The position numbers and the translations under genes are program-made. From Solimonas aquatica (GTDB lineage Bacteria > Pseudomonadota > Gammaproteobacteria > Nevskiales > Nevskiaceae): a stretch of DNA of 64,000 nucleotides. The notes beneath the pieces were generated by a model. That model was given only the letters and a program-made list of their open reading frames with translations, was not told the DNA's origin and searched no databases. The DNA is taken from assembly GCF_900111015.1 (NCBI RefSeq), contig NZ_FOFS01000007.1, positions 62,001 to 126,000 of the forward strand, given 5' to 3'. Below, in pieces: positions 1-64,000 of the stretch (position 1 is its first letter; each line of letters begins with the position of its first letter).

Positions 1-744
1 GGCCACGACATCGTGCGCGACTACCGCGCGGCGCGCATGAAGATCGGCCTGGTGCCGCAGGAGCTGGCCACCGACAGCTTCGAGTCGGTGCTGGCCACGG
101 TGCGTTTCAGTCGCGGTCTGTTCGGGCGCAAGCCGGACGAGGCGCACATCGAGCGCGTGCTGCGCGATCTCTCGCTGTGGGAAAAGCGCAACGACCGCAT
201 CATGACCCTGTCGGGCGGCATGAAGCGGCGCGTGATGATCGCCAAGGCCCTGGCGCATGAACCGCGCATCCTGTTTCTGGATGAACCCACGGCCGGCGTG
301 GACGTGGAGCTGCGCCGCGATATGTGGGCACTGGTGCGGCGCCTGCGCGAGCAGGGCGTGACCGTGATTCTCACCACGCACTACATCGAAGAGGCCGAGG
401 AAATGGCCGACCGCGTGGGCGTGATCCGCAAGGGCGAGCTGATTGTCGTGGAGGAAAAGGACGCGCTGATGCGCAAGCTGGGCAAGAAGCAGCTCACCAT
501 CCAGCTCAAGGACGCCTTGACCGAGATTCCCGCCACGCTCGGCGCCTGGCCGCTGGAGCTGGCCAGCGCCGGCAGCGAACTGATCTACCGCTTCGACGCC
601 AAGGCCGAGGACACCGGCATTCCGCCGCTGCTGCGCCAGCTGCATGAGCTGGGCATCGCCTACAAGGATCTCAACACCCAGGAAAGCTCGCTGGAGGACA
701 TCTTCGTGAGTCTGGTCAGCACCCGCACGGAGGCCGCCGCATGA
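1..744 (+). CDS. ABC-2 type exporter, ATP-binding subunit (5' end cut off)
   Basis: ATPase subunit of an ABC exporter, working at the inner face of the membrane with the permease encoded next. The reading frame is open to base 1, so the true start and the Walker A motif lie outside the window. Visible are the signature LSGGMKRR (about 208-231), the Walker B stretch RILFLDEP followed by the D-loop, and the H-loop in [11 protein letters not shown]. The last 80 or so residues form the DUF4162-like tail typical of drug and lipo-oligosaccharide exporters (CcmA/NodI class). Its stop overlaps the permease start by 4 bp (ATGA), so the pair is translationally coupled. The substrate cannot be read from the sequence. 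Confidence 0.93.
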
Positions 745-1517
745 GCGCGCTCATCGCCAACCCTTACGGACTCTGGGCCATCTACCGTTTCGAGATGGCG
801 CGCTTCCTGCGCACCGTCTGGCAGAGCCTGCTCACGCCGGTGATCAGCACCTCGCTGTACTTCGTGGTGTTCGGCGCCGCCATCGGCTCGCGCATGAGCG
901 AGATGCACGGCGTGCCCTACGGCGCCTTCATCGTGCCGGGCCTGATCATGCTCACCCTGTTCACCGAGAGCCTGTCCAACGCATCCTTCGGCATCTACTT
1001 CCCCAAGTTCACCGGCACCATCTACGAACTGCTCTCCGCGCCGGTCTCGCCGCTGGAAGCGGTGCTGGCCTATGTGGGCGCCGCCGCCACCAAGTCCGTG
1101 GTGCTGGGTCTGGTGATTCTGGCCACCGCCAGCGTCTTCGTGCCGCTGCACATCGCGCATCCTTTCGCGATGCTGGGCCTGCTGATCTTCACCGCCGCCA
1201 CCTTCAGCCTGTTCGGCTTCATCGTCGGGGTCTGGGCCAAGGGCTTCGAACAGCTGCAGGTGATTCCGATGCTGATCATGACGCCGCTGACCTTCCTGGG
1301 CGGCGTGTTCTATTCCATCGACATGCTCTCGCCCGCGTGGCGAACCTTCAGCTTGTTCAATCCCGTGGTCTACCTGATCAGCGCCTTCCGCTGGAGCTTC
1401 TACGATCATGCCGATGTGAATCTGGCGGTGTCGCTGGGCTTTCTGCTCGGCTTCTTTGCCGTATGTGCGGCGGTGGTGACGCTGATTTTCCGCACCGGGT
1501 ATCGCTTGAAGAACTGA
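741..1517 (+). CDS. ABC-2 type exporter, permease subunit
   Basis: Integral membrane partner of the preceding ATPase, 258 aa. About six hydrophobic segments in the ABC2_membrane arrangement are visible, with the family's amphipathic N-terminus ([14 protein letters not shown]) and the conserved stretch around [16 protein letters not shown] before the last two helices. The start ATG overlaps the upstream stop (ATGA). NodJ/YadH-like proteins of this length export polysaccharides or drugs; the cargo here is unknown. No gene follows for about 150 bp. Confidence 0.92.
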
Positions 1518-1665
1518 GCGCGCAGCGGCGCAAGGCCGGCCGTCTTTCGCTGGCAACAAACGGATGTGAGACTCGGCCGGCCCGGCCCTGGCTTGCGCCG
1601 GATGCGCGCGGCACCGATGATCAGGTCCGGCACCCGCCGGCACGACGACACCGAGGAGACCCACC

Positions 1666-2295
1666 ATGCCCAAGCTCGTTCTGACTTACTTCGATTTCGA
1701 CGCCGGCCGTGGCGAGCCTGCCCGTCTTGCCTTCTACATCGGCGGCGTGAGCTTCGAGGACCGGCGCATTTCACCCAAGGACTGGGCGCAGCATCGCGAT
1801 CAGATGCCGCTGCAGGCCATGCCGGTGCTGGAAGTGGACGGGATGCCCGTCACCCAGTCCAATGCCATCGTCCGCTATGCCGGCAAGCTCGCCGGCCTGT
1901 ATCCCCAGGATGCGCTGCAGGCCCTGCTCTGTGATGAGCTGCTGGACGCCAGCGAGGATCTCGGCAGCCGCATCGGCGCGACGATCCAGATGAGTGATGA
2001 GGCGCAGAAGAAGAACGCGCGTCTGGCTCTGGCCGAAGGCGCGATTCCGCGTCATCTGCGCTACTTCGCGCAGCGCCTGGAAGCGGCCGGCGGAAACTGG
2101 TTCAGCGATCAGCGGCTGACCGTGGCGGACATCAAGATCTTCGGCCTGGTGAACTGGCTGCGCTCCGGCGCGCTGGATCACATCCCCAAGGATCTGGTGG
2201 ACCGCGTCGCGCCGACGCTGGTGCAGCATGCCGAGCGCGTGAGGCGCGAGCCGAAGATCGCGGCCTATTATCAGGCGCGCAAGAAACCCGCCTGA
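1666..2295 (+). CDS. glutathione S-transferase family protein
   Basis: 209-aa soluble protein with a thioredoxin-fold N-terminal domain and an all-helical C-terminal domain, the usual GST length. The N-terminus (LTYFDFDAGRGEPARLAFYI) is close to the sigma/alpha-type start, with a tyrosine near residue 8 where the catalytic Tyr is expected. The glutathione-binding cis-Pro and the Q-S-N-A-I motif follow (MPVLEVDG, TQSNAIVRYAGK). The C-terminal domain holds the N-capping box region TVADIKIFGLVNW. A ribosome site (GAGGAGACCC) lies just before the ATG. It is a single gene with its own leader; the physiological substrate is unknown. Confidence 0.92.
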   Translation: MPKLVLTYFDFDAGRGEPARLAFYIGGVSFEDRRISPKDWAQHRDQMPLQAMPVLEVDGMPVTQSNAIVRYAGKLAGLYPQDALQALLCDELLDASEDLGSRIGATIQMSDEAQKKNARLALAEGAIPRHLRYFAQRLEAAGGNWFSDQRLTVADIKIFGLVNWLRSGALDHIPKDLVDRVAPTLVQHAERVRREPKIAAYYQARKKPA

Positions 2296-2586
2296 TCGCG
2301 GCGCGCAGGATCGGCGGGCGGGCCCGCGACCTTCCGGAATTTCCGAGCGGCTCGGGCGGCCGCTCCGGCCTGTGGTCTTCAGCGCCGCAGCCGCCGCTGT
2401 TTGCGACGAAGCCCTACACTGTGCGCCCTCAAGAGTCGGAAGAAGCACTTTGAAAGTTCGATGCGGGCGGCAGGTCTTGATCGATGATGTCGTCGGCGAT
2501 GCGGTGCTGGTTCAGATCGCGGCGCTGCGGCGGCAGGCCGGGGCGCGCGAGCGCGGCCGCCTCAGGTCGGAATCCGGGTGCGCACC

Positions 2587-3978
2587 ATGAACGACGCCAC
2601 CCCCGGACTCGCATTCTCGACGCTGCCGCTGAACCCGGCGCTGCTGCAGGCCCTGGAATCCCTGCACTACGAGCGCATGACGCCGATCCAGGCGCTGAGC
2701 CTGCCGCCGATGCTCGAAGGCCGCGACGTGATCGGCCAGGCGCGCACCGGCACCGGCAAGACCGCCGCCTACGGGCTCGCGCTGCTGTCGCGCATCGACC
2801 CGACGCTGGCGCAGGTGCAGGCCCTGGTGCTGTGCCCCACGCGCGAACTGGCCGATCAGGTGGCCAAGGAAATCCGCCGGCTCGCGCGCTGCCTGCCCAA
2901 CGTCAAGCTCACCGTGCTCAGCGGCGGCATCGACACGCGGCCGCAGCTGGCTTCGCTGGTGCATCCGCCGCAGGTGGTGGTGGGCATGGCCGGACGCGTG
3001 CAGGAACTGATCGAGGCCGGCGCGCTGCAGCTGGATCAGCTGCGGGTGCTGGTGCTGGACGAGGCGGATCGCATGCTCGGCGCGGACTTCGAGGCGGCCA
3101 CGCGCACCATCCTCAAGCAGGCGCCCGCCACGCGGCAGACCCTGTTCTTCTCCGCGACCTTTCCCGATGCGGTACGCGCGCTCAGCCGCCAGCTGCAGAA
3201 GCAGCCGGTCGAGGCCACCGCCGATGCCACGCTCGCACCGCCGCAGATCGAGCAGACCTTCTTCGAAATCCGCGAGGAGCAGCGCATCGACGCGCTGGTG
3301 CATCTGCTCAGCGTGCATCGCCCGGCCTCCGCGCTGGTGTTCTGCCACACGCGCGGTGATGTGCAGGACGTGGAGCGGGCGCTGGCCGAACGCGGCTTCT
3401 CGGTGATCGCCCTGCATGGGCACATCGACCAGCGTGAACGCGACGAGGTCATCGTGCGCTTCGCCAACGGCAGCCGCCGCGTGCTGGTGGCCACCGACAT
3501 CGCGGCGCGCGGCCTGGACATCAAGAACCTGGCGGCCGTGCTCAGCTACGAGTTGCCCAAGGAGCCCGAGGCCCATCTGCACCGCATCGGGCGCACGGGG
3601 CGCGCCGGCAGTGCCGGTGTGGCCTGGCATCTGTTCACCGAGCGGGAGCGCGAGCGCGTGAAGGCCATCGAAACGCAGATGGGCACGGCGCTCAAGCTGG
3701 AGCGCCTGCCCTCGGCACTGAGCGCCGCGCGTCCCTTGCCGGCCGAGGTCGTGACGCTGTGCGTGGACGGCGGCCGCGCCGACAAGCTGCGCCCCGGCGA
3801 TCTGCTCGGCGCGCTGACCGGCGCCGGCGGGCTGGCCAAGGAGGCCATCGGCAAGATCAACACCTACGACACGCGCACCTACTTCGCGGTGGAGAAGAAG
3901 CAGGCGCAGCAGGCGCTGAAGCTGCTGCAGAACGGCAAGATCAAGGGCCGCAAATTCCGCGTGCGGCCGATCGAGTAG
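2587..3978 (+). CDS. dbpA: ATP-dependent RNA helicase DbpA
   Basis: DEAD-box helicase that acts on 23S rRNA hairpin 92 during large-subunit assembly. Two RecA domains are visible: Q motif region, motif I ARTGTGKT, motif Ia PTRELADQ, DEAD box VLDEADRM, motif III SAT, and motif VI HRIGRTGRAG. The last 75 or so residues (TLCVDGGRADKLRPGDLLGA, then GKIKGRKFRVRPIE) are the DbpA-specific RNA-binding domain, which fixes the identity. Motif Ib is odd: GMAGR replaces the usual TPGR. A GTG three codons upstream (2578) is an alternative start; the ATG at 2587 gives the better family length. It ends 12 bp before the end of the convergent yaeQ gene. Confidence 0.95.
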   Translation: MNDATPGLAFSTLPLNPALLQALESLHYERMTPIQALSLPPMLEGRDVIGQARTGTGKTAAYGLALLSRIDPTLAQVQALVLCPTRELADQVAKEIRRLARCLPNVKLTVLSGGIDTRPQLASLVHPPQVVVGMAGRVQELIEAGALQLDQLRVLVLDEADRMLGADFEAATRTILKQAPATRQTLFFSATFPDAVRALSRQLQKQPVEATADATLAPPQIEQTFFEIREEQRIDALVHLLSVHRPASALVFCHTRGDVQDVERALAERGFSVIALHGHIDQRERDEVIVRFANGSRRVLVATDIAARGLDIKNLAAVLSYELPKEPEAHLHRIGRTGRAGSAGVAWHLFTERERERVKAIETQMGTALKLERLPSALSAARPLPAEVVTLCVDGGRADKLRPGDLLGALTGAGGLAKEAIGKINTYDTRTYFAVEKKQAQQALKLLQNGKIKGRKFRVRPIE

Positions 3979-3990
3979 CGCTGCCTGCGC

Positions 3991-4530
3991 TCAGCCGGCG
4001 GGCTGCTGTGTGATGGTGGCGCTCAGGTTGTGGCCGTCGATGTCCAGGTACAGCTGGCCTTCGGTGCGCGACACCGCCAGTCTGGAGCGGCGCTGCAGGC
4101 GCCTGGCGGCCTCGCCGAGAAATTCGCGGCCGAAGGCATGGACCGGAATCTCCGCGGCGCGATGGATCTTCTGCCCGGCGTACTGCGCGAGCAGCTGCTG
4201 CGGATCGCGATGCGTGTACACCGCAGCGCGCCCCGCGAGCTTGCTGCCGCGATGCACGCGCGCTGCATCCGGCGCGCCCACCTCGATCCAGGCGGTGACG
4301 CGGCCGGTCAGATCGCGGACCAGCACCGCCGGCTCGTCCACCGCCGCCACGCCCTCGGTCAGCACGATGCCCTCGGTGTATTCCAGGCAGTAGGCCAGCA
4401 CGCGCAGCAGCATGAACTCGGCAGTCTCCGAAGGCTGCTGGGCCACGCGCAGCTCGAAGTCCGCGTAGACCTGGCGGTCCATGTCGGCGAGCTGGATGGG
4501 AAAGGTGTACAGCGTTGCGGTCAGGGCCAT
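3991..4530 (-). CDS. yaeQ: YaeQ family protein
   Basis: 179 aa, the normal YaeQ size. Family hallmarks are visible along the length: the N-terminal MALTATLYTFPIQLADMDR, HPSET-like QQPSETAEFMLLRVLAYCL, the DEPAVLVRDLTG stretch and WIEVGAPDAARVHRGSK. YaeQ has a PD-(D/E)XK-like fold and was linked genetically to RfaH-independent haemolysin expression in Escherichia coli; its biochemical role is unsettled. The gene is convergent with dbpA and followed upstream by about 130 bp of non-coding DNA. Confidence 0.93.
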   Translation of the reverse strand: MALTATLYTFPIQLADMDRQVYADFELRVAQQPSETAEFMLLRVLAYCLEYTEGIVLTEGVAAVDEPAVLVRDLTGRVTAWIEVGAPDAARVHRGSKLAGRAAVYTHRDPQQLLAQYAGQKIHRAAEIPVHAFGREFLGEAARRLQRRSRLAVSRTEGQLYLDIDGHNLSATITQQPAG

Positions 4531-4663
4531 GCGCGGCTTCGGTGGGGACGGGAGCAGCGGCCTTGCGCCGCCGCAGCGCCCGATTGTAAGCCGACTGCGC
4601 TACTGCGCCCTGCTCATTACGCTGCGCTCGCGACCGGCTTTGCCTGCGCGCGCGAGCCTGGCC

Positions 4664-6805
4664 TCAGTGCAGCTGCAACACCGCCTGCAGCAGCTGCGCG
4701 CGATCCGCACAAGGTCCGGCCAGGATCTCCACCTCGCCCGGCTCATGCACGGGCTTCAAATCCGCGCCCAGGAAGCGTAGCTCCGTCATTGGCAGGCGCA
4801 GGGTCACGCTGCCGCGCTCGCCGGGCTGCAGCGCAAGCTTTGCGTAGCCCTTCAGCTCCAGCAGCGGGCGCGCGACGCTGGCAACGCGGTCGCGCACGAA
4901 CAGCAGCACGGTCTCTTCGCCCGCCTGCGCGCCGCTGTTGCGCAGGGTCACTTCCACTTCCAGCGTGTCGGTCTCGCGCAGCTCGCTCGCGCTCAAGCGC
5001 ATCGACTCGTATTCGAAGCGCGCATAGCTCAGCCCATGGCCGAAGACGTAGAGCGGATCATTGGGCACGTCCCAGTACTTGCTGGTGAAGTAATCGTTCG
5101 GATCCATGGGCCTGCCGGTGGGACGCTGGCCGTAGAACACCGGCACCTGTCCCAGCGCGCGCGGCCAGCTCATCGGCGTCTTGCCGCTGGGGTTCACCGC
5201 GCCGCTGAGCACATCGGCCAGCGCGTTGCCGGCCTCGCTGCCGAGGAACCAGGCGGCGAGCACGGCGTCGGCCTGTGCGCAGAGCCAGGGCACGATCAGC
5301 GGCCTGCCGGAGAACAGCACGACGATCACCGGAATCTGCAGCGCGCGTGCCTTGTGAAAGACCGCTTCGGCAAACACACGCTGCTTGCCCGGCAGCTCGG
5401 GACAGGCGCGGCTGGCGGCTTCGCCGCTCATGCGCGCGGCCTCGCCCAGACAGAGAATCACCGCCTCGCGGTTTTCCATGCAGGCCAGCGCATCGGCGAT
5501 GCCGCTTTCATCGTCCTCGCTGATGCCCACGCCCGGCGCGTGGGCCAGGGCCGGCCCGCCATAGCGCGCGCGCAGGCCCGCGAGCACGCTGATGTGCTGC
5601 CCGGGTTCATGCGCGGCCCACCAGGTGCCGCACATCTCGGGGCCGTTGTCGGCCAGCGGGCCGAGCACCGCCAGACGCGGCGTGTGGCGCAGGGGCAGGA
5701 CGTCGCGCTCGTTCTTGAGCAGCACGATGGCGCGTGCGCCGACCTCGCGCGCCAGCTGTCGGCGCTGCGCGACGGTCTGCGCGCTTTCGCGCTGGCTGCC
5801 GCGCCGGTAAGGATCATCGAACAGGCCCAGCTGCTGCTTGAGCTTGAGCACGCGGCGCACGCTGGCGTCGATCTGTTCCATCTTCACCAGGCCGCGCTCC
5901 AGGGCGACGGGCAGGCCGTGGCGGTAGGCATTGGCCATCATGTCGATGTCCATGCCGGCGTTCAGGGCCAGGGCCGCGGCCTCGGGCAGATCGGCGGCCA
6001 CGCCATGACGCAGCAGCTCGGCGATGGCGTTGTAGTCGCTGATCAGCACGCCCTCGAAACCCTGCTCGCGGCGCAGCCAGTCGCGCAGCAGCGGGCCGTG
6101 CGCGCTCATGGGAATGCCGTTCAGATCATGAAAGGCCGGCATGATGGACACCACGCCTTCCTGCACGGCGGCGGCGAAGGCCGGCAGATGCACCTCGTGC
6201 ACGGTGCGTTCGGAAATGTCCACGCTGGCGTATTCGCGCCCGGCGTTGACGCCGCCATAGGCGCAGAAGTGCTTGGCGCAGGCGGCAAGGCTGTCGGCGC
6301 GCGACAGATCAGCGGTCTGATAACCACGCACCTTGGCGCGGGCGATGCGCGTGGCCAGACAGGCATCCTCGCCCGGACCTTCCGCCGTGCGGCCCCAGCG
6401 CGGCTCGCGCGAGACATCCAGCATCGGCGAAAAGGTCATGGCCAGACCATCGGCCGCGGCCTCGAGTGCGGCCTCGCGCGCCGTGCGCTCCCAGGCCGCG
6501 TCATCGAAGAGCCCGGCCTCGGCCAGGGGAATGGGAAACAGCGTACGATGACCGTGGATGATGTCGAAGCCGATCAGCAGCGGAATCTTCAGTCGCGACT
6601 CCTCCACCGCGAGGCGCTGCATCTCGTGCACCGGGCCGGCGCCGACCATGTTGAGCAGATTGCCGATCTCGCCGCGCTTGATCGCGGCCGTGGAGTCGCC
6701 TGCAATCACCGGACCCGTGACGGCGTAGCTGGAGGCGGTCATGGTCAGCTGCCCCAGCTTCTCCGTGAGCGTCATGCGCGCCAGCAGATCCTCGATTCCA
6801 TTCAT
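4664..6805 (-). CDS. GH3 beta-glucosidase (BglX-like)
   Basis: 713-aa glycoside hydrolase family 3 enzyme that removes terminal beta-glucosyl residues. The N-terminal barrel has KLGQLTM, GFDIIHG, SPMLDVSREPRWGR, CAKHFCAYG, and the nucleophile Asp257 in GVLISDYNA. The alpha/beta sandwich domain follows (VLLKNERDVLPL, LGPLADN), then the fibronectin-III-like domain (VTLRNSGAQAGEETVLLFV). Unlike periplasmic BglX there is no signal peptide, so a cytoplasmic enzyme acting on imported oligosaccharides is likely. A GAGAGGA ribosome site precedes the ATG. It is divergent from the glucanase gene across a shared 101-bp promoter region, which suggests a joint role in beta-glucan breakdown. Confidence 0.94.
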   Translation of the reverse strand: MNGIEDLLARMTLTEKLGQLTMTASSYAVTGPVIAGDSTAAIKRGEIGNLLNMVGAGPVHEMQRLAVEESRLKIPLLIGFDIIHGHRTLFPIPLAEAGLFDDAAWERTAREAALEAAADGLAMTFSPMLDVSREPRWGRTAEGPGEDACLATRIARAKVRGYQTADLSRADSLAACAKHFCAYGGVNAGREYASVDISERTVHEVHLPAFAAAVQEGVVSIMPAFHDLNGIPMSAHGPLLRDWLRREQGFEGVLISDYNAIAELLRHGVAADLPEAAALALNAGMDIDMMANAYRHGLPVALERGLVKMEQIDASVRRVLKLKQQLGLFDDPYRRGSQRESAQTVAQRRQLAREVGARAIVLLKNERDVLPLRHTPRLAVLGPLADNGPEMCGTWWAAHEPGQHISVLAGLRARYGGPALAHAPGVGISEDDESGIADALACMENREAVILCLGEAARMSGEAASRACPELPGKQRVFAEAVFHKARALQIPVIVVLFSGRPLIVPWLCAQADAVLAAWFLGSEAGNALADVLSGAVNPSGKTPMSWPRALGQVPVFYGQRPTGRPMDPNDYFTSKYWDVPNDPLYVFGHGLSYARFEYESMRLSASELRETDTLEVEVTLRNSGAQAGEETVLLFVRDRVASVARPLLELKGYAKLALQPGERGSVTLRLPMTELRFLGADLKPVHEPGEVEILAGPCADRAQLLQAVLQLH

Positions 6806-6906
6806 CGGTGTTTTCCTCTCGGCAGTCAGGACGCATCATAGGCACGCTGTCAAAGCCTTCAAAGCGGTTCACAATCCCCACGACGCCAGAAGGACCCGAA
6901 AGCGAT

Positions 6907-8184
6907 ATGAAGAAGAATGAATTCAGTCCCGCGCAGCTCGTCGAATTGCCCGATGAAGCGTTGATCGAGGCCGTGCAGCGGCAGACCTTCCGCTTTTTCT
7001 GGGAAGGCTCGCATCCGCAGACCGGCCTCGCGCCCGACCGCTGCAAGCGTGACAAGCGGGCTTTTCACAATCCCGGCGCCATCGGCGGCACCGGCTTTGG
7101 CGTGATGGCGCTGATCATCGCCGCCGAGCGTGGCTGGGTGGCGCGCGGCGCGGCGCTGGAACGCCTGCGCGCGATTCTGGAAGTGCTCACCCGCGCGCGT
7201 TGCTATCACGGCGCCTTTCCGCATTTCATGGACGGTGACAACGGCGCCACCGTGCCGTTCAGCCGCAAGGACGACGGCGGCGATCTGGTGGAGACCGCGC
7301 TGCTGTTACAGGGCCTGCTCTGCGCGCGCGAGTACTTCGACCGCGAGGACCGCGCCGAGCGTGGCCTGCGCGAGTGGATCACCACGCTCTGGGAAGAGGT
7401 GGAGTGGAACTGGTACACGCAGAACCGCAAGCTGCTGTACTGGCACTGGAGCCCGAACAATGGCTGGGTGCTGGATCACGAGATCCACGGCTGGAACGAA
7501 TGCCTGATCACCTATGTGCTGGCAGCCGCCGCGCCGCGCTATGCGGTGGAGCCCGACGTCTATCACCGCGGTTACGCCAATGGCCGCGACTTCGTCAACG
7601 GCAAGAGCTATTACGGCATCGAGCTGCCGCTGGGCATGCCCTTCGGCGGGCCGCTGTTCTTCACGCATTACTCCTTCTGCGGTCTGGACCCGCGCGGGCT
7701 GAGCGACCGCTACGCCGACTATGGCAAGCAGAATCTCGCCCACGTCTACATCAACCATGCGCACTGCCAGGCCAATCCGCATGGTCATCCCGGTTATGGT
7801 CCCGGCTGCTGGGGACTGACCGCCAGCGATGATCCGGAAGGCTACGCCGCGCATGCGCCGGACAATGACAACGGCACCATCTCGCCCACCGCCGCGCTGT
7901 CCAGCCTGCCGTATGCGCCGGAGGAGGTGCTGCGCTGCGCGCGTCATCTGCTGCGTCATTACGGCGAGCGCGTCTGGGGCGAGTACGGTTTCGTGGACGC
8001 CTTCTGCGAGGCGCGCGACTGGTATGCGGACACCTACCTTGCCATCGATCAAGGCCCGATCATCGCGATGATGGAAAATCACCGCAGCGGCCTGCTCTGG
8101 AAACTGTTCATGCGCATCCCGGACATCCAGCGTGGTCTGCGCCGTCTGGGCTTTGCCAGCCCTTACCTCGGGGACACGGTTTGA
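6907..8184 (+). CDS. PF10091 glycoamylase-like protein, probable GH144 beta-1,2-glucanase
   Basis: About 425 aa, an (alpha/alpha)6-barrel protein of the PF10091 family. The N-terminus shows the family signature: QRQTFRFFWEGSHPQTGLAP, then GGTGFGVMALIIAAERGW. Later come HFMDG, YWHWSPNNGW and the PFGGPLFFTHYSFCGLDPRG stretch. Characterised relatives in GH144 cut beta-1,2-glucan (as in Chitinophaga), so with the divergent beta-glucosidase a sophoro-oligosaccharide pathway is plausible; this is an inference. No signal peptide is visible with the ATG at 6907; an upstream in-frame start at 6808 would lie in the divergent promoter and is unlikely. It overlaps the next gene by 4 bp. Confidence 0.85.
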   Translation: MKKNEFSPAQLVELPDEALIEAVQRQTFRFFWEGSHPQTGLAPDRCKRDKRAFHNPGAIGGTGFGVMALIIAAERGWVARGAALERLRAILEVLTRARCYHGAFPHFMDGDNGATVPFSRKDDGGDLVETALLLQGLLCAREYFDREDRAERGLREWITTLWEEVEWNWYTQNRKLLYWHWSPNNGWVLDHEIHGWNECLITYVLAAAAPRYAVEPDVYHRGYANGRDFVNGKSYYGIELPLGMPFGGPLFFTHYSFCGLDPRGLSDRYADYGKQNLAHVYINHAHCQANPHGHPGYGPGCWGLTASDDPEGYAAHAPDNDNGTISPTAALSSLPYAPEEVLRCARHLLRHYGERVWGEYGFVDAFCEARDWYADTYLAIDQGPIIAMMENHRSGLLWKLFMRIPDIQRGLRRLGFASPYLGDTV

Positions 8185-9494
8185 GCCAAAGCCTGGAGGC
8201 CTGGTTGCGGCGCCAGCACGAATGCGCGGCGCGTTACCTGCGGCTGTCCATTTCACCCACGCAGCTGAGCAAGGTCCGGCCGGGCTTCGGCAGCGTGGTG
8301 CGCGGCGCACGCGGCGCGGTGGTGGCCTCGCCGGTGCTGGCCGACTACGACCCGGAGCCGGATTACTTCTACCACTGGTTTCGCGACTCGGCGCTGGTGA
8401 TGGCGGCGCTGCACACCCTGCCTTCGCCGGAGTCCACGCGCGACTTCGCCGACTTCGTGGACTTCAGTCTCGCGCTGCGGCGCCTCGATGGCCGCGCGCT
8501 GTGCGCGGATGCGCGCTGGCGCGAGGCGGTGCGCGACACGCATCGCCCGTATCTGCGTGATGACGCCGAGCTGGCGCGGGTGCATGGCGAGGCGGTGGCG
8601 GCGGAGGCGCGCGTGCAGGCCGACGGCAGCCTGGATTTCTCGCGCTGGGCGCGGCCGCAGCACGACGGTCCGCCGCTGCGCCTGCTCGCGGCGCTGCGCT
8701 GGTGGCCGGATGTGGAGGCCGAGCTGCGCGGGCCGCTGGCGGAACTGATGCACGCGGATCTGGCCTTCACCCGCGCGCACGCCGCGCAGCCTTCCTACGA
8801 CATCTGGGAGGAAGAACTCGGCGAGCACTATTACAACCTGCGCCTCAGCGCGGCCGCGCTGCGGCAGGCGGCGCTGTGGCTGGCGCAGCAGAACCAGGCC
8901 GGCACCGCCTCGGCCTGCGCCGCGCAGGCTGCGCAGCTGCTGCGCCGGCTCGATGATTTCTATCTGGCCGAGGCCGATGGCAGCGGCTATTGCCGATCGC
9001 GCCTGCAGGCCGACGGCAGCCTCTCCGCCAAGGCGCTGGACGTGTCGGTGATCCTCGCCGCGATTCATGCCGGTGAGTGGCGCGGCGCGCACACGCCGGC
9101 CGATCCGCGCCTGCAGCAGACCCTCGCGCGTCTGGAGCGGGTGTTTGCGCAGCTGCTGCCCATCAACCGCCATCGCGGCGCCGGCCTGCGCCCGGCGCTG
9201 GGACGTTATCCGGGCGATGTCTATTACGACGGTGGCGCCTGGTACATCGCCACGCTGGCCGCCGCCGAGTTCTGCTACCGCGCCGCGCAAGGCGAGGCGC
9301 GCGCGCTGTGGCGCGCGCAGGGCGATGAGTATCTGCAGACCGTGCGCGCCTACACGCCGGAGAGCGGCGAGCTGTCCGAGCAGATCGACCGCGACAGCGG
9401 CGCGCCGCGTTCGGCGCGGCATCTGGCCTGGAGCTACGCGGCCTTTCTCTCCTGCGTGAACGCGCGCGAAGCGCTGTGGCGCGCCGCGCCATGA
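8181..9494 (+). CDS. GH15 glucoamylase-like hydrolase
   Basis: 437 aa, glycoside hydrolase family 15, releasing glucose from the ends of alpha-glucans. It resembles the fungal glucoamylase core: VVASPVLADYDPEPDYFYHWFRDSALVM near the start, the general-acid site YDIWEEELG (first Glu at residue 210) and the general-base site ELSEQIDRDSG (Glu400) followed by ARHLAWSYAAFL. No signal peptide, so probably cytoplasmic. It starts with TTG, overlapping the upstream stop (TTGA). An alpha-glucan enzyme next to a probable beta-glucanase suggests a general glucan or glycogen salvage operon, or a broader specificity than the family name implies. Confidence 0.88.
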   Translation: MSQSLEAWLRRQHECAARYLRLSISPTQLSKVRPGFGSVVRGARGAVVASPVLADYDPEPDYFYHWFRDSALVMAALHTLPSPESTRDFADFVDFSLALRRLDGRALCADARWREAVRDTHRPYLRDDAELARVHGEAVAAEARVQADGSLDFSRWARPQHDGPPLRLLAALRWWPDVEAELRGPLAELMHADLAFTRAHAAQPSYDIWEEELGEHYYNLRLSAAALRQAALWLAQQNQAGTASACAAQAAQLLRRLDDFYLAEADGSGYCRSRLQADGSLSAKALDVSVILAAIHAGEWRGAHTPADPRLQQTLARLERVFAQLLPINRHRGAGLRPALGRYPGDVYYDGGAWYIATLAAAEFCYRAAQGEARALWRAQGDEYLQTVRAYTPESGELSEQIDRDSGAPRSARHLAWSYAAFLSCVNAREALWRAAP

Positions 9495-11233
9495 ATCCGC
9501 CGCCCGTGCCGGATCAGGACTTGCCGGGCCTGCACGAGCAGCTGCGGCATTTCCTGCAGGCGCTGCGCCGGCCGCCGGTGCTGCGCCGCATTCTGCTGCT
9601 GATCGGCGGTGTGCTGCTGGTGATTGCCGGCACCGCGTATTGCCAGCTGCGCCTGAATCTCTGGAACAAGCCGTTCTACGACGCGCTGTCGCGGCGCGAC
9701 TTCCAGGACTTCCTGCTGCAGCTCGGGGTGTTCTTCGCCATCGCCGCCTCGCTGCTGGTGCTCAATGTCGCGCAGCGCTTTCTGGTGGAGACGCTGAAGC
9801 TCCGCCTGCGCGAAAACCTGATGCAGGATCTGGTCGGCCTCTGGCTCAGGCCGCTGCGTGCGTTCTGGCTGGCGCATGCCGGGGCCATGGGCGTGAATCC
9901 CGATCAGCGCATGCACGAGGACGCGCGCAAGCTCTGCGAGCTGTCCGCCGATCTGGGCGCCGGCCTGCTGCAGGCCACCATCCTGTTTCTCACCTTCGCC
10001 GATGTGCTCTGGCAGATGTCGGCGGGTTTCAGCTTCTACTTCGGCGGGCGCGAGCACACGGTGCCGGGCTTCATGCTGTGGGCGGCAGTGATTTACGCCG
10101 CCATCGGCTCCCTGCTCAGTTACTTCGTCGGTCGCAGCCTGATCAACCGCAATGCCGAACGCTATGCGCGCGAGGCCGATCTGCGCTTTTCGCTGGTGCG
10201 CATCAACGAGCATCTCGACGGCATCTCGCTGGCGGCGGGCGAGGGCGACGAGCAGCGCCGCGTGCAGCTGGATCTCGCGGAAGTGCTGCGCGCCACCTCG
10301 CGCGTGGTGCTGAGCCTCACCCATCTCACCTGGGTCACCGCCGGCTTCGGCTGGATCACCAATATCGCGCCGGTGCTGGTGGCGGCGCCGCTGTATTTCT
10401 CCGGCAAGATTTCCTTCGGCGGCCTGATGATGTCGGCGGCGGCGTTTACGCAGGCACAGGGTTCGCTGCGCTGGTTCGTGGACAACTTCAGCCAGATCGC
10501 CGACTGGCGCGCCACGCTCTTGCGCGTGATGGTGTTCCGCAAGGCGCTGGTGGAGCAGGAAGCGCCCAAGGACTTCGACAGCCAGATCGAGTACGTGAAG
10601 GGCGAGGCCGGCGAGCTGCGCATCGAACACCTGAGCATCGAGACCGCGCGTGGTCCGGAGGCGCTGAGCGAGACGCAGCTGCTGCTGCGGCGTGGCGAGC
10701 GGGTGCTGATCGACGGCGCGCCCGGCGCCAGCAAGACCCTGCTGTTCCATGCCCTGGCCGGACTCTGGCCCTGGGGCAGCGGCCGCGTCAGCCGGCCCCG
10801 GGACGAGGTCATCAGCTATCTGCCGCGCGGCACGCCGTATCTGCCGCATGGCAGCCTGCGTGAAATCCTCGCCTATCCGCAGGACGTCTCCGCACATACG
10901 GCCGAGGAATACGCCAACGCCCTGCAGCGCCTGGGCCTGCCCCGGCTGCTGAGCCTGCTCGATGCGCGGCGCCGCTGGGATCGCGAGCTGAGTCAGGAAG
11001 AGCAGCTCAATCTCGCCTTCGCGCGTCTGCTGCTGCAGCGTCCGCCCTGGCTGCTGATCGACGATGTGCTCGGTGGCCTCGAAGAGGATTCGCTGCAGCG
11101 GGTGCTCAGCGTGCTGGACGAGGAACTGCGCGGCACCGGGCTGATCTACATCGGCCGGCCGCTGGCCGGTTATGCGCAGCTGTTTGCGCGCAGCGTGGAT
11201 CTGCTGCGCAAGACGCCGGAGGCCGCGCCATGA
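9491..11233 (+). CDS. SbmA/BacA-YddA type ABC transporter, fused permease and ATPase
   Basis: About 580 aa: an N-terminal SbmA/BacA-like membrane domain (LRLNLWNKPFYDALSRRDF, LRENLMQDLVGLWL, about six helices) and a C-terminal ATPase domain, as in E. coli YddA and ABCD-type transporters. The family may move peptides or fatty-acyl compounds; the substrate is not known. The ATPase is unusual: Walker A is GAPGASKT (409-416), the signature is LSQEEQ instead of LSGGQ, and Walker B reads LLIDD with Asp where the catalytic Glu is expected. The start ATG overlaps the GH15 stop (ATGA), and its stop overlaps the next start the same way, so it is translationally tied to the operon. Confidence 0.87.
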   Translation: MNPPPVPDQDLPGLHEQLRHFLQALRRPPVLRRILLLIGGVLLVIAGTAYCQLRLNLWNKPFYDALSRRDFQDFLLQLGVFFAIAASLLVLNVAQRFLVETLKLRLRENLMQDLVGLWLRPLRAFWLAHAGAMGVNPDQRMHEDARKLCELSADLGAGLLQATILFLTFADVLWQMSAGFSFYFGGREHTVPGFMLWAAVIYAAIGSLLSYFVGRSLINRNAERYAREADLRFSLVRINEHLDGISLAAGEGDEQRRVQLDLAEVLRATSRVVLSLTHLTWVTAGFGWITNIAPVLVAAPLYFSGKISFGGLMMSAAAFTQAQGSLRWFVDNFSQIADWRATLLRVMVFRKALVEQEAPKDFDSQIEYVKGEAGELRIEHLSIETARGPEALSETQLLLRRGERVLIDGAPGASKTLLFHALAGLWPWGSGRVSRPRDEVISYLPRGTPYLPHGSLREILAYPQDVSAHTAEEYANALQRLGLPRLLSLLDARRRWDRELSQEEQLNLAFARLLLQRPPWLLIDDVLGGLEEDSLQRVLSVLDEELRGTGLIYIGRPLAGYAQLFARSVDLLRKTPEAAP

Positions 11234-13428
11234 GCCGCTGGCGAGGCCTGCTGCTGGCGCTGGCGGTGGCTCTGCCCACGGTGCTGCCGGCGGCGCAGCA
11301 GAGTTTCGAGTTCCGGACGCCGGCCAGCGCCGAGGACCCGCGCCTGATGCAGGACATGCACGATCTGGCGCTGCGCATGCTGCCGGTCTACGAGGAGCGC
11401 GAGCCGCAGCGTTTCCTGGCCAATCTCTCCGCCCTGCAGCTGCTCGCCGGCAATGTGCCGGCGGCCTTCGACACGCGTCTGCTGCTTCTGCAGCGGCGTC
11501 TGGACGGCGTGCCGCTGCAGAACGAGGCGATGGTGGCCTTGCTCGATCTCTACACGCAGGCGCGCTCGGCGGCGAGCCATGCGCCGTTCGCGCTGGCCTT
11601 CGCGCAGGCCTGGCGCCAGCGTCTGCCCAAGCTCGGCGATGCGCAGGCGGCGCTGCTGGCGCGCTGGCTGCAGACTCCGCAAAGCTGTTTCGCCGCCTCG
11701 CTGCAGCAGCGCCTGGACGCGGCGCGCGCGCAGCCGGAGCTGGATATTGCCGGTGCCCTGGATCTGAGCTGGGCCTACCTGTCCTGGCAGATGCATCGCG
11801 AGCTGGGCGTGCAGGGCGCGCAACTGCTCGCCGAGGATGCGGCGCAGCGTTATGTGTCCGAGGAGCGGCTGCGCATCCGCAGCGCGGACGGCGCCGAGCT
11901 GTGGTTGCGGCTGGTGCGGCCCAAGGCCGCGGAAGGCGCCTTGCCGGCGGTGCTGGAACTGCGCCTGGACGATGCGCCGGGCGAGGCGCAGCTGGCAGCG
12001 GCGCATGGTTATGTCGGTGTGGTGCTGTACGCGCGCGGTCAGCGTGGTCCCGGTGCGCCGACGCCGCGCTCGCGCCTGAGGCTGTTTGCGCACGAGGGCG
12101 AGGACGCGCGCGCCGCCATCGCCTGGATCCGCCAGCAGCCCTGGAGCGACGGGCGCGTGGCGATGGTGGGCAGCGGCTACAGCGCTTACGCGGCCTGGGC
12201 GGCGGCGCGCCTGCATCCGCCGGCGCTCAAGGCCATCGCGGTGGCCAATGCCATGGCGCCGGGCATCGACTTTCCCGCGCCGGGCCGCGTCTACGACAGC
12301 GCCGCCTACCGCTATCTGGCCGAACATGCCTACTCGGGCGCGCCGCGCGAACTCGGCGGCGTGGCCTGGCAGCAGCTGGAAGCGCAGTGGGCGCGCAGCC
12401 AGCAGCCTTATTACCAGTTCGGTCTGCCCGGCGAGGCGGCCAATGCGCTGTTCCGGCTCTGGCTCGGGCATCCCACGTTTGATTCCTACTGGCGCCGGCT
12501 CACGCCGTATCGCGAAGCCTTTGCCGATATCGACATCCCGGTGCTGAGCCTGTCCGGCAGCCAGGCGCGGCATCGCGCCGCTGCGCTGTATTACTTCCAG
12601 CAGCATCTGCGCGCGCGGCCGCAGGCCGAGCATCGCCTGCTGTTCGGGCCTTACGACGACGAAGACCTGCGCGAGGCGCCGTGCGCGCGGCGCGGCGCCG
12701 AGCCGCTGGATGCGGTGGCGCGTATCGATCTGCATGAGCTGCGCTATCAATGGCTGGATCAGCAGCTGCACGAGGACGCTGCGCCGGACGTGCTGCGCGG
12801 GCGCGTCAATCTGCAGCTGGCCGGTGCCAATCGCTGGCTGCATGGTGAAGACCTGCAGGGTCTGGCGCCGCGGCGGCAGCGTTTTTATCTGACGCCCTCG
12901 GCGCGGCTCGGTGCCGCCGCCGCGCCGGCGGCCTACAGCGAGCAGAGCCTGGATTTCCAGCATCCCGGCACCAAGGGCCGGCACGGTCGCACGCTGACGT
13001 TTCGCAGCGAACCGCTGGCGCAGCCGCTGGCGGTGGCCGGAGTGCTCGATGGCGAGCTGAGCCTGATGCTCAACAAGCTGGACTTCGACTGGCAGCTGGC
13101 GCTCTACGAGCAGAAGCCCGATGGCCGCCTGCTGGCGCTGGCGCCGGCCTTCGTGCAGCGCGCCAGCTATGCGCGCGACATCACGCAGCGGCAGCTGCTG
13201 CGCGGCGCACGCCGCGAGCGTCTGCCCATCCAGGGTCCCGTGATGGCGCGCCAGCTCGCCGCCGGCAGCCGACTGCTGCTCACGCTGGAACTCGCGCCGC
13301 GTCTCGGCCGCCAGATCAATCATGGCAGCGGCAAGGATGTCAGCGAGGAAACCGCCGCCGATGCGCTGATGCCGCTGCTGGTGCGCTGGTATGGCGACAG
13401 CTACATCGAACTGCCGCTGGCGCCATGA
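11230..13428 (+). CDS. CocE/NonD-fold protein, probable pseudo-hydrolase
   Basis: 732 aa with an N-terminal hydrophobic signal-like segment (LLLALAVALPTVLPAAQQ), a helical region, then an alpha/beta-hydrolase domain of the X-Pro dipeptidyl-peptidase/CocE type and a C-terminal jelly-roll (SLMLNKLDFDWQLALYEQKP). The strand-turn-helix carrying the nucleophile is recognisable (DGRVAMVGSGYSAYAAW), but the residue aligned with the catalytic Ser of GxSYxG is Gly316. The usual GPWTHG histidine site reads GPYDDED and the Asp loop reads SLSGSQARH. All three triad positions therefore appear lost. Probably secreted to the periplasm. It is coupled by 4-bp overlaps on both sides. Confidence 0.78.
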   Translation: MSRWRGLLLALAVALPTVLPAAQQSFEFRTPASAEDPRLMQDMHDLALRMLPVYEEREPQRFLANLSALQLLAGNVPAAFDTRLLLLQRRLDGVPLQNEAMVALLDLYTQARSAASHAPFALAFAQAWRQRLPKLGDAQAALLARWLQTPQSCFAASLQQRLDAARAQPELDIAGALDLSWAYLSWQMHRELGVQGAQLLAEDAAQRYVSEERLRIRSADGAELWLRLVRPKAAEGALPAVLELRLDDAPGEAQLAAAHGYVGVVLYARGQRGPGAPTPRSRLRLFAHEGEDARAAIAWIRQQPWSDGRVAMVGSGYSAYAAWAAARLHPPALKAIAVANAMAPGIDFPAPGRVYDSAAYRYLAEHAYSGAPRELGGVAWQQLEAQWARSQQPYYQFGLPGEAANALFRLWLGHPTFDSYWRRLTPYREAFADIDIPVLSLSGSQARHRAAALYYFQQHLRARPQAEHRLLFGPYDDEDLREAPCARRGAEPLDAVARIDLHELRYQWLDQQLHEDAAPDVLRGRVNLQLAGANRWLHGEDLQGLAPRRQRFYLTPSARLGAAAAPAAYSEQSLDFQHPGTKGRHGRTLTFRSEPLAQPLAVAGVLDGELSLMLNKLDFDWQLALYEQKPDGRLLALAPAFVQRASYARDITQRQLLRGARRERLPIQGPVMARQLAAGSRLLLTLELAPRLGRQINHGSGKDVSEETAADALMPLLVRWYGDSYIELPLAP

Positions 13429-14174
13429 TCCGCGTGATGAGCTTCAATCTGCGCACCGCCAGCATCGATGATGGCGCCTATGCCTGGGCGCAGCGCAGGA
13501 CGCGCGTGGTGCAGACGGTCAGGAACTACCGGCCCGATCTGCTGGGCCTGCAGGAATGCCGCGACGATGCGCAGGCCGCGTACCTGCGTGCGCAGCTGCC
13601 GGGCTATGTCTGGCACGGCCGGCCGCGCGGCGGCGAGGGCGACAGCGCGCTGGAGATGGCGCCGCTGCTGTGGCGCGAGTCGGCTTTCGAACTGCTCGCC
13701 AGCGCCCATTTCGCCCTGAGCCAGACGCCGGAGCGGATCGGCGGCAAGGGCTGGGATGCGGACTTCGCGCGCATCGCGAGCTGGGCGCAGCTGCGCGAGC
13801 GGCGCAGCGGCCGCGAGCTGCTGGTGCTCAACACCCACTTCGATTACCAGCCGCAGGCCCTGCTCGGCAGCGCGCAGCTGCTGCATGAGTTCCTGCGCGC
13901 GCAGGCGCTGCCGCTGATCGTCTGCGGCGATTTCAACGCGCCGCCGGACTCGGCGGTGCAGCAAGCGCTGCTGGGCGAGAACCTGCTGCGCGATGTGCAG
14001 GCCGGCGCGCCGCGCGCGCCCAGTTATCACGGCTATGGTCTGGCGCAGGATGCCGCCGCCATCGACTGGATACTGGTCTCGCCGCAATTCCACGTGACCG
14101 AGGCGCGGCTGCTGCAACCGCGCCCTTATGCCTCCGATCACGATCCGCTGCTGGCGATCCTCGACTGGCGTTAA
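13425..14174 (+). CDS. endonuclease/exonuclease/phosphatase-fold hydrolase
   Basis: 249-aa EEP-superfamily metallohydrolase. Motifs in order: MSFNLR, LLGLQECRDDAQ (metal-binding Glu), LLVLNTHFDYQP, VCGDFNAPPDS, and YASDHDPLLAIL with the catalytic Asp-His pair. Such small stand-alone enzymes cleave phosphodiesters of many kinds; the substrate is unknown. No signal peptide. It is the last gene of the overlapping operon (ATGA with the CocE-like gene). Its TAA shares bases with the stop of the convergent hupE-like gene, so the two transcripts run directly into each other. Confidence 0.9.
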   Translation: MIRVMSFNLRTASIDDGAYAWAQRRTRVVQTVRNYRPDLLGLQECRDDAQAAYLRAQLPGYVWHGRPRGGEGDSALEMAPLLWRESAFELLASAHFALSQTPERIGGKGWDADFARIASWAQLRERRSGRELLVLNTHFDYQPQALLGSAQLLHEFLRAQALPLIVCGDFNAPPDSAVQQALLGENLLRDVQAGAPRAPSYHGYGLAQDAAAIDWILVSPQFHVTEARLLQPRPYASDHDPLLAILDWR

Positions 14175-15370
14175 AGCATCATGGCGCGCGTCACCGCCCA
14201 GTACGCGGCGGTCGACAAGGCGGCCAGCGCGATGGCGCGACGCAGCCAGCCCGACCAGACCCAGTGCCGGGTGTGGATGAAGAAGGGCACCAGCACCAGC
14301 ACCAACCCCAGCTGCACCAGCTCGATGCCGAGATTGAAGCTCAGGGTCGCGGCCACCACTTGTCCCGCAGACAGCGAGAGCTCGCGGATCGCGGTGGAGA
14401 AGGCCAGGCCGTGAATCAGGCCGAAGCCGCCGGCGACGAAGGCTTCGCGGCGCGGATACAGCGGCCGCAGCGCATGGGCGGCGGACACGCCCACCGAAAC
14501 CGCAATCAGCACTTCCACCGCCTGCCCCGAGGGCGGCAGCCAGCCCAGCGAGGCCGCGAGCAGCGAGAGCGAATGGCCCAGCGTGAATGCGCTCACCCAC
14601 CACAGCGTGGCCAGCACCGCCGGCCGCAGCTGCGCGCGCGCCTGCCAGCGTCCGGCCACCGCCTGCAGCGGCACGGTGAGGATCAGCGTCACTAGAAAGG
14701 CGAGGTGATCCAGGCCTTCGAGAATGTGTCGCGCGCCCAGCAGCACCATGCTCAGCCAGGCCCGCCAGGGCTGCGCGGCGCGGCGCTCGATCAGCAGCTC
14801 GTGGTGTTCGCCGCCCAGTGAGCCGAGCAGCTGCGGCTGGCTGGGCAGCACGCCGCCGCGCCAGTCCTGCAGCAGCGAGATCACCGCATCGTGCGTGGCG
14901 ATTTCACGGATCAGCACCTCATCGCGGAGCACGACCTGATCCGGCGTGGCGCCGGCCGGCGGCAGTGCTTCGAGCGTCACGCGCCACTCATCGAGCTGGC
15001 CCTGCGGCGCCTGCACAGCGGTGACGTGCTGTTCCCAGGCTGGGCCAGCGACGCTGCGCAGGCCGATGCGCGCGTTCACGTAATCGCGCACCGCCGCCGC
15101 CTGCAGCTGCGGCCGGGCATCGCTGCCGGGACCGGGATCGGGCACCAGCTGCGCCTGCACGAAGGCGGCTTCGAGACGGTCCGCCGGCAGAATCAGATGC
15201 AGCTGCCAGCGATCCGGCAGCACGCGCACCTCGACGAAGGACTTCGGCATGGGGTGCGCCGGCGCCGCCGGCGCCAGCAGGGCCAGCCACAGGGCCAAAA
15301 AAAGCAGCCTTCCCCAGCTGGGAAGGCTGCCGGCCCGGGGATGAAGCTCAGAAGGAGAAATTGCCGCCAT
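14171..15370 (-). CDS. HupE/UreJ-like membrane protein
   Basis: About 399 aa. A signal-peptide-like core (LLFLALWLALLAPAAPAHP) leads into an exported beta-rich domain (SFVEVRVLPDRWQLHLILPA), followed by six to seven transmembrane helices with the HupE_UreJ_2 pattern: GARHILEGLDHLAFLVTLIL, FTLGHSLSLLAASLG, FGLIHGLAFS, NLGIELVQLG. The conserved histidines suggest metal handling (nickel, cobalt or copper), inferred from the family. The only in-frame ATG (15370) lies inside the upstream lipoprotein gene, and the signal-peptide codons coincide with that gene's terminator hairpin, so the exact start is uncertain. Confidence 0.82.
   Translation of the reverse strand: MAAISPSELHPRAGSLPSWGRLLFLALWLALLAPAAPAHPMPKSFVEVRVLPDRWQLHLILPADRLEAAFVQAQLVPDPGPGSDARPQLQAAAVRDYVNARIGLRSVAGPAWEQHVTAVQAPQGQLDEWRVTLEALPPAGATPDQVVLRDEVLIREIATHDAVISLLQDWRGGVLPSQPQLLGSLGGEHHELLIERRAAQPWRAWLSMVLLGARHILEGLDHLAFLVTLILTVPLQAVAGRWQARAQLRPAVLATLWWVSAFTLGHSLSLLAASLGWLPPSGQAVEVLIAVSVGVSAAHALRPLYPRREAFVAGGFGLIHGLAFSTAIRELSLSAGQVVAATLSFNLGIELVQLGLVLVLVPFFIHTRHWVWSGWLRRAIALAALSTAAYWAVTRAMML
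15297..15330 (-). terminator. intrinsic terminator of the DUF3500 lipoprotein gene
   Basis: Read on the minus strand, an 11-bp perfect GC-rich stem (15304-15314 with 15320-15330, 5-base loop) is followed by a run of seven T. It lies 17 bp past the lipoprotein stop. It also falls inside the coding sequence proposed for the signal peptide of the hupE-like gene. Confidence 0.88.
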
Positions 15371-16517
15371 AGTCCAGGCTCTTGTCGCGCCAGATGCTGT
15401 GGTAGTGGTTGTCGCTGAGCACGATGCCGCTCTGCACGCTGAATTCGATCCAGACGCCCGGCCCGTCGATGCGCACATAAGAGCCCTTGGTGGAGAGGTC
15501 CGAGTACGAGGCCCAGGCGATGTAGGTGCCGTTGATCGCCGAGTCGGTGGTGTAGGCATCGTACTGGCCGGTGCCGTTGGCATCGCTGGCGTAGCTGGCG
15601 ATGGCCGCTTTCACCAGCGCCTTCTGACTGTCGGAGAGAGCGGACACCGCGAGACCCTGCTGCGTGCTTGGATAGTTGCCGTCCTTCTGCGGACCGACCA
15701 GCACATCATCATAGGCCTGCGAGAGCTTGGCGGAGGACAGCTGCGTGCTGCTCAGGCCATTGAGCATGGCCAGCAGGGTGTCGTGGCGGCTCAGCATGGG
15801 CTGATACGCAGTGCCGTTGTAGGTGAACTGGGCGCGCGGCTCGACACCGACGAAGTTCGGCGTCAGGCCGATGATGTCGCCATCCACCGAGGCCAGGAAG
15901 GTGTAGTGATGGCCGGTGAATTCCAGAATCCAGGGCGAGGCGCTGGGCATGGTCGAGGTGGAGCTCGACGAGGTGGAGCTGAGGAAGGAGATGTAATAGA
16001 GGTCCTGGCCGTAGCCGGAGGACTGGTATTGCGCCAGATAGCCGTCGGCGGCGCGCTCGCCGGTCATGGTGGTTTGACCCTGCGAGCTGAGCGCCGCAGC
16101 AATCAGGGCCTCGGCGGCGGTCTTGGCGGTGGCGGACAGATCCTTCAGCGCGATGCCGTGACGGGTGACCAGCGTGGTCGGCAGATTGGACCAGTAATTG
16201 GTGGCGTTCGAAGAGGTGAGCGCGTAGACCACCGAGGACTGCTGGCTGCTGCTGAGCGTGGCCAGAAAGGCATTGGCCAGGCAGGTGAGCTTGGCGCCTT
16301 CGGTGGTTTGCGAGCTGCAGTCCGAGGACGAGGAACTGTCCGAGCCGCTGCTCGAACTGCTGTCCGAGCCCGAGCTGCTGGAGCCGGAGCCGCTGCTGGA
16401 AGCACTGCTGCTGTCGCCGCCACCGCCGCCGCAGGCGGCGAGGCCGGCGAGGGCCAGGATGCAGAGCGCGGCCTTGAGCCGCAGGCTGAGTGGCGAGGTG
16501 GAGCGGGTCGTGGTCAT
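15348..16517 (-). CDS. DUF3500 family lipoprotein with Ser-rich linker
   Basis: About 389 aa. It starts with a lipoprotein signal (LCILALAGLAAC, lipobox Cys), then GGGGG and a low-complexity Ser/Gly/Asp linker of about 35 residues, then a DUF3500 domain. The DUF3500 hallmark is seen in EFTGHHYTFLASVDGD and LTPNFVGVEPR. The function of DUF3500 is unknown; the linker suggests a surface or periplasmic domain held away from the membrane. The start MTTTRST is chosen because upstream in-frame codons give no plausible signal peptide. A strong terminator follows the stop. It stands divergent from the two-component genes. Confidence 0.86.
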   Translation of the reverse strand: MTTTRSTSPLSLRLKAALCILALAGLAACGGGGGDSSSASSSGSGSSSSGSDSSSSSGSDSSSSSDCSSQTTEGAKLTCLANAFLATLSSSQQSSVVYALTSSNATNYWSNLPTTLVTRHGIALKDLSATAKTAAEALIAAALSSQGQTTMTGERAADGYLAQYQSSGYGQDLYYISFLSSTSSSSTSTMPSASPWILEFTGHHYTFLASVDGDIIGLTPNFVGVEPRAQFTYNGTAYQPMLSRHDTLLAMLNGLSSTQLSSAKLSQAYDDVLVGPQKDGNYPSTQQGLAVSALSDSQKALVKAAIASYASDANGTGQYDAYTTDSAINGTYIAWASYSDLSTKGSYVRIDGPGVWIEFSVQSGIVLSDNHYHSIWRDKSLDYGGNFSF

Positions 16518-16721
16518 GGTCTCGTTCCAGATGCGTGGGGGTCGGAGGATTCGCCCGGCGCAGGGGCGCAGCGGCGAGGCCACATTCTGGGTCGCAAACT
16601 TGTCCCGGGAATGGCTGCGGCATTGCAGCGGCTTGCCGCTTTGTTGCGACGCTGAAACATCTGCGCCGGCGCTTTGCGGTGCTGAAATCGCCCGCTCGCG
16701 AACGCTTGCCAAGATACGGCC

Positions 16722-17477
16722 ATGGCCGACATCCTCCCCGTCATGAATCTCTCTACCGCCATCCTGGTCGTGGATGACGACCCCGGTATCCGGGAGACGA
16801 TTGGCGACTATCTGCGCAGCCACGGTTTCGTGGTGGGCCTGGCCGGCCGTGCCCAGCAGATGCGCGAGCAGCTGGCGCAGCGCGACTGGGATCTGATCGT
16901 GCTGGACGTGATGCTGCCCGACGAGGATGGCCTGTCCCTGCTGCGCCAGCTGCAGCGCGACAACGGCCCGCCGGTGATCATGCTCTCGGCAATGGGCTCG
17001 GACACCGACCGCATCGTCGGCCTGGAGATCGGCGCCGAGGACTATCTGGCCAAGCCCTGCAATCCGCGCGAGCTGGTGGCGCGCATCCGTACCGTGCTGC
17101 GCCGTCAGGAGAAAGCGCGCTTGCGGCAGGAAGCCGCGCCGGCGCCGGGCGGCGCGCCGCTGCTGTGCTTCGCGGGCTGGACGCTCAACCGCTGGTCACG
17201 CGCGCTGCGCGATCCCGAAGACACCGTGGTGGCGCTGTCCGATGGCGAATACCGGCTGCTGCTGGCCTTTCTCGAACACCCGGGCCGCGTGCTGACGCGC
17301 GATCAGCTGCTTGAATACTCGCGCGGCGGTGACAGCGACAGCTACGACCGCGCCATCGACGTGCAGATCAGCCGGCTGCGCAAGAAGCTGCGCGGTGCCG
17401 CCGGCGAGGAGTTCGTGCGCACGGTGCGCAACGAGGGCTACATGTTCATGCCGGCCGTCGGCGTGCGTGGCGGCTGA
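16722..17477 (+). CDS. OmpR-type response regulator
   Basis: 251 aa: an N-terminal receiver domain (VVDDDPGIRETI; phospho-acceptor Asp in LIVLDVMLPDEDG; Lys in YLAKPCNPRELVARI) and a C-terminal winged-helix DNA-binding domain (LSDGEYRLLLAFLEHPGRVL, then SYDRAIDVQISRLRKKL). It overlaps the kinase gene by one base (TGATG), so the two form a two-component system. An internal ATG at 16743 is an alternative start. The targets are unknown; its neighbours, the DUF3500 lipoprotein and the cysteine-rich small protein, are candidates only by position. Confidence 0.94.
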   Translation: MADILPVMNLSTAILVVDDDPGIRETIGDYLRSHGFVVGLAGRAQQMREQLAQRDWDLIVLDVMLPDEDGLSLLRQLQRDNGPPVIMLSAMGSDTDRIVGLEIGAEDYLAKPCNPRELVARIRTVLRRQEKARLRQEAAPAPGGAPLLCFAGWTLNRWSRALRDPEDTVVALSDGEYRLLLAFLEHPGRVLTRDQLLEYSRGGDSDSYDRAIDVQISRLRKKLRGAAGEEFVRTVRNEGYMFMPAVGVRGG

Positions 17478-18826
17478 TGCGAGTGTTGCGGCCGGGTGGC
17501 GCGAGCCTGCGCTGGCAGCTGATCATGCTGGTGGTGATTTCGGTGCTGCTCAGCACCCTGGCTTTCATCGCGCTCACCCGCCTCGGGCCGCCGCCCAAGC
17601 CTGCGCCGCTGCCGCTGGGCGCCATCGCCGAGATGCTGCGCAGCGGCCGCACGGATATCACCAGCGAGTTGCGCGTCACGCTGCATCAGAGCGCCGCCGC
17701 GCCCACCGCGCCGCCAGGCCTGCACGCCGAGCCGGCGCAGCTGCAGGTGCTGGCGCGGCTGCTGCAATGCCCGCCGCAGGCGCTGCGCTTCTATCGTGAC
17801 CGCGACACCGTGCCGGCGCTGGCCCCGCCGCCCGGTGCGCCGCCCGGCGCCTCGCCGGTGCCGGACGTGGTGGTAGGCCAATGGCTGGCGGCCCTGCAGC
17901 AGGGTGATCACTGGCGCATCGTGCACCGTCAGCCGCAAGCCTTCTGGACGCCCTGGCTGCGCAGCCTCTTGCTGCTGTCGGCGGTTTCGCTGTGTCTGGT
18001 GCTGCTGCCGACCATCGCCCTGGCCAGCCGCATCGCGCAGCCCTTGCAGCGGCTGGCGGAACACGCGCGCGGGCCCTGGCGCGCCGATCTGTTCACGGAT
18101 GCCGCGAGCCTGCCGCGCGAGATCAAGATTCTGGCCGAAGCCCTGTCCGCCATGCAGCGGCGCCTGGAACAGAATGTGGAAGAGCGCACGCGCATGCTGG
18201 TGGCCATCGCGCACGATCTGCGCACACCGCTGACGCGCCTGGCGTTCCGTCTGGAGAGCCTCGGCCCTGCGTCGCGCGACAAGGCCGCCGCCGATCTGGC
18301 CGAAATGCGCGCGATGATCGAAAGCCTGCTGGAGTTCGTGCGCGGCAACGGCCGGCAGCTGGCGCTGGAGCGGCTGGATCTGTCGGCGCTGCTCAGCACG
18401 GTCTGCGATGGCTATCTCGATACCGGCGCCAGCCTCGCCCTGCAGATGCCGGAGCGCATCATCGTGCAGGCCGATGCCACGGCGCTGCGCCGCCTGTTTC
18501 TCAACCTCATCGACAACGCGCTGCGCTACGCCGGGCAGATCGAGATCGAAGCCTGGCAGAGCGGGGAGGCGGTGCGCATCGAATTCCGCGATCGCGGTCC
18601 CGGCGTGCCGGAAGCGGCGCTGGAACGCATCTTCGATCCCTTCTTCCGCGTCGATGAAGCGCGCGGCCGCTCCGAGGGCAATCTCGGCCTGGGCTTGGCC
18701 AATGCCCGGCTGATCGCGCGCAAGCACGGCGGCGAGCTCAGCGCGCGCAACCGGCCGGACGGCGGCCTGTGTCTGACGCTGAGCCTGCCCCGGCAGGCGC
18801 TGCCCCTGCCCGGCTTCGGGCAATAA
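17477..18826 (+). CDS. sensor histidine kinase (EnvZ-like)
   Basis: 449-aa inner-membrane kinase. TM1 is near residues 15-32, followed by a Pro-rich periplasmic sensor region (PPPKPAPLPLG and later PPPGAPPGA), TM2 near 160-180, a HAMP segment (SRIAQPLQRLAEHA), the H box IAHDLRTPLTRL (His near residue 245), the N box (LFLNLIDNALRYA), G1 (FRDRGPGVP) and G2 (GNLGLGLANA). It phosphorylates the upstream regulator, with which it overlaps by 1 bp. The proline-rich short sensor is typical of EnvZ/RstB-like kinases; the signal is unknown. Confidence 0.94.
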   Translation: MRVLRPGGASLRWQLIMLVVISVLLSTLAFIALTRLGPPPKPAPLPLGAIAEMLRSGRTDITSELRVTLHQSAAAPTAPPGLHAEPAQLQVLARLLQCPPQALRFYRDRDTVPALAPPPGAPPGASPVPDVVVGQWLAALQQGDHWRIVHRQPQAFWTPWLRSLLLLSAVSLCLVLLPTIALASRIAQPLQRLAEHARGPWRADLFTDAASLPREIKILAEALSAMQRRLEQNVEERTRMLVAIAHDLRTPLTRLAFRLESLGPASRDKAAADLAEMRAMIESLLEFVRGNGRQLALERLDLSALLSTVCDGYLDTGASLALQMPERIIVQADATALRRLFLNLIDNALRYAGQIEIEAWQSGEAVRIEFRDRGPGVPEAALERIFDPFFRVDEARGRSEGNLGLGLANARLIARKHGGELSARNRPDGGLCLTLSLPRQALPLPGFGQ

Positions 18827-18926
18827 ATCAACAATAGTGTTGACTGCTTGATCCGGATCAATGCCCGGATGCGGGCCCGGTGCGAGTCTGCGCGCACCTT
18901 GTGAGCCGCTCAGGGAGGAGACCCTC

Positions 18927-19295
18927 ATGCTCCATCAATCTTTTGCATCCTTGCTGGAGCTGGCCTTCGGCGTGCAGTTCCTGGCCGTCGCCGCCGTGCT
19001 GTTCACGCTGTTGCTGGCGGACCGTTACAAGGACCGCCTGCCGCTGCGTCAGCTGCTGGAGGCGCACTTCCGCCGCTCGCTGCTGTACGTGATGCTGGGC
19101 CGGCGCGGGCGCAACACCCAGGCGTATCTGGAACAGGTGTCCACCCGCGAACTGGAACAGCATCTGCAGACCTGCAACGGCTGTCCGCAGCGCACGCAGT
19201 GCATCGAAGTGCTGCGTGAAGGCCTGGAACCCAACTGTTACAACTTCTGCCCCAACAACGGCATGATCAAGCGCCTGGGCTCCACGCCCGGCTGA
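18927..19295 (+). CDS. small membrane-anchored Cys-rich protein (DUF6455-like)
   Basis: About 122 aa. One N-terminal transmembrane helix (ALEFGVQ-type region; FLAVAAVLFTLLLADRY) is followed by a basic stretch and a C-terminal Cys motif: CNGCPQRTQC, then CYNFCPNNGMI. The spacing resembles the DUF6455 family, thought to bind a metal or Fe-S centre; this is pattern recognition only. A GGAGGAG ribosome site precedes the ATG. It lies 100 bp after the histidine kinase with no terminator seen between, so it may belong to the same transcript. Confidence 0.65.
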   Translation: MLHQSFASLLELAFGVQFLAVAAVLFTLLLADRYKDRLPLRQLLEAHFRRSLLYVMLGRRGRNTQAYLEQVSTRELEQHLQTCNGCPQRTQCIEVLREGLEPNCYNFCPNNGMIKRLGSTPG

Positions 19296-19349
19296 GCGCG
19301 CGAGGTTCCGGCGCCGCCTGAGGCGGCCGGCGCCGGAGACGCCCGGGCA

Positions 19350-19775
19350 TCAGACGATGCTCAGCCGCACGTCGATGTTGTTGCGCGTGGCATTGGAATA
19401 CGGGCAGACGATGTGCGCGCGTTCCACCAGGGTCTTGGCCTGCTCGCGATCCATGCCGGGCAGGCTGATCGCCAGATCCACCTCGATGCCGAAACCGGTG
19501 GGGATGGCGCCGATGCCCACCGTACCCTTCACACTGACATCCGCCGGAATCGGCAGCTTGTCGCGCGCGGCGACGAACTTCAGCGCGCCCAGAAAGCAGG
19601 CGCTGTAGCCGCTGGCGAACAGCTGCTCGGGGTTGGTGCCTTCACCGCCGGCGCCGCCCAGCTCGCGCGGTGTGGTGAGGCGCAGGTCCAGACGGCCGTC
19701 CTCGCTGAGGGCACGGCCGTCACGGCCGCCGGTGGCGGTGGCGGTGGCGCGGTACAGCACTTTTTCAATCGACAT
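19350..19775 (-). CDS. ohr: organic hydroperoxide resistance protein Ohr
   Basis: 141-aa thiol peroxidase that reduces organic hydroperoxides with lipoyl reductants. OsmC/Ohr fold with both catalytic cysteines: [18 protein letters not shown] (peroxidatic) and [17 protein letters not shown] (resolving). The start MSIEKVLY is chosen because AGGAGA lies 6 nt upstream. It is divergently spaced from nothing; it follows ohrR in the same direction, with a probable OhrR operator between them. Confidence 0.95.
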
Positions 19776-19849
19776 GAGCAATCTCCTGGTGAGTGGGTGT
19801 CTCTCGCGGCTTGCGGCCCCGCACGGCTTGCGAGACCGTGAAGGCGTAT

Positions 19850-19872
19850 GCGATTTAGTCGCACACGATATA
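19850..19872. promoter_or_regulatory. probable OhrR operator upstream of ohr
   Basis: On the minus strand the site begins TATATCG and continues GCGA, then AAATCGC. It matches, position by position with few mismatches, the site in front of ohrR at 20362-20384. It lies between ohrR's end and ohr's start, where MarR-type repression of ohr would be expected. Confidence 0.7.
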
Positions 19873-19885
19873 TTCAGGACAAAAA

Positions 19886-20350
19886 TCAGGCGGCGTGCTG
19901 CAGCAGCGAATCACGCAGCTGCACGATCTGTTCCCGCAACTGCCTGAGCTCGGCCGGATGCTGGTTCATGGCCTGCAGCATGCAGGCGGGAATGTCGCGG
20001 GCCTTGGCGCGCAGCCTGCGTCCGGCGGCGCTGAGCGTGACCAGCACCTGCCGCTCGTCCTCGGCGGCGCGCGTGCGCGTCAGCAGGCCGGCGGCCTCCA
20101 GGCGCTTGAGCAGGGGCGTGAGTGTGGAGGATTCCAGGAACAGCCGTGCGCCGATCTCGTTGACGGTGAGCGAATCGGCCTCCCAGAGCGTGAGCATCAC
20201 CAGGTACTGCGGATAGGTCAGCTCCAGCGCCTGCAGCAGCTCGCGGTAGACCTTGTTGAGCGCGTGCATCGCCGAGTAGATGGCAAAGCACAGCTGCTCG
20301 TCCAGGGTCAGGGCGCGGTCCTGTGCGTCGCTGGCGGCGGTCTTGGGCAT
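19886..20350 (-). CDS. ohrR: OhrR, MarR-family peroxide sensor
   Basis: 154-aa winged-helix repressor of ohr. The redox-sensing cysteine is at residue 21 ([16 protein letters not shown]), exactly where 2-Cys and 1-Cys OhrR proteins have it. The DNA-binding region follows: [19 protein letters not shown] and the wing [14 protein letters not shown]. The MPKTAAS start is chosen because a longer frame runs through the operator. Operators in front of both ohrR and ohr suggest autoregulation. Confidence 0.93.
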
Positions 20351-20361
20351 GGCCGGCAATT

Positions 20362-20384
20362 TATATCGCACGCGATTTAATTGC
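20362..20384. promoter_or_regulatory. probable OhrR operator upstream of ohrR
   Basis: Contains the perfect palindrome ATCGC-AC-GCGAT inside an AT-rich frame (TATATCGC ... GATTTAATTGC), 12 bp before the ohrR start. It is repeated in inverted orientation before ohr, which supports one repressor serving both genes. Confidence 0.7.
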
Positions 20385-20507
20385 AAGTGACGCCGCCTGT
20401 AAAACCATCCTTTGGTTAGGGGGAAAAAACGCTCCGGCCTTTTAAGATGCAAGGATCGCGACCCTTGTGTCGCGAATCGACCGATCGAAAAAACTCAGGG
20501 GAGCTTC

Positions 20508-21758
20508 ATGTTGCGTATCGACAAGTACCGCATCGCGGTGGCGATGCTGTTTACCGTGCCTGCGGCTCAGGCCAGTATCGGCCTGTTCGAGCACGGCTCC
20601 GGCATCAAGTCGATGGGCATGGGCGGACTCAGCTATGCAGTGGGCGAGGAAACCACCGTGCTGCCGACCAACCCGGCCTTGCTGCAGGGCATGGGCAAGC
20701 GCCTGGATCTGGGCGTGGATGTGCTGCATCCCGACGCCAATGCCACGATCCACGACAACCCGGCGGCGCCGGATCAGCGCAGCCGCACGTCCGGGCGCCA
20801 CTGGTATCCGGTGCCGCAGGGAGGCTTTGCCCTGCCGCTGAGCCCGAGCCTGAGCTACGGGCTTTCCGTGTACGCCGCCGGCCTGGGACCGGACTACCGC
20901 CAGAATCCGTTTGCGCGCTTCGGCGGTGATCCGCGCGGCAGCGTCAGCTTCGCCTACATGGGCGTTGCCAATGCCCTGGCCTGGCAGCTCAGCGAGCATC
21001 ACAGCCTGGGCGCCAGCATCAACCTGGGTTATCAGTCGATCAACATCAAGGGCCTGGGCTTTCTGGGCAGTCTGTCGCAGACGCCGGACAAGGTCAGCGA
21101 TCAGGGCCGCGACCAGGCTTTCGGCCTGGGCTTCTCCCTGGGCTGGCGCGGGCAGCTGCTGCCGACACTGACGGCCGGCGTCGGCTATCGCAGCAAGGTG
21201 TGGACACAGAAATTCAATGACTACCGCGGCCTGATCCCCAACGGCGGAGAGTTCGATCTGCCGGCGATCTGGGGCGCGGGCCTGGCCTGGACGCCGGTGG
21301 CGCCGCTGATGCTGGGCGCGGAATTCCAGCGCTTCGAGTTCGCCCGTGAGAGCACTTTCCACAACCGCATCGATCAGCTCACGCCGAGCAAGCCGCTGGG
21401 CGCCAAGGGCAGCGCCGGCTTCGGCATGAACAGCATCAATGCCTACAAGCTGGGTGTCGCCTGGCAGGCCAGCCCCAGCGTACAGCTGCGCGGCGGCTAT
21501 CTGTATTCCACGCAGGGCAATGCGCAGACGCAGACGCTGTTCGGCATTCTCGCACCCATCACCACCACCAGCGTGTACTCCGCCGGCGGCAGCTACACGC
21601 ATGGCGACTGGGAGTTCAGTGGCAATGGCTATTACGGGCCGCAGACCACGGTGACCGGCCGCAATTCCATTCCCGCCGCCTTCGGCGGGGGTGAAGCGGA
21701 TCTGCGTTTCCGCAACTGGGGTCTGGGCGCGTCCATCGGCCGTCGCTTCGGGCGCTGA
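20508..21758 (+). CDS. FadL/TodX-type outer membrane transporter
   Basis: 416-aa outer-membrane barrel for long-chain fatty acids or hydrophobic compounds. After a signal peptide (AVAMLFTVPAAQAS) comes the family start GLFEHGSGIKSMGMGGLSYA with ETTVLPTNPALL, the plug-like N-terminus of OmpP1/FadL proteins. Amphipathic strands alternate to the end, which finishes in LGASIGRRFGR rather than the usual terminal aromatic. Start MLRIDKYRI follows a GGGGAG ribosome site. Upstream in-frame codons are rejected because they precede this site. It is shorter than E. coli FadL by about 30 residues. Confidence 0.85.
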   Translation: MLRIDKYRIAVAMLFTVPAAQASIGLFEHGSGIKSMGMGGLSYAVGEETTVLPTNPALLQGMGKRLDLGVDVLHPDANATIHDNPAAPDQRSRTSGRHWYPVPQGGFALPLSPSLSYGLSVYAAGLGPDYRQNPFARFGGDPRGSVSFAYMGVANALAWQLSEHHSLGASINLGYQSINIKGLGFLGSLSQTPDKVSDQGRDQAFGLGFSLGWRGQLLPTLTAGVGYRSKVWTQKFNDYRGLIPNGGEFDLPAIWGAGLAWTPVAPLMLGAEFQRFEFARESTFHNRIDQLTPSKPLGAKGSAGFGMNSINAYKLGVAWQASPSVQLRGGYLYSTQGNAQTQTLFGILAPITTTSVYSAGGSYTHGDWEFSGNGYYGPQTTVTGRNSIPAAFGGGEADLRFRNWGLGASIGRRFGR

Positions 21759-21820
21759 AGAGCCGGGCGGCGCGCGGATGCCGCCCTTGATTAAAAACTG
21801 CCAAGAGAGGAGAGAGTTTC

Positions 21821-22228
21821 ATGAGCGCTTACGCTGCCGTGCTGCTGTACATGCTTTGGATGGTGCTGCTGGTGCTGGTCTATGCCGGCCCGCGCATTCC
21901 GCAGGCGCTGATGGGCATCAAGGCCATCGACAGCTGGGAACGCAACAAGACGCCCAGTGATCCGATGTTCTTCCAGCGTGCCAAGGGCGCGCATCTGAAC
22001 TGCATCGAGAATCTGCCGCTGTTCATCGGCGTGGTGGCCATCGCCGGCCTGATGAACCGCATCGAAGTCGCCAACGGCGTTGCCGCCTATGTGCTCTACG
22101 CGCGCGTCGCGCAGGGCCTGGTGCACATGCTCGGCACCTCCTTCATGCTGATCATGGCGCGCGCCACGTTCTTCCTGATTCAGATGGCGCTGATCGCCTA
22201 CATCGCCGTCATGCTGCTGCTGGCTTAA
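21821..22228 (+). CDS. MAPEG family membrane protein
   Basis: 135 aa with four transmembrane helices, the MAPEG arrangement (membrane-associated proteins in eicosanoid and glutathione metabolism). The polar loop between helices 1 and 2 holds FFQRAKGAHLNCIENLPLFIGVVAIAG, matching the family's R-x-x-x-x-N-x-x-E-x-x-P pattern. AGAGGAGAGAG precedes the ATG. Bacterial members are often glutathione-linked detoxification proteins; the substrate is unknown. Confidence 0.9.
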   Translation: MSAYAAVLLYMLWMVLLVLVYAGPRIPQALMGIKAIDSWERNKTPSDPMFFQRAKGAHLNCIENLPLFIGVVAIAGLMNRIEVANGVAAYVLYARVAQGLVHMLGTSFMLIMARATFFLIQMALIAYIAVMLLLA

Positions 22229-22242
22229 AGCTTGCCCCTACG

Positions 22243-22276
22243 GGCCTGCGCGCCGGGGCGCCAGGCTCGTTTTTTT
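22243..22276 (+). terminator. intrinsic terminator after the MAPEG gene
   Basis: Stem GCCTG-GCGCC pairing with GGCGC-CAGGC (one bulged base) followed by CG and seven T. It is 15 bp past the stop codon. Confidence 0.75.
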
Positions 22277-22318
22277 GTGACGACAAAAAACCGCGTCGGG
22301 AAGCTGCGCCTGATTTTG

Positions 22319-22352
22319 TTGACACTGTTAAGTTAATGGTGTCAACTTAACA
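22319..22352. promoter_or_regulatory. overlapping palindromes in front of the TetR gene
   Basis: Two interleaved inverted repeats: TTGACAC (22319-22325) with GTGTCAA (22339-22345), and TGTTAAGTT (22326-22334) with AACTTAACA (22344-22352), the latter perfect with 9-bp arms. They end 3 bp before the TetR start codon, a position suited to autorepression. TTGACA could also serve as a -35 box. Confidence 0.75.
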
Positions 22353-22355
22353 TCC

Positions 22356-23033
22356 ATGGCCAGAAAGAAATTCCCGGACGAGGTGCGTGCGCGCAAGCGC
22401 GACGACATCCTGGATGTCGCCATGAGCGTGTTCGAGGCCGACGGCCTGGAGGCCTTGAGCTTTCGTCGTCTGGCCGACGGCATGGACCTGAGTCACTCCG
22501 CGCCGTATCGCTACTTCGCCAGCAAGGAAGAGCTGGTCAACGCGCTGCGCGCCCGCGCCTATCGCTGGATCGAGCGCGAGATGCTCGATGCCATCGACGG
22601 CATCAGCGGCCCCGAACAGCAGCTGGAAGCCGTGGCAGCCGCCTACATCCGCTCCGGCCTGGAGCGTCCGCACCGCTACGCGCTGATGTTCTTCAATCTC
22701 AATGACGTCGACACGCTGCGCGATTTTCCCGAGCTGGCGGCCGCCAAGCGCGATGCGCTGGACGTGTGCACGCGGGTGATCGCGGCCGGCCAGCAGAGCG
22801 GCGATTTCCCCAGGACCCTGGACCCGCTGACGGTCGCGCATCTGTTCTGGATCGGCGCGCACGGCGTGGTGTCGCTGCAGGTGGCCGGGCAGTTCGTGAT
22901 GGGGCGCACGGTGCAGCAACTGGTGCCCACGCTGATCCACACCTTGCGCATGGGCATGGAACATTTCAAACAAACCGCAAGGCCGAAGGCGCGAGCCAAG
23001 GCCGCGGGGGCAAAGGAGAAACGTCGTGGCTGA
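22356..23033 (+). CDS. TetR family regulator
   Basis: 225 aa. N-terminal helix-turn-helix: RDDILDVAMSVFEADGLEALSF, RRLADGMDLSHSAPYRYFAS, then KEELVNALRARAY. The C-terminal helical domain resembles the WHG/TetR_C groups (HLFWIGAHGVVSLQ). The extreme C-terminus is Lys/Arg/Ala-rich. The interleaved palindromes just upstream are likely its operator. The gene overlaps the next one by 8 bp, so it probably controls the downstream hydrolase and isomerase-like genes. Confidence 0.92.
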   Translation: MARKKFPDEVRARKRDDILDVAMSVFEADGLEALSFRRLADGMDLSHSAPYRYFASKEELVNALRARAYRWIEREMLDAIDGISGPEQQLEAVAAAYIRSGLERPHRYALMFFNLNDVDTLRDFPELAAAKRDALDVCTRVIAAGQQSGDFPRTLDPLTVAHLFWIGAHGVVSLQVAGQFVMGRTVQQLVPTLIHTLRMGMEHFKQTARPKARAKAAGAKEKRRG

Positions 23034-23925
23034 ATCCCCAACAAGCAGCGTCCGCAGCAGCCAGGTCATGCCGCTGCCCCGGCGCATTCCCTTCCAGTTT
23101 CCGGATGATCTGCAGCCCTGCTGGAAGCCGGCCGATCCGGAGTTCTGCGCCATGGTCAACGGCGCGTCGCTGAGCATGCCGTATCTGGAGCCGTTTCTGA
23201 TCCGCACCGTGCGCGAGGCCATCGCCGACATCGACGACGCCTTCGTGCAGGAGTCCGGCCGCGCCTTCAACATGCAGGAGCAGCAGCACTACCAGACGCA
23301 TCGCCGCTTCAACGAGCTGCTCAAGGCCAAGCGCTATCCGGAACTGGCGGTGATCGAGCAGGACATGCAGGCCTATTACGCGCGGCTGTCGCAAAAGAGC
23401 CTGCGCACGCGCATGGCCTACACCGCCGGCTTCGAGGCCATGACCCTGGGCGTGACGCGCTGGCTGGTGGAAAACCGCGTGCGCCTGTTCGGCGGCGGCG
23501 ACACCCGCGTGGCGTCCTTCATCCTCTGGCATTTCGTCGAGGAGTCGGAACACAAGTGCGTGGCGCACGACGTCTATGCGGCAGCGTTCGGCGGCGGGCC
23601 GGGCGCTTACTTCGCGCGCATGCTGGGCGTGTTTCACGGCTCGCTGAGCGTGATGTGGTTTTCCATGCGCGGGTACAAGGCGATCCTGAAGAAGGACGGC
23701 CTGTGGTACAGCCTGCGTTCGCGTCTGCGTCTGGCCGCGCGCCTGGGCTCCTTCGTGCGCACCGTGGCGCCGTATCTGCTGCGCGCCACCTTGCCGGGCC
23801 ACGATCCGCGCCGTGAGCCCGATCCGCAATGGGTGCAGGACTGGATCGCCGCCTATCCCTCGGCCCCGCCCGAGACGGTGCCGCTGCTCGACACCGCACA
23901 TCCGGCAATGCCGGTGCCGTTCTAG
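23026..23925 (+). CDS. PF10118-type predicted metal-dependent hydrolase
   Basis: 299 aa, the Metal_hydrol (PF10118) family. The helical core has acidic and histidine residues expected for a di-metal site: NMQEQQHYQTHRRFNE, AGFEAMTLG, and FILWHFVEESEHKCVAHDVY. Family chemistry is uncharacterised; it has a ferritin-like arrangement of E and ExxH residues. GTG start at 23026 after AAAGGAGAAAC; it overlaps the TetR gene by 8 bp. It is followed by a hairpin repeat and the two isomerase-like genes. Confidence 0.87.
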   Translation: MAESPTSSVRSSQVMPLPRRIPFQFPDDLQPCWKPADPEFCAMVNGASLSMPYLEPFLIRTVREAIADIDDAFVQESGRAFNMQEQQHYQTHRRFNELLKAKRYPELAVIEQDMQAYYARLSQKSLRTRMAYTAGFEAMTLGVTRWLVENRVRLFGGGDTRVASFILWHFVEESEHKCVAHDVYAAAFGGGPGAYFARMLGVFHGSLSVMWFSMRGYKAILKKDGLWYSLRSRLRLAARLGSFVRTVAPYLLRATLPGHDPRREPDPQWVQDWIAAYPSAPPETVPLLDTAHPAMPVPF

Positions 23926-23950
23926 GTTTTTGCCAGGCATTCCGGCGCCG

Positions 23951-24001
23951 GCGGGAATCCAGATGCTGCGTTTCGCTGTGCGGGGCGCAATGGATTCCCG
24001 C
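23951..24001. repeat. dispersed hairpin repeat
   Basis: Inverted repeat GCGGGAATCCA (23951-23961) and TGGATTCCCGC (23991-24001). A related copy with the same TGGATTCCCGCTG core is at about 59480, so this is a dispersed intergenic element. Confidence 0.75.
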
Positions 24002-24054
24002 TGGCGCGGCACGGACAAAGAATTTCACAACAGCAACTTTCGGGGAGTATCCAG

Positions 24055-24540
24055 ATGAGCAACCACGACGAACTCAAACCTTATCGCCAGCAGCTGGTCG
24101 GTCATGGCGCGCTGATGATTTTCTGCGCCGGCGTAATCGGTTTCGGCTTTCTGTTTTTCCTGATCGGCGAGATCAAGCTCTGGCCGATTCCCGGTACGCT
24201 GAACATCAAGCTGCCCGGCAGCTACGACGACTGGCGCATGGCGCACATGGAAGCGGTGGTCAACGGCGCAATCATGTGGATCCTGGCCGCGATTCTGCCG
24301 CTACTGCCGTTCTCGCTCGCCGGTCTGCGCCGCGCCGCCTACGGCATGATCATCGTCGCCTGGACCTTCGTGATCGCCTCGGCCATGAAGCCGCTGTTCC
24401 CCAACAGCCGCGGTCTGGCCGCCAGCGATCTGCTCAGCAACAACATCGTGTTCGGCCTGTTCTACGTGGGCGTGGTGCTGGTGATGGTGATCATGGCGCT
24501 GATCGCGTACCGCTCGCTGCGCGGCGGCAAGGCGGCCTGA
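24055..24540 (+). CDS. StyC-like four-helix membrane protein (copy 1)
   Basis: 161 aa with four transmembrane helices. It resembles styrene oxide isomerase (StyC), a haem-b membrane isomerase: RQQLVGHGALMIFCAGVIGF at the start, DDWRMAHMEAVVNGAIMW in helix 2 and FPNSRGLAASD between helices 3 and 4. The family His in helix 2 is kept. A GGGAG ribosome site lies 9 nt upstream. Tandem with a second homologue, it may be one subunit of a hetero-oligomer or a diverged duplicate. Actual substrate unknown. Confidence 0.75.
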   Translation: MSNHDELKPYRQQLVGHGALMIFCAGVIGFGFLFFLIGEIKLWPIPGTLNIKLPGSYDDWRMAHMEAVVNGAIMWILAAILPLLPFSLAGLRRAAYGMIIVAWTFVIASAMKPLFPNSRGLAASDLLSNNIVFGLFYVGVVLVMVIMALIAYRSLRGGKAA

Positions 24541-24544
24541 TGCC

Positions 24545-25072
24545 ATGAGCCTGTCCGCGCCGCTGGCGCCGGACCCGCAGACGCGCGCCGCGGAGCGCGC
24601 GCGTCTGCGGCTGCTGATGCACGGCGCGCTGGTTGCCGTCATCGGCCTGCTCTCGGGTTTCGGCTTCGTGTTCGTGATTCTGCAGGCCCTGACGGTATGG
24701 CCCGTCAGCCTGCCGCTGGACGCGCCGTTTCCCGGCAGCGAGCGCGGCTGGCGTGTGGCGCACGTGGCCGGCGTGATGAACGGCATGCTGATCATGCTCG
24801 CCGGCTTCGCCCTGCCGCATCTGCGCGCCAGCCTGCGCGCGCAGCGCTGGATCGTGGGCGGCATGATCTACACCGGCTGGGGCAACACGGTGTTCTTCCA
24901 CTGCGCCAACTTCTCCAGCAACCGCGGCCTCACGGCCGGCCCCAGCCGCTTCGGTGAAGCGGATTGGCCCGGCATCATCGGCTATCTGGTCGGCGGCAGC
25001 ACCATTCCGTTCACCATCACCGCGCTGCTGCTGATCGCGCTGGCGGCGGCGCGGCGGCTGCGTGAGGTCTGA
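24545..25072 (+). CDS. StyC-like four-helix membrane protein (copy 2)
   Basis: 175 aa, four transmembrane helices, closer to StyC than copy 1: WRVAHVAGVMNGMLIMLAG (StyC: ARAHSGPALNGM) and GWGNTVFFHCANFSSNRGLT (StyC: GWANVGFYLFSNFSPNRGLT) then GPSRFG. StyC isomerises epoxides to aldehydes using ferric haem b. The second haem-ligand region differs (FFHC in place of FYLF). It starts 4 bp after the stop of copy 1, so they are in one operon behind the TetR gene. Confidence 0.8.
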   Translation: MSLSAPLAPDPQTRAAERARLRLLMHGALVAVIGLLSGFGFVFVILQALTVWPVSLPLDAPFPGSERGWRVAHVAGVMNGMLIMLAGFALPHLRASLRAQRWIVGGMIYTGWGNTVFFHCANFSSNRGLTAGPSRFGEADWPGIIGYLVGGSTIPFTITALLLIALAAARRLREV

Positions 25073-25120
25073 TGCGCGGCGCGGCCCTGGTGGCCTGATG
25101 CCTCAGAACATGTAGAACGC

Positions 25121-25206
25121 GTAGGGTGGGTTAGCGCGCAGCGCGTAACCCACCATTTGTCCCGCGAGCGGTGGGTTACGCGGCTGCCGCCGCTAACCCA
25201 CCCTAC
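25121..25206. repeat. dispersed palindromic repeat
   Basis: Outer arms GTAGGGTGGGTTAGCG (25121-25136) and CGCTAACCCACCCTAC (25191-25206), each with an inner hairpin partner (GGGTTAGCG/CGTAACCC and GGTGGGTTACG). This GTAGGGTGGGTTAGCG family of repeats is common between genes in gamma- and betaproteobacteria. Confidence 0.85.
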
Positions 25207-25243
25207 GAAAGCTGCGAAGACCGTGCTGCAGAAACTGCAGCGC

Positions 25244-25618
25244 TCACTTCACGCCGCCGCCCATCAGGCGCACCAGCGCCGGCACCTTCACCGCCTGCAT
25301 GCGCTGCGCGATGTCCTGGCTCAAGCGCTGCGCCTGGCGAGCCTGCTCCGGGTCCAGGCCCTTGAGGCAGTAGTCATCGCCCACCGTCTGCACACCCTTG
25401 TCATTGGTGTTGAGCGCGCGGCACTGCGCCAGGGCCTGATAACTCTCGCGCTCGCGCGAACCGGCCTGGGCCACCGCCTCCTCGCGCACCGTCTGCAATT
25501 GCTGGGTGTAGTGCTTCAGCTGCCAGGCCATGAGGGCATAGACAGCCACGCCGGCCAGCGTCAGCACCAGCGTGGCGATACGAATCTGTGAAAGTCCTTT
25601 TTGCGGGACGAGTGACAT
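25244..25618 (-). CDS. hypothetical single-pass membrane protein
   Basis: 124 aa. A short cytoplasmic N-terminus (SLVPQKGLSQIR), one transmembrane helix (IATLVLTLAGVAVYALMAW), then a polar, probably coiled-coil periplasmic domain rich in Q/E/R with two cysteines (AQCRALN and DDYCLKG) that could form a disulfide. MSLVPQKG is chosen as start because CAGGAGCG lies just upstream. I do not recognise a family. No operon partner. Confidence 0.7.
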   Translation of the reverse strand: MSLVPQKGLSQIRIATLVLTLAGVAVYALMAWQLKHYTQQLQTVREEAVAQAGSRERESYQALAQCRALNTNDKGVQTVGDDYCLKGLDPEQARQAQRLSQDIAQRMQAVKVPALVRLMGGGVK

Positions 25619-25763
25619 GGCGCTCCTGCGGATTTCCTCGTTGTTGTGGGACGCATGATAAGGGCAGTGCAACCGTATCGCGGACAGCAGCGGATGCCAG
25701 CCGGCAGCCCCGGGCGTCATGTCGCCGATGCAAGGCCTTGATTCGGGGAGAGGCTGAAGGACT

Positions 25764-25800
25764 AGCGAATGGTGGTGGCCCCCTTACGGAAATCGAACGG
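25764..25800. repeat. degenerate att-like sequence left of the GTPase gene
   Basis: AGCGAATGGTGG at 25764-25775 is identical to 28318-28329, which runs into the tRNA-Phe 3' end copy. The following bases still contain a T-loop-like GGAAATCGAAC (tRNA copy: GGAATCGAACC). It could be an older recombination site at the same tRNA target. Confidence 0.45.
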
Positions 25801-25867
25801 ACATCTACAACCCGGTAGGGATGTAGCGGAAGTCGGCGGAAGTGCAGCCGCCCCGCCAAGCCAAACC

Positions 25868-25949
25868 GTTGTTCCAATGTTGTTCAGATTATGCTTGACC
25901 GCCAGCATCGGCGTGCTTATGATTTGTCGTGGAACAACAACTGAACAAC
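25868..25949. promoter_or_regulatory. paired 9-bp half-sites before the GTPase gene
   Basis: GTTGTTCCA (25868) and GTTGTTCAG (25879) are mirrored by TGGAACAAC (25930) and CTGAACAAC (25941). Both pairs have the same 11-bp spacing, about one helical turn, and end 10 bp before the GTPase start. This looks like a cooperative regulator-binding region. Confidence 0.55.
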
Positions 25950-25959
25950 GAGGTGCGGC

Positions 25960-28227
25960 ATGGAAAAACGTTTTGTGGCGACCCTGAGTCGGTCGCAGGG
26001 TCGCCGCGCATGGGCGGTGATCTTCAGCCATCCGATCCGGGTTGACCCGAACACTGGCAAGCCGGGCTTACGAGTCCGCCAGGGACTCGGAACCTCCGAC
26101 GACGCGGAGGCCAATGATCTGAAGGATCAACTCAACCAGTTACTGGAAGAGGAGAGCTTTTGGAGCTTGCCGGCCAGGGCGGAGGCTGAAAAGCGGTTCC
26201 GTCGCCGGGTCGTCGAGATCTTCTATCACGGCATGGAACCTGAGCAGAGCGACTTTGGTGCGATCCGCGAGTCGATCATTCCGCTGCCGACATCGAAGGA
26301 TTCCGACTATCGGCGGGCGCTGCTCCTCGGGACGACCGGTGCCGGCAAGACAACGCTGCTTCGGCAGTTGATCGGCATGGACCCGGAGATCGAGCGCTTT
26401 CCGTCGACATCGACGGCTAAGACCACGGTGCATGAGACCGAGGTCGTGCTTGCACCAAGCCCGTACACGGCTGCGGTCACCTTCTTCCCCATCGACGAAG
26501 TCCGCGAGCATTTGAACGAGTGCATCTCCGAGGCTGTGCTGTCCGCCTATCGTGGCGACGGCGACGGTGAAGTGCTGCGCAAGCTGTTGATGCATGTGAA
26601 TCAACGGTTCCGCTTTAACTACGTACTTGGCAATGGGCCGCAGGCGGCAAGCACCGACGACGATGAGGATGACGAGGACGACGCTGTAGAGCCGACTGCG
26701 GAGACGGCCGCCGACGGCGCTATCGATCTCGACGCCACCAACGCGCTGCTGACGAAGACGCTGACGGCGTTGCGCACAATTGCCGCTCGCCACGGCGACC
26801 AGCTGAAGACCGAGTTGGGCGCCACCGACGAAAAGGACCAGCGGGTCGTCGATGAGCTTTTCGAGGAGGAGTTGGATCGCCGTCTTCGCGAAGACGACGA
26901 GTTCCACCGCATCAGTGACGAGCTGATAGACGAGATCGAACTTCGCTTCTCGCTTCTTACTGATGGCACGGTGCGTCGCAACAAGCAAGGCTGGCCGCAA
27001 TCATGGTCGTGGGAGACCGACGACCGTGCGACCTTCATCAAGACGATCACGCGTTTCTCCAGCAACCACTCGTCACGCTTCGGGCACCTGCTGACGCCGC
27101 TGGTGAACGGAGTCCGCGTGTCCGGCGCGTTCCTGCCGACGTGGAACGGCGGCCGGCAGCCCAAGCTCGTGCTCCTCGACGGTGAAGGACTGGGCCACAC
27201 GCCCAAGTCGATGGCGGCCATGTCGACCTCGCTGACACGGCGCATAGAGTCGACGGATGCCATCGTGCTCGTCGACAATGCTGTTCAACCGATGCAGGCC
27301 GCACCGGTTGCAGCCATGAAGGAGATGATCACGTCGGGCAGCGCCAGTAAGCTGCTGCTCGTGTTCACGCACTTCGACGAGGTGAAAGGCGACAACCTGC
27401 CCAACGCGGCAGCCAAGGAGCAGCACGTCCTGGCTTCCGCCGAAAACGTCCTCGCCTCCATTGGTGAGGAACTGGGTCCGTTCGCGGAACGAGCGCTTCG
27501 CGGCCGCCTGAAGGACGCCTGCTTCTTCGTCGGAGGGATCGACGGGGACCTGGACGCCACGAAGAAGACCCACAAGCGGACCATCGGACAACTGCAGGCG
27601 CTGCTCGCGGCAATCGATGCCATCGTCGAGAAGCCCGAGCCCGTGCTAGCGAAGCCGGTGTACGACCGGATGAATCTCGTCCTGGCCGTGAAGAACGCGG
27701 CCGAGAGCTTCCACGATGCGTGGTGGCCGCGCTTGGGCCTCGACTACAAGCCAGGCGTCAGCAAGGAACACTGGAAGCGCATCTGGGCATTGAGCCGACG
27801 ACTCAGCACACCTGGCCTCGGCGACGAGTACGACAACCTCAAGCCGGTCGCGGATCTACGCAAGCAGCTGCAGGATCGGCTGTACGTGTTGCTGCAGAAC
27901 CCGCTCCGGTGGGTCCCCGCCGAGCCGACCGACGACGAGCGCAAGCAGCAGGTCTTTGACGGGCTCGCCAACGCTCTTTCCGTCAAGACCCTGGATCTCG
28001 CCACCCGCCGCGTTCGAGCCGAGCGGATGCCGGAATGGCAGTCCGCGTTCAACCAGTCGGGCCGCGGCTCCAGCTATGCACGCGCTTCGATCATCGGCGA
28101 ACGCATCTACGAGCGCGCGGCGCCGATCCCTGACGTGACCCCGTCGCCAGATCGCAATTCCTTCCTTCACGAAGTGGCGGCGGTAGTGGAGTCCGTCTGC
28201 GACGAGGTCGGGGCCAAGTTGGCGTAG
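25960..28227 (+). CDS. large GTPase-like P-loop protein, unknown function
   Basis: 755 aa, no family recognised with certainty. Residues 1-65 (GRRAWAVIFSHP, GLRVRQGLGTSDDAEANDL) resemble the arm-type DNA-binding start of some integrases. A GTPase-like domain follows: G1 GTTGAGKT (124-131), an acidic insertion DDDEDDEDDA, G3 LLDGEGLG (Asp407), and a G4-like VFTHFDEV (468-475), as in TRAFAC/GIMAP-type proteins. The C-terminal 250 residues are helical. GAGGTG precedes the ATG. It stands alone between an att-like sequence and the left end of the tRNA-Phe element; stand-alone large GTPases of this kind occur in defence islands, which is only an inference here. Confidence 0.8.
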   Translation: MEKRFVATLSRSQGRRAWAVIFSHPIRVDPNTGKPGLRVRQGLGTSDDAEANDLKDQLNQLLEEESFWSLPARAEAEKRFRRRVVEIFYHGMEPEQSDFGAIRESIIPLPTSKDSDYRRALLLGTTGAGKTTLLRQLIGMDPEIERFPSTSTAKTTVHETEVVLAPSPYTAAVTFFPIDEVREHLNECISEAVLSAYRGDGDGEVLRKLLMHVNQRFRFNYVLGNGPQAASTDDDEDDEDDAVEPTAETAADGAIDLDATNALLTKTLTALRTIAARHGDQLKTELGATDEKDQRVVDELFEEELDRRLREDDEFHRISDELIDEIELRFSLLTDGTVRRNKQGWPQSWSWETDDRATFIKTITRFSSNHSSRFGHLLTPLVNGVRVSGAFLPTWNGGRQPKLVLLDGEGLGHTPKSMAAMSTSLTRRIESTDAIVLVDNAVQPMQAAPVAAMKEMITSGSASKLLLVFTHFDEVKGDNLPNAAAKEQHVLASAENVLASIGEELGPFAERALRGRLKDACFFVGGIDGDLDATKKTHKRTIGQLQALLAAIDAIVEKPEPVLAKPVYDRMNLVLAVKNAAESFHDAWWPRLGLDYKPGVSKEHWKRIWALSRRLSTPGLGDEYDNLKPVADLRKQLQDRLYVLLQNPLRWVPAEPTDDERKQQVFDGLANALSVKTLDLATRRVRAERMPEWQSAFNQSGRGSSYARASIIGERIYERAAPIPDVTPSPDRNSFLHEVAAVVESVCDEVGAKLA

Positions 28228-28658
28228 TGAACGTCAATAAAACAGTCCGAGGAATAACTGTGCCCCGCGTGGTGTTGCGGAGCCCGAAAAAATAAACGTT
28301 CAGCCAATAGGGGGATAAGCGAATGGTGGCCGGGGACGGAATCGAACCGCCGACACGGGGATTTTCAAGCGGGTCCGCACAGTAATAGGGCTGTTTCGCC
28401 AGCGCCTTGCAAGCTAGTGGAATCAGCCGAAATCCTTTAGTTCCGCGCCCTCGGCGGCGTTGATTCTACAGCCTCTACAATCGAAGACACCACCGCGATG
28501 TGAAAAACCTCCACGCCAAGGGGCCGTCGCGGAACCGGCATCGGCGCCGGTCGTGTCGCCGCCTAGTTCCCGGGGCTTAAGACCTAAGGGGCCTGGGGTG
28601 TTGGCGTGATTGACGAGTTCGGTTCGGCGGCAAAGTCGGCAAAGAAACGGCTGACGGG
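28228..28658. other. non-coding left end of the element
   Basis: No convincing gene. It holds the 46-bp tRNA-Phe end copy (28323-28368). The right-hand 290 bp carry only short open frames and no clear promoter or hairpin; this is the end of the integrated element after the stop of the STAND gene. Confidence 0.6.
28323..28368. repeat. attL: 46-bp direct repeat of the tRNA-Phe 3' part
   Basis: Perfect 46-bp identity with 50821-50866. It covers the CCA end, acceptor strand, T arm, variable loop and the 3' anticodon stem up to the anticodon loop of tRNA-Phe, then diverges. This is the standard footprint of tyrosine-integrase insertion into a tRNA gene. Confidence 0.92.
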
Positions 28659-31600
28659 TTAGTCCGGCTCTTGGCCTTTGACGGCTTGGACAATGTCGAC
28701 CGGGACAAGGATGTCCGGGAGTGCGCGCAGAGGTTCAATTAGTGGCTTAAGCAGCGCGGAATCAGGGGCCGTCCCTGAGTAATTGCAAGCCCGCAGATAG
28801 CCCAGGAAAAGCCGTAGCACGGACATTCCATGCGCCTCGGGCAACTGCAAAAATAGCGAGCTCAACTTATCCAGCGCTTCGCGCAAGCAGTCACGCGCCG
28901 AATTGAAATCACTCAGGCAGGCATAAATCGCTGCAGTAGTGCCCAAGGAGTTCGCCAGGCTTGGCATGTAGACGTCGGCGTTCTGCTCTGCCAGTGCGCG
29001 GCGCAAGTCCGTCGCCTCCCGAGACAGCGCCAGCGCTTCGCTGCGCTGCTCAGATTCGTTTAATCGATTGGCGAGAGTGTTCAGCGAGCCTGCCAAGACC
29101 GGCGTGTACGCGTCGGCGTTTTGCTCCGCCAGCACGCGCGACTCATCCACTGCCTCCCTCGCCAACGCTAGCGCTTCACACCACTGACCCGCTTCACTCA
29201 ATAGAATGGCGAGAGTGTTCAGTGTGCTTATCAGGATCGGCCTGTACACGTCGGCGTTTTGCGCCACCAACGCACGGCACAATTCCGTCGCTTCCCGCGC
29301 CGGCTCCTGCGCTTCGTCCTCCCGGTTCGCCGCACGCAATTGATTGGCGAATGTGTTCAGCGACATCGCCAGAGCTGGCGTGTAAGCATCGGCATTTTTC
29401 CCCACCAGCACGCGGCGCAACATCACCGCCTCCTGCGCCGAAGCCAGCGCTTTGAGCGGCTGGCCCACCGCACTCAAAAAGCTGGAGAGATTGTTTAGCG
29501 AGCTCGCCAGAGCCGGTCTGTAGGCGTCGGCGTTCTGCTCCGCGAGTGCACGGTGCAAGTTCGTCGCCTCCAGCGCCAGCGCCAGCGCTTCGCGCCGCTG
29601 ACCCACTCCACTCAATCGATTGGCGAGATTGCTCAGCGAGCTCGCCAGTGCCGGCGCGTACGCGTCGGCGTTCTGCGTCGCGAGTGCGCGGTGCAAGCTC
29701 GTCGCCTCCCGCGCCAACGCCAGCGCTTCGCACCGTTGACCCGCCTCACTCAATCGATTGGCGAGATTGCTCAGCGAGCTCGCCAGTGCCGGCGTGTACG
29801 CGTCGGCGTTCTGCTCCGCGAGTGCACGGTGTAAGTTCGTCGCCTCCCGCGCCAGCGCCAGCGCTTCTTTCCACCGGCCAGCCTCGCTCAAAAAGCTGGC
29901 GAGATTGTCGAGCGAGCTCGCCAGTGCCGGCGTGTACGCGTCGGCGTTCTGCTCCGCCAGCGTACGATACAAGTCCGTCGCCTCTTGTGCCGGTATCAGT
30001 GCCTCGCTCTGCTGGCCCGTCTCACTCAAAAAGCCGGCGAGATTGTTCAGCGAGCTCGCCAGAGCAGGTTTGTAAGCATCCGCATTCTGCGCCACCAACG
30101 CACGGCGCAAAGTTACCGCCTCCTGCGCCGAAGCCAGCGCTTCGCGTCGTCGGCCCACCTCGCTCAGTCGGTTAGCGAGATTGTGCAGCGACATCGCTAG
30201 GGCCGGCGTGTAGGCTTCGGCATTCTGCGCCACCAAGGCACGGGACAAGTCCGTTGCCTCCTGTGCCGGTGCCAGCGCCTCGCGCCGCTGGCCCACCTCA
30301 CTCAAAAAGCTGGCGAGATTGTTCAGCGAGCTCGCCAGGGTAGGTCGGTACGCATGCGCGTCCCGCGCCACCAGCTCGCGGTTCAAGATCACCGCCTTCT
30401 GCGCCGAAGCCAGCGCTTCACGCCGTAGGCCCGCTTCACTCAAAAAGCTGGCGAGATTGTTCAGCGAGCTCGCCAGGGCAGGGGTGTACGCGTTGGCGTT
30501 CTGCTCGGCCAGCGCGCGGCACAAGTCCGTAGCCTCCTGCGCGGGTGCCAGCGCTTCGCGCCGCTGGCCCAATGCATTTAAATGGACGGCGAGCCAGAAC
30601 AGCTGTCCAGCCAGTTCGTAGAGCTCCGTTTCGCTACGCTCCAACGACATTTCGACACGGAGACGTTGAATATCTACGCACAGCACGGCTACTGTCTTGG
30701 CAACTGCGGAAAATTCGAGGCTGCGCTTGGGTAGCTCATACGCCAGCGTGCTCAGCAGCTGCGCATCGCCTTGCTGACAGGCGGCTTCGGCGATCTCTTT
30801 GACCCAGGCGCTAAGCGCCTTGAACGCCATGGGCACCTCAGGAAAGCTTTGAAAATTTTGGCAGGCCAGCAGAATTAGGTGCACAGCGCTGTGTTCGCGG
30901 TCGTGTACGCGCGCTAGCAGCCGGGTCGCGGTATCACCGGCTTGTTGCGGGTTGCCCAGGAACAGGACAACGAAGGCTTCGGCAACAATGTCCGGCTGCA
31001 GGGCGGCGATCTGGTTGGGGCCGCCAGTCCAGGCTTTCAGCAATGCGTCGATCAACACGCCATTGCCGCCCGGGAAATTCAGCGCGCGCGCTTCGGATTC
31101 GGCGTTGGCGATCGCCAACGCGGTATCACGATCGGCGCCGCCGCGCAGTACGACCCAGGCGGCAATAACGCTGAGCAGCGTGGAAAATGCATCGGCCTGT
31201 GCGGGATGCGCCTGGTCGATGTGCGCGAAGCGCAGCAGCCGCTCGCGCTCGCCGCGCGCCAGCGCAGCACCGAGATCGGAGCGATGCAAGCCGTGTGACG
31301 CCAGCAGGTGCCCGCGTTGCTGCGTCACTAGGGCCGCCATCATTGGTAGCAGCGGGGCGCTCCAGTCGCGATGGTTCAACAGGGCGTCGAAGTCGGGGCG
31401 CTCACCTGCCTCCGGCGTTCGCACCGAACTGTGGATCGCCGCCAGGGTGCCACTGAATAGGCGGCGGCGCAGCTCCAGATCGGTAAAAAGTGGCAGCGGC
31501 AGTGGCTCTGGCGGATCAAACAGGCTACGCGCGGCGTGGCCGCCGCGATGTACGACGCTGCCCAGTTCGTCTAGCCAGTCTTTGGTTCCTGTAAGGCGGC

Positions 31601-33020
31601 GTTCCAGTAGTAACAAGCGGAATTTCGGGGTGGAGCCGTTGACGGCGCGAAAGCTCAGTTCGCGAAGCAGACTGCGCAGGGCCGCATCGGAGGCGCGTGC
31701 GTAGTCCACCAGCACCAGCGTGGGTCGCTGCCACTGCCACTGGCTACCTGATTGCAGGGTGGCGAGGCGCTGCAGATCGTCATGCAGCAGTACCCCGGCT
31801 TGCCAGCGCTCGCCGTATTCACGCGCCAAGCGCCAGATCAGCTCGTAGCCAAGTCGGGTTTTGCCGGCGCCCGCATCGCCCACTAGCAGGCGCACGGCGA
31901 TACTTCTATCGCTGTGCAGCCACCCCCACAGGCTGCGCATTTCTGCTTCGCGTCCGAGCAGAGGTAGCGAGCGGTATTTCGCCTGAATGATCCACAAGTC
32001 ACCCTGCTCAGCACTGGCCGGCGGTGGCGGCAGAGCGGCGAAGCGATACAGCGGTAGGCCGAACAACTGTTGTTGCAGCGCGCCGAAAGCTTGGGTGACC
32101 GCGCGTACTGCGGCACTCAAGTCATCGCCCAACTGCGGCAGCGCGATCACCGCCGCAAGCAGAGTCGCCATCTGCTGCTTGAGCTCGTCCTGGCCATAGC
32201 GAATGTCGCGCAGCGTCTGCGCCTGCTGCTCTAGACGCACGAGCAGCTCGCTGTGTTGCGTGCCGATGCGTTCGAGCAGTTGATCCGCATCGGCCTGCAG
32301 GTTGCCTAGCATGTCCGCGACGAAGCTGCGAAATACCTCCGGCCGCTCCTTCAAATATTCACGCAGGCACAAGCAATAGGCCTGCTCCAGGGTGATGGTC
32401 TGGTTGCAGGCAGGGCTGGGCAGCCAGCCGCCGCGTAGCGGCTCCGCGATGAAATCGGGCAGCGTGCCGCCGCCGAGTTGCCGCGCTATCCACTGTTCCA
32501 GCGCAGGGAGAAGCACAGGGGTGAGTGAGCAACGCGCGCCAGCGATGCAGGCGATCAGATCCCGCGCCTCGTAACGGAGGTCATCGAACCACTGCTCCCA
32601 CTGCGGCGATTTGACTGCCCGCTCCAGATCGCGCAGTTGATTGAGATCGGGCCGCTCCATGGCGGCGATTAATGGCTCGCGCCACAGGCGCCCTTCGCGT
32701 ACGAACTGGCCGATCGCCGAAAACAGGGGCAGGCGCGGGTCGCGTTGCTGCGCGATGCGATATAGCATCGCCAGCAACGCAGTGCGTAGCGCATCGCGGC
32801 TCGCGCTGAGCAGGGGGTGATTGCGCGGCAGCTGGGTCTGGGGATCAAGTGTATCGCCAACCGTCGAGCCGATCCGCCGTGCAGCGTTCTTTACGCCATC
32901 AGTGAGAAGATTTCCGAGCGCGTTGGCGACGACGTCTTCTGCGCTAGGCATCGCATCGCCCACGGCTTTCACAACGGCACCACCCAGCAAGGTAAACGCG
33001 ACAGAAACGGGGTCGATCAT
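28659..33020 (-). CDS. NLR-like STAND NTPase with a TPR array
   Basis: 1453 aa. Residues 1-90 start with a hydrophobic, Gly/Ala-rich stretch (AFTLLGGAVVKAVGDAM) that may be an effector or membrane segment; 90-330 are helical. The NTPase has Walker A VGDAGAGKT (380-388) and Walker B TLVLVDYARA (about 433-442), followed by helical regions. From about residue 805 come twelve 46-aa tetratricopeptide units, consensus YTPALASSLNNLA then LSEAGQRREALA, QEAT, LHRALAEQNADA. This ATPase-plus-repeat layout is that of bacterial antiviral STAND (Avs/NLR) sensors, the TPRs being the likely ligand-binding part. No partner gene is adjacent, so it would be self-contained. Confidence 0.85.
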   Translation of the reverse strand: MIDPVSVAFTLLGGAVVKAVGDAMPSAEDVVANALGNLLTDGVKNAARRIGSTVGDTLDPQTQLPRNHPLLSASRDALRTALLAMLYRIAQQRDPRLPLFSAIGQFVREGRLWREPLIAAMERPDLNQLRDLERAVKSPQWEQWFDDLRYEARDLIACIAGARCSLTPVLLPALEQWIARQLGGGTLPDFIAEPLRGGWLPSPACNQTITLEQAYCLCLREYLKERPEVFRSFVADMLGNLQADADQLLERIGTQHSELLVRLEQQAQTLRDIRYGQDELKQQMATLLAAVIALPQLGDDLSAAVRAVTQAFGALQQQLFGLPLYRFAALPPPPASAEQGDLWIIQAKYRSLPLLGREAEMRSLWGWLHSDRSIAVRLLVGDAGAGKTRLGYELIWRLAREYGERWQAGVLLHDDLQRLATLQSGSQWQWQRPTLVLVDYARASDAALRSLLRELSFRAVNGSTPKFRLLLLERRLTGTKDWLDELGSVVHRGGHAARSLFDPPEPLPLPLFTDLELRRRLFSGTLAAIHSSVRTPEAGERPDFDALLNHRDWSAPLLPMMAALVTQQRGHLLASHGLHRSDLGAALARGERERLLRFAHIDQAHPAQADAFSTLLSVIAAWVVLRGGADRDTALAIANAESEARALNFPGGNGVLIDALLKAWTGGPNQIAALQPDIVAEAFVVLFLGNPQQAGDTATRLLARVHDREHSAVHLILLACQNFQSFPEVPMAFKALSAWVKEIAEAACQQGDAQLLSTLAYELPKRSLEFSAVAKTVAVLCVDIQRLRVEMSLERSETELYELAGQLFWLAVHLNALGQRREALAPAQEATDLCRALAEQNANAYTPALASSLNNLASFLSEAGLRREALASAQKAVILNRELVARDAHAYRPTLASSLNNLASFLSEVGQRREALAPAQEATDLSRALVAQNAEAYTPALAMSLHNLANRLSEVGRRREALASAQEAVTLRRALVAQNADAYKPALASSLNNLAGFLSETGQQSEALIPAQEATDLYRTLAEQNADAYTPALASSLDNLASFLSEAGRWKEALALAREATNLHRALAEQNADAYTPALASSLSNLANRLSEAGQRCEALALAREATSLHRALATQNADAYAPALASSLSNLANRLSGVGQRREALALALEATNLHRALAEQNADAYRPALASSLNNLSSFLSAVGQPLKALASAQEAVMLRRVLVGKNADAYTPALAMSLNTFANQLRAANREDEAQEPAREATELCRALVAQNADVYRPILISTLNTLAILLSEAGQWCEALALAREAVDESRVLAEQNADAYTPVLAGSLNTLANRLNESEQRSEALALSREATDLRRALAEQNADVYMPSLANSLGTTAAIYACLSDFNSARDCLREALDKLSSLFLQLPEAHGMSVLRLFLGYLRACNYSGTAPDSALLKPLIEPLRALPDILVPVDIVQAVKGQEPD
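28960..30600 (-). repeat. 138-bp coding tandem repeats (TPR array)
   Basis: About twelve in-frame copies with a 138-bp period; for example the GTACGCGTCGGCGTT block recurs near 29657 and 29795. Several neighbouring units are nearly identical in DNA while others have drifted, which indicates recent expansion or gene conversion inside the receptor part of the STAND protein. Confidence 0.88.
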
Positions 33021-33282
33021 GGCGGGGTGAGCGGACGTCGATACGTTTTTTCAGTGGTCGTGTAAGGCTAGCGGAGGCCCGTGGCGGGCGCCACCGGAGA
33101 TAATCTATTCGGGCGCTGGCGAAGAAGCTTGAGCTCGATTGGAATGAGTGCAGCGCGGGTGTCTGCTGTGGTGGTGGGCTTCGCCGCACCCCGCTTACCC
33201 ATGAAAGATTGCGGAGTTACATATTTGAGGGCACAAAGCAGATAAACTTTCCTTCTGACGGTTATTTGTCTGAAGAGGAAGT

Positions 33283-34152
33283 ATGCCAAAGCCGCCGCAT
33301 TCTGAACGCGGGAAAAACAGGAAGGCCGCCAATCTTGGCGTTGATCGTGATACTTCAATGTCAGCCGTTTCACTCGGCGTCACAGGGAGCACCATTAGTT
33401 CTGATATTTCCTGCAAAACGGATTTTAGAAAATTCGACCATCCTTTGTGGGGCATCGCAGCGGTGCCATGTATGTTCTTGTGTTTTTCAACATACTCGCC
33501 GCAAGCAACACGGGAATATGCGCTTGCAGCGTGGGCAATATCGTCTGTCATCGCGTTGAAACGCAGCGAATGGGGGCGAACCACTCCAAAGCCATACCGA
33601 AAAATCTTCTTTGTGTGCTTTGTATTTTTCGGGTTTCTACTTGCGGTGATGAAGGGCTATGACTATTGGAATAGGCCCCTGCTTTTGGTGCATGCCTATG
33701 ATTTTAAGCGGTGGGACATACCCATGATAGAAAACGATGATGATGATCAGCAGTTAAAAGACTATTTAAAGCAAGTATACGTGAAAGAGAACATACATCA
33801 GATTATTGCCAATCAGCATAATGAACGGATTATCAATTTAGCATTCGATAATGCAGGGCAATCGACTCTTAATCACGTATCCATTGATACCATAGCATTC
33901 GATGCGAATAGTAAGCCATTCGCCATCGTCCCGGTTACGACGGGCTGTGCCTTGGACACTTATAAAGAGATTAATGTGCAAGTTGACTGCTACCGAGAGC
34001 GAATCGAACCCTACAAAAAAACTGCCTCTGAAATGCTCATTTCAATTCGGGTGAACACAGCCGAAAAAATACAACTCATGTTGGTGACGACAGTCAACGC
34101 TGACAACGGTTTTCACAAAAGATTTGATTCATTTTGGGTTATTAACCCGTGA
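33283..34152 (+). CDS. hypothetical membrane protein, AT-rich gene
   Basis: 289 aa, no family recognised. The N-terminal 60 residues are polar, then two or three transmembrane helices (PLWGIAAVPCMFLCFSTY, IFFVCFVFFGFLLAVM), then a soluble domain of about 170 residues (WDIPMIENDDDDQQLKDYL, INLAFDNAGQSTLNHVSIDT) probably outside the membrane. Codon use is clearly more AT-rich than the neighbours, a sign of separate acquisition. GAGG lies 8 nt before the ATG. It faces away from the STAND gene. Confidence 0.65.
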   Translation: MPKPPHSERGKNRKAANLGVDRDTSMSAVSLGVTGSTISSDISCKTDFRKFDHPLWGIAAVPCMFLCFSTYSPQATREYALAAWAISSVIALKRSEWGRTTPKPYRKIFFVCFVFFGFLLAVMKGYDYWNRPLLLVHAYDFKRWDIPMIENDDDDQQLKDYLKQVYVKENIHQIIANQHNERIINLAFDNAGQSTLNHVSIDTIAFDANSKPFAIVPVTTGCALDTYKEINVQVDCYRERIEPYKKTASEMLISIRVNTAEKIQLMLVTTVNADNGFHKRFDSFWVINP

Positions 34153-34230
34153 CAAATTCAATTCTATTCACCAGATTTCCGTTTCGGAATTTTTGGACGC
34201 GATTCAGCATGCAACGGGTTTCGCACTATC

Positions 34231-34400
34231 TCATATTTTGATCTGCCGGTAGATAAAGTGCTTGCCATCAGCTCCACGTAGGGCTTTATCCGTGTGCCAC
34301 ACATCGTTGACGCCGAGTTTGATGCGGTTATCCCAGCGGAAATCAAAATCATTGGTGTAGCGCTGCAAGTGCACCTCGCCCCCTTCCTCGTAGGTGCCGT
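34231..34400 (-). pseudogene. C-terminal remnant of an IS1595-family transposase
   Basis: The translated fragment EVHLQRYTNDFDFRWDNR, then DKALRGADGKHFIYRQ, matches the end of ISXO2/IS1595-type transposases (HLHRYLxEFDFRYNxR ... KGKRLTYR). Only about 50 residues remain; the catalytic DDE part is missing, so it is dead. It lies directly behind the integrase terminator. Confidence 0.7.
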
Positions 34401-34401
34401 C

Positions 34402-34439
34402 AAAAAAGTTAGGCGGGATGGCCGTCAGGCCATCCCGCC
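34402..34439 (-). terminator. intrinsic terminator of the integrase gene
   Basis: 12-bp perfect stem (34412-34423 with 34428-34439, loop GTCA) followed on the minus strand by TAACTTTTTT. It is 38 bp past the integrase stop. Confidence 0.85.
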
Positions 34440-34476
34440 ACAACAGCGCCACGCTACCGCGCCCACTGCCCGGTCA

Positions 34477-35670
34477 TCAAGCCGCCGCCTGCTCCGCCGC
34501 GCCAATCGCTGCACTGACCTGATCTGCTACCAGCTGCGAGGCCTTGCGCAGGGTCTCATCGGCCAGATGTGCGTAGCGCTGGGTCATCTGCGCGCTGGAG
34601 TGCCCGAGCAGGTTCTGGACTGTGAACAGCGGCACACCGGCGTTGACGGCGAGGCTGGCGAAGCTGTGCCGCAGGTCATGGATGCGCACATGCTCGGAAA
34701 TCCCCGCCGCCGCCAGAACGCGCGTGAAGGCCTTGCGTGGATTGTTCAGCGGCTTGGCCGGATCGCGGCCCGGGAACACCCACACCGACGTACCGCGGCT
34801 CGCCTGCGCGCTCAGGAGCGCCTTGGCAGAGTCGTTGAGCGCTACCATGCGCACGCGGCCGTTCTTGGTGCGGGGCAGGCGCCAGCTGCTGTTGTCCAGG
34901 TCGACGTCCTCCCACTTCGCCTGCAAGGCCTCCTCGCGACGCACGCCGGTGAGCAGCAGCAGCTTCAATGCCGCCACCGCGGTGCGATTGGGCTCGCTGG
35001 CCATCGCCGCGAACAGGCGGCTGACCTCCTCCTGGCTCAGGAAGCGCGTGCGGCCCGCGTTCTCCTTGAACTGCTTGATGCCCAGGCAGGGATTGCGATC
35101 CACCACCTCCCAGTGCAGCGCCTGGCGGAAGATCGCCGAGAGCAGGGCCAGATGCCGGTTCGCCGTGGAGGGGCTGCGCAGGGTCCGGATCTCCGCGCGG
35201 TAGAGTTCGATCTCGTGGCGCGTGATGCTGTCCAGGCGACGCGACTTGAACCGCGGCAACACGTGCAAGTCGAGCTTGGAGCGATCACTGCCCACGCTCC
35301 GCTTTTCGGTGGTGGCCCAGGGCAGGTACTGCTCCTCCACGAACTCCCCGAAGGTCGGCGTGGCGCGGATGCGCTCGCGCTCGGCCTGCGGATCGATGCC
35401 GCGATCCACGTCGGCGCGCAGCGCCAGCGCCCGCTGCCGGGCCTCGGCCACCTCGATGCCGGGGAAGGTGCCAATGCGCACGTAACCAGCGCGACCGTCC
35501 CGCTTGTAGCGAAAGCCGAAGGTCTTGGTGCCGGTCTTGCCGACGACCATCTTCAGCCCGGTTACGACGGTGTCGGAATACTCGTCCGAGCGCGCCGCCG
35601 AGCTCTCCAGGCAGTTCGGCAGCGCTTTGATCGTCCGGTTGTTGAAGTTGAGTTTCTTGTTGTCACGCAT
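34477..35670 (-). CDS. int: tyrosine-type site-specific integrase
   Basis: 397 aa. An N-terminal arm-binding domain (VVGKTGTKTFGFRYKRDGRA, YVRIGTFPG) is followed by an SAM-like core-binding domain (TFGEFVEEQYLPWA) and the catalytic domain with Arg in LLLTGVRREEAL, Lys region RTKNGRVRM, H-x-x-R in HDLRHSFASLAV, His in NLLGHSSAQM and Tyr in TQRYAHL. All catalytic residues are present, so it should be active. It most likely inserts and excises the element at tRNA-Phe. MRDNKKL is chosen as start; longer frames have no family match. Confidence 0.94.
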   Translation of the reverse strand: MRDNKKLNFNNRTIKALPNCLESSAARSDEYSDTVVTGLKMVVGKTGTKTFGFRYKRDGRAGYVRIGTFPGIEVAEARQRALALRADVDRGIDPQAERERIRATPTFGEFVEEQYLPWATTEKRSVGSDRSKLDLHVLPRFKSRRLDSITRHEIELYRAEIRTLRSPSTANRHLALLSAIFRQALHWEVVDRNPCLGIKQFKENAGRTRFLSQEEVSRLFAAMASEPNRTAVAALKLLLLTGVRREEALQAKWEDVDLDNSSWRLPRTKNGRVRMVALNDSAKALLSAQASRGTSVWVFPGRDPAKPLNNPRKAFTRVLAAAGISEHVRIHDLRHSFASLAVNAGVPLFTVQNLLGHSSAQMTQRYAHLADETLRKASQLVADQVSAAIGAAEQAAA

Positions 35671-36048
35671 GACGCCGCCTCCATCTTGTGGCGCAGAAAT
35701 GGAAAGCCGCGCACCGGTGCAGCACCGGGCGCGGCCATGAGGTGGGCACGAATGCGACCCGATGAGCTGTTTCGAGGGGAGCCGCTTTTGCGAGAAAAGC
35801 CCGCCGAGGCGCAGGGACGTGAGGGGGAGGGGATCAGCGGGAAGCGGCAAAGGTCCAGGCGGCTGATGCCACCGGCGAGGTCAGCGCGGTTCTGCACAAT
35901 CCCTTGAACTCGCCGGCCGGCGAGGGCGGGGCAGGCCGCGCATCACCAGCACCCACAAGCACCATGCGAAACCGGCGGCGCCGTGCGCACAAAACCGTCC
36001 GAAAGCACCGGCGTGATGCCGGCACTTTCCAGCCCGCGGTTTCGCGCC
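35671..36048. other. non-coding region upstream of int
   Basis: 378 bp with no gene supported. It includes an imperfect hairpin (about 36000-36030, CCGGC/GCCGG core) that could end transcription of the small-gene operon to its right, and must contain the int promoter; no clear -10/-35 pair was identified. Confidence 0.5.
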
Positions 36049-36258
36049 TCAGCCTGTTATGGACGGTCCCCGTCGCCGCGCCAGCCAGGCCCGCGTCAGC
36101 GCCAGCGCCCGGCGCTCGGCATCGATGCGTTGCACGCCGCCGTCGAACTCGATGATGGCGGCGCGCTCCTCGAAGTACTCCCGCGCGTCGGCGTCCAGGG
36201 CGGCGACCGCTGCCGCCACGTCCGGATCGAGGGCGGAGTTGAGCCGATAGTTCGGCAT
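36049..36258 (-). CDS. small hypothetical protein
   Basis: 69 aa, acidic and basic helical protein (NYRLNSALDPDVAAAVAALD, REYFEERAAIIEFDGG). No family recognised. It starts 3 bp after the stop of the next upstream small gene, so the two are cotranscribed. Typical of accessory genes of integrative elements. Confidence 0.65.
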   Translation of the reverse strand: MPNYRLNSALDPDVAAAVAALDADAREYFEERAAIIEFDGGVQRIDAERRALALTRAWLARRRGPSITG

Positions 36259-36261
36259 GGC

Positions 36262-36549
36262 TCAGTACTCCTCGGGCAGGAGCAGGGTCGTCACCGAGCG
36301 GTCCGCCTCGGTGATGATCCAGACGCGGCCAGTGCCGACCGGATAGGCGGACAGCAGGCGCGCACCGGTGTGCAGGGCGTCCTCGTTGAGGCAGGCGTCC
36401 TCGGCGCCGATCACGCCCCAGTCCCCGCGCGCGTGACGGCGGAGGAGCTGCTGCGGGGTAATGCCAGCACGGGCCAGGGCGTCCAGGGCGGCCGGCGTGC
36501 CGACCACGGCACCCAGCGCAAACCGCTCGTTATCGACCAAACGGGTCAT
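36262..36549 (-). CDS. small hypothetical protein of the element
   Basis: 95 aa. Start MTRLVDNERFALGAV is chosen because GGAGATTCCCT lies just before it; a longer frame runs into a terminator. A helical N-terminus (TPAALDALARAGITPQQLL) is followed by a compact alpha/beta part (RHARGDWGVI, GRVWIITEADRSVTTLLLPEEY). Proteins with this layout recur next to plasmid and integrative-element genes, but the function is unknown. Confidence 0.7.
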   Translation of the reverse strand: MTRLVDNERFALGAVVGTPAALDALARAGITPQQLLRRHARGDWGVIGAEDACLNEDALHTGARLLSAYPVGTGRVWIITEADRSVTTLLLPEEY

Positions 36550-36565
36550 AGGGAATCTCCAAATG

Positions 36566-36596
36566 AAAATGCCGCCGGGCACAGGCCCGGCGGCAT
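36566..36596 (-). terminator. intrinsic terminator after the 176-aa gene
   Basis: Perfect 12-bp stem ATGCCGCCGGGC/GCCCGGCGGCAT with ACAG loop, followed on the minus strand by TTTCATTT. It separates the 176-aa gene from the two small genes downstream. Confidence 0.75.
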
Positions 36597-36628
36597 CGAT
36601 GGAACGGCGGTAGGGATTCGGAAGCGGC

Positions 36629-37159
36629 TCAGCTCTCGGCTTCAGCCTCGTCCGCTTGCTTCTTGCTGCGGCGCTTCTTGCCGGGTGCGGCGGCCGGCTC
36701 GGGCGGGGGCGTAGGCGGCTCCTCCTCGCCGCCCTCCTCTTCCTCGGGCGGCGGCAGCGGCTCGCCGGGCAGCTCCAGCATCTGCTTCATCCAGGCTGCG
36801 GGGTCGGCAGCTAGCCGATGCAGGTGCACGCGCTCCGGCTCCGCCTGCAGCACGCCTTCCGTCCGCAGGATCGCGGCCAGAAAGCCGGCGTTGTTGGTGG
36901 ATCGTCCGGTGAACACGGGCCGGAACACCGGCGAGCCGAACGGCTCTTCGGTGTCGATGCCCTTGAGCAGCTTCACGACCGAGGCGAACTCAACGTCTTC
37001 CCGGCTGAAACAGCCGCCGCCGTCATTGGCGGTGACGGTGACGTAGAGGCGCTTCCGGTCCGCGTCGGTGCTCAGCTGGTAGTGGATACCGCCGGTGCCG
37101 CGCGGGCCGATCTTGCTGGCGATGCCGGTCTTGAGTCTCAGGGTGGGATGGTTGCTCAT
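36629..37159 (-). CDS. hypothetical protein with acidic Pro-rich tail
   Basis: 176 aa. The first 125 residues form a compact, probably beta-rich domain (LKTGIASKIGPRGTGGIHYQ, RKRLYVTVTANDGGGCFSRE, EFASVVKLLKG); the rest is a low-complexity tail of Pro and Glu (PPPEEEEGGEEEPPTPPP) ending in a Lys/Arg patch (KKRRSKKQADE). A small domain followed by an acidic tail recalls single-stranded DNA-binding proteins, a speculation worth noting because the element has its own polymerase. The start overlaps the stop of the 52-aa gene (ATGA). Confidence 0.68.
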   Translation of the reverse strand: MSNHPTLRLKTGIASKIGPRGTGGIHYQLSTDADRKRLYVTVTANDGGGCFSREDVEFASVVKLLKGIDTEEPFGSPVFRPVFTGRSTNNAGFLAAILRTEGVLQAEPERVHLHRLAADPAAWMKQMLELPGEPLPPPEEEEGGEEEPPTPPPEPAAAPGKKRRSKKQADEAEAES

Positions 37160-37314
37160 ACGCCCGGCCTCCGCTGGGTGCGAAAGCGCAGCTCGATGTC
37201 GCGGCTCAGCAGGAGGTAGCCGACGATGGGCACGATCACGGCAACCGGCGATGCCACGCCGGCCGGGATCGTGGCCAGCAGCCGCCCGCCCTGCGACAGC
37301 AGGTGATTCAACAT
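37156..37314 (-). CDS. 52-aa membrane protein
   Basis: Small open frame MLNHLLSQGGRLL... with one hydrophobic helix (ATIPAGVASPVAVIVPIVGY) and a basic C-terminus (SRDIELRFRTQRRPG). GAGGAG lies 6 nt before the ATG and the TGA overlaps the next start (ATGA), both strong signs of a real gene. Function unknown; size and topology fit small element-encoded membrane proteins. Confidence 0.7.
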   Translation of the reverse strand: MLNHLLSQGGRLLATIPAGVASPVAVIVPIVGYLLLSRDIELRFRTQRRPGV

Positions 37315-37344
37315 GGTGGACTCCTCGAATGGGTGAAAAGAGAA

Positions 37345-37375
37345 GGCCCCGTCAGCCGCTAGGGCTGACGGGGCC
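37345..37375 (-). terminator. hairpin terminator downstream of the winged-helix gene
   Basis: 13-bp perfect stem GGCCCCGTCAGCC/GGCTGACGGGGCC, followed on the minus strand by TTCTCTTTTC. Confidence 0.7.
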
Positions 37376-37426
37376 GAATGACCCGGGTGGATCGGAGCAA
37401 TGAAATGGGCGTGAGGTGCCCGGTTG

Positions 37427-37906
37427 TTACGCGGCGAGGCCGGCGTGGCCGCGGCCGATCAGCGTCACGCGCGGAGCGCGGCGCTGGCAGCGCTGGGCGC
37501 TGACCAGGCCACTGCGCACGAGGATCGTCAGGGCGCGGTGCGCCTGCTTGGGCTGCAGGCCGAAGCGCGCCAGCGACTGCGGGCTCAGGTCGATGGTGTG
37601 GGTCTTGTATGTCGCGGCCAGGCTGGCGATCGCCACCGCCGTTTGCAGCGCCTTGCCCGGCAGCGTGGCGGCGCGCTGCATCCAGTCGCCGGGGATCGAG
37701 ACGACGTCCGCCAGCGGCTGGCGGCGGCGCAGGCGGATTAAAGCGGCGGGATCAATGACGTGGGTCTGCATGGCAAGCGGCTCGGCGGGGAGGACGATGA
37801 GATGTTTTAGCGATGGGGGCTCAATCGCTGCCGGGCCGGGGGAAGTTGGAGGTCTGGGTTGTGCCAATAGCTGACCTTCGATGATGCGGCGCAACTGAGC
37901 GAGCAT
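37427..37906 (-). CDS. putative winged-helix DNA-binding protein
   Basis: Up to 159 aa; an internal Met at 37771 is an alternative start giving 114 aa. The C-terminal half looks like a winged helix: DLSPQSLARFGLQPKQAHRALTILVRSGLVSAQRCQRRAPRV in short form (helix LSPQSLARFG, recognition helix PKQAHRALTIL, wing). The N-terminal part is Pro-rich. It could control the small-gene operon or replication of the element; no target site was found. Confidence 0.6.
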   Translation of the reverse strand: MLAQLRRIIEGQLLAQPRPPTSPGPAAIEPPSLKHLIVLPAEPLAMQTHVIDPAALIRLRRRQPLADVVSIPGDWMQRAATLPGKALQTAVAIASLAATYKTHTIDLSPQSLARFGLQPKQAHRALTILVRSGLVSAQRCQRRAPRVTLIGRGHAGLAA

Positions 37907-38004
37907 CTGGGATGCGTTTCGATTTGGCGTTTAGCTTCAAACAATCTTCATCGGCCCAAACACTGCCCGGCGGTGTTTCGACCTACCCGGCGCCGACAAT
38001 ACAT

Positions 38005-38940
38005 TTACGCCTTGACGGCGGTGCTTACCGCCGGATTTTGACACTCGTCCTCCATTCTCCGCTGGCGTACTCGCCGAAGGTGATCTAGTAATTCCTCTCT
38101 TGAACACTTACTCACTTCGAAGTGGCGGCGCGCTTCCTCAAGCAGAGCGCCGATTTCAGGCCCGCGAGCGACTCCAAGATCGTCGACGATGTCTCTACCC
38201 GTGATCGGTAGAACGACGCTGTCCTCGTGCAGGAGTGTCTTCTCGATCAGGCGCAAAGCCTCGAAACTGAAATCGAAGCCATCCTCGAGCAGGTCGAGGT
38301 GCTTTCGCCATTGGTCGACGTGTCTGTTCCGGAAGGCGACAGTATTCAATGCCTCCCGAGCGAGTCGATACTTCGCGTCGTCGATCAGTGAGTCGAAGGC
38401 CGCCGCTGGCCGGTCACGGCTTAGGCGTCGGAGCCATTCGTCAACGTGTTGTTGGGCGGCGGCACCATCGGACTCGATCCGGCGGACAACCTCATCTAGG
38501 CCGCCGAGGAAGACCCGTGCGTTGCCAACGAGGCCCTGATAGCAGTCCAGCCACTGCTGATCGGTGCGAGGAAGTGCTGTCCCACACGACTTGCGTCGCC
38601 AAGACTCTGCCGCCGTTCGCGCGGCCTGATCAGAGTCGGCAAACCCTAGGTTGTGGTGGAGCTCAGTTCTCAGACATCGAACGATCTCAACGTGCTGGTC
38701 TGACTCCTCTCGATTCACAAGCGCGTAGGCTTCGCCGAGGCGTCGCAGGAAGGTGATGCTGACTCGCCCTGCCTCAAAGTAGAGGCAGTAGAGCCACGAT
38801 GTCGCTCGAATGAAGGCCGGCTCAGCCCTCCCTGGATCGGGAAGTAGAACGTGCAGTTCATCAAACGCGGGCCGCCCGATGAGGCTCCGTGCCAGGGCGT
38901 TTGTACCCTGATAACTGCGGAGGACGTCCTCGAAGCTCAT
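38005..38940 (-). CDS. partner of the SIR2-like STAND protein; CCA-enzyme-like tail
   Basis: 311 aa, mostly helical. The last 60 residues (LPITGRDIVDDLGVARGPEI, GALLEEARRHFEVS, CSREELLDHLR) closely resemble the C-terminal RNA-binding part of CCA-adding enzymes and poly(A) polymerases (PLTGxDL...GxxPGPxIGxLL...SREE). The N-terminal two thirds show no nucleotidyltransferase motif. It overlaps the 1143-aa gene by 4 bp, so the two are made together. The tail suggests RNA or tRNA recognition; the rest is unknown. Confidence 0.7.
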   Translation of the reverse strand: MSFEDVLRSYQGTNALARSLIGRPAFDELHVLLPDPGRAEPAFIRATSWLYCLYFEAGRVSITFLRRLGEAYALVNREESDQHVEIVRCLRTELHHNLGFADSDQAARTAAESWRRKSCGTALPRTDQQWLDCYQGLVGNARVFLGGLDEVVRRIESDGAAAQQHVDEWLRRLSRDRPAAAFDSLIDDAKYRLAREALNTVAFRNRHVDQWRKHLDLLEDGFDFSFEALRLIEKTLLHEDSVVLPITGRDIVDDLGVARGPEIGALLEEARRHFEVSKCSREELLDHLRRVRQRRMEDECQNPAVSTAVKA

Positions 38941-41900
38941 AGGCCAGCTCGCGCTCGCCCAGGGGGCTCAGCCACCGGTCCAATGAAGTTGAACGCGACG
39001 TAGAAGCCGCCGGTCACCCCGGCACCTCGCCGCAGGTTGACGCCTGGGAAGTCACGCTGAAGCAGCTCCACTTCTTGGCGGAGCTCATCGACCTGAACGC
39101 GCGCCCGGCCGCGTCCCCCATCGTCTGTCGTGACGCGTCCGTGGAACATTCGGGGACGGCCTCCCTCTGTCCAGACGTGATGGCGCACGACTCGCCGGGG
39201 GTCGCTAAAGGCGGTCTCCTGGCTCAGGGAACGCCAGAGGTCGCGGGCCGCATTCTCACGCTGAAGTCTCCACATGATCACCGCGCGAAGGTACTGCGTC
39301 CGCGGATCTCTGAGGGCGCCCTCGAGCCCACCAAGGGTGTCAAGAACATCAAGGATCTCCTGAAGGTCTGTCTCTCGTTCCGGAAGAGGACATCGCTCAC
39401 CTCCGAACAGGAATCCGTTCGTCGCGAGCAGCCACAGCCCTCGCAGGAGATAGCGCAGGCAGCGCGCATCGTCCTTGATCTGCGCCCGATGATCCCGGAG
39501 GAACGAGATCATGCGCTCAGCTTTGGATGTGTCCTCTGAGGTCGCCTTGCCGAGACCTAACAGTGGGCCGCCTATCGCGCGGGCTCGAAGAAACACGCCT
39601 GCGGCCGATCCCATTCGGTCGAGGGACTCCAACGCTTCCTGTTCGAGGCGGTTGTCGTCAAGGGTCCGAGCGACCTTGACGCGGCGCTCTTCGAATCTCT
39701 CTTGCTGCTCGAGGTCTAGCTGGCTCGGGTCAACCCTTTCCAAGCCATCCCAGATGTCCGCGACCAACTCGGCGCGTTTCTCCGGATCCCAGTTGCCGTC
39801 GCGTAGCAAGTCGCTCGGGACCCAAACGCTCACATCGATCGCGTAGTAGGAATCCGCAGCGAATACCGCAGCGCGAAAGGAGGTCCGCGCCGCTTGGTAG
39901 AACTGCCACACCTCGTCGGGGTTTGCCCCTGACTTGAGGCGCTGCACCGCCCTGAATCCGTAGATCGCCGCGCGCTCTACTTTGAGATTAGCGCACGCGC
40001 GACGTAGGCCCTGGCCCGTTTGGACCCCGAACTCATCCAGCGCTAGGTCCACCACCTGCCGCGCTTCCTCGAGTACTGCTGCGGGATCGAGGCCTGGTAT
40101 CGCAGGCGCATCCCGGAAAACACGCCGGCGAAGGGTTGCCTCTTGCAACATCAGGCTCGGGTCTGCAACGCCTCGCCTCGTCCGAATCTCCGTTAGAGCC
40201 CGCGCGATGTCGAGGTAGCTGCTTGCGTATCGCTGCCCGAATGGGCCATCCGGTCCAAGCCTGTGTACAAGATCTAGGACAAACCTGCGCTCGCAACTTC
40301 CGTATTCACTCGGGCTCGCGCTCGTGAGCAGCCGAAGTGCGACGGCCGCTTCTGCCTGAGATGTTCCGAGACGCCTCGCCGAGATCATTTCAGCTTCTAC
40401 CCTGAGCCTCGGGTGCACGAATACGTCATCCTCCTCGTTTGAGCTCCATCGGAAGAGGTCGATGCCCGAGAAGAGAGCGGCGATGTCGACCATGCTCTCG
40501 CTTCCGCCAACAGCACGCATGAGGAGATTCACCGGCACGGGACAGTCGAGCTTGCCGGGGACCATCACAAGGTCGATCGCCTTCGACGCCGCGTCACTCA
40601 TGCTGCCGAGGAATTCCTCGAGCTTCTGGTCCAGAAGTGCTTTCGGATCGATAAGTCCAGCGTTGACCAGGGCCTGCCCTAGCGCACCCGCTGGTCTGGC
40701 GGAGCCCTTGCTCGTTGTCGCCCCCCGGATGCGCAGATCGCCCTCGGCTACGCGCGCCTCTTGCGCCAGACCGGCTGCGAGGCGCGGACGCACGTCCGGG
40801 AGCATGCGATAGATAGCAGGGAGGAGATAAACGGACCCCGCAGCGTTCAGCACAGTCCCCGTTCGGGTTCGCACCAGCTCTGCCAGCGCTCGGACCTCGG
40901 CGATGTCGAGTTTGGCCGGCACCTCGAGGAGGTGACTAGGTGCAGACAGGCCGTCAACCGTGTTCTGGTCGACAATGCGATAAGCGCTGCCCACGACAAC
41001 AACGCGACGGCCGCGACTTACGAATCCGCGCAGAAGCTCGCTGTAGCGGGACGAGGGTGCGTTGGCATCACAGACGATCAGCGTTGCGGTTGCCCCAGCC
41101 TCCTCGGCGCGTTGGCAGAACTCGTCCAGTTCCTCGATAGCGGGCATGCGCGTTGTTCGGCTCGCCAAGAGAACAGCGCACTTGTTCTCTTCGCGGATCG
41201 TGTAGGCCAGGCGCGCAAGGGCAAGGCTCTTGCCTGAACCAGACTGCCCGTGGATCAGTATGGGTTCGTGCTTTCGACCGGCATCAAGGAGCGCCTTGCG
41301 CACGCGCTCGCCGAGTTCTCGTTCGAAGGTCCTCTCGATTGCGAAGCCCCGACGTATCCCCTCGACCAGGCGGCGAGCATCCTCGACTTGGCCATGGAAT
41401 CGGCGAAACTCGGCATATTCCGCGTCAGGCCCGAGCTGTGACAATGGCGCCACCCACGCGTCCTCAACGATCGCGGCGGCAGTCGAGATCTTGAGGCGGG
41501 TAGCTGGCTCAATTTCCAGAACCCGATCGTGAATGGTAACCGAGCCCTCGGTGGCAAAAGGACGGGCAGAAGAGGTGTCGATCTTGTGCGCAAGCTCGAG
41601 GGAGCGAACCGCCGCTGAGAGACGCTCTCGGACGAAGACGATTGGCCCCTTTGGACTCGCAAGGTCACGCAGAGCTGGTGAGTCGTCGGACGATTCTGGC
41701 GGCCAGCCGAACCAGTAGACTTGGCCCGGTCCGAAGGCGCTCAGGATCCCCGACAGGACGTCGGTGCCAAGCCAATCGCGCCCGCACGACAGCCCATCGA
41801 TGAGCAGTACGCCAAGCGACGTCGTCGTCTCAACGATGCGCGAGAGGAGAGGCGTAGCGTGCAGCGCTGTCCGCCGTCGGAGTTCTTGCGTGCTTCTTGG

Positions 41901-42368
41901 TGGGGCCTCGTTTGGGTTGCGCTCGCCTGCGCGCCCGAAGAGAAACGTGAGGTGGAGGTTTCGTCGATGGCGAGGAGCGGACGGATTGTCGAGGTTGCTG
42001 AGGACCGACTCGACATCTCGTCCGTTGACACGAAGAGCCCGGGCCAGTGCTGGATCGATAGCCGAAGTAAATACAGCATTTAGAGGAAGAAGTGAGATCG
42101 TCTCCAACCAAGGCTGTTCGGGTTGGTGGATATACGAGTCCGCGAGCCAATCATAGAAGTCATCTGGCACGGACTCCGCTTTGAGGAGCGAGGAGAGGTT
42201 GGCAGAATCTGCGTCTGCAGAGAGACGCCCCAACCTCTTGAAAGCGGCCTCAAGCACTGGGTCCTGACGGTTGCCGCTCCGCCAAGCATCCTGGCCGAGC
42301 AAGAGCACCAAGGGGCGACCTTCACTAAGCGCCAGGCGAAGGCCCTCAAGATGTTCAGTCGCGCTCAA
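38937..42368 (-). CDS. SIR2-like/P-loop STAND protein
   Basis: 1143 aa. Residues about 18-222 have the layout of SIR2_2 domains: PLVLLLGQDAWRSG, LLPLNAVFTSAIDPALARAL, LHLTFLFG, then SLGVLLIDGLSCGRDWLG, but the usual G-A-G-x-S and T-T-N-Y-D residues are changed, so NADase activity is uncertain. The NTPase follows with Walker A HGQSGSGKS (373-381) and a Walker B-like TLIVCDANA. The C-terminal 500 residues are helical. Such effector-ATPase-sensor proteins (SIR2-STAND) are abortive-infection systems. Start is TTG at 42368 after GAGGG; weakly supported. Coupled to the 311-aa partner by ATGA. Confidence 0.75.
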   Translation of the reverse strand: MSATEHLEGLRLALSEGRPLVLLLGQDAWRSGNRQDPVLEAAFKRLGRLSADADSANLSSLLKAESVPDDFYDWLADSYIHQPEQPWLETISLLPLNAVFTSAIDPALARALRVNGRDVESVLSNLDNPSAPRHRRNLHLTFLFGRAGERNPNEAPPRSTQELRRRTALHATPLLSRIVETTTSLGVLLIDGLSCGRDWLGTDVLSGILSAFGPGQVYWFGWPPESSDDSPALRDLASPKGPIVFVRERLSAAVRSLELAHKIDTSSARPFATEGSVTIHDRVLEIEPATRLKISTAAAIVEDAWVAPLSQLGPDAEYAEFRRFHGQVEDARRLVEGIRRGFAIERTFERELGERVRKALLDAGRKHEPILIHGQSGSGKSLALARLAYTIREENKCAVLLASRTTRMPAIEELDEFCQRAEEAGATATLIVCDANAPSSRYSELLRGFVSRGRRVVVVGSAYRIVDQNTVDGLSAPSHLLEVPAKLDIAEVRALAELVRTRTGTVLNAAGSVYLLPAIYRMLPDVRPRLAAGLAQEARVAEGDLRIRGATTSKGSARPAGALGQALVNAGLIDPKALLDQKLEEFLGSMSDAASKAIDLVMVPGKLDCPVPVNLLMRAVGGSESMVDIAALFSGIDLFRWSSNEEDDVFVHPRLRVEAEMISARRLGTSQAEAAVALRLLTSASPSEYGSCERRFVLDLVHRLGPDGPFGQRYASSYLDIARALTEIRTRRGVADPSLMLQEATLRRRVFRDAPAIPGLDPAAVLEEARQVVDLALDEFGVQTGQGLRRACANLKVERAAIYGFRAVQRLKSGANPDEVWQFYQAARTSFRAAVFAADSYYAIDVSVWVPSDLLRDGNWDPEKRAELVADIWDGLERVDPSQLDLEQQERFEERRVKVARTLDDNRLEQEALESLDRMGSAAGVFLRARAIGGPLLGLGKATSEDTSKAERMISFLRDHRAQIKDDARCLRYLLRGLWLLATNGFLFGGERCPLPERETDLQEILDVLDTLGGLEGALRDPRTQYLRAVIMWRLQRENAARDLWRSLSQETAFSDPRRVVRHHVWTEGGRPRMFHGRVTTDDGGRGRARVQVDELRQEVELLQRDFPGVNLRRGAGVTGGFYVAFNFIGPVAEPPGRARAGL

Positions 42369-42900
42369 CGGAGCCAGCCCTCATGGGAGGGCGTTAGGCG
42401 CCTCATGGCAATCTCGATCATTGGTCATCCCGTCGTTGGAGAGTTATGCATTCGGCAACACCCTGTGATCGCCGTCCCAAGTCAGCTCTTAGTATTTGCA
42501 GTCATCCGACATTACCGATAAAGATCGCGCCATTTGACGAGCATTTCATTATTGGTCTCGGAGCAGTACCTGAGTTAGTCACTTCCGCCACTCCAAGAAC
42601 TTTGCCCCAAGGGGTTCCACTGGCGAGACTGACCTAACCCTGTCTCGCACAAGTCTAGCGACCACCGCCAGAAACATCAGCAAAGAAGGGGGACTTTCCT
42701 TCCGACCGTCCGCTTCGGGCTGACAGCAGACACCCATCGCCAGCCCTCACGCTACCAACCACCATTGACCGACTGAGACGTCAGTCAAATTTCGACGCGC
42801 CAGCGCGTACAAAAGGAAGCCCCGGCAGCTCGTGAGAGCTGCCGGGGCCTATCTGCAGCAAGGGCCGTGGCCTAGAGACTCATCGCGAGCAATGGCCTGA
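42369..42900. other. 532-bp intergenic region with a terminator
   Basis: No gene supported. At 42811-42848 a perfect 13-bp stem (GCCCCGGCAGCTC/GAGCTGCCGGGGC) with minus-strand T-rich flank TTCCTTTT ends the four-gene envelope operon. The remainder should hold the promoter of the SIR2-like gene; none was clearly identified. Confidence 0.65.
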
Positions 42901-43554
42901 CTATTCCTTGACTCTCTTCAAAATCTTGTAAACGCCGTAACCAACAGCGGCGGCAGCCGCTGCGGGTGCGGCCGCGGTGATCGCAGCGCCGGCAGCCATT
43001 CCACCTCCCACCGTGCCACCGATGGCAGCAAGCCCGGAGGCAATGCCCGCGGCGGACAGACCGGCCACCGAGCCTGCAGCACTCACCGCACTGCCGGCGG
43101 TTCTGGCGGCGGCGCTGACATACGTAGACTTGCGCCCAGCCAACCAGTCCTCACCTTCGTTACCTGCCAGCGCAGGAGGATCGGCGAACACCGTCTTCCC
43201 GATCAGCGAGGCCATGTCGACGCCCGAGGACGCGCCCGACTCGCCGGTGATACACCACTCGCAGAATTGCTCGCCGTTGTTGTTGAGCAGGTCGAAGTTA
43301 TCCTCGCCCAATCTCGATCGCGCCCGCGACACAATTTCCTCGGGCGAAAAGCGCGCGTCGTCGTGCGCTTTCACCCAGTAGCCCGCGCCCGCTCGAAACG
43401 CATCCAGGGACGTTTCTTCCATCGACCCGGATACCACGCCATCTTCATTTCCAGAATAGTGCACGACGCGATCGTCGCCCACGTAAATGCCATGGTGCGT
43501 GTACAGCAACCGCCATGACAGAAGATGCGACCCCACCGCTATGTGCTCGCCCAT
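42901..43554 (-). CDS. LRAT-like (NlpC/P60 superfamily) protein
   Basis: 217 aa. The N-terminal domain matches lecithin-retinol acyltransferase-like proteins: His in LLYTHHGIYVGDDRVVHYSG, then SRARSRLGEDNFDLL and NNGEQFCEWCITG. In active relatives this last motif is N-C-E-H-F; here the Cys nucleophile is Gly and the His is Gln, although a Cys lies four residues on. The C-terminal 90 residues are Ala/Gly-rich and hydrophobic (TAGSAVSAAGSVAGLSAAGI, GGTVGGGMAAGAAITAAAPA), probably membrane-embedded. GGAG precedes the ATG. It is the last gene of the operon. Confidence 0.8.
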   Translation of the reverse strand: MGEHIAVGSHLLSWRLLYTHHGIYVGDDRVVHYSGNEDGVVSGSMEETSLDAFRAGAGYWVKAHDDARFSPEEIVSRARSRLGEDNFDLLNNNGEQFCEWCITGESGASSGVDMASLIGKTVFADPPALAGNEGEDWLAGRKSTYVSAAARTAGSAVSAAGSVAGLSAAGIASGLAAIGGTVGGGMAAGAAITAAAPAAAAAAVGYGVYKILKRVKE

Positions 43555-43580
43555 GTCAGTCTCCGTGTAAAAAACTACGC

Positions 43581-44285
43581 CTAACCGTTCCTGTATTCCC
43601 AAATGAAGCGCAGCCCCCACTTGGCGAGGATGAAGATCACCGCCAGGATGCTGCCGAAGAAGGCGAGGCCCGGGCCGAAGCGGTAGCGCAGCAGGGCCAG
43701 GTCCGTGAGGTCGTGCGGCAGACCGTCCTTGGCGTGCTGGCCATGCAGCGTCTTCTCGATCTGCTCCAGGTCGCCTTTGTTCTTGAGCAGGGTCATCCAG
43801 TAGGCCGCCAGCCCGATCAGGGCCAGGATGCCCCAGCCCGCGCCCGAGACGGCAAAGGTCATGAGCGTGGCCAGCGGCGCGACCAGCTTGCCGATCTTCA
43901 CGATCTGCGGCTGCGCATCAAACGCCCGATCCAGGCGAGGCGCGTGGTAGACGCGCGGGTGGTTGTCGGTGCCTGTCGCCAAGCTGGCGCCGGGCATGGC
44001 GCTTGACGCGGACCAGCCGGCATCCGCCGGCGTGGCGGCGACCGCCACGGGCGGGGGTGCCACCGGCAGCGGCGGCGGCTGTCCTGCAGCACGCACCTCC
44101 TTCTTGGGCGGTACCAGGCCCTCGACCGTGGCAGCCGGCACCCAGTCCGTCATGCCCTCTGCCCAGACCAGATCGGACGCGCTGACCTGACCGTCTGCCA
44201 GCTTCTGCCGCAGCTCTTCTTCCGTGTGCGGTCCGAACCGCTCACTGCCCTTGGCATGCCACCATGCGTGCTCTCCCGCCATCAT
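43581..44285 (-). CDS. GYF_2-domain membrane protein
   Basis: 234 aa. An N-terminal GYF_2 domain (AWWHAKGSERFGPHTEEELRQ, ASDLVWAEGMTDWVPA) is followed by a Pro-rich linker (PPPLPVAPPPVAV) and two to three transmembrane helices near 130-165 and 205-225. GYF_2 domains bind proline-rich partners in the cytoplasm. It sits between the lipoprotein and the LRAT-like gene with gaps of 39 and 26 bp, so the products may assemble at the envelope. Confidence 0.83.
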   Translation of the reverse strand: MMAGEHAWWHAKGSERFGPHTEEELRQKLADGQVSASDLVWAEGMTDWVPAATVEGLVPPKKEVRAAGQPPPLPVAPPPVAVAATPADAGWSASSAMPGASLATGTDNHPRVYHAPRLDRAFDAQPQIVKIGKLVAPLATLMTFAVSGAGWGILALIGLAAYWMTLLKNKGDLEQIEKTLHGQHAKDGLPHDLTDLALLRYRFGPGLAFFGSILAVIFILAKWGLRFIWEYRNG

Positions 44286-44324
44286 CTACCCCCGTTGTGC
44301 TGGATTGACTGCCATGACTGAGCT

Positions 44325-45179
44325 TCACCTGACCTTGCGGTAGCGGCCTTCCGGGAAGCATTTGTTGCTGCCCTCGACATCAATGTGGGCGTGGCCGGGC
44401 CCGAAGCTGATCGCGTAGCTGCCATCCGGTGCCGAGAGCGATCCCGAAGCACCGTCGTACTTCGGCTTGAAGGTCTGGTTCGCGCACAGGCTCGAACGCA
44501 GTTCGTCGCCACCATGGGGGCCTTCGTCGTCGGTGATGGTCGTCTTGTCGTTGCTGTAGGTGCCGTACGAAGAACCCTCGTCCGCCGGCGCGGCCGGTGC
44601 CGCAGGCGGGGGCGTCGCCTTGGCGACCTTCGCATTGGACTGTGCGTAGTAGACGACGTAGTCGATGATCGGGTTGGCGGCCTGCAGGTTGACGATCACA
44701 TCCTTGCCGTCGGAGGTGCGCTGCGCGTCGTACTCGATGTTCCAGGCGACGGTACTCGGCCCCGCGATCGTGGGCATGCTCTCGCGCAGCGCGGCCAGCC
44801 GCTCGGCGCGCCCGTTGCCCGTGCCGTAGATTGCGTCCAACCGACGTTCCAGCTCGATGAGCATGCCGCTGGACGCGATGTTCTTGGCGACGGTTTCCGG
44901 CTTCATCGTGGCGCCGGTGACGTTCGCGGTCAGCAGCCCCGAGCACTGCAGGGCGCCCGATTCATTGCGGCTGCGCTCCGTCGTCTGGCTCAGCGCAATG
45001 TGCCCGCCGCCGGCAAACAGCGCCAACACGGCCTCTGGCGTGGCCTGTTTGGCGGCGTTGTCCGCCACGAGCCCCTCCAGCGTTTCCGCCACGACCTTGT
45101 CGTGGCACTGGAGCTTGGAGCCGCAGCCGGCCACCGCCAGGGCGGCAGCGGCCGCTGCCAATGTTTTTAGCGTTTTCAT
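44325..45179 (-). CDS. hypothetical lipoprotein
   Basis: 284 aa with a clear lipoprotein signal (AAAAALAVAGC, lipobox VAGC). The mature part has an N-terminal cysteine pair (KLQCHDK, GALQCSG), a middle domain (VIVNLQAANPIIDYVVYY), a Pro/Ala linker and a C-terminal region with two more cysteines (SSLCANQTF, NKCFPEGRYRK). GGAGGT lies 5 nt before the ATG. No named family recognised. Second gene of the operon that starts with the DUF1232 protein. Confidence 0.8.
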   Translation of the reverse strand: MKTLKTLAAAAAALAVAGCGSKLQCHDKVVAETLEGLVADNAAKQATPEAVLALFAGGGHIALSQTTERSRNESGALQCSGLLTANVTGATMKPETVAKNIASSGMLIELERRLDAIYGTGNGRAERLAALRESMPTIAGPSTVAWNIEYDAQRTSDGKDVIVNLQAANPIIDYVVYYAQSNAKVAKATPPPAAPAAPADEGSSYGTYSNDKTTITDDEGPHGGDELRSSLCANQTFKPKYDGASGSLSAPDGSYAISFGPGHAHIDVEGSNKCFPEGRYRKVR

Positions 45180-45203
45180 GGGTACCTCCGAGGTGAGGAG
45201 CGA

Positions 45204-45596
45204 TCAGGCCCGCGCCCGCTTCCAGGCCGCGTACTTCGCCAGGTCCTCACCCACCAGCCTCAGGCAGAGGCCGACCACCATCGCGTCGTCCATGTAGCCG
45301 ACGACCGGGATGAAGTCGGGGATCAGGTCCACCGGGCTGAGCACGTAGGCCAAGGCACCGACGATGGCCGCGATGCTCGCCCAAGGGACCTCGCGGTAGC
45401 TGCCGTTGGCGTAGTCGCGGATCAGCGAAAACATCAGCTTCACGTCATTCAGCAGCTTGCCCAAGGGCCCGCTGCCCGACACGATCTTTTCGATCTTCGC
45501 CTGCTTGCCGAGGATCTTCTCCATGTCCTCGGGCTTCACCTTGCCCGCAGACCGCTTCAGGTGTTCCCGTGCATCGTCTTCGGTGACTTCCGTCAT
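45204..45596 (-). CDS. DUF1232 (YkvA-like) membrane protein
   Basis: 130 aa. The DUF1232 core is plain: IAAIVGALAYVLSPVDLIPD then FIPVVGYMDDAMVVGLCLRL. The first 60 residues are charged (VTEDDAREHLKRSAGKVKPE). Function of DUF1232 is unknown; members are inner-membrane proteins. It is the first gene of a four-gene operon (gaps 24, 39, 26 bp) and lies divergent from an XRE regulator with an 18-bp palindrome between them. Confidence 0.88.
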   Translation of the reverse strand: MTEVTEDDAREHLKRSAGKVKPEDMEKILGKQAKIEKIVSGSGPLGKLLNDVKLMFSLIRDYANGSYREVPWASIAAIVGALAYVLSPVDLIPDFIPVVGYMDDAMVVGLCLRLVGEDLAKYAAWKRARA

Positions 45597-45737
45597 TGCC
45601 TTTTCCCCTTTGTGAGTTGCCGGTGGTGGCCGATCGCAGCCGGCGTCTCGCCGCTGCGCGCGCGAATTTTTTCCCCGTGCGCGGTGCCGCGCTTATCTCC
45701 CATCAGACAAGCAGGCCTACCAGACTATACCTATTAA

Positions 45738-45755
45738 TTCACAATATATTGTGAA
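45738..45755. promoter_or_regulatory. perfect 18-bp palindrome operator
   Basis: TTCACAATATATTGTGAA, a perfect inverted repeat in an unusually AT-rich spot between the divergent DUF1232 operon and the XRE gene. It is the likely binding site of the XRE protein and could control both directions; the nearby TATACCTATTAATTC also offers promoter-like boxes. Confidence 0.75.
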
Positions 45756-45806
45756 GACAGTCAAGCACCTCGCACCTACGGTTCCCCCTCGACCGGGAGG
45801 GCGTCA

Positions 45807-46103
45807 GTGCAGGGAGTGGCGGACAAGGCGTTTGGCGAGGTACTGCGCGAATTACGCCTGGAGAAAGGGCTGTCGCAGGAGCAGCTGGCCCTCGATGCCG
45901 ATCTCCAGCGCAACTACGTGTCCCTGCTGGAGCGGGGCCTCAATTCCGCGACGCTGAAGACGGTCTTCAAGATTGCTCCCGTGCTCGGGATCAAAGCGTC
46001 GGCAATGCTGCAGCTCGTCGAGGAAAAGGCCGGCAAGAGCAGCAGGGGACCCGCCAAACGCCCCCGTCGCGTCACACGCAAGCCATCAACGGCTAAAGCC
46101 TGA
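45807..46103 (+). CDS. XRE-family transcriptional regulator
   Basis: 98 aa. Helix-turn-helix: FGEVLRELRLEKGLSQEQLA, LDADLQRNYVSLLERGLNSA, TLKTVFKIAPVLG. The tail is basic (KRPRRVTRKPSTAKA). GTG start at 45807 after GGGAGG (6 nt). It most likely binds the 18-bp palindrome 52 bp upstream, repressing itself and the divergent envelope operon. Confidence 0.9.
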   Translation: MQGVADKAFGEVLRELRLEKGLSQEQLALDADLQRNYVSLLERGLNSATLKTVFKIAPVLGIKASAMLQLVEEKAGKSSRGPAKRPRRVTRKPSTAKA

Positions 46104-46126
46104 TGGCCACGCCTGGCTTTGAGGAA

Positions 46127-46198
46127 GTGTGCGGGCCGGCTGGCGCCGGCCCGCACACTCTGTGAGAGAGCCCCCAAGCGCGCTGCGCTTGGGGGCTC
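46127..46198. terminator. two back-to-back hairpins between convergent genes
   Basis: Stem 1: 46127-46140 with 46145-46158 (14 bp). Stem 2: 46168-46181 with 46185-46198 (14 bp, loop GCT). They lie between the ends of the XRE gene and the polymerase gene. Neither has a strong T run, so termination is inferred from position and stability. Confidence 0.6.
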
Positions 46199-46216
46199 GG
46201 ATAGCGTCGTCGTCGC

Positions 46217-48814
46217 TCACCCGTCGACGACGATGCGGCGGACATCGAAGTCGGGAAACTGCGCGCTCACCACCTGCAGGAAGCGGTGCACGTCGGCGGT
46301 GTTCGGCGCGGAGTGTTCGACGATCGATGCGCGCGAGGCATTCTTCAGCTCTACGAGCGTCGTCGGGTAGCCGGCCGCCGTCAGCCACGCCGCCACGGCG
46401 GAGTAGGGCATTGCGCGTTCGGGGTCGACCTGCTTCTGTGCGTACAGGCGCAGAAAGGTCCGGCGCGCCACGCCCACCGCGCCCTCCCGCGTCAGGTTGA
46501 TGCTCGTGCTGCCGCTGCGGCGATGTCTGGACGCGACCCTGCGAAACTGCAGTACACCGGACCAGTGCGCGTAGTCGTCGAGCGTCTTGAGGCAGCGTTC
46601 CCGGCGCCAGCCATCGAACTGCGCGCGCGCCTGCTCCATCTCCTCGCGGGTGCCCCAGGGCCCGGTGTCGAACGCCAGGTGCTCGACGCCCCGGACGGCC
46701 TGCACGCCCGGTGACAGGGGCCGACGCTTCATGTCGTACTCAAGGTTGAGTCGGACCTGCAGCGTTCGGCGCACGAGGTCGAAGTCGTGCACCCACTGGT
46801 CGCGCAGCGACGCGAACGAGCTCTGCTGCGTCAGGCTATCGGGCGTGCGTCCCAGGAAGAGATCGACCATGTAGTCGTTCCGTTCGGGCTTGGGCACGGG
46901 CGGCGACACGGACGTCATGGCCAGCACGATCGGGTGCCCTTCCAAGGGTATCGACGTGGCTTGGCCGCGCGTTTTCATGGAAATGATCTGTCGGGCGCCG
47001 TGCTTGCGCTCCAGCATGGGCAGGCCCGGCGCCACCCGCTCGGACAATTCGCGGAAGCGCGACGTCGCCGCGCCGCTCGTGTCCAGCGCCTCGATCGGCG
47101 CGTCGGTGATGAAGCCGTCTGTGGTAACGCTGATCGCTTGGCGGTCCGGCCCCAGCCCGGCCAGCAGTTCGCCCATCACGGCACGCACGAAGCCGGTGGC
47201 ATGCGCCGCGAAGGCGGCGTGCGTGACCGCGCTGCGGGGAACGGCGTCCGATCCCATCCGGCGCGTGTTGAAGGCCCGCTTCTCGCGCAGGCCCTGCGCC
47301 GTCTTGCCGTACAGGCTGTTGCCGACGAGCTTGAAGTAGGCCTCGCGCAGCGAGCCCTTCACCTCCGCGCGCCGCAGCCGGGCGATCCGGGAGACGAACG
47401 GCTCGAAGAACCGCCGGTCGTCGTCGGCGATCCAAGGAAAGATCACGCCATCGCGCACCTTGACCTCACAGCCCATGCTCAGCGCCAGCGCGATCTCCGG
47501 CGCGGAGCAGGCGGTCTCGCCGACGAGCGTGAAGACGAGACCGCGCTCGGTCCGGATCGGCAGGCACGGAAAGCGGGTGCCGGGCGGGAAGGCGAATGTC
47601 ACCCAGGCGAAGCCCATGATGCGCCCGACGAAGTCGGACGGGTCGGTGGTCCGCCGGACCCGCGCGTAGTCGATGGGGCTCAGATCAAGCAGCGCGGTGG
47701 TGTACGCGCCGCGCAGGTCGTAGTCAAACCACTCGCGGACCGGCGTCGGGCCGAAGCAGAAGGACTCATTGCGCCCGCCGTGGTAGGCATCGACGATCAG
47801 GTTTTCGGCGTAGCGGAGTTCCTGGCGAGGCAGCGCCACGCGCTGGGTCCTCACTTTGCCTTTGCGATCGTCCCAGTACGCCCTCTTGGCGACGCCAAGC
47901 CCCCAGAGCTCCTGGAAGTCGAAGCCGGCGTCGTGGAGGGCCGACTTGAGCGTCGCAACTGCCAGCGCGCTCACGGTGGCCGGCACTTCCGATCGCTTGG
48001 TCAGCAGCTCGGCGGTCGGCTTCAGGCCCAGGTAATACTTGGCCGCGATCTCCGCGTCGCGCAGACCGTAGGCTTCGAAGGCGCCCGGATCACGATCGCG
48101 AAGCTCATGCATTCGCTCGATGCTGAAGCCTTCTGGAATTTTCAGTTTTGGCAACTGCAGCCACTCGCCGACCTGCGCCAGCGACGTGCCCGGCGCGGTG
48201 TGGCGCGCGAGATCGACCAGGCGGATGGACAGCAACCTCGACAGCTCGTTCTCCATGCCGGTGACCGCGGACACGGAGCTCTTGTAGTGCGCGACGCCGG
48301 CCTCCATCGCCACCTCGAAGTCGGCATTCCTGCCGGTGGTCGCGACGCTCCCGCCGACGCCATCGAACTTGCGTTTGAACTCGTCGATATCGCCGAAGCT
48401 GGTCAAGTCGGCGCGCGTGAAGTAGCCGCACAGCACCACCTCCCGCGGCCATTCGAGGACCACCTTGCTCTTGATCGCATCCCCGATCAGCAGGGTCAGC
48501 TCGTCGACGAGCCCGGGCCGTTGCGAGCGCTTCTCTCCGGTCGGATAGACAACACGCGATGCCTCACCACACTCACCGATCAGGTAAAACTGCACGCTCA
48601 GCACCACGTTGCGGGTCGCGTCCTTGGGGTCCGGGCGCCACTCCGAGTCGACGCCCACCACGATGCTCGGCCCCAGGCCGGGCAGCGGCCCACCGCATTC
48701 AGCATCGAGGGCCTTGATCTCGTTATCGAGGATGCGGAGCTCTCGGTCGCACTCCACCTCGACCTCGATGATGTCGTCCAAGCTGAAGTCCCACGTGCGC
48801 TTCATGGCGCCCAT
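46217..48814 (-). CDS. B-family DNA polymerase of the element
   Basis: About 865 aa, with proofreading and polymerase domains. Exo I: GVDSEWRPD (Asp56, Glu58); Exo II-like: CGYFTRADLTSF; Exo III: YGLRDAEIAAKYY. Polymerase motif A: FDYDLRGAYTTAL (near 362); motif B: KLVGNSLYGKT (near 490); motif C: VTTDGFITD (near 560), which keeps the second catalytic Asp of D-T-D. Size and motifs fit protein-primed or primer-independent (piPolB) enzymes of selfish elements. Start at 48814 is chosen because AGAGGA lies 9 nt before it and a longer frame runs through a terminator. It should copy the excised element. Confidence 0.86.
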   Translation of the reverse strand: MGAMKRTWDFSLDDIIEVEVECDRELRILDNEIKALDAECGGPLPGLGPSIVVGVDSEWRPDPKDATRNVVLSVQFYLIGECGEASRVVYPTGEKRSQRPGLVDELTLLIGDAIKSKVVLEWPREVVLCGYFTRADLTSFGDIDEFKRKFDGVGGSVATTGRNADFEVAMEAGVAHYKSSVSAVTGMENELSRLLSIRLVDLARHTAPGTSLAQVGEWLQLPKLKIPEGFSIERMHELRDRDPGAFEAYGLRDAEIAAKYYLGLKPTAELLTKRSEVPATVSALAVATLKSALHDAGFDFQELWGLGVAKRAYWDDRKGKVRTQRVALPRQELRYAENLIVDAYHGGRNESFCFGPTPVREWFDYDLRGAYTTALLDLSPIDYARVRRTTDPSDFVGRIMGFAWVTFAFPPGTRFPCLPIRTERGLVFTLVGETACSAPEIALALSMGCEVKVRDGVIFPWIADDDRRFFEPFVSRIARLRRAEVKGSLREAYFKLVGNSLYGKTAQGLREKRAFNTRRMGSDAVPRSAVTHAAFAAHATGFVRAVMGELLAGLGPDRQAISVTTDGFITDAPIEALDTSGAATSRFRELSERVAPGLPMLERKHGARQIISMKTRGQATSIPLEGHPIVLAMTSVSPPVPKPERNDYMVDLFLGRTPDSLTQQSSFASLRDQWVHDFDLVRRTLQVRLNLEYDMKRRPLSPGVQAVRGVEHLAFDTGPWGTREEMEQARAQFDGWRRERCLKTLDDYAHWSGVLQFRRVASRHRRSGSTSINLTREGAVGVARRTFLRLYAQKQVDPERAMPYSAVAAWLTAAGYPTTLVELKNASRASIVEHSAPNTADVHRFLQVVSAQFPDFDVRRIVVDG

Positions 48815-48841
48815 GCGGAAGATTCCTCTGAAATTGGTGCC

Positions 48842-48880
48842 AGAAAGAAAAAGGGGTGACCGACGAAGTCGGTCACTCCC
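48842..48880 (-). terminator. intrinsic terminator between the 171-aa gene and the polymerase gene
   Basis: 12-bp stem (48853-48864 with 48868-48879, one G-U pair) followed on the minus strand by CCCCTTTTTCTTTC. It lies 34 bp after the 171-aa gene, so the polymerase would be read through or have its own promoter. Confidence 0.8.
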
Positions 48881-48913
48881 AATCAAACGCTTACCTCGTA
48901 AGCCTTTGGGGGC

Positions 48914-49429
48914 TTACTCTGGGTCGGTCATGTCATCGAGGTCCGACCAGTCCGGCTGCTGGGCATTGTCGTAATCGAGCAGCATGTCTCGGATGCGGTC
49001 ACGGACCGCAGTCGCCTGAGCTTCGTTGGAAAGCTTGATGAAGCGCTTGTTGCCTTCCAGATCGCGAAGCAACACGATCGCCCTGCCGTCGACCTTCTCG
49101 CTCGACGTGTCCGGTTTGATCGCATACAGGTTCCCGTGTGGATCGACGATTTTGAGTAATTCGCCGGGACGCCGACGCTTCGGCTTGGGGCGCTCCACGC
49201 GTTGGGCCTTGGCGCCCCCATCGCCGTTGTCGCCGCCAGCCGCGAGCAGCAAGGGCCGTTCGGAAGCGACATGCGGCGCGCTCGCGGCGGTGGTCTGCGC
49301 AATCGCAGAGGTGGCCTGTTCGTTCGCCGCAGCGGTCTGGGCGACCGCTGCGGGGGGCTGTTCGCTCGCAGCAATGCCCCGCGTAAGCGCAGCGGCGATC
49401 GCGGTCGCTTTGAAACTCTCATCCTGCAT
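48914..49429 (-). CDS. hypothetical protein upstream of the polymerase
   Basis: 171 aa. An Ala/Gln/Thr-rich low-complexity N-terminus (PPAAVAQTAAANEQATSAI) and a basic stretch (RVERPKPKRRRPGELLKI) precede a small C-terminal domain (DPHGNLYAIKPD, ALVLLRDLEGNKRFIKL-like, DRIRDMLLDYDN). AAGGAG lies 5 nt before the ATG. The basic patch suggests DNA binding. Its position before the polymerase makes it a candidate accessory or priming protein, without direct evidence. Confidence 0.65.
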   Translation of the reverse strand: MQDESFKATAIAAALTRGIAASEQPPAAVAQTAAANEQATSAIAQTTAASAPHVASERPLLLAAGGDNGDGGAKAQRVERPKPKRRRPGELLKIVDPHGNLYAIKPDTSSEKVDGRAIVLLRDLEGNKRFIKLSNEAQATAVRDRIRDMLLDYDNAQQPDWSDLDDMTDPE

Positions 49430-49500
49430 CTCAACTCCTTCACTCTTGTCGCAGCCGAAACTGACTGCGGTGCAATAATCTGCGAAGAGCTCAGGCGGAA

Positions 49501-50577
49501 TTAGTCTTTTGTGTGGTCCTTTTTGGGGGGCTTAAATTTCGAACGCAAGTAATGTTTTCTCGCCTCAGGAAGCCAGGCCCATGACGAGAGCGAATCGTTC
49601 AGTCGCTCGCTTCTTGTGGGCATCAACGGCAACCGAAGGTCGACCACACCATTGGCTCGATCTCGCGCCATTAAAGCCGCAAGCGGCCGGTTCCACGTGA
49701 GATCACGAAACCTCGACGGTGATAGGACATGAGAGTTTGGGGGGAACAGGGGTGCTGTCAGATACAGGATGGTCTTGCGATCGCAGTGGCCAAAAATCCT
49801 TAGGCACAACTCAGCGATCTTAAAATATTGCGCATGCTCGACCTCCCATTTTGATTTTCGATCTCCATGCGTCACGACCTTTAGCAATGGATCTCCCGAG
49901 CTTTGCATTCGAAGCGCTACGCCTTCTGCCAACGCCTCAGAAGCGTCGGCCGTTTGTTCTATTCCGATTATCTCTTGATCGTTAAGGTGAAACTCGATAT
50001 TGAAAAGGTCTCGAGAATGAGTCAGAAAGGTTGTGAACTTACGCAGGGTTTCTTCCACCAGCCTAAAAGAGTTTTCCAACACTGTTGAGTTGAGAGAGGC
50101 AGTCTTTGCGTGGATGTGAATACTCAATAAACCACGGAAAAACCTGATGCGCCGCTCTACCCTGCGATACTGAGCGGCCTCGTCTCCGGCTTCGTTGTCC
50201 GCCAACTTTCTTTCAAGATGGTCGATTACTGATTCGATCCCAGTTTTCCCACCTCTAGCTAGAGCCTTGGAGAGGTAGCGGTGCCTTATCGAAGGAGGTG
50301 CGGGAGTTTCAAAGTACGGTTGCAGGGATGTCACAATGTTGGGCGGGTAGGCGACGCCCGGGTGTTTAAGTCGCTCCCGTGTGATCGAGCTGATAATCTC
50401 CCGATACTTGTCGAAATCCTTGACTAAATTCGGATCAGACTCGACCTGACGCGAAGGGCTTGTCCGAGCATTTGGAGTCCGTTTCTCGGTCGCATGCTGA
50501 GCCCCCTCCGTCAGTTTCTCGGCGGTAGATCTGTCTGACCCTTCACCCTTACCCTCGGTCGGTGTAATTTTCCGCAT
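49501..50577 (-). CDS. hypothetical protein at the right end of the element
   Basis: 358 aa, no family recognised. The first 60 residues are polar and disordered (TPTEGKGEGSDRSTAEKL), the rest helical (RRVERRIRFFRGLLSIHIHA, FRLVEETLRKFTTFLTH) ending in a basic tail (RSKFKPPKKDHTKD). Start MRKITPTE is chosen because GGGGGAA lies just before it. Codon use is a little more AT-rich than the chromosome. It is next to the tRNA-Phe att site, where excision or replication factors often lie. Confidence 0.65.
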   Translation of the reverse strand: MRKITPTEGKGEGSDRSTAEKLTEGAQHATEKRTPNARTSPSRQVESDPNLVKDFDKYREIISSITRERLKHPGVAYPPNIVTSLQPYFETPAPPSIRHRYLSKALARGGKTGIESVIDHLERKLADNEAGDEAAQYRRVERRIRFFRGLLSIHIHAKTASLNSTVLENSFRLVEETLRKFTTFLTHSRDLFNIEFHLNDQEIIGIEQTADASEALAEGVALRMQSSGDPLLKVVTHGDRKSKWEVEHAQYFKIAELCLRIFGHCDRKTILYLTAPLFPPNSHVLSPSRFRDLTWNRPLAALMARDRANGVVDLRLPLMPTRSERLNDSLSSWAWLPEARKHYLRSKFKPPKKDHTKD

Positions 50578-50753
50578 ACATTTCCCCCTGCCAACAAAGG
50601 TACACCAATCGCGAGGGTCTACATTCAATCAACCGCAAACCCGCGGGATTGGGCTTAGGGGTGGCTGTGGCGGTTTCATTTAGCCGGACGAGCACGCCCG
50701 CAGCTAAAAGCACCCGGCATTGTTACGGCGCGGGGACTAGAAACCTTCGGGCA

Positions 50754-50789
50754 CGAAGAAAGCCCAACCTCTCGGTTGGGCTTTCTTCG
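50754..50789. terminator. bidirectional terminator after tRNA-Phe
   Basis: Perfect 16-bp stem (50754-50769 with 50774-50789, loop TCTC). On the minus strand it ends tRNA-Phe transcription 33 bp past the CCA end. Both sides carry TTTCTTC. Confidence 0.8.
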
Positions 50790-50821
50790 TTGTCTGACAA
50801 CTGCTTACTCGACTTCGAGGA

Positions 50822-50897
50822 TGGTGGCCGGGGACGGAATCGAACCGCCGACACGGGGATTTTCAATCCCCTGCTCTACCGACTGAGCTACCCGGCC
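50822..50897 (-). tRNA. tRNA-Phe (GAA)
   Basis: 76 nt including encoded CCA. On the minus strand: acceptor GGCCGGG with CCCGGCC, D arm AGCTCAGTCGGTAGAGC, anticodon stem GGGGA with loop TTGAAAA (anticodon GAA), T loop TTCGATT. Bases 50821-50866 are the attR half of the element. Confidence 0.97.
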
Positions 50898-50997
50898 ATC
50901 GCTGGAAAGTGGGCCTGTTGAACCGCTGCAAGGCCGCGCGAGGCCGCGTATTAAAGCGGCGAGGCGCGGGTGCGTCAAGCGAAAGGGCAGAACTTGC

Positions 50998-51276
50998 TCA
51001 ACCGGGCTCTTTCGGCGGCACGTAACCGGTCTGCGCCAGCTCGCCGCCACCGAAGAAGAATTTCTCCATTTCCTCCGTCAGCTGCTTGCGCGCGGCGGCG
51101 TCGGCGAGGTTCAGGCGGTATTCGTTGATCAGGCGGGTCTGGTGCTGGATCCACTGCTGCCAGGCCTGCTTGGAGACTTGCTCGAAAACGCGCTGGCCCA
51201 TGGCGCCGGGCAGCGGCGGACGGTCCAGACCTTCCGCGTCGATGCCGAGTTTCACGCAATGCACGGTGCGGCTCAT
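50998..51276 (-). CDS. yggX: YggX, Fe(2+)-trafficking/oxidative damage protein
   Basis: 92 aa. YggX features: [20 protein letters not shown] with the conserved N-terminal Cys, then [20 protein letters not shown] and [15 protein letters not shown]. It protects Fe-S clusters and is classically encoded next to mutY, as here; its start overlaps the mutY stop by 4 bp. It is the first chromosomal gene right of the element. Confidence 0.96.
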
Positions 51277-52364
51277 GGGAGGCTCTGCTGAGGTAGGGAG
51301 TCGAGCATTTTACGGATTGGCGCGGGCAGGCCCAAGCTGCGCAGCTGCTCGGCATCCAGCCATTGCCAGCGCGATTCGCGCAGCAGCGTGCCGCGCGCCT
51401 GCGCCGCGAAGCGCAGCGGCTGCAGCTGCAGCTCGAAATGGGTGAAGCCGTGGCGCAGCGCCGGCAGCGCTTGCGCCGCGCCGACGCGCAAGTCCTGCGC
51501 GGCGAGCCAGTCTTCGGCGCTGCCTTCCCCTTCGCTCAGCAGCGGCGGACACCAGAGCCCGCCCCAGAGGCCGCGGGGCGCGCGCCGTTCCAGCAGCAGG
51601 CGGGATTGCGCGTCGTAGATCAGCAGCAGCTGCGCGCTGCGCTGCGGGCGGGCCTTGGCGGGTTTGGCGCCCGGATAGCGCGCGGTCTCGCCGGCGATGC
51701 GCGCCTGGCAGTCCTGCGCCACCGGGCAGATCAGGCATTGCGGCGCGCGCGCGCTGCATAGCGTGGCGCCCAGGTCCATGATCGCCTGCGTGTAGTCGGC
51801 CAGGCGCGTATGCGGCAGGCGGGCTTCGGCCTGCGCCCACAGCGCTTTCTGCACGGCGGGCAGGCCGGGATAGCCGGCGATGGCGGCGTGCCGCGCCAGC
51901 ACGCGCTTCACATTGCCGTCGAGGATCGCGTGCCGTTCGCCATAGGCCTGCGCCAGGATCGCGCCGGCCGTGGAGCGGCCGATGCCGGGCAGGGCGGTCA
52001 TGGCTTCGATCTCGCGCGGAAATTTGCCGCCGTGTTCGCGCATCAGCTGCTGCGCGCAGCGATGCAGATTGCGCGCGCGGGCGTAGTAGCCCAGGCCTGC
52101 CCACAGCGCCAGCACCTCGTCGGCCGGGGCCTCGGCCAGCGCGCGCACATCGGGAAAGCGGTGCAGGAAGCGCTGGAAGTAGGGGATGACGGTGCTGACC
52201 TGCGTCTGCTGCAGCATGATCTCCGACAGCCACACACGATAGGCGCTGCGCGGATGCTGCCAGGGCAGATCGTGGCGGCCGTACTGGTCGAACCAGTCCA
52301 GCAGGCGCGTGGCGAAGTCCGGCGCGGCGGCGGCCGCGGCCGGACGGGAGGGGCGAGGCTTCAC
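51273..52364 (-). CDS. mutY: adenine DNA glycosylase MutY
   Basis: 363 aa; removes adenine opposite 8-oxoguanine. HhH domain with catalytic Glu48 ([13 protein letters not shown]), helix-hairpin-helix [13 protein letters not shown], catalytic Asp in [12 protein letters not shown], and a 4Fe-4S loop [17 protein letters not shown]. The C-terminal NUDIX-like domain ([19 protein letters not shown]) recognises 8-oxoG. It overlaps the upstream asmA-like gene by 4 bp and yggX downstream by 4 bp. Confidence 0.96.
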
Positions 52365-54667
52365 GGCGTGGGCGGGCTCTGTGACGGGGCGCTCTCCGGT
52401 GCGGCGGGTGCCGGCGCACTTTCCGCCGGCGCGCCCGGCTGCGGCTTGGGCTTGCCGAACAGGAATTTGTTGAGCTGATCGCCCAGCTTCTGCTTCAGCT
52501 CCTCGCGCTTTTCCTTGATCTGCTCGCGCACCTTCTCGGTGGCCTTCTGGCGCACCGCCTGCTTCACGTCGATCTTGTACTTGGGCTTGAACAGATTGCC
52601 CGTCAGGCGGATTGGCACCATCACGCCGTTGAGATTTTCCAGCGCCTTGCCGCTCTGGCCGGTGGCGGTGTTCACCACCGTGGGCTTGACGGTGTAGTCG
52701 ATGGTCTCGCGCGCCAGATCCACCGAGCCTTCGCCGCCGACACGGAACAGCGGGCTGGCGGCGTTCAGATCATTGCTGCTGAGCACGCCGTTGTTGACGG
52801 AGCCGCTGACGCTGATGGTGCTGAAGTCGGTTTCCGGCGCGGTGGCCGGCTCCTGGTAGTTCATGTTGCCGCTGAGCATGGCGTCGGCCTTGCGCAGGAT
52901 CTGGCCCAGGTTGAAGCCCTTCACCGCGCCATTGCGCGCCTCGGCGGCGAGCTTGCCGTTGAGAGTCGCGCGCACCGCGCCCAGGGTCTTGCCGCGGCCG
53001 CTCAGGTCCATGGACAGCGCCGCCGTGCCGCTCACGTAATCCTTGCCGGTGAGATCGAGCAGGAAGGGCGCGGCCTGGAAGCCATCGAGATTGCCGCTCC
53101 AGGCGAAGCCCGGCGTGGCACCCGGCGTGTAACGCTGGTTGAGCTTCACGCTGCCGCCGTAGAGATTGGCGCTGATGCTCTGCTGCTTGGTGTTGCCGCC
53201 GCGTCCGGCGAGCTGCAGGCGGATGTTGCTGAGCTTGAGCTTGTGGATGGTCAGCTTGCCCAGCTGCGCCGTGCCCTCGGCGTTGAGCTTGTCGAGCAGG
53301 GCGGTGGGCAGGGGCGTGGCATCGCGCGCGGCCTTGGCGGTGGCGCTGTCCACCGGCGCGTTCTTCACCTCGGGCTTTTCCACCTTGGGCGGCAGATAGC
53401 GGTCGGCGTCGATGCCGTCCACGTTCAGGGCGAAGCCGAGGGCCAGGGTCTTGAAGTCGGTGATGTCGAGATGGCCGCTGGCCTTGCTCTGGTCCAGCGT
53501 CAGGTTCAGATCGCGCAGGCTTGCGGTCTTGAAGCTGCCCACGTAATTGGCGCTCAGGCTGGCCGTGCCCAGCGCCTTCTCATCGGTGGTCTGCAGCTTC
53601 ATGCCGAAGCTCTCCAGCAGCTGGCGCGGCGAGAACGGCGCGATTTTCACCGGGCCGTAGAGCATCGGCTCTTCGCCGGAAAGGTTCTTGCCGGTGAGAT
53701 CGGTCTGCAGCGTCAGCCCGCCGGCCTGCAGCTCGGCCTTGGCGAAGCGCAGCGCGCCGGCCGGGACGTTGTAGGCCAGGTCGCCGCGCAGCTGCACGGT
53801 CTGCTTGCCGCCGGGCAGGCTGGGGTTCGCAGCCTCGAGGCTGAGCTTGAGGTTCTGCAGATTGAAAATCTTGCCGGCGAGATCGGCGGCCAGCTGCGCG
53901 CCGAGCTGCGTGTCCAGCTCGTAGCCGGCGGCCTTGCCCTTCACCGTGAGCTTGAAGTTCTGCGAGGACAGCTTCTGCGTGGCGAAGTCGCCGTCCATGC
54001 GCCCGCTGAGACGCACATCCACCTGCGCTTCCGGCGCACGGGAAATCAGGGTGGCGGCGAAGTCCAGATCGAAGGGTTTCTTCAGATCCAGTGCGCCGGT
54101 GTCCAGCTTGAGCTTCTGCACCTCGTAGTGCTTGCCGGCCTGCTGATCGTCATAGACCAGGGCCGCGTCGCGGATCTTGATGCCGGCGATGTCGATCTGC
54201 GTGGGCGTCTTGCCGCCCTCGGGATTTTCTTCCGGCTTTTCGGCCTCGGCCTCCTGCTTCTGGCGGTCGAGCAGGTCCTGCCAGTTGCTGAGGCCCTGTG
54301 CGTTCCTGGCCAGGTTCACGTGCAGACCGTCCAGGGTCACGGTGCTGGCCTTGACCTTGCGGTCGCGCAGCAGCGGCAGCAGTTCCACGCCCACCGACAC
54401 TTCCTTGACTTCGGCAAAGGGCTGCTCGCCGAAGCCCGGCGCATTGCCCAGCCTGGCGTCGCGGATGGAGACATTGAGCCAGGGAAAGATCTTCATGCCG
54501 ATCTCGCCCAGCTGCAGGCTGCGCCCGGTTTGCTTCTGCACCGCCGCCGCGATCTGCTGGCGGTAGTCGTTGGGATTGAACATCAGCACCGCCGCCACCA
54601 GCGCGGCGATGATCAGGGCCAGGAGGCCGCCGAATACCAGCAGGACAATCTTCAGGGGTCTGGCCAT
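52361..54667 (-). CDS. AsmA-family envelope protein
   Basis: 768 aa. One N-terminal transmembrane helix (VLLVFGGLLALIIAALVAAV), then the AsmA start (NDYRQQIAAAVQKQTGRSLQ, PWLNVSIRDARLGNAPGF). The long periplasmic part is beta-rich as in bridge-like lipid transfer proteins, with the C-terminal AsmA_2 stretch (LRKADAMLSGNMNYQEP, SVSGSVNNGVLSSNDL). It ends in a Pro/Ala-rich tail. AsmA proteins help phospholipid transport and outer-membrane homeostasis. It leads the asmA-mutY-yggX run. Confidence 0.92.
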   Translation of the reverse strand: MARPLKIVLLVFGGLLALIIAALVAAVLMFNPNDYRQQIAAAVQKQTGRSLQLGEIGMKIFPWLNVSIRDARLGNAPGFGEQPFAEVKEVSVGVELLPLLRDRKVKASTVTLDGLHVNLARNAQGLSNWQDLLDRQKQEAEAEKPEENPEGGKTPTQIDIAGIKIRDAALVYDDQQAGKHYEVQKLKLDTGALDLKKPFDLDFAATLISRAPEAQVDVRLSGRMDGDFATQKLSSQNFKLTVKGKAAGYELDTQLGAQLAADLAGKIFNLQNLKLSLEAANPSLPGGKQTVQLRGDLAYNVPAGALRFAKAELQAGGLTLQTDLTGKNLSGEEPMLYGPVKIAPFSPRQLLESFGMKLQTTDEKALGTASLSANYVGSFKTASLRDLNLTLDQSKASGHLDITDFKTLALGFALNVDGIDADRYLPPKVEKPEVKNAPVDSATAKAARDATPLPTALLDKLNAEGTAQLGKLTIHKLKLSNIRLQLAGRGGNTKQQSISANLYGGSVKLNQRYTPGATPGFAWSGNLDGFQAAPFLLDLTGKDYVSGTAALSMDLSGRGKTLGAVRATLNGKLAAEARNGAVKGFNLGQILRKADAMLSGNMNYQEPATAPETDFSTISVSGSVNNGVLSSNDLNAASPLFRVGGEGSVDLARETIDYTVKPTVVNTATGQSGKALENLNGVMVPIRLTGNLFKPKYKIDVKQAVRQKATEKVREQIKEKREELKQKLGDQLNKFLFGKPKPQPGAPAESAPAPAAPESAPSQSPPTP

Positions 54668-54748
54668 GAGTGCGGTCCGCAGTGTCGTGAGAGGGGCGAG
54701 TCTAGGCAGAAAAATCTGGCCGGGGTATGAACCGGCGGCGCTCAGCGC

Positions 54749-54949
54749 TCAGCCGCCACCGATGGCCTGCACGATCAGCAGCTCGTCGCCCTCGGCGAGC
54801 ACGGTCTGCGCGTGGCGTGAGCGCGGCACGATCCGGCCGTTGAGCTCCACGGCGACGCGCTTGTCGCCCAGCTGCAGCAGCACCAGCAGTTCACTCAGAT
54901 TCATGGGGCCGGCGAGGCGCTGCGCCTCGCCGTTGACGTGGATATTCAT
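54749..54949 (-). CDS. thiS: sulfur carrier protein ThiS
   Basis: 66 aa, ubiquitin-like fold, ending in IGGG so that the expected Gly-Gly tail is followed by one extra Gly. It receives sulfur as a C-terminal thiocarboxylate and gives it to ThiG for the thiazole ring of thiamine. It is divergent from tRNA-Gly and thiG; usually the two thi genes are adjacent in one direction. Confidence 0.93.
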   Translation of the reverse strand: MNIHVNGEAQRLAGPMNLSELLVLLQLGDKRVAVELNGRIVPRSRHAQTVLAEGDELLIVQAIGGG

Positions 54950-54960
54950 GGCCGTTTGTT

Positions 54961-54988
54961 TTGACTGGTCGGAAGGCCCGGCTACAAT
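54961..54988 (+). promoter_or_regulatory. sigma-70 promoter of tRNA-Gly
   Basis: TTGACT and TACAAT with 16-bp spacing, 14 bp before the tRNA 5' end. Confidence 0.8.
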
Positions 54989-55001
54989 GCTCGCTCGCCA
55001 G

Positions 55002-55075
55002 GCGGGTGTAGTTCAATGGTAGAACTGTAGCTTCCCAAGCTACTAACGTGGGTTCGATTCCCATCACCCGCTCCA
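55002..55075 (+). tRNA. tRNA-Gly (CCC)
   Basis: 74 nt with encoded CCA. Acceptor GCGGGTG/CACCCGC, D arm AGTTCAATGGTAGAACT, anticodon stem GTAGC with loop TTCCCAA (anticodon CCC), T loop TTCGATT. It lies between thiS and thiG. Confidence 0.95.
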
Positions 55076-55079
55076 GGAT

Positions 55080-55133
55080 TTACATCCTTGTAACAGCTCG
55101 CGGCTTGGTATTACATCCATGTAACGGCTCGCG
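55080..55133. repeat. two direct repeats after tRNA-Gly
   Basis: A 23-nt unit at 55080-55102 is repeated at 55111-55133 with two changes. Each begins TTACATCC-TGTAA, a small palindrome, and ends GCTCGCG. It is in the leader of thiG and could be a regulator site or a repeat-element pair. Confidence 0.7.
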
Positions 55134-55169
55134 CCATCCATGGCGCGGGATTCAAACAAAGCGAACTTC

Positions 55170-55961
55170 ATGATGAGTGAGAACACCGATTCCCTGGTCA
55201 TTGCCGGCAAGGCGTATGCCTCGCGGTTGCTGGTGGGTACGGGCAAGTACAAGGATTTGAGCCAGACGCGCGCGGCGATTGTCGCCAGCGGTGCGCAGAT
55301 CGTCACGGTGGCCATCCGCCGCACGAACATCGGCCAGAACAAGAACGAGCCGAATCTCCTGGACGTGATTCCGCCCACGGAGTTCACCCTGCTGCCCAAT
55401 ACCGCCGGCTGCTACACGGTCAAGGATGCGGTGCACACCTGCCAGCTGGCGCGCGAACTGCTCGACGGCCATTCCCTGGTGAAGCTGGAAGTGCTGGGCG
55501 ATGCCAAGACCCTCTACCCGGATGTGCCGGCCACGCTGCAGGCCGCCGAGATGCTGGTGAAGGACGGCTTCCAGGTGATGGTCTATACCAGCGACGATCC
55601 CATCATCTGCAAGCGCCTGGAGGAGATCGGCTGCGTGGCGGTGATGCCGCTGGCCGCGCCCATCGGCTCGGGCCTGGGCATCCAGAACAAGTACAACATC
55701 CTGACCATCGTCGAGAACGCCAAGGTGCCGATTCTGGTCGATGCCGGCGTGGGCACGGCCAGCGATGCCGCCATCGCCATGGAGCTGGGCTGTGACGGCG
55801 TGCTGATGAACACCGCGATCGCCGAAGCGCGCGATCCGGTGCTGATGGCCAGCGCCATGAAGAAAGCCATCGAGGCCGGGCGTGAGGCGTATCGCGCCGG
55901 GCGCATGCCGCGTCGCCGGTTCGCCTCGGCGTCCTCGCCCAGCGAGGGCCTGCCGTTCTGA
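55170..55961 (+). CDS. thiG: thiazole synthase ThiG
   Basis: About 263 aa TIM-barrel enzyme that forms the thiazole phosphate of thiamine from deoxyxylulose phosphate, ThiS-thiocarboxylate and dehydroglycine. Visible: [34 protein letters not shown], the imine-forming Lys in [22 protein letters not shown] and [14 protein letters not shown]. Two adjacent ATG codons (55170, 55173) are possible starts; no strong ribosome site. It follows tRNA-Gly without a terminator in between. Confidence 0.96.
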
Positions 55962-55977
55962 ACGCGGCCGTGCGCGC

Positions 55978-56568
55978 ATGAGCCTGTACACCCCGGAGAG
56001 TTTCCACAGCCGCGACCGCGCCGCCGCCGAGCAGCTGATCGCGGACTATCCCTTCGCCACGCTGATCACCAGCGTCGCGGATCAGGCGCCTTGCATCAGC
56101 CATCTGCCCTTGCTGCGCGAGGGCGAGCTGCTCTACGGGCACATGGCGCGGGCGAACCCGCACTGGCAGCAGTTCGCGGCCGGTCGCACGCTGGCGGTGT
56201 TTCAGGGTCCGCATGCCTATGTTTCGCCGCGCTGGTATCCGGTGCCGCAGAAGCATGTGCCCACCTGGAATTACGCGGTCGTGCATGTCGGCGGCCAGCC
56301 CGAGCTGCTGGATGAAGAAGCCAGCGAGGCGGCGGTGATGCAGCTGAGCCTGCACTTCGATCCGCAATTCATGGCGGCACCCGCACGGCTCGCGCAGCTG
56401 CTGCCGGGCATCGTCGCATTCCGCCTGCCGATGACGCAGCTGGAGATCAAATTCAAGATGAGCCAGAACCGCACGCCGCCGGAGCGCGCGGCGTTGCAGG
56501 CGCAGCTGCTGGCCAGTCGCGAGCCGCTGGCGCGCGCCACCGGGCAGTGGATGAAAGACCATGGATGA
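55978..56568 (+). CDS. PaiB-like FMN-binding protein
   Basis: 196 aa, FMN-binding split-barrel of the PaiB (FMN_bind_2) family: YTPESFHSRDRAAAEQLIAD, YPFATLITS, HLPLLREGELLYGHMARANP, then YVSPRWYP and VPTWNYAVVHVGG. Bacillus PaiB represses sporulation and protease genes; in proteobacteria the role is unclear, probably a flavin oxidoreductase. It starts 17 bp after thiG and overlaps trmB by 8 bp. Confidence 0.92.
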   Translation: MSLYTPESFHSRDRAAAEQLIADYPFATLITSVADQAPCISHLPLLREGELLYGHMARANPHWQQFAAGRTLAVFQGPHAYVSPRWYPVPQKHVPTWNYAVVHVGGQPELLDEEASEAAVMQLSLHFDPQFMAAPARLAQLLPGIVAFRLPMTQLEIKFKMSQNRTPPERAALQAQLLASREPLARATGQWMKDHG

Positions 56569-57250
56569 GGCGCCGGCGCACTGGCGCCAGATCCGCTCCT
56601 TCGTGCGCCGCGAAGGCCGCATGACCGAGGCCCAGCAGCGCGCCATCAGCGAGCTGTGGCCGCGCTATGGCGTGGAAACGCCGGCGCAGGCCCTGGATCT
56701 GGACGCGCTGTTCGGCCGCGCGGCGCCGCGCGTGTTCGAGATCGGCTTCGGCATGGGCGACTACCTCTGCAGCCGCGTGCTCGCCGAGCCGCAGCATGAT
56801 TTCTTCGGCGTGGAAGTGCATCGTCCCGGCGTCGGCCGTCTGCTCAACCGCGTGGCGGAAGCCGGCGCGCGCAATCTGCGCGTGGCCAGCCACGATGCCG
56901 TGGAAGTGCTGCGCGACTGGCTGCCCGAGGCCTGCCTGGATGAAATCGTCATCCAGTTTCCCGATCCCTGGCACAAGGCGCGGCATCACAAGCGGCGTCT
57001 GATCCAGCCGGAGTTCGCGCGTCTGGCGGTGAGCCGCCTGAAGCCCGGCGGCCTGCTGTCCCTGGCCACCGACTGGCAGCACTATGCCGAGCACATGCTC
57101 GCGGTGCTCAATGCCGAGCCGGGTCTGCGCAACGAAGCGGTGGATGGCGGCTATGTGCCGCGCCCGGCCACACGCCTGAAAACCAAGTTCGAGCTGCGCG
57201 GCGAGCGGCTGGGGCATGCGGTGTTTGATCTGGCGTATCGGCGGGTTTGA
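56561..57250 (+). CDS. trmB: tRNA (guanine-N7-)-methyltransferase
   Basis: 229 aa; methylates G46 of tRNAs. SAM-binding motif FEIGFGMGDYL, EVHRPGVGRLL, and the catalytic stretch VIQFPDPWHKARHHKRRLIQ, then GGLLSLATDWQHYAEHML. Usual family length. It is probably translated together with the PaiB-like gene, whose end it overlaps. Confidence 0.95.
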   Translation: MDEAPAHWRQIRSFVRREGRMTEAQQRAISELWPRYGVETPAQALDLDALFGRAAPRVFEIGFGMGDYLCSRVLAEPQHDFFGVEVHRPGVGRLLNRVAEAGARNLRVASHDAVEVLRDWLPEACLDEIVIQFPDPWHKARHHKRRLIQPEFARLAVSRLKPGGLLSLATDWQHYAEHMLAVLNAEPGLRNEAVDGGYVPRPATRLKTKFELRGERLGHAVFDLAYRRV

Positions 57251-57400
57251 GAGGTCCCCCTCTTCGCAGGCACTTCTCCCGCAAGGGGCGCGGGGAGACA
57301 GCGGCCCCGGGATGGCGAGCTCGTCGTCACCGGCTGACCCATTCCCCTCTCCGCTCGCGGGAGAGGGCGCACCGCCATTGCTTCGCCACGCAACTGCGGT
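57251..57400. repeat. CCCCTCTCCC-type dispersed repeat
   Basis: GC-rich pieces CTTCTCCCGCAAGGGGCG and CCCCTCTCCGCTCGCGGGAG, able to pair with each other in part. It is related to 62742-62875, where the same CCTCTCCC/GGGAGAGG words form hairpins. Confidence 0.65.
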
Positions 57401-57415
57401 AATCTGCACCCAGCT

Positions 57416-58300
57416 ATGTCCATCCTCCATCCCATCATCGGTATCACCGGTTCCAGCGGCGCCGGCACCAGCACGGCGGTGCTGGCTTTCATGCGCATGT
57501 TCGCGGCACTGGGACTCAAGGGCGCGCTGGTGGAGGGCGATGCCTTTCACGCCTATGACCGCGAGCAGCTGCGCCGCACCCTGGAGCGCGCGCGCATCCG
57601 GGGCGAGAACTTCTCCTTGTTCTCGCCGGCGGCGAACCTGCTGGAGCGCCTGGAAGGCCTGCTGCGCGATTACGGCGCCAGGGGTCATGGCATCAGCCGC
57701 CACTATCTGCATCGCGAGGACGAGGCCGAGGCCCACGGGCAGTCCGCCGGCACCTTCACCGCCTGGGAACGCCTGCCGCCGGACACCGACCTGCTGCTTT
57801 ACGAAGGTCTGCACGGCGGCTACGTGGGCGATGAGGTCAACATCGCCGCGCACATGGATCTGCTGATCGGCGTCACGCCAGTGATCAATCTGGAATGGAT
57901 CCAGAAAATCCGTCGCGATGCCGGTGAGCGCGGCTACGATCCGCAGGACGTCACGCGCACCATCCTGCGCCGCATGCCGGACTACGTGAACTACATCGTG
58001 CCGCAGTTTTCGCGCACCGATATCAACTTCCAGCGCGTGCCGCTGGTGGACACCAGCAATCCCTTCGCCTTGCGCGAGATTCCGCGCAGCGAGGAGATTC
58101 TGGTGGTGATCCATTTCAACGAGCACAGCCGCGTGGCGCCGGATTTCGAGCTGCTGCAGCGCGAGGTGCCGGGCGCGTACTCCCCGCATCACCGCACCCT
58201 GGTGGTGCCGGGACCGCAGCAGGAACGCGCGCTGGAGCTGATTTTCAAGCCGGTGATCGAGCGCCTGATCGCGCGCCGTAATGCGGCGCGCAGCGCCTAG
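57416..58300 (+). CDS. prk: phosphoribulokinase
   Basis: 294 aa. P-loop GSSGAGTST (Thr in place of the usual Lys, normal for proteobacterial PRK), VEGDAFHAY, LLLYEGLHGGYVGDEVN, LEWIQKIRRD and NYIVPQFSRTDINFQRVP. It phosphorylates ribulose 5-phosphate. Many gammaproteobacteria keep a PrkB of this type without RuBisCO, and no Calvin-cycle gene is nearby, so autotrophy should not be concluded. Confidence 0.93.
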   Translation: MSILHPIIGITGSSGAGTSTAVLAFMRMFAALGLKGALVEGDAFHAYDREQLRRTLERARIRGENFSLFSPAANLLERLEGLLRDYGARGHGISRHYLHREDEAEAHGQSAGTFTAWERLPPDTDLLLYEGLHGGYVGDEVNIAAHMDLLIGVTPVINLEWIQKIRRDAGERGYDPQDVTRTILRRMPDYVNYIVPQFSRTDINFQRVPLVDTSNPFALREIPRSEEILVVIHFNEHSRVAPDFELLQREVPGAYSPHHRTLVVPGPQQERALELIFKPVIERLIARRNAARSA

Positions 58301-58339
58301 GCGCCGCTGCCCGCGCTTTCCTTTCGCAGCGAGACTGTC

Positions 58340-59371
58340 ATGCAATACCGTCCTCTGGGCCGCACCGGGCTCAACATCAGTCTGATCGGCCTGGGCACCA
58401 TGACCTGGGGCGAGCAGAACAGCGAGGCCGAAGCGCACGCGCAGATGGACATGGCCGTGGCCGCCGGCGTGAACTTCTTCGACACCGCCGAGATGTATCC
58501 GGTGGCGCCGCGCGCGGAAACGCAGGGCCGCACCGAGCAGTACATCGGCAGCTGGTTTGCGAAAACCGGCAAGCGTCGCGAGATCGTGCTCGCCACCAAG
58601 GTGATCGGTCCGGGCATGTTTCCCTATATCCGCGGCGGCCCGAAGCTGGATCGCGCCTCGGTGCTCGCGGCCTGCGAGACCAGCCTTGCGCGCCTGCAGA
58701 CCGATTACATCGATCTGTATCAGGTGCACTGGCCGCAGCGCCCCGCCAATTACTTCGGCCGCCTGGGCTATGAAGAAGGCGGCGACGGCGGCGTGAGCAT
58801 CGAAGAGACGCTGGATGCGCTCGGCGAGCTGGTGCGCCAGGGCAAGGTGCGGCACATCGGCATCTCCAATGAAACGCCCTGGGGCTTGTCGGAGTATCTG
58901 CGCCTGCATCGTGAAAAAAACCTGCCGCGCGTGGCCAGCGTGCAGAACCCCTACAGCCTGCTCAATCGCAGCTACGAGATCGGCCTGGCCGAATTCGCCG
59001 CACGCGAGGACGTGGGCCTGCTGGCCTATTCGCCGCTGGCGATGGGCGTGCTGTCCGGCAAGTATCTGGACGGCGCCAAGCCCGCCGGTTCGCGCATGGC
59101 CTTGTTCACGCGCTTCACGCGCTATCAGGGCGAGCAGGCCGAAGCCGCCACGCGCGCCTACGTGGAACTGGCGCGCGCGCAGCAGCTCGATCCCGCGCAG
59201 ATGGCGCTGGCCTTCGTGAACTCGCGGCCGTTTGTTGTCTCCACGCTGATGGGGGCCACCACGCCGGCGCAGCTGAAGATCGCGCTGGACAGCGCCGAGC
59301 TGCGTCTGAGCAGCAAGGTCTTGCGCGAGATCGAAGCGATTCACCGGCGCCATACGATTCCCTGCCCGTGA
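58340..59371 (+). CDS. Tas-like aldo/keto reductase
   Basis: 343 aa NADP(H)-dependent aldo/keto reductase barrel. Catalytic tetrad: Asp and Tyr in FFDTAEMYP, Lys in VLATKVIG, His in YQVHWPQRP. The NADP site is seen in GISNETPWGLS and VASVQNPYSLLNR. Closest to E. coli Tas. Physiological substrate unknown. Confidence 0.93.
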   Translation: MQYRPLGRTGLNISLIGLGTMTWGEQNSEAEAHAQMDMAVAAGVNFFDTAEMYPVAPRAETQGRTEQYIGSWFAKTGKRREIVLATKVIGPGMFPYIRGGPKLDRASVLAACETSLARLQTDYIDLYQVHWPQRPANYFGRLGYEEGGDGGVSIEETLDALGELVRQGKVRHIGISNETPWGLSEYLRLHREKNLPRVASVQNPYSLLNRSYEIGLAEFAAREDVGLLAYSPLAMGVLSGKYLDGAKPAGSRMALFTRFTRYQGEQAEAATRAYVELARAQQLDPAQMALAFVNSRPFVVSTLMGATTPAQLKIALDSAELRLSSKVLREIEAIHRRHTIPCP

Positions 59372-59399
59372 GCTGGGGCCTGAGGCGGCGCGGTGCCGT

Positions 59400-59520
59400 G
59401 CTGATGAAACCCGGTGTCATGCCTGCGAAGGCGTGCATCCCGTGTGCGCCATCGGCCGAGTGCCGTGCCGGCTCACTGGATTCCCGCTGACGCACCAATG
59501 ACAAAGGCGCCTCTTTTTTT
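59400..59520. repeat. dispersed repeat related to 23951-24001
   Basis: Contains TGGATTCCCGCTGACGCACC and an ending CAATGACAAAG close to CGGACAAAG of the 24.0-kb copy, plus GCCTGCGAAGGCGTGC. One of the ATGGATTCCCGC-type intergenic elements. Confidence 0.65.
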
Positions 59521-59622
59521 GCCTCGTGCCTCACGCTGTCCACACAGCCAATCCCCGCTTGCAGCCTGCGCCTGGGCGGCGTAGAACTGGCTGCCCATCC
59601 GTGTTTCATCTGGAGGTGCGCC

Positions 59623-59922
59623 ATGGCGGAATGGCTGCGTGAACTGTCGGTCGGGCAGTGGTTCGAAACCGGCGGCGAGCCCTTCGAGATCGTCGGCATC
59701 GATATTCCGGCCGAGCTGGTGCTGGTGCAGCACTACGACGGCACGCTGGAAGATTTTGACTTCGAAACCTGGATGACCCTGGCGGCGAGTCCCTGCGCGC
59801 CGCCCGAGGATTATTCCGGCGCCCTCGACATCGGTCCCGAGGACTACGCGGAGCGCGACGAGCCGCCCGCGCGCGGGCACTGGGACAGTCCCGCCGATCT
59901 GGTCGAAAGCTACGAGCGCTGA
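59623..59922 (+). CDS. small acidic conserved hypothetical protein (DUF6763-like)
   Basis: 99 aa, strongly acidic. An SH3-like beta domain is suggested by LSVGQWFETGGEPFEIVGID then VLVQHYDGTLEDFDFETW, followed by an acidic tail (PEDYAERDEPPARGHWD). Resembles small DUF6763-type proteins known from gammaproteobacteria; that name is tentative. GGAGG precedes the ATG. Its 3' end overlaps the convergent ampG-like gene by 13 bp. Confidence 0.7.
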   Translation: MAEWLRELSVGQWFETGGEPFEIVGIDIPAELVLVQHYDGTLEDFDFETWMTLAASPCAPPEDYSGALDIGPEDYAERDEPPARGHWDSPADLVESYER

Positions 59923-61259
59923 GCCGCGCCCAGCGGATGACGGATCAGATAGGCCGAGAGCAACAGCGCTGGCAGCGTCAGCGCGGCGGTGTAGAGAAAG
60001 AAATCGGCATAGCCCCAGGCGTCGACGATGCGCCCGGAAAAACCCGCCAGCAGCTTGCCCGGCAAGGGGAACAGCGAGCCGAACAGCGCGTACTGCGTGG
60101 CGGTGTAAGCGCTGTTGGTGAGGCCTGACAAGAAGGCGACGAAGGCGGTGCCGGCGATGCCGATGCCGATGTTGTCCACACTGATGGCAATGCCCAGATG
60201 CAGCAGCTCCGGTGCTGGCAGGCGCGCCAGCCAGGAGAAGAACAGATTGCCGCAGGCAATCACCGCCACACCGACGAACAAGGTGCGGGCGATGCCCAGG
60301 GCCGCCACCAGGCTGCCCGCGATCAGCACGCCGAGCATGGTCATGATGATGCCGTAGACCTTGGACATCGCCGCGATCTGCGTGAGCGTGTAGCCCTTGT
60401 CCAGATAGAAGGGATTGGCCATCACGCCCATCGCGTACTCGTGCATGCGGTATACGCCGATGAACAGCAGGATCAGCGCCGCCTTGCGCCAGCCATTGCG
60501 CGAGAAGAAATCCAGGAACGGACAGAGCAGCGCGCCGATCAGCCAGGCGGCGAGCTTGCGCAGCGACGCCGGCCAGTGTCGCGAGCGCTGCAGGAAATCC
60601 AGCACGCGCTGTTCCTGCGCGTGTGCGAAGTCGCCGATGCCGCGCTGCTGCTCGTTCATCAGCAGCACGGTGAGGATGCCCACGCCCGCCAGCAGCGCCA
60701 TGCACAGATAGCTCAAGGTCCAGCCGTGTTCGGCGGCAATCAGCAGTGCGCCGGCACCGGCCACGATCAGCGCGATGCGATAACCCAGCTGATACGCCGC
60801 CGCCAGCGCGCCCTGCTGCTCGCTCGGCGCGCATTCGATGCGATACGCATCCAGCGCGATGTCCTGCGTGGCGGAGGAGAAGGCCACCAGCACCGCCAGC
60901 AGCGCGGTGCGTTCCAGGTTCTGCGCCGGATCGTTGAAGGCCATCAGCGCCAGACCCGTGGCGATGCCGCATTGCGCCAGCAGCATCCAGCTGCGGCGCC
61001 GGCCCAGCCAGGTCGTGAGCAAGGGCAGCGGCAGACGATCCACCACCGGCGACCAGAACAGCTTCAGCGAATAGGTCAGGCCCACCCAGGAGAAATAGCC
61101 GATGGTGGCGCGCGACACGCCGGCCTGTGCGAGCCAGGCCGAGAGCGTGGTGAACACCAGCAGAAAGGGCAGGCCCGCCGAGAAGCCGAGAAACAGCAGG
61201 CCGCGCACGCGCGCATCGGCGTAGACGCGCGCCGCCTCGCGCCAGCGCTGCAGCGTCAC
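59910..61259 (-). CDS. ampG: AmpG-like MFS transporter (muropeptide permease)
   Basis: 449 aa, about twelve to fourteen helices. AmpG features: RGLLFLGFSAGLPFLLVFTT near the start, IGYFSWVGLTYSLKLFWSPV, DRLPLPLLTTWLGRRRSWML, and SSATQDIALDAYRIE. AmpG imports anhydro-muropeptides for cell-wall recycling and influences beta-lactamase induction. GTG start overlaps the xthA stop, so it is the second gene of an xthA-ampG pair. Confidence 0.9.
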   Translation of the reverse strand: MTLQRWREAARVYADARVRGLLFLGFSAGLPFLLVFTTLSAWLAQAGVSRATIGYFSWVGLTYSLKLFWSPVVDRLPLPLLTTWLGRRRSWMLLAQCGIATGLALMAFNDPAQNLERTALLAVLVAFSSATQDIALDAYRIECAPSEQQGALAAAYQLGYRIALIVAGAGALLIAAEHGWTLSYLCMALLAGVGILTVLLMNEQQRGIGDFAHAQEQRVLDFLQRSRHWPASLRKLAAWLIGALLCPFLDFFSRNGWRKAALILLFIGVYRMHEYAMGVMANPFYLDKGYTLTQIAAMSKVYGIIMTMLGVLIAGSLVAALGIARTLFVGVAVIACGNLFFSWLARLPAPELLHLGIAISVDNIGIGIAGTAFVAFLSGLTNSAYTATQYALFGSLFPLPGKLLAGFSGRIVDAWGYADFFLYTAALTLPALLLSAYLIRHPLGAAQRS

Positions 61260-62032
61260 AGGGCGTAATCCAGAATCAGCGGTGCGTGATCGGAGAAGCG
61301 CTGGTCCTTGTAGACGCTGGCGCTGCGCAGCGCCTCGCGCAGATTGGGCGTGATGATGTGGTAGTCGATGCGCCAGCCCACGTTCTTGGCCCAGGCCTGA
61401 CCGCGATTGCTCCACCAGGTGTAGGCCTCACCCTCGGCCTCGGGATGCAGCACGCGGTAGGCGTCCACCCAGCCCAATTCGTTGAACAAGGTGTCGAGCC
61501 AGGCGCGCTCATGCGGCAGAAAGCCGGAGTTCTTCTGATTGCCGCGCCAGTTTTTCAGATCGATGTTGCGATGTGCGATGTTCCAGTCGCCGACCACGAT
61601 GTACTGGCGCCCGGACTGGAGCCAGTCGCGCATCAGCGGCAGGAAGAACTGCAGGAAGCGATCCTTGCTGGCCTGGCGCTCGGGACCGGCCGAACCGGAA
61701 GGCAGATACAGCGAGACCACGGACAGCTTGCCGTAGCGCAGCTCCAGATAACGCCCCTCGTCATCGAACTCGCGCTCGCCGAGTTTGTCGAGCACCTGAT
61801 CAGGCTCTTTCTTCGCGAAGATGCCCACGCCGGCATAGCCCTTCTTCTGCGCATGATTGAAATGCGCATGCCAGCCCTTGGGCGAGAAGGTTTCGTCGCC
61901 TTCCAGATCGGAGAGCTGCGCCTTGATTTCCTGCAGGCAGAGGAAGTCGGCCTTCTGCGCGGGCAGCCAGTCGAACAGGCCCTTGCGTGCGGCGGAGCGG
62001 ATGCCGTTGGCATTGAGCGAAATGACTTTCAC
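61256..62032 (-). CDS. xthA: exodeoxyribonuclease III
   Basis: 258 aa AP endonuclease/3' exonuclease. EEP-fold motifs: ISLNANGIRSAARKG, LCLQEIKAQ (metal Glu), SLYLPSGS, VVGDWNIAHRNIDLKNWRGN, VDAYRVLHP, YTWWSNRGQAWAKNVGWRID and FSDHAPLILDY. Base-excision repair enzyme. It begins 69 bp from the divergent pyrE start, an arrangement common in proteobacteria. Confidence 0.96.
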   Translation of the reverse strand: MKVISLNANGIRSAARKGLFDWLPAQKADFLCLQEIKAQLSDLEGDETFSPKGWHAHFNHAQKKGYAGVGIFAKKEPDQVLDKLGEREFDDEGRYLELRYGKLSVVSLYLPSGSAGPERQASKDRFLQFFLPLMRDWLQSGRQYIVVGDWNIAHRNIDLKNWRGNQKNSGFLPHERAWLDTLFNELGWVDAYRVLHPEAEGEAYTWWSNRGQAWAKNVGWRIDYHIITPNLREALRSASVYKDQRFSDHAPLILDYAL

Positions 62033-62100
62033 GCGGGTGTCCTGTCGATGGGGCTGGATCAGGCCGTATCATAGCGGCCCGCCTTCGCCTTTCGACCGCC

Positions 62101-62739
62101 ATGCTCGACCATCAGACCGATTTTCTGCAGCTGGCCTTGCAGCACGAGGTGCTCAAGTTCGGGCAGTTCACGCTCAAGTCCGGGCGCCAGTCGCCGTACT
62201 TCTTCAACCTGGGAAAAATCGCCTCGGGCGCCGCGATGCGCCGGCTGGCGCAAGCCTATGCGCGCACGCTCAAGGCCGCGGGCATCGAATGCGACATGCT
62301 GTTCGGCCCGGCCTACAAGGGCATTCCGCTGGTCACCGCCGTGGCCTGCGCGCTGGCGGAGTGGGGCACGGACCTGCCCTTTGCCTACAACCGCAAGGAA
62401 GCCAAGGATCACGGCGAAGGCGGCACCCTGGTGGGTGCGCCGCCGCGCGGTCGCGTGGTGATCATCGACGATGTGCTCACCGCCGGCACCGCGCTGCGCG
62501 AGGCCGTGGCCATGCTCAAGAAAGCCGGCGCACAACCGGTGGCGGCGCTGATTGCGCTGGACCGTCAGGAGAAAGGGCCTTCGGGTCTGTCCGCCGTGCA
62601 GGAAATGGAGCGCGACTCGGGCGTGCGCGTGATTCCCATCGTCAGCGTGCGCGAGGTGCTGAGCTATCTCGCCGAAGGCCGCGTCGATGCGGCGACGCTG
62701 GAGGCGATTCGCGCTTATCAGGGGCAGTATTGCATTTGA
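62101..62739 (+). CDS. pyrE: orotate phosphoribosyltransferase
   Basis: 212 aa; makes orotidine 5'-phosphate in pyrimidine synthesis. KSGRQSPYFFNLGKI, FGPAYKGIPLV, FAYNRKEAKDHGEGG (catalytic loop) and the PRPP site RVVIIDDVLTAGTAL. Divergent from xthA. Confidence 0.97.
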   Translation: MLDHQTDFLQLALQHEVLKFGQFTLKSGRQSPYFFNLGKIASGAAMRRLAQAYARTLKAAGIECDMLFGPAYKGIPLVTAVACALAEWGTDLPFAYNRKEAKDHGEGGTLVGAPPRGRVVIIDDVLTAGTALREAVAMLKKAGAQPVAALIALDRQEKGPSGLSAVQEMERDSGVRVIPIVSVREVLSYLAEGRVDAATLEAIRAYQGQYCI

Positions 62740-62741
62740 GG

Positions 62742-62875
62742 GTTCCCCCTCTCCCCTGACCACTCTCCCGCGAGGGGAGAGGGGAATGGTTTCGTTTGAA
62801 TCTGAAGCCTTCAATCCGGCCGCGAAACTGAAGCCCCTCTCCCCTCGCGGGAGAGGGGTTGGGGAGAGGGGGCGC
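62742..62875. repeat. CCCTCTCCC hairpin repeats
   Basis: Several complementary blocks: CCCCTCTCCCCTG, TCTCCCGCGAGGGGAGAGGGG, and CCCCTCTCCCCTCGCGGGAG followed by GGGGTTGGGGAGAGGG. They can form two hairpins or one long one between pyrE and the end of argB, possibly also acting as terminator. Confidence 0.8.
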
Positions 62876-63827
<952 letters not shown>

Positions 63828-63836
63828 AGGAAAAGA

Positions 63837-64000
63837 TCAATGCCGGCCGGTGTGGCCGAAGCCGCCTTCGCCGCGCGCACTGGCGGCGAACTCGCTGACG
63901 ATCTGGAAATCGGCCTGCACCACCGGCACGAACACCAGCTGCGCGATGCGCTCGCCGGGATTGATGGTGAAGCTGGCCTGGCCACGATTCCAGCAGGACA
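63837..64000 (-). CDS. dut: dUTP diphosphatase, C-terminal part
   Basis: The last 53 or so codons of trimeric dUTPase: motif 4 region [19 protein letters not shown] and the C-terminal motif 5 [11 protein letters not shown]. It hydrolyses dUTP to dUMP. The 5' part lies beyond the window. It precedes argB in the same direction. Confidence 0.93.

Follow-up and report, generated by a model that had tools for sequence, protein, structure and literature searches.

The window, by which we mean the whole 64,000-nucleotide stretch of Solimonas aquatica DNA analysed here, carries four closely spaced genes on its minus strand, encoding a DUF1232 protein, a lipoprotein, a GYF_2 membrane protein and an LRAT-like protein in that order, and an XRE gene diverges from them:

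45807-46103, plus strand, XRE regulator, 98 aa (HTH_3, PF01381, E 2.3e-12)
45738-45755, no strand assigned, 18-bp perfect palindrome TTCACAATATATTGTGAA, probable XRE operator, exact
45204-45596, minus strand, DUF1232 (YkvA-type) small protein, 130 aa, operon gene 1 (Pfam PF06803, E 2.9e-15)
44325-45179, minus strand, lipoprotein, 284 aa, lipobox AVAGC ending at Cys19
43581-44285, minus strand, GYF_2 protein, 234 aa (Pfam PF14237, E 4.1e-16)
42901-43554, minus strand, LRAT/PLAAT-fold protein, 217 aa (Pfam PF04970, E 3.5e-21)
42817-42850, minus strand, strong intrinsic terminator 3' of the LRAT gene (15-pair hairpin stem, T-rich tail)

The four genes are separated by 24, 39 and 26 bp, and each start is preceded by a plausible ribosome site. 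The LRAT gene had at first been read from GTG 43620; we prefer ATG 43554 because a GGAG immediately precedes that codon, and with this start the product has 217 aa and the overlap with the GYF_2 gene disappears. In other respects the anatomy given by the sequence-only reading, with four tightly spaced genes, a divergent XRE gene and a palindrome between them, is exactly what we found, and the Pfam families agree with those it named. Its view that all four products point to the membrane was also supported, given the lipobox, the hydrophobic segments of the DUF1232 and GYF_2 proteins and the hydrophobic tail of the LRAT protein. A sigma-70 promoter scan of the operon region gave no match. The simplest reading of this arrangement, and a likely one, is that a single transcript would cover all four genes.

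The operon lies within a 22.5-kb island at a tRNA-Phe gene, delimited by a 46-bp exact repeat:

28323-28368, plus strand, far attachment site, repeat, a 46-bp exact copy of the tRNA-Phe 3' end
34477-35850, minus strand, tyrosine integrase of the island (PF00589, E 3.1e-35; phrog_1, E 1.4e-77)
38937-42368, minus strand, STAND NTPase (nSTAND_NTPase5), 1143 aa, candidate defence gene (PF25199, E 5.9e-9)
50821-50866, plus strand, near attachment site, 46-bp repeat at the tRNA-Phe 3' end (tRNA at 50822-50897, minus strand)

In genomes of the same genus, similarity to the window covers the tRNA side and ends at about 50821. Together with the tRNA-Phe repeat, this bears out the earlier proposal that the operon sits on a mobile element. 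When the joined flanks were used as a query for an empty site within the genus, the left flank had no match beyond its own genome, and the far boundary is placed by the repeat alone. There is good support for regarding the four genes as envelope cargo of a mobile island. An anti-phage role is known for STAND NTPases (PMC9122126), and the one listed above is not the only large gene of note in the neighbourhood. The island also encodes a TPR protein of 1453 aa that weakly matches a STAND NTPase (28659-33020, minus strand), and just outside the far attachment copy lies a gene for a P-loop protein of 755 aa that weakly matches LeoA (25960-28227, plus strand); the two are possibly tandem cargo. An 889-aa family-B DNA polymerase (DNA_pol_B_2; 46217-48886, minus strand) is likewise encoded on the island, and a search of 84 further genomes of the order gave no match to it. 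Two further island reading frames have no Pfam family (33283-34152, plus strand, and 49501-50628, minus strand) and lie in stretches of low GC, which is about 0.48 at 33-34 kb and 0.516 for the gene at 49501-50628.

The operon had also been called XRE-controlled, and this part of the sequence-only reading was not borne out. The palindrome between the XRE gene and the operon is indeed perfect, as had been reported, but its length is unremarkable, since about one palindrome of at least 18 bp is expected per 64 kb at the window composition. The genome contains a single instance of its 14-bp core. We consider the palindrome a probable operator because of where it lies and because it is conserved in front of XRE orthologs, and its length is not counted in this judgement. 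Orthologs with 68-69% and 59% identity carry the operator string (13 nt and 17 nt) approximately 50-60 bp upstream of their own start. The strings shared with the window upstream region, 17 nt at locus L069 and 13 nt at locus L068, exceed shuffle maxima of 12 and 11. However, the divergent neighbour of the XRE ortholog is a DUF6998 gene at L069 and another reading frame at L068, neither of them a gene of the operon. Because the divergent genes differ among orthologs that keep the half-site, the half-site fits autoregulation by the XRE protein first.

More distant XRE proteins of the order have GACTATAGTC...AATAGTC C-boxes, and the C-box consensus of restriction-modification (R-M) controller proteins is GACT-tat-AGTC (PMC4824078). 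The nearest solved structures to the window XRE are C.BclI (E 4.4e-10) and C.AhdI (E 2.5e-9), together with an R-M controller protein. Like the C proteins, the window XRE is small and has a palindrome, its putative operator, just 5' of its own gene. Unlike theirs, the palindrome is not a GACT-tat-AGTC C-box, and the operon has no restriction or methylase gene; no such family was found among the operon and flanking genes searched. Judged by its sequence relatives, the XRE is best seen as a controller-like autoregulatory protein. It comes close to an even chance that XRE and palindrome form a self-contained unit of the C-protein/C-box kind that does not govern the operon, as the orthologs with other divergent genes, the C-boxes of distant relatives and the nearest structures would suggest, and this would be compatible with any of the explanations of the operon discussed below. 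Nevertheless, the palindrome lies 142 bp before the DUF1232 start, in the only upstream region of that gene, where binding could affect a divergent promoter, and some C proteins do control a second gene (PMC4824078). Control of the operon by XRE is therefore plausible on positional grounds only. Elsewhere in the genome, a near-copy of the operator with one mismatch lies at C7:227925, shortly before an unrelated methyltransferase-like frame, and was taken as chance. The XRE protein also scored 42.6 bits against the Y4mF antitoxin model, below its cut-off of 71.65, which would be in keeping with a toxin-antitoxin or addiction module in which XRE is the antitoxin and the operon supplies the toxin. 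However, XRE is divergent and outside the operon, no known toxin family was found, and the sole enzyme fold lacks its nucleophile, so that we regard such a module as very improbable.

We searched for the gene set elsewhere with each operon gene as a seed, covering 85 genomes of the order, a sample of 369 genomes from the class, plasmids, phages and viral contigs; genome contigs were scanned once, with LRAT as the query, and loci from the whole-genome searches extend approximately 1.5 kb to each side. Of the 133 loci with a match, none outside the window holds two or more of the four genes, and a DUF1232 gene adjoins an XRE gene in two of the 133. The LRAT gene had no match elsewhere in the 85 genomes of the order. 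A literature search found no paper with DUF1232 and LRAT together, and PADLOC recognised no defence system among the four genes. The sequence-only reading had asked whether the four genes travel together in other elements, and had named scattered, unlinked genes as the outcome that would speak against it; scattered and unlinked is how they were found. For the collections searched, a conserved four-gene module is rejected. Two loci in which a GTPase adjoins LRAT, a dynamin-like one at L010 and a GTPase reading frame at L032, were considered as counterparts of the operon and set aside, since neither showed a sign of the other three genes.

The four genes might be a loose assembly of unrelated cargo, co-transcribed without a joint function, in which the LRAT gene is a decayed enzyme. 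The lack of linkage elsewhere is what such an assembly would produce. Codon usage agrees with it as well: GC3 is 0.71 for the LRAT gene versus 0.86-0.90 for the other three, and because of this lower value LRAT may have been acquired separately. On the other hand, the close spacing, the plausible ribosome sites and the common terminator argue against it, as do the intact LRAT frame and tail and a fold that is well predicted over residues 1-110. On balance we consider a loose assembly unlikely, and the changes in the LRAT motifs that would favour it are described below.

The DUF1232 protein has a single hydrophobic stretch (residues 70-96), and the C-terminal region of the GYF_2 protein is hydrophobic, with two to three membrane segments predicted, both by hydropathy. 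Relatives of the GYF_2 protein in the class are related at the level of the GYF_2 domain only. Relatives of the DUF1232 protein, full-length ones included, were seen in many unrelated chromosomal and plasmid contexts, and the full-length relatives were for that reason dropped as a pointer to a shared module. Both families are widespread, and neither had a defence link in the loci searched. This invites the suggestion that the operon is maintenance cargo, helping the island or its host with envelope stress or lipid imbalance and not directed at phages. The wide distribution of the DUF1232 and GYF_2 families as envelope proteins and the varied contexts of DUF1232 fit well, the GC3 of the first three genes falls among the values seen for most window genes beyond the island, and the predicted LRAT fold would suggest a lipid-related role. 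We nonetheless hold maintenance to be somewhat unlikely, as the operon is on an island amid STAND NTPases and relatives of two of its parts occur in prophage or defence contexts.

The first of these parts is the lipoprotein. No Pfam family matched it, a sequence comparison with the PDB gave no match, and a structure model with a pLDDT of 55 and no fold match was set aside. Its sole detected relative (32% identity) was the one match in the 85 genomes of the order; none was found in phages, plasmids, viral contigs or the sampled class genomes. The relative begins where an S24/CI-like repressor gene ends, inside a prophage that also encodes RecT and a DnaB-like helicase, the latter identified by eye. 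The site directly behind a CI-like repressor is a typical place for prophage genes expressed in the lysogen. Known superinfection-exclusion proteins include the Ltp lipoproteins of S. thermophilus phages (PMC3952083). The window lipoprotein resembles such prophage exclusion lipoproteins in being on a mobile element and in having a relative behind a CI-like repressor, and differs from them in sitting in a four-gene operon, the comparison here being one of gene context.

The second part is the LRAT-fold protein. By sequence it had no match in the PDB, but its model is confident for residues 1-110 (block means 76-98), and the best Foldseek matches of that model were the human phospholipase/acyltransferases HRASLS2/PLAAT3 (E 4.6e-6 to 2.4e-5, TM by target 0.76-0.80). 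LRAT/PLAAT enzymes have a triad containing Cys and His, with a catalytic Cys (PMC3142127). In the window protein the motif reads NNGEQF versus NNCEHF, and the position of the catalytic Cys is occupied by Gly94, at the start of helix 94-103 of the model. Changes affect not only the catalytic Cys but also the nearby His and the S-x-Q signature further downstream, all of which the homologs retain. In alignments, the Cys of the NCE/NCD motif was kept by every homolog readable at the motif, and a spaced-motif scan of the retrieved loci found non-Cys residues confined to copies of the window locus. The N-terminal His motif THHGIYVG is retained, with H20 and H21 invariant. Thus the protein shares PF04970, the PLAAT fold, the His motif and a hydrophobic C-terminal tail with the LRAT/PLAAT (HRASLS) permuted NlpC/P60 proteins, and differs from them in having Gly for the catalytic Cys and a Gly/Ala-rich tail module common to phage and defence loci. 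Because the catalytic Cys is absent, enzymatic activity is unlikely; in Tox-Act1, a relative of the LRAT/PLAAT fold, changing the His or the Cys abolished toxicity (PMC12994826). A Cys-less PLAAT domain poses the question of what role the fold has without catalysis. The closest LRAT relative, which has the same tail, follows a dynamin-family GTPase gene (L010, 75-3495).

The tail itself, approximately residues 146-217, is hydrophobic and Gly/Ala-rich, and the portion shared with other proteins comprises about 57 C-terminal residues. Over 58 aa it shares 69% identity with a stand-alone protein of 95 aa encoded in two P2-like phage contigs, and over 57 aa it shares 67% identity with a stand-alone protein of 82 aa whose gene is close to that of a XamI-type restriction enzyme. 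In the former (L167/L168, 3887-4174) the tail-module gene lies between portal/Ogr genes and a TIR gene; the latter is at L164, 1489-1737. In P2-like phages, anti-phage genes gather in a hotspot that lies between gpA and gpQ (PMC9122126), and the location of the stand-alone tail protein matches that hotspot. The window tail also resembles positions 310-382 of the profile of BnzA, a Bunzi protein (E 1.3e-3, and 1.1e-6 for the tail at L010), these being weak matches in a Gly/Ala-biased stretch.

Taking the island neighbourhood and the relatives of these two parts in prophage and defence contexts together, we tentatively favour, at somewhat below an even chance, the reading that the operon acts at the envelope to exclude, or defend against, phages or competing mobile elements. 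We suggest that the tRNA-Phe island carries the operon as accessory cargo, expressed as one transcript that would end at the terminator behind LRAT, and that the 18-bp operator most likely serves the divergent XRE for its own regulation, and possibly for that of the operon. The lipoprotein would be in the envelope, facing the periplasm or on the surface, with the DUF1232 and GYF_2 proteins in the inner membrane. The LRAT-fold protein would be held by its Gly/Ala-rich tail, which may be the membrane-active part. Because the fold and His motif are kept and the catalytic Cys is gone, the LRAT domain is more likely to bind lipid or a partner, as a sensor or adaptor of membrane state, than to be a phospholipase. 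Computation directly supports the operon anatomy, the island, the conserved operator, the lost Cys, the PLAAT fold and the shared tail, from which membrane topology, co-transcription, co-regulation, an anti-phage role and the division of labour among the proteins are inferred. If the operon does exclude phages or mobile elements, it adds an envelope-acting type of island defence.

A more specific version of this exclusion reading would make the operon a new envelope-exclusion system, in which the Cys-less PLAAT-fold protein bears the tail as a mobile effector module, the lipoprotein, GYF_2 and DUF1232 proteins provide the sensor and membrane scaffold, and the effector tail is common to LRAT-like proteins, stand-alone proteins of the P2-like hotspot and BnzA of Bunzi. 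As a joint claim we regard it as improbable. Bunzi pairs a TerB-domain protein with a partner (TerB is listed for it in PMC10952713), whereas Pfam gave no TerB match in any of the four window proteins, and apart from the tail segment the proteins are unrelated. The tail nevertheless offers a hydrophobic sequence handle of about 57 residues, recurrent in defence-type neighbourhoods, that is testable on its own. A similar hydrophobic tail was also seen at L137 and L138 (4992-5699), on an LRAT-like gene product with NCEHF intact, in what appears by eye to be a phage head-gene cluster.
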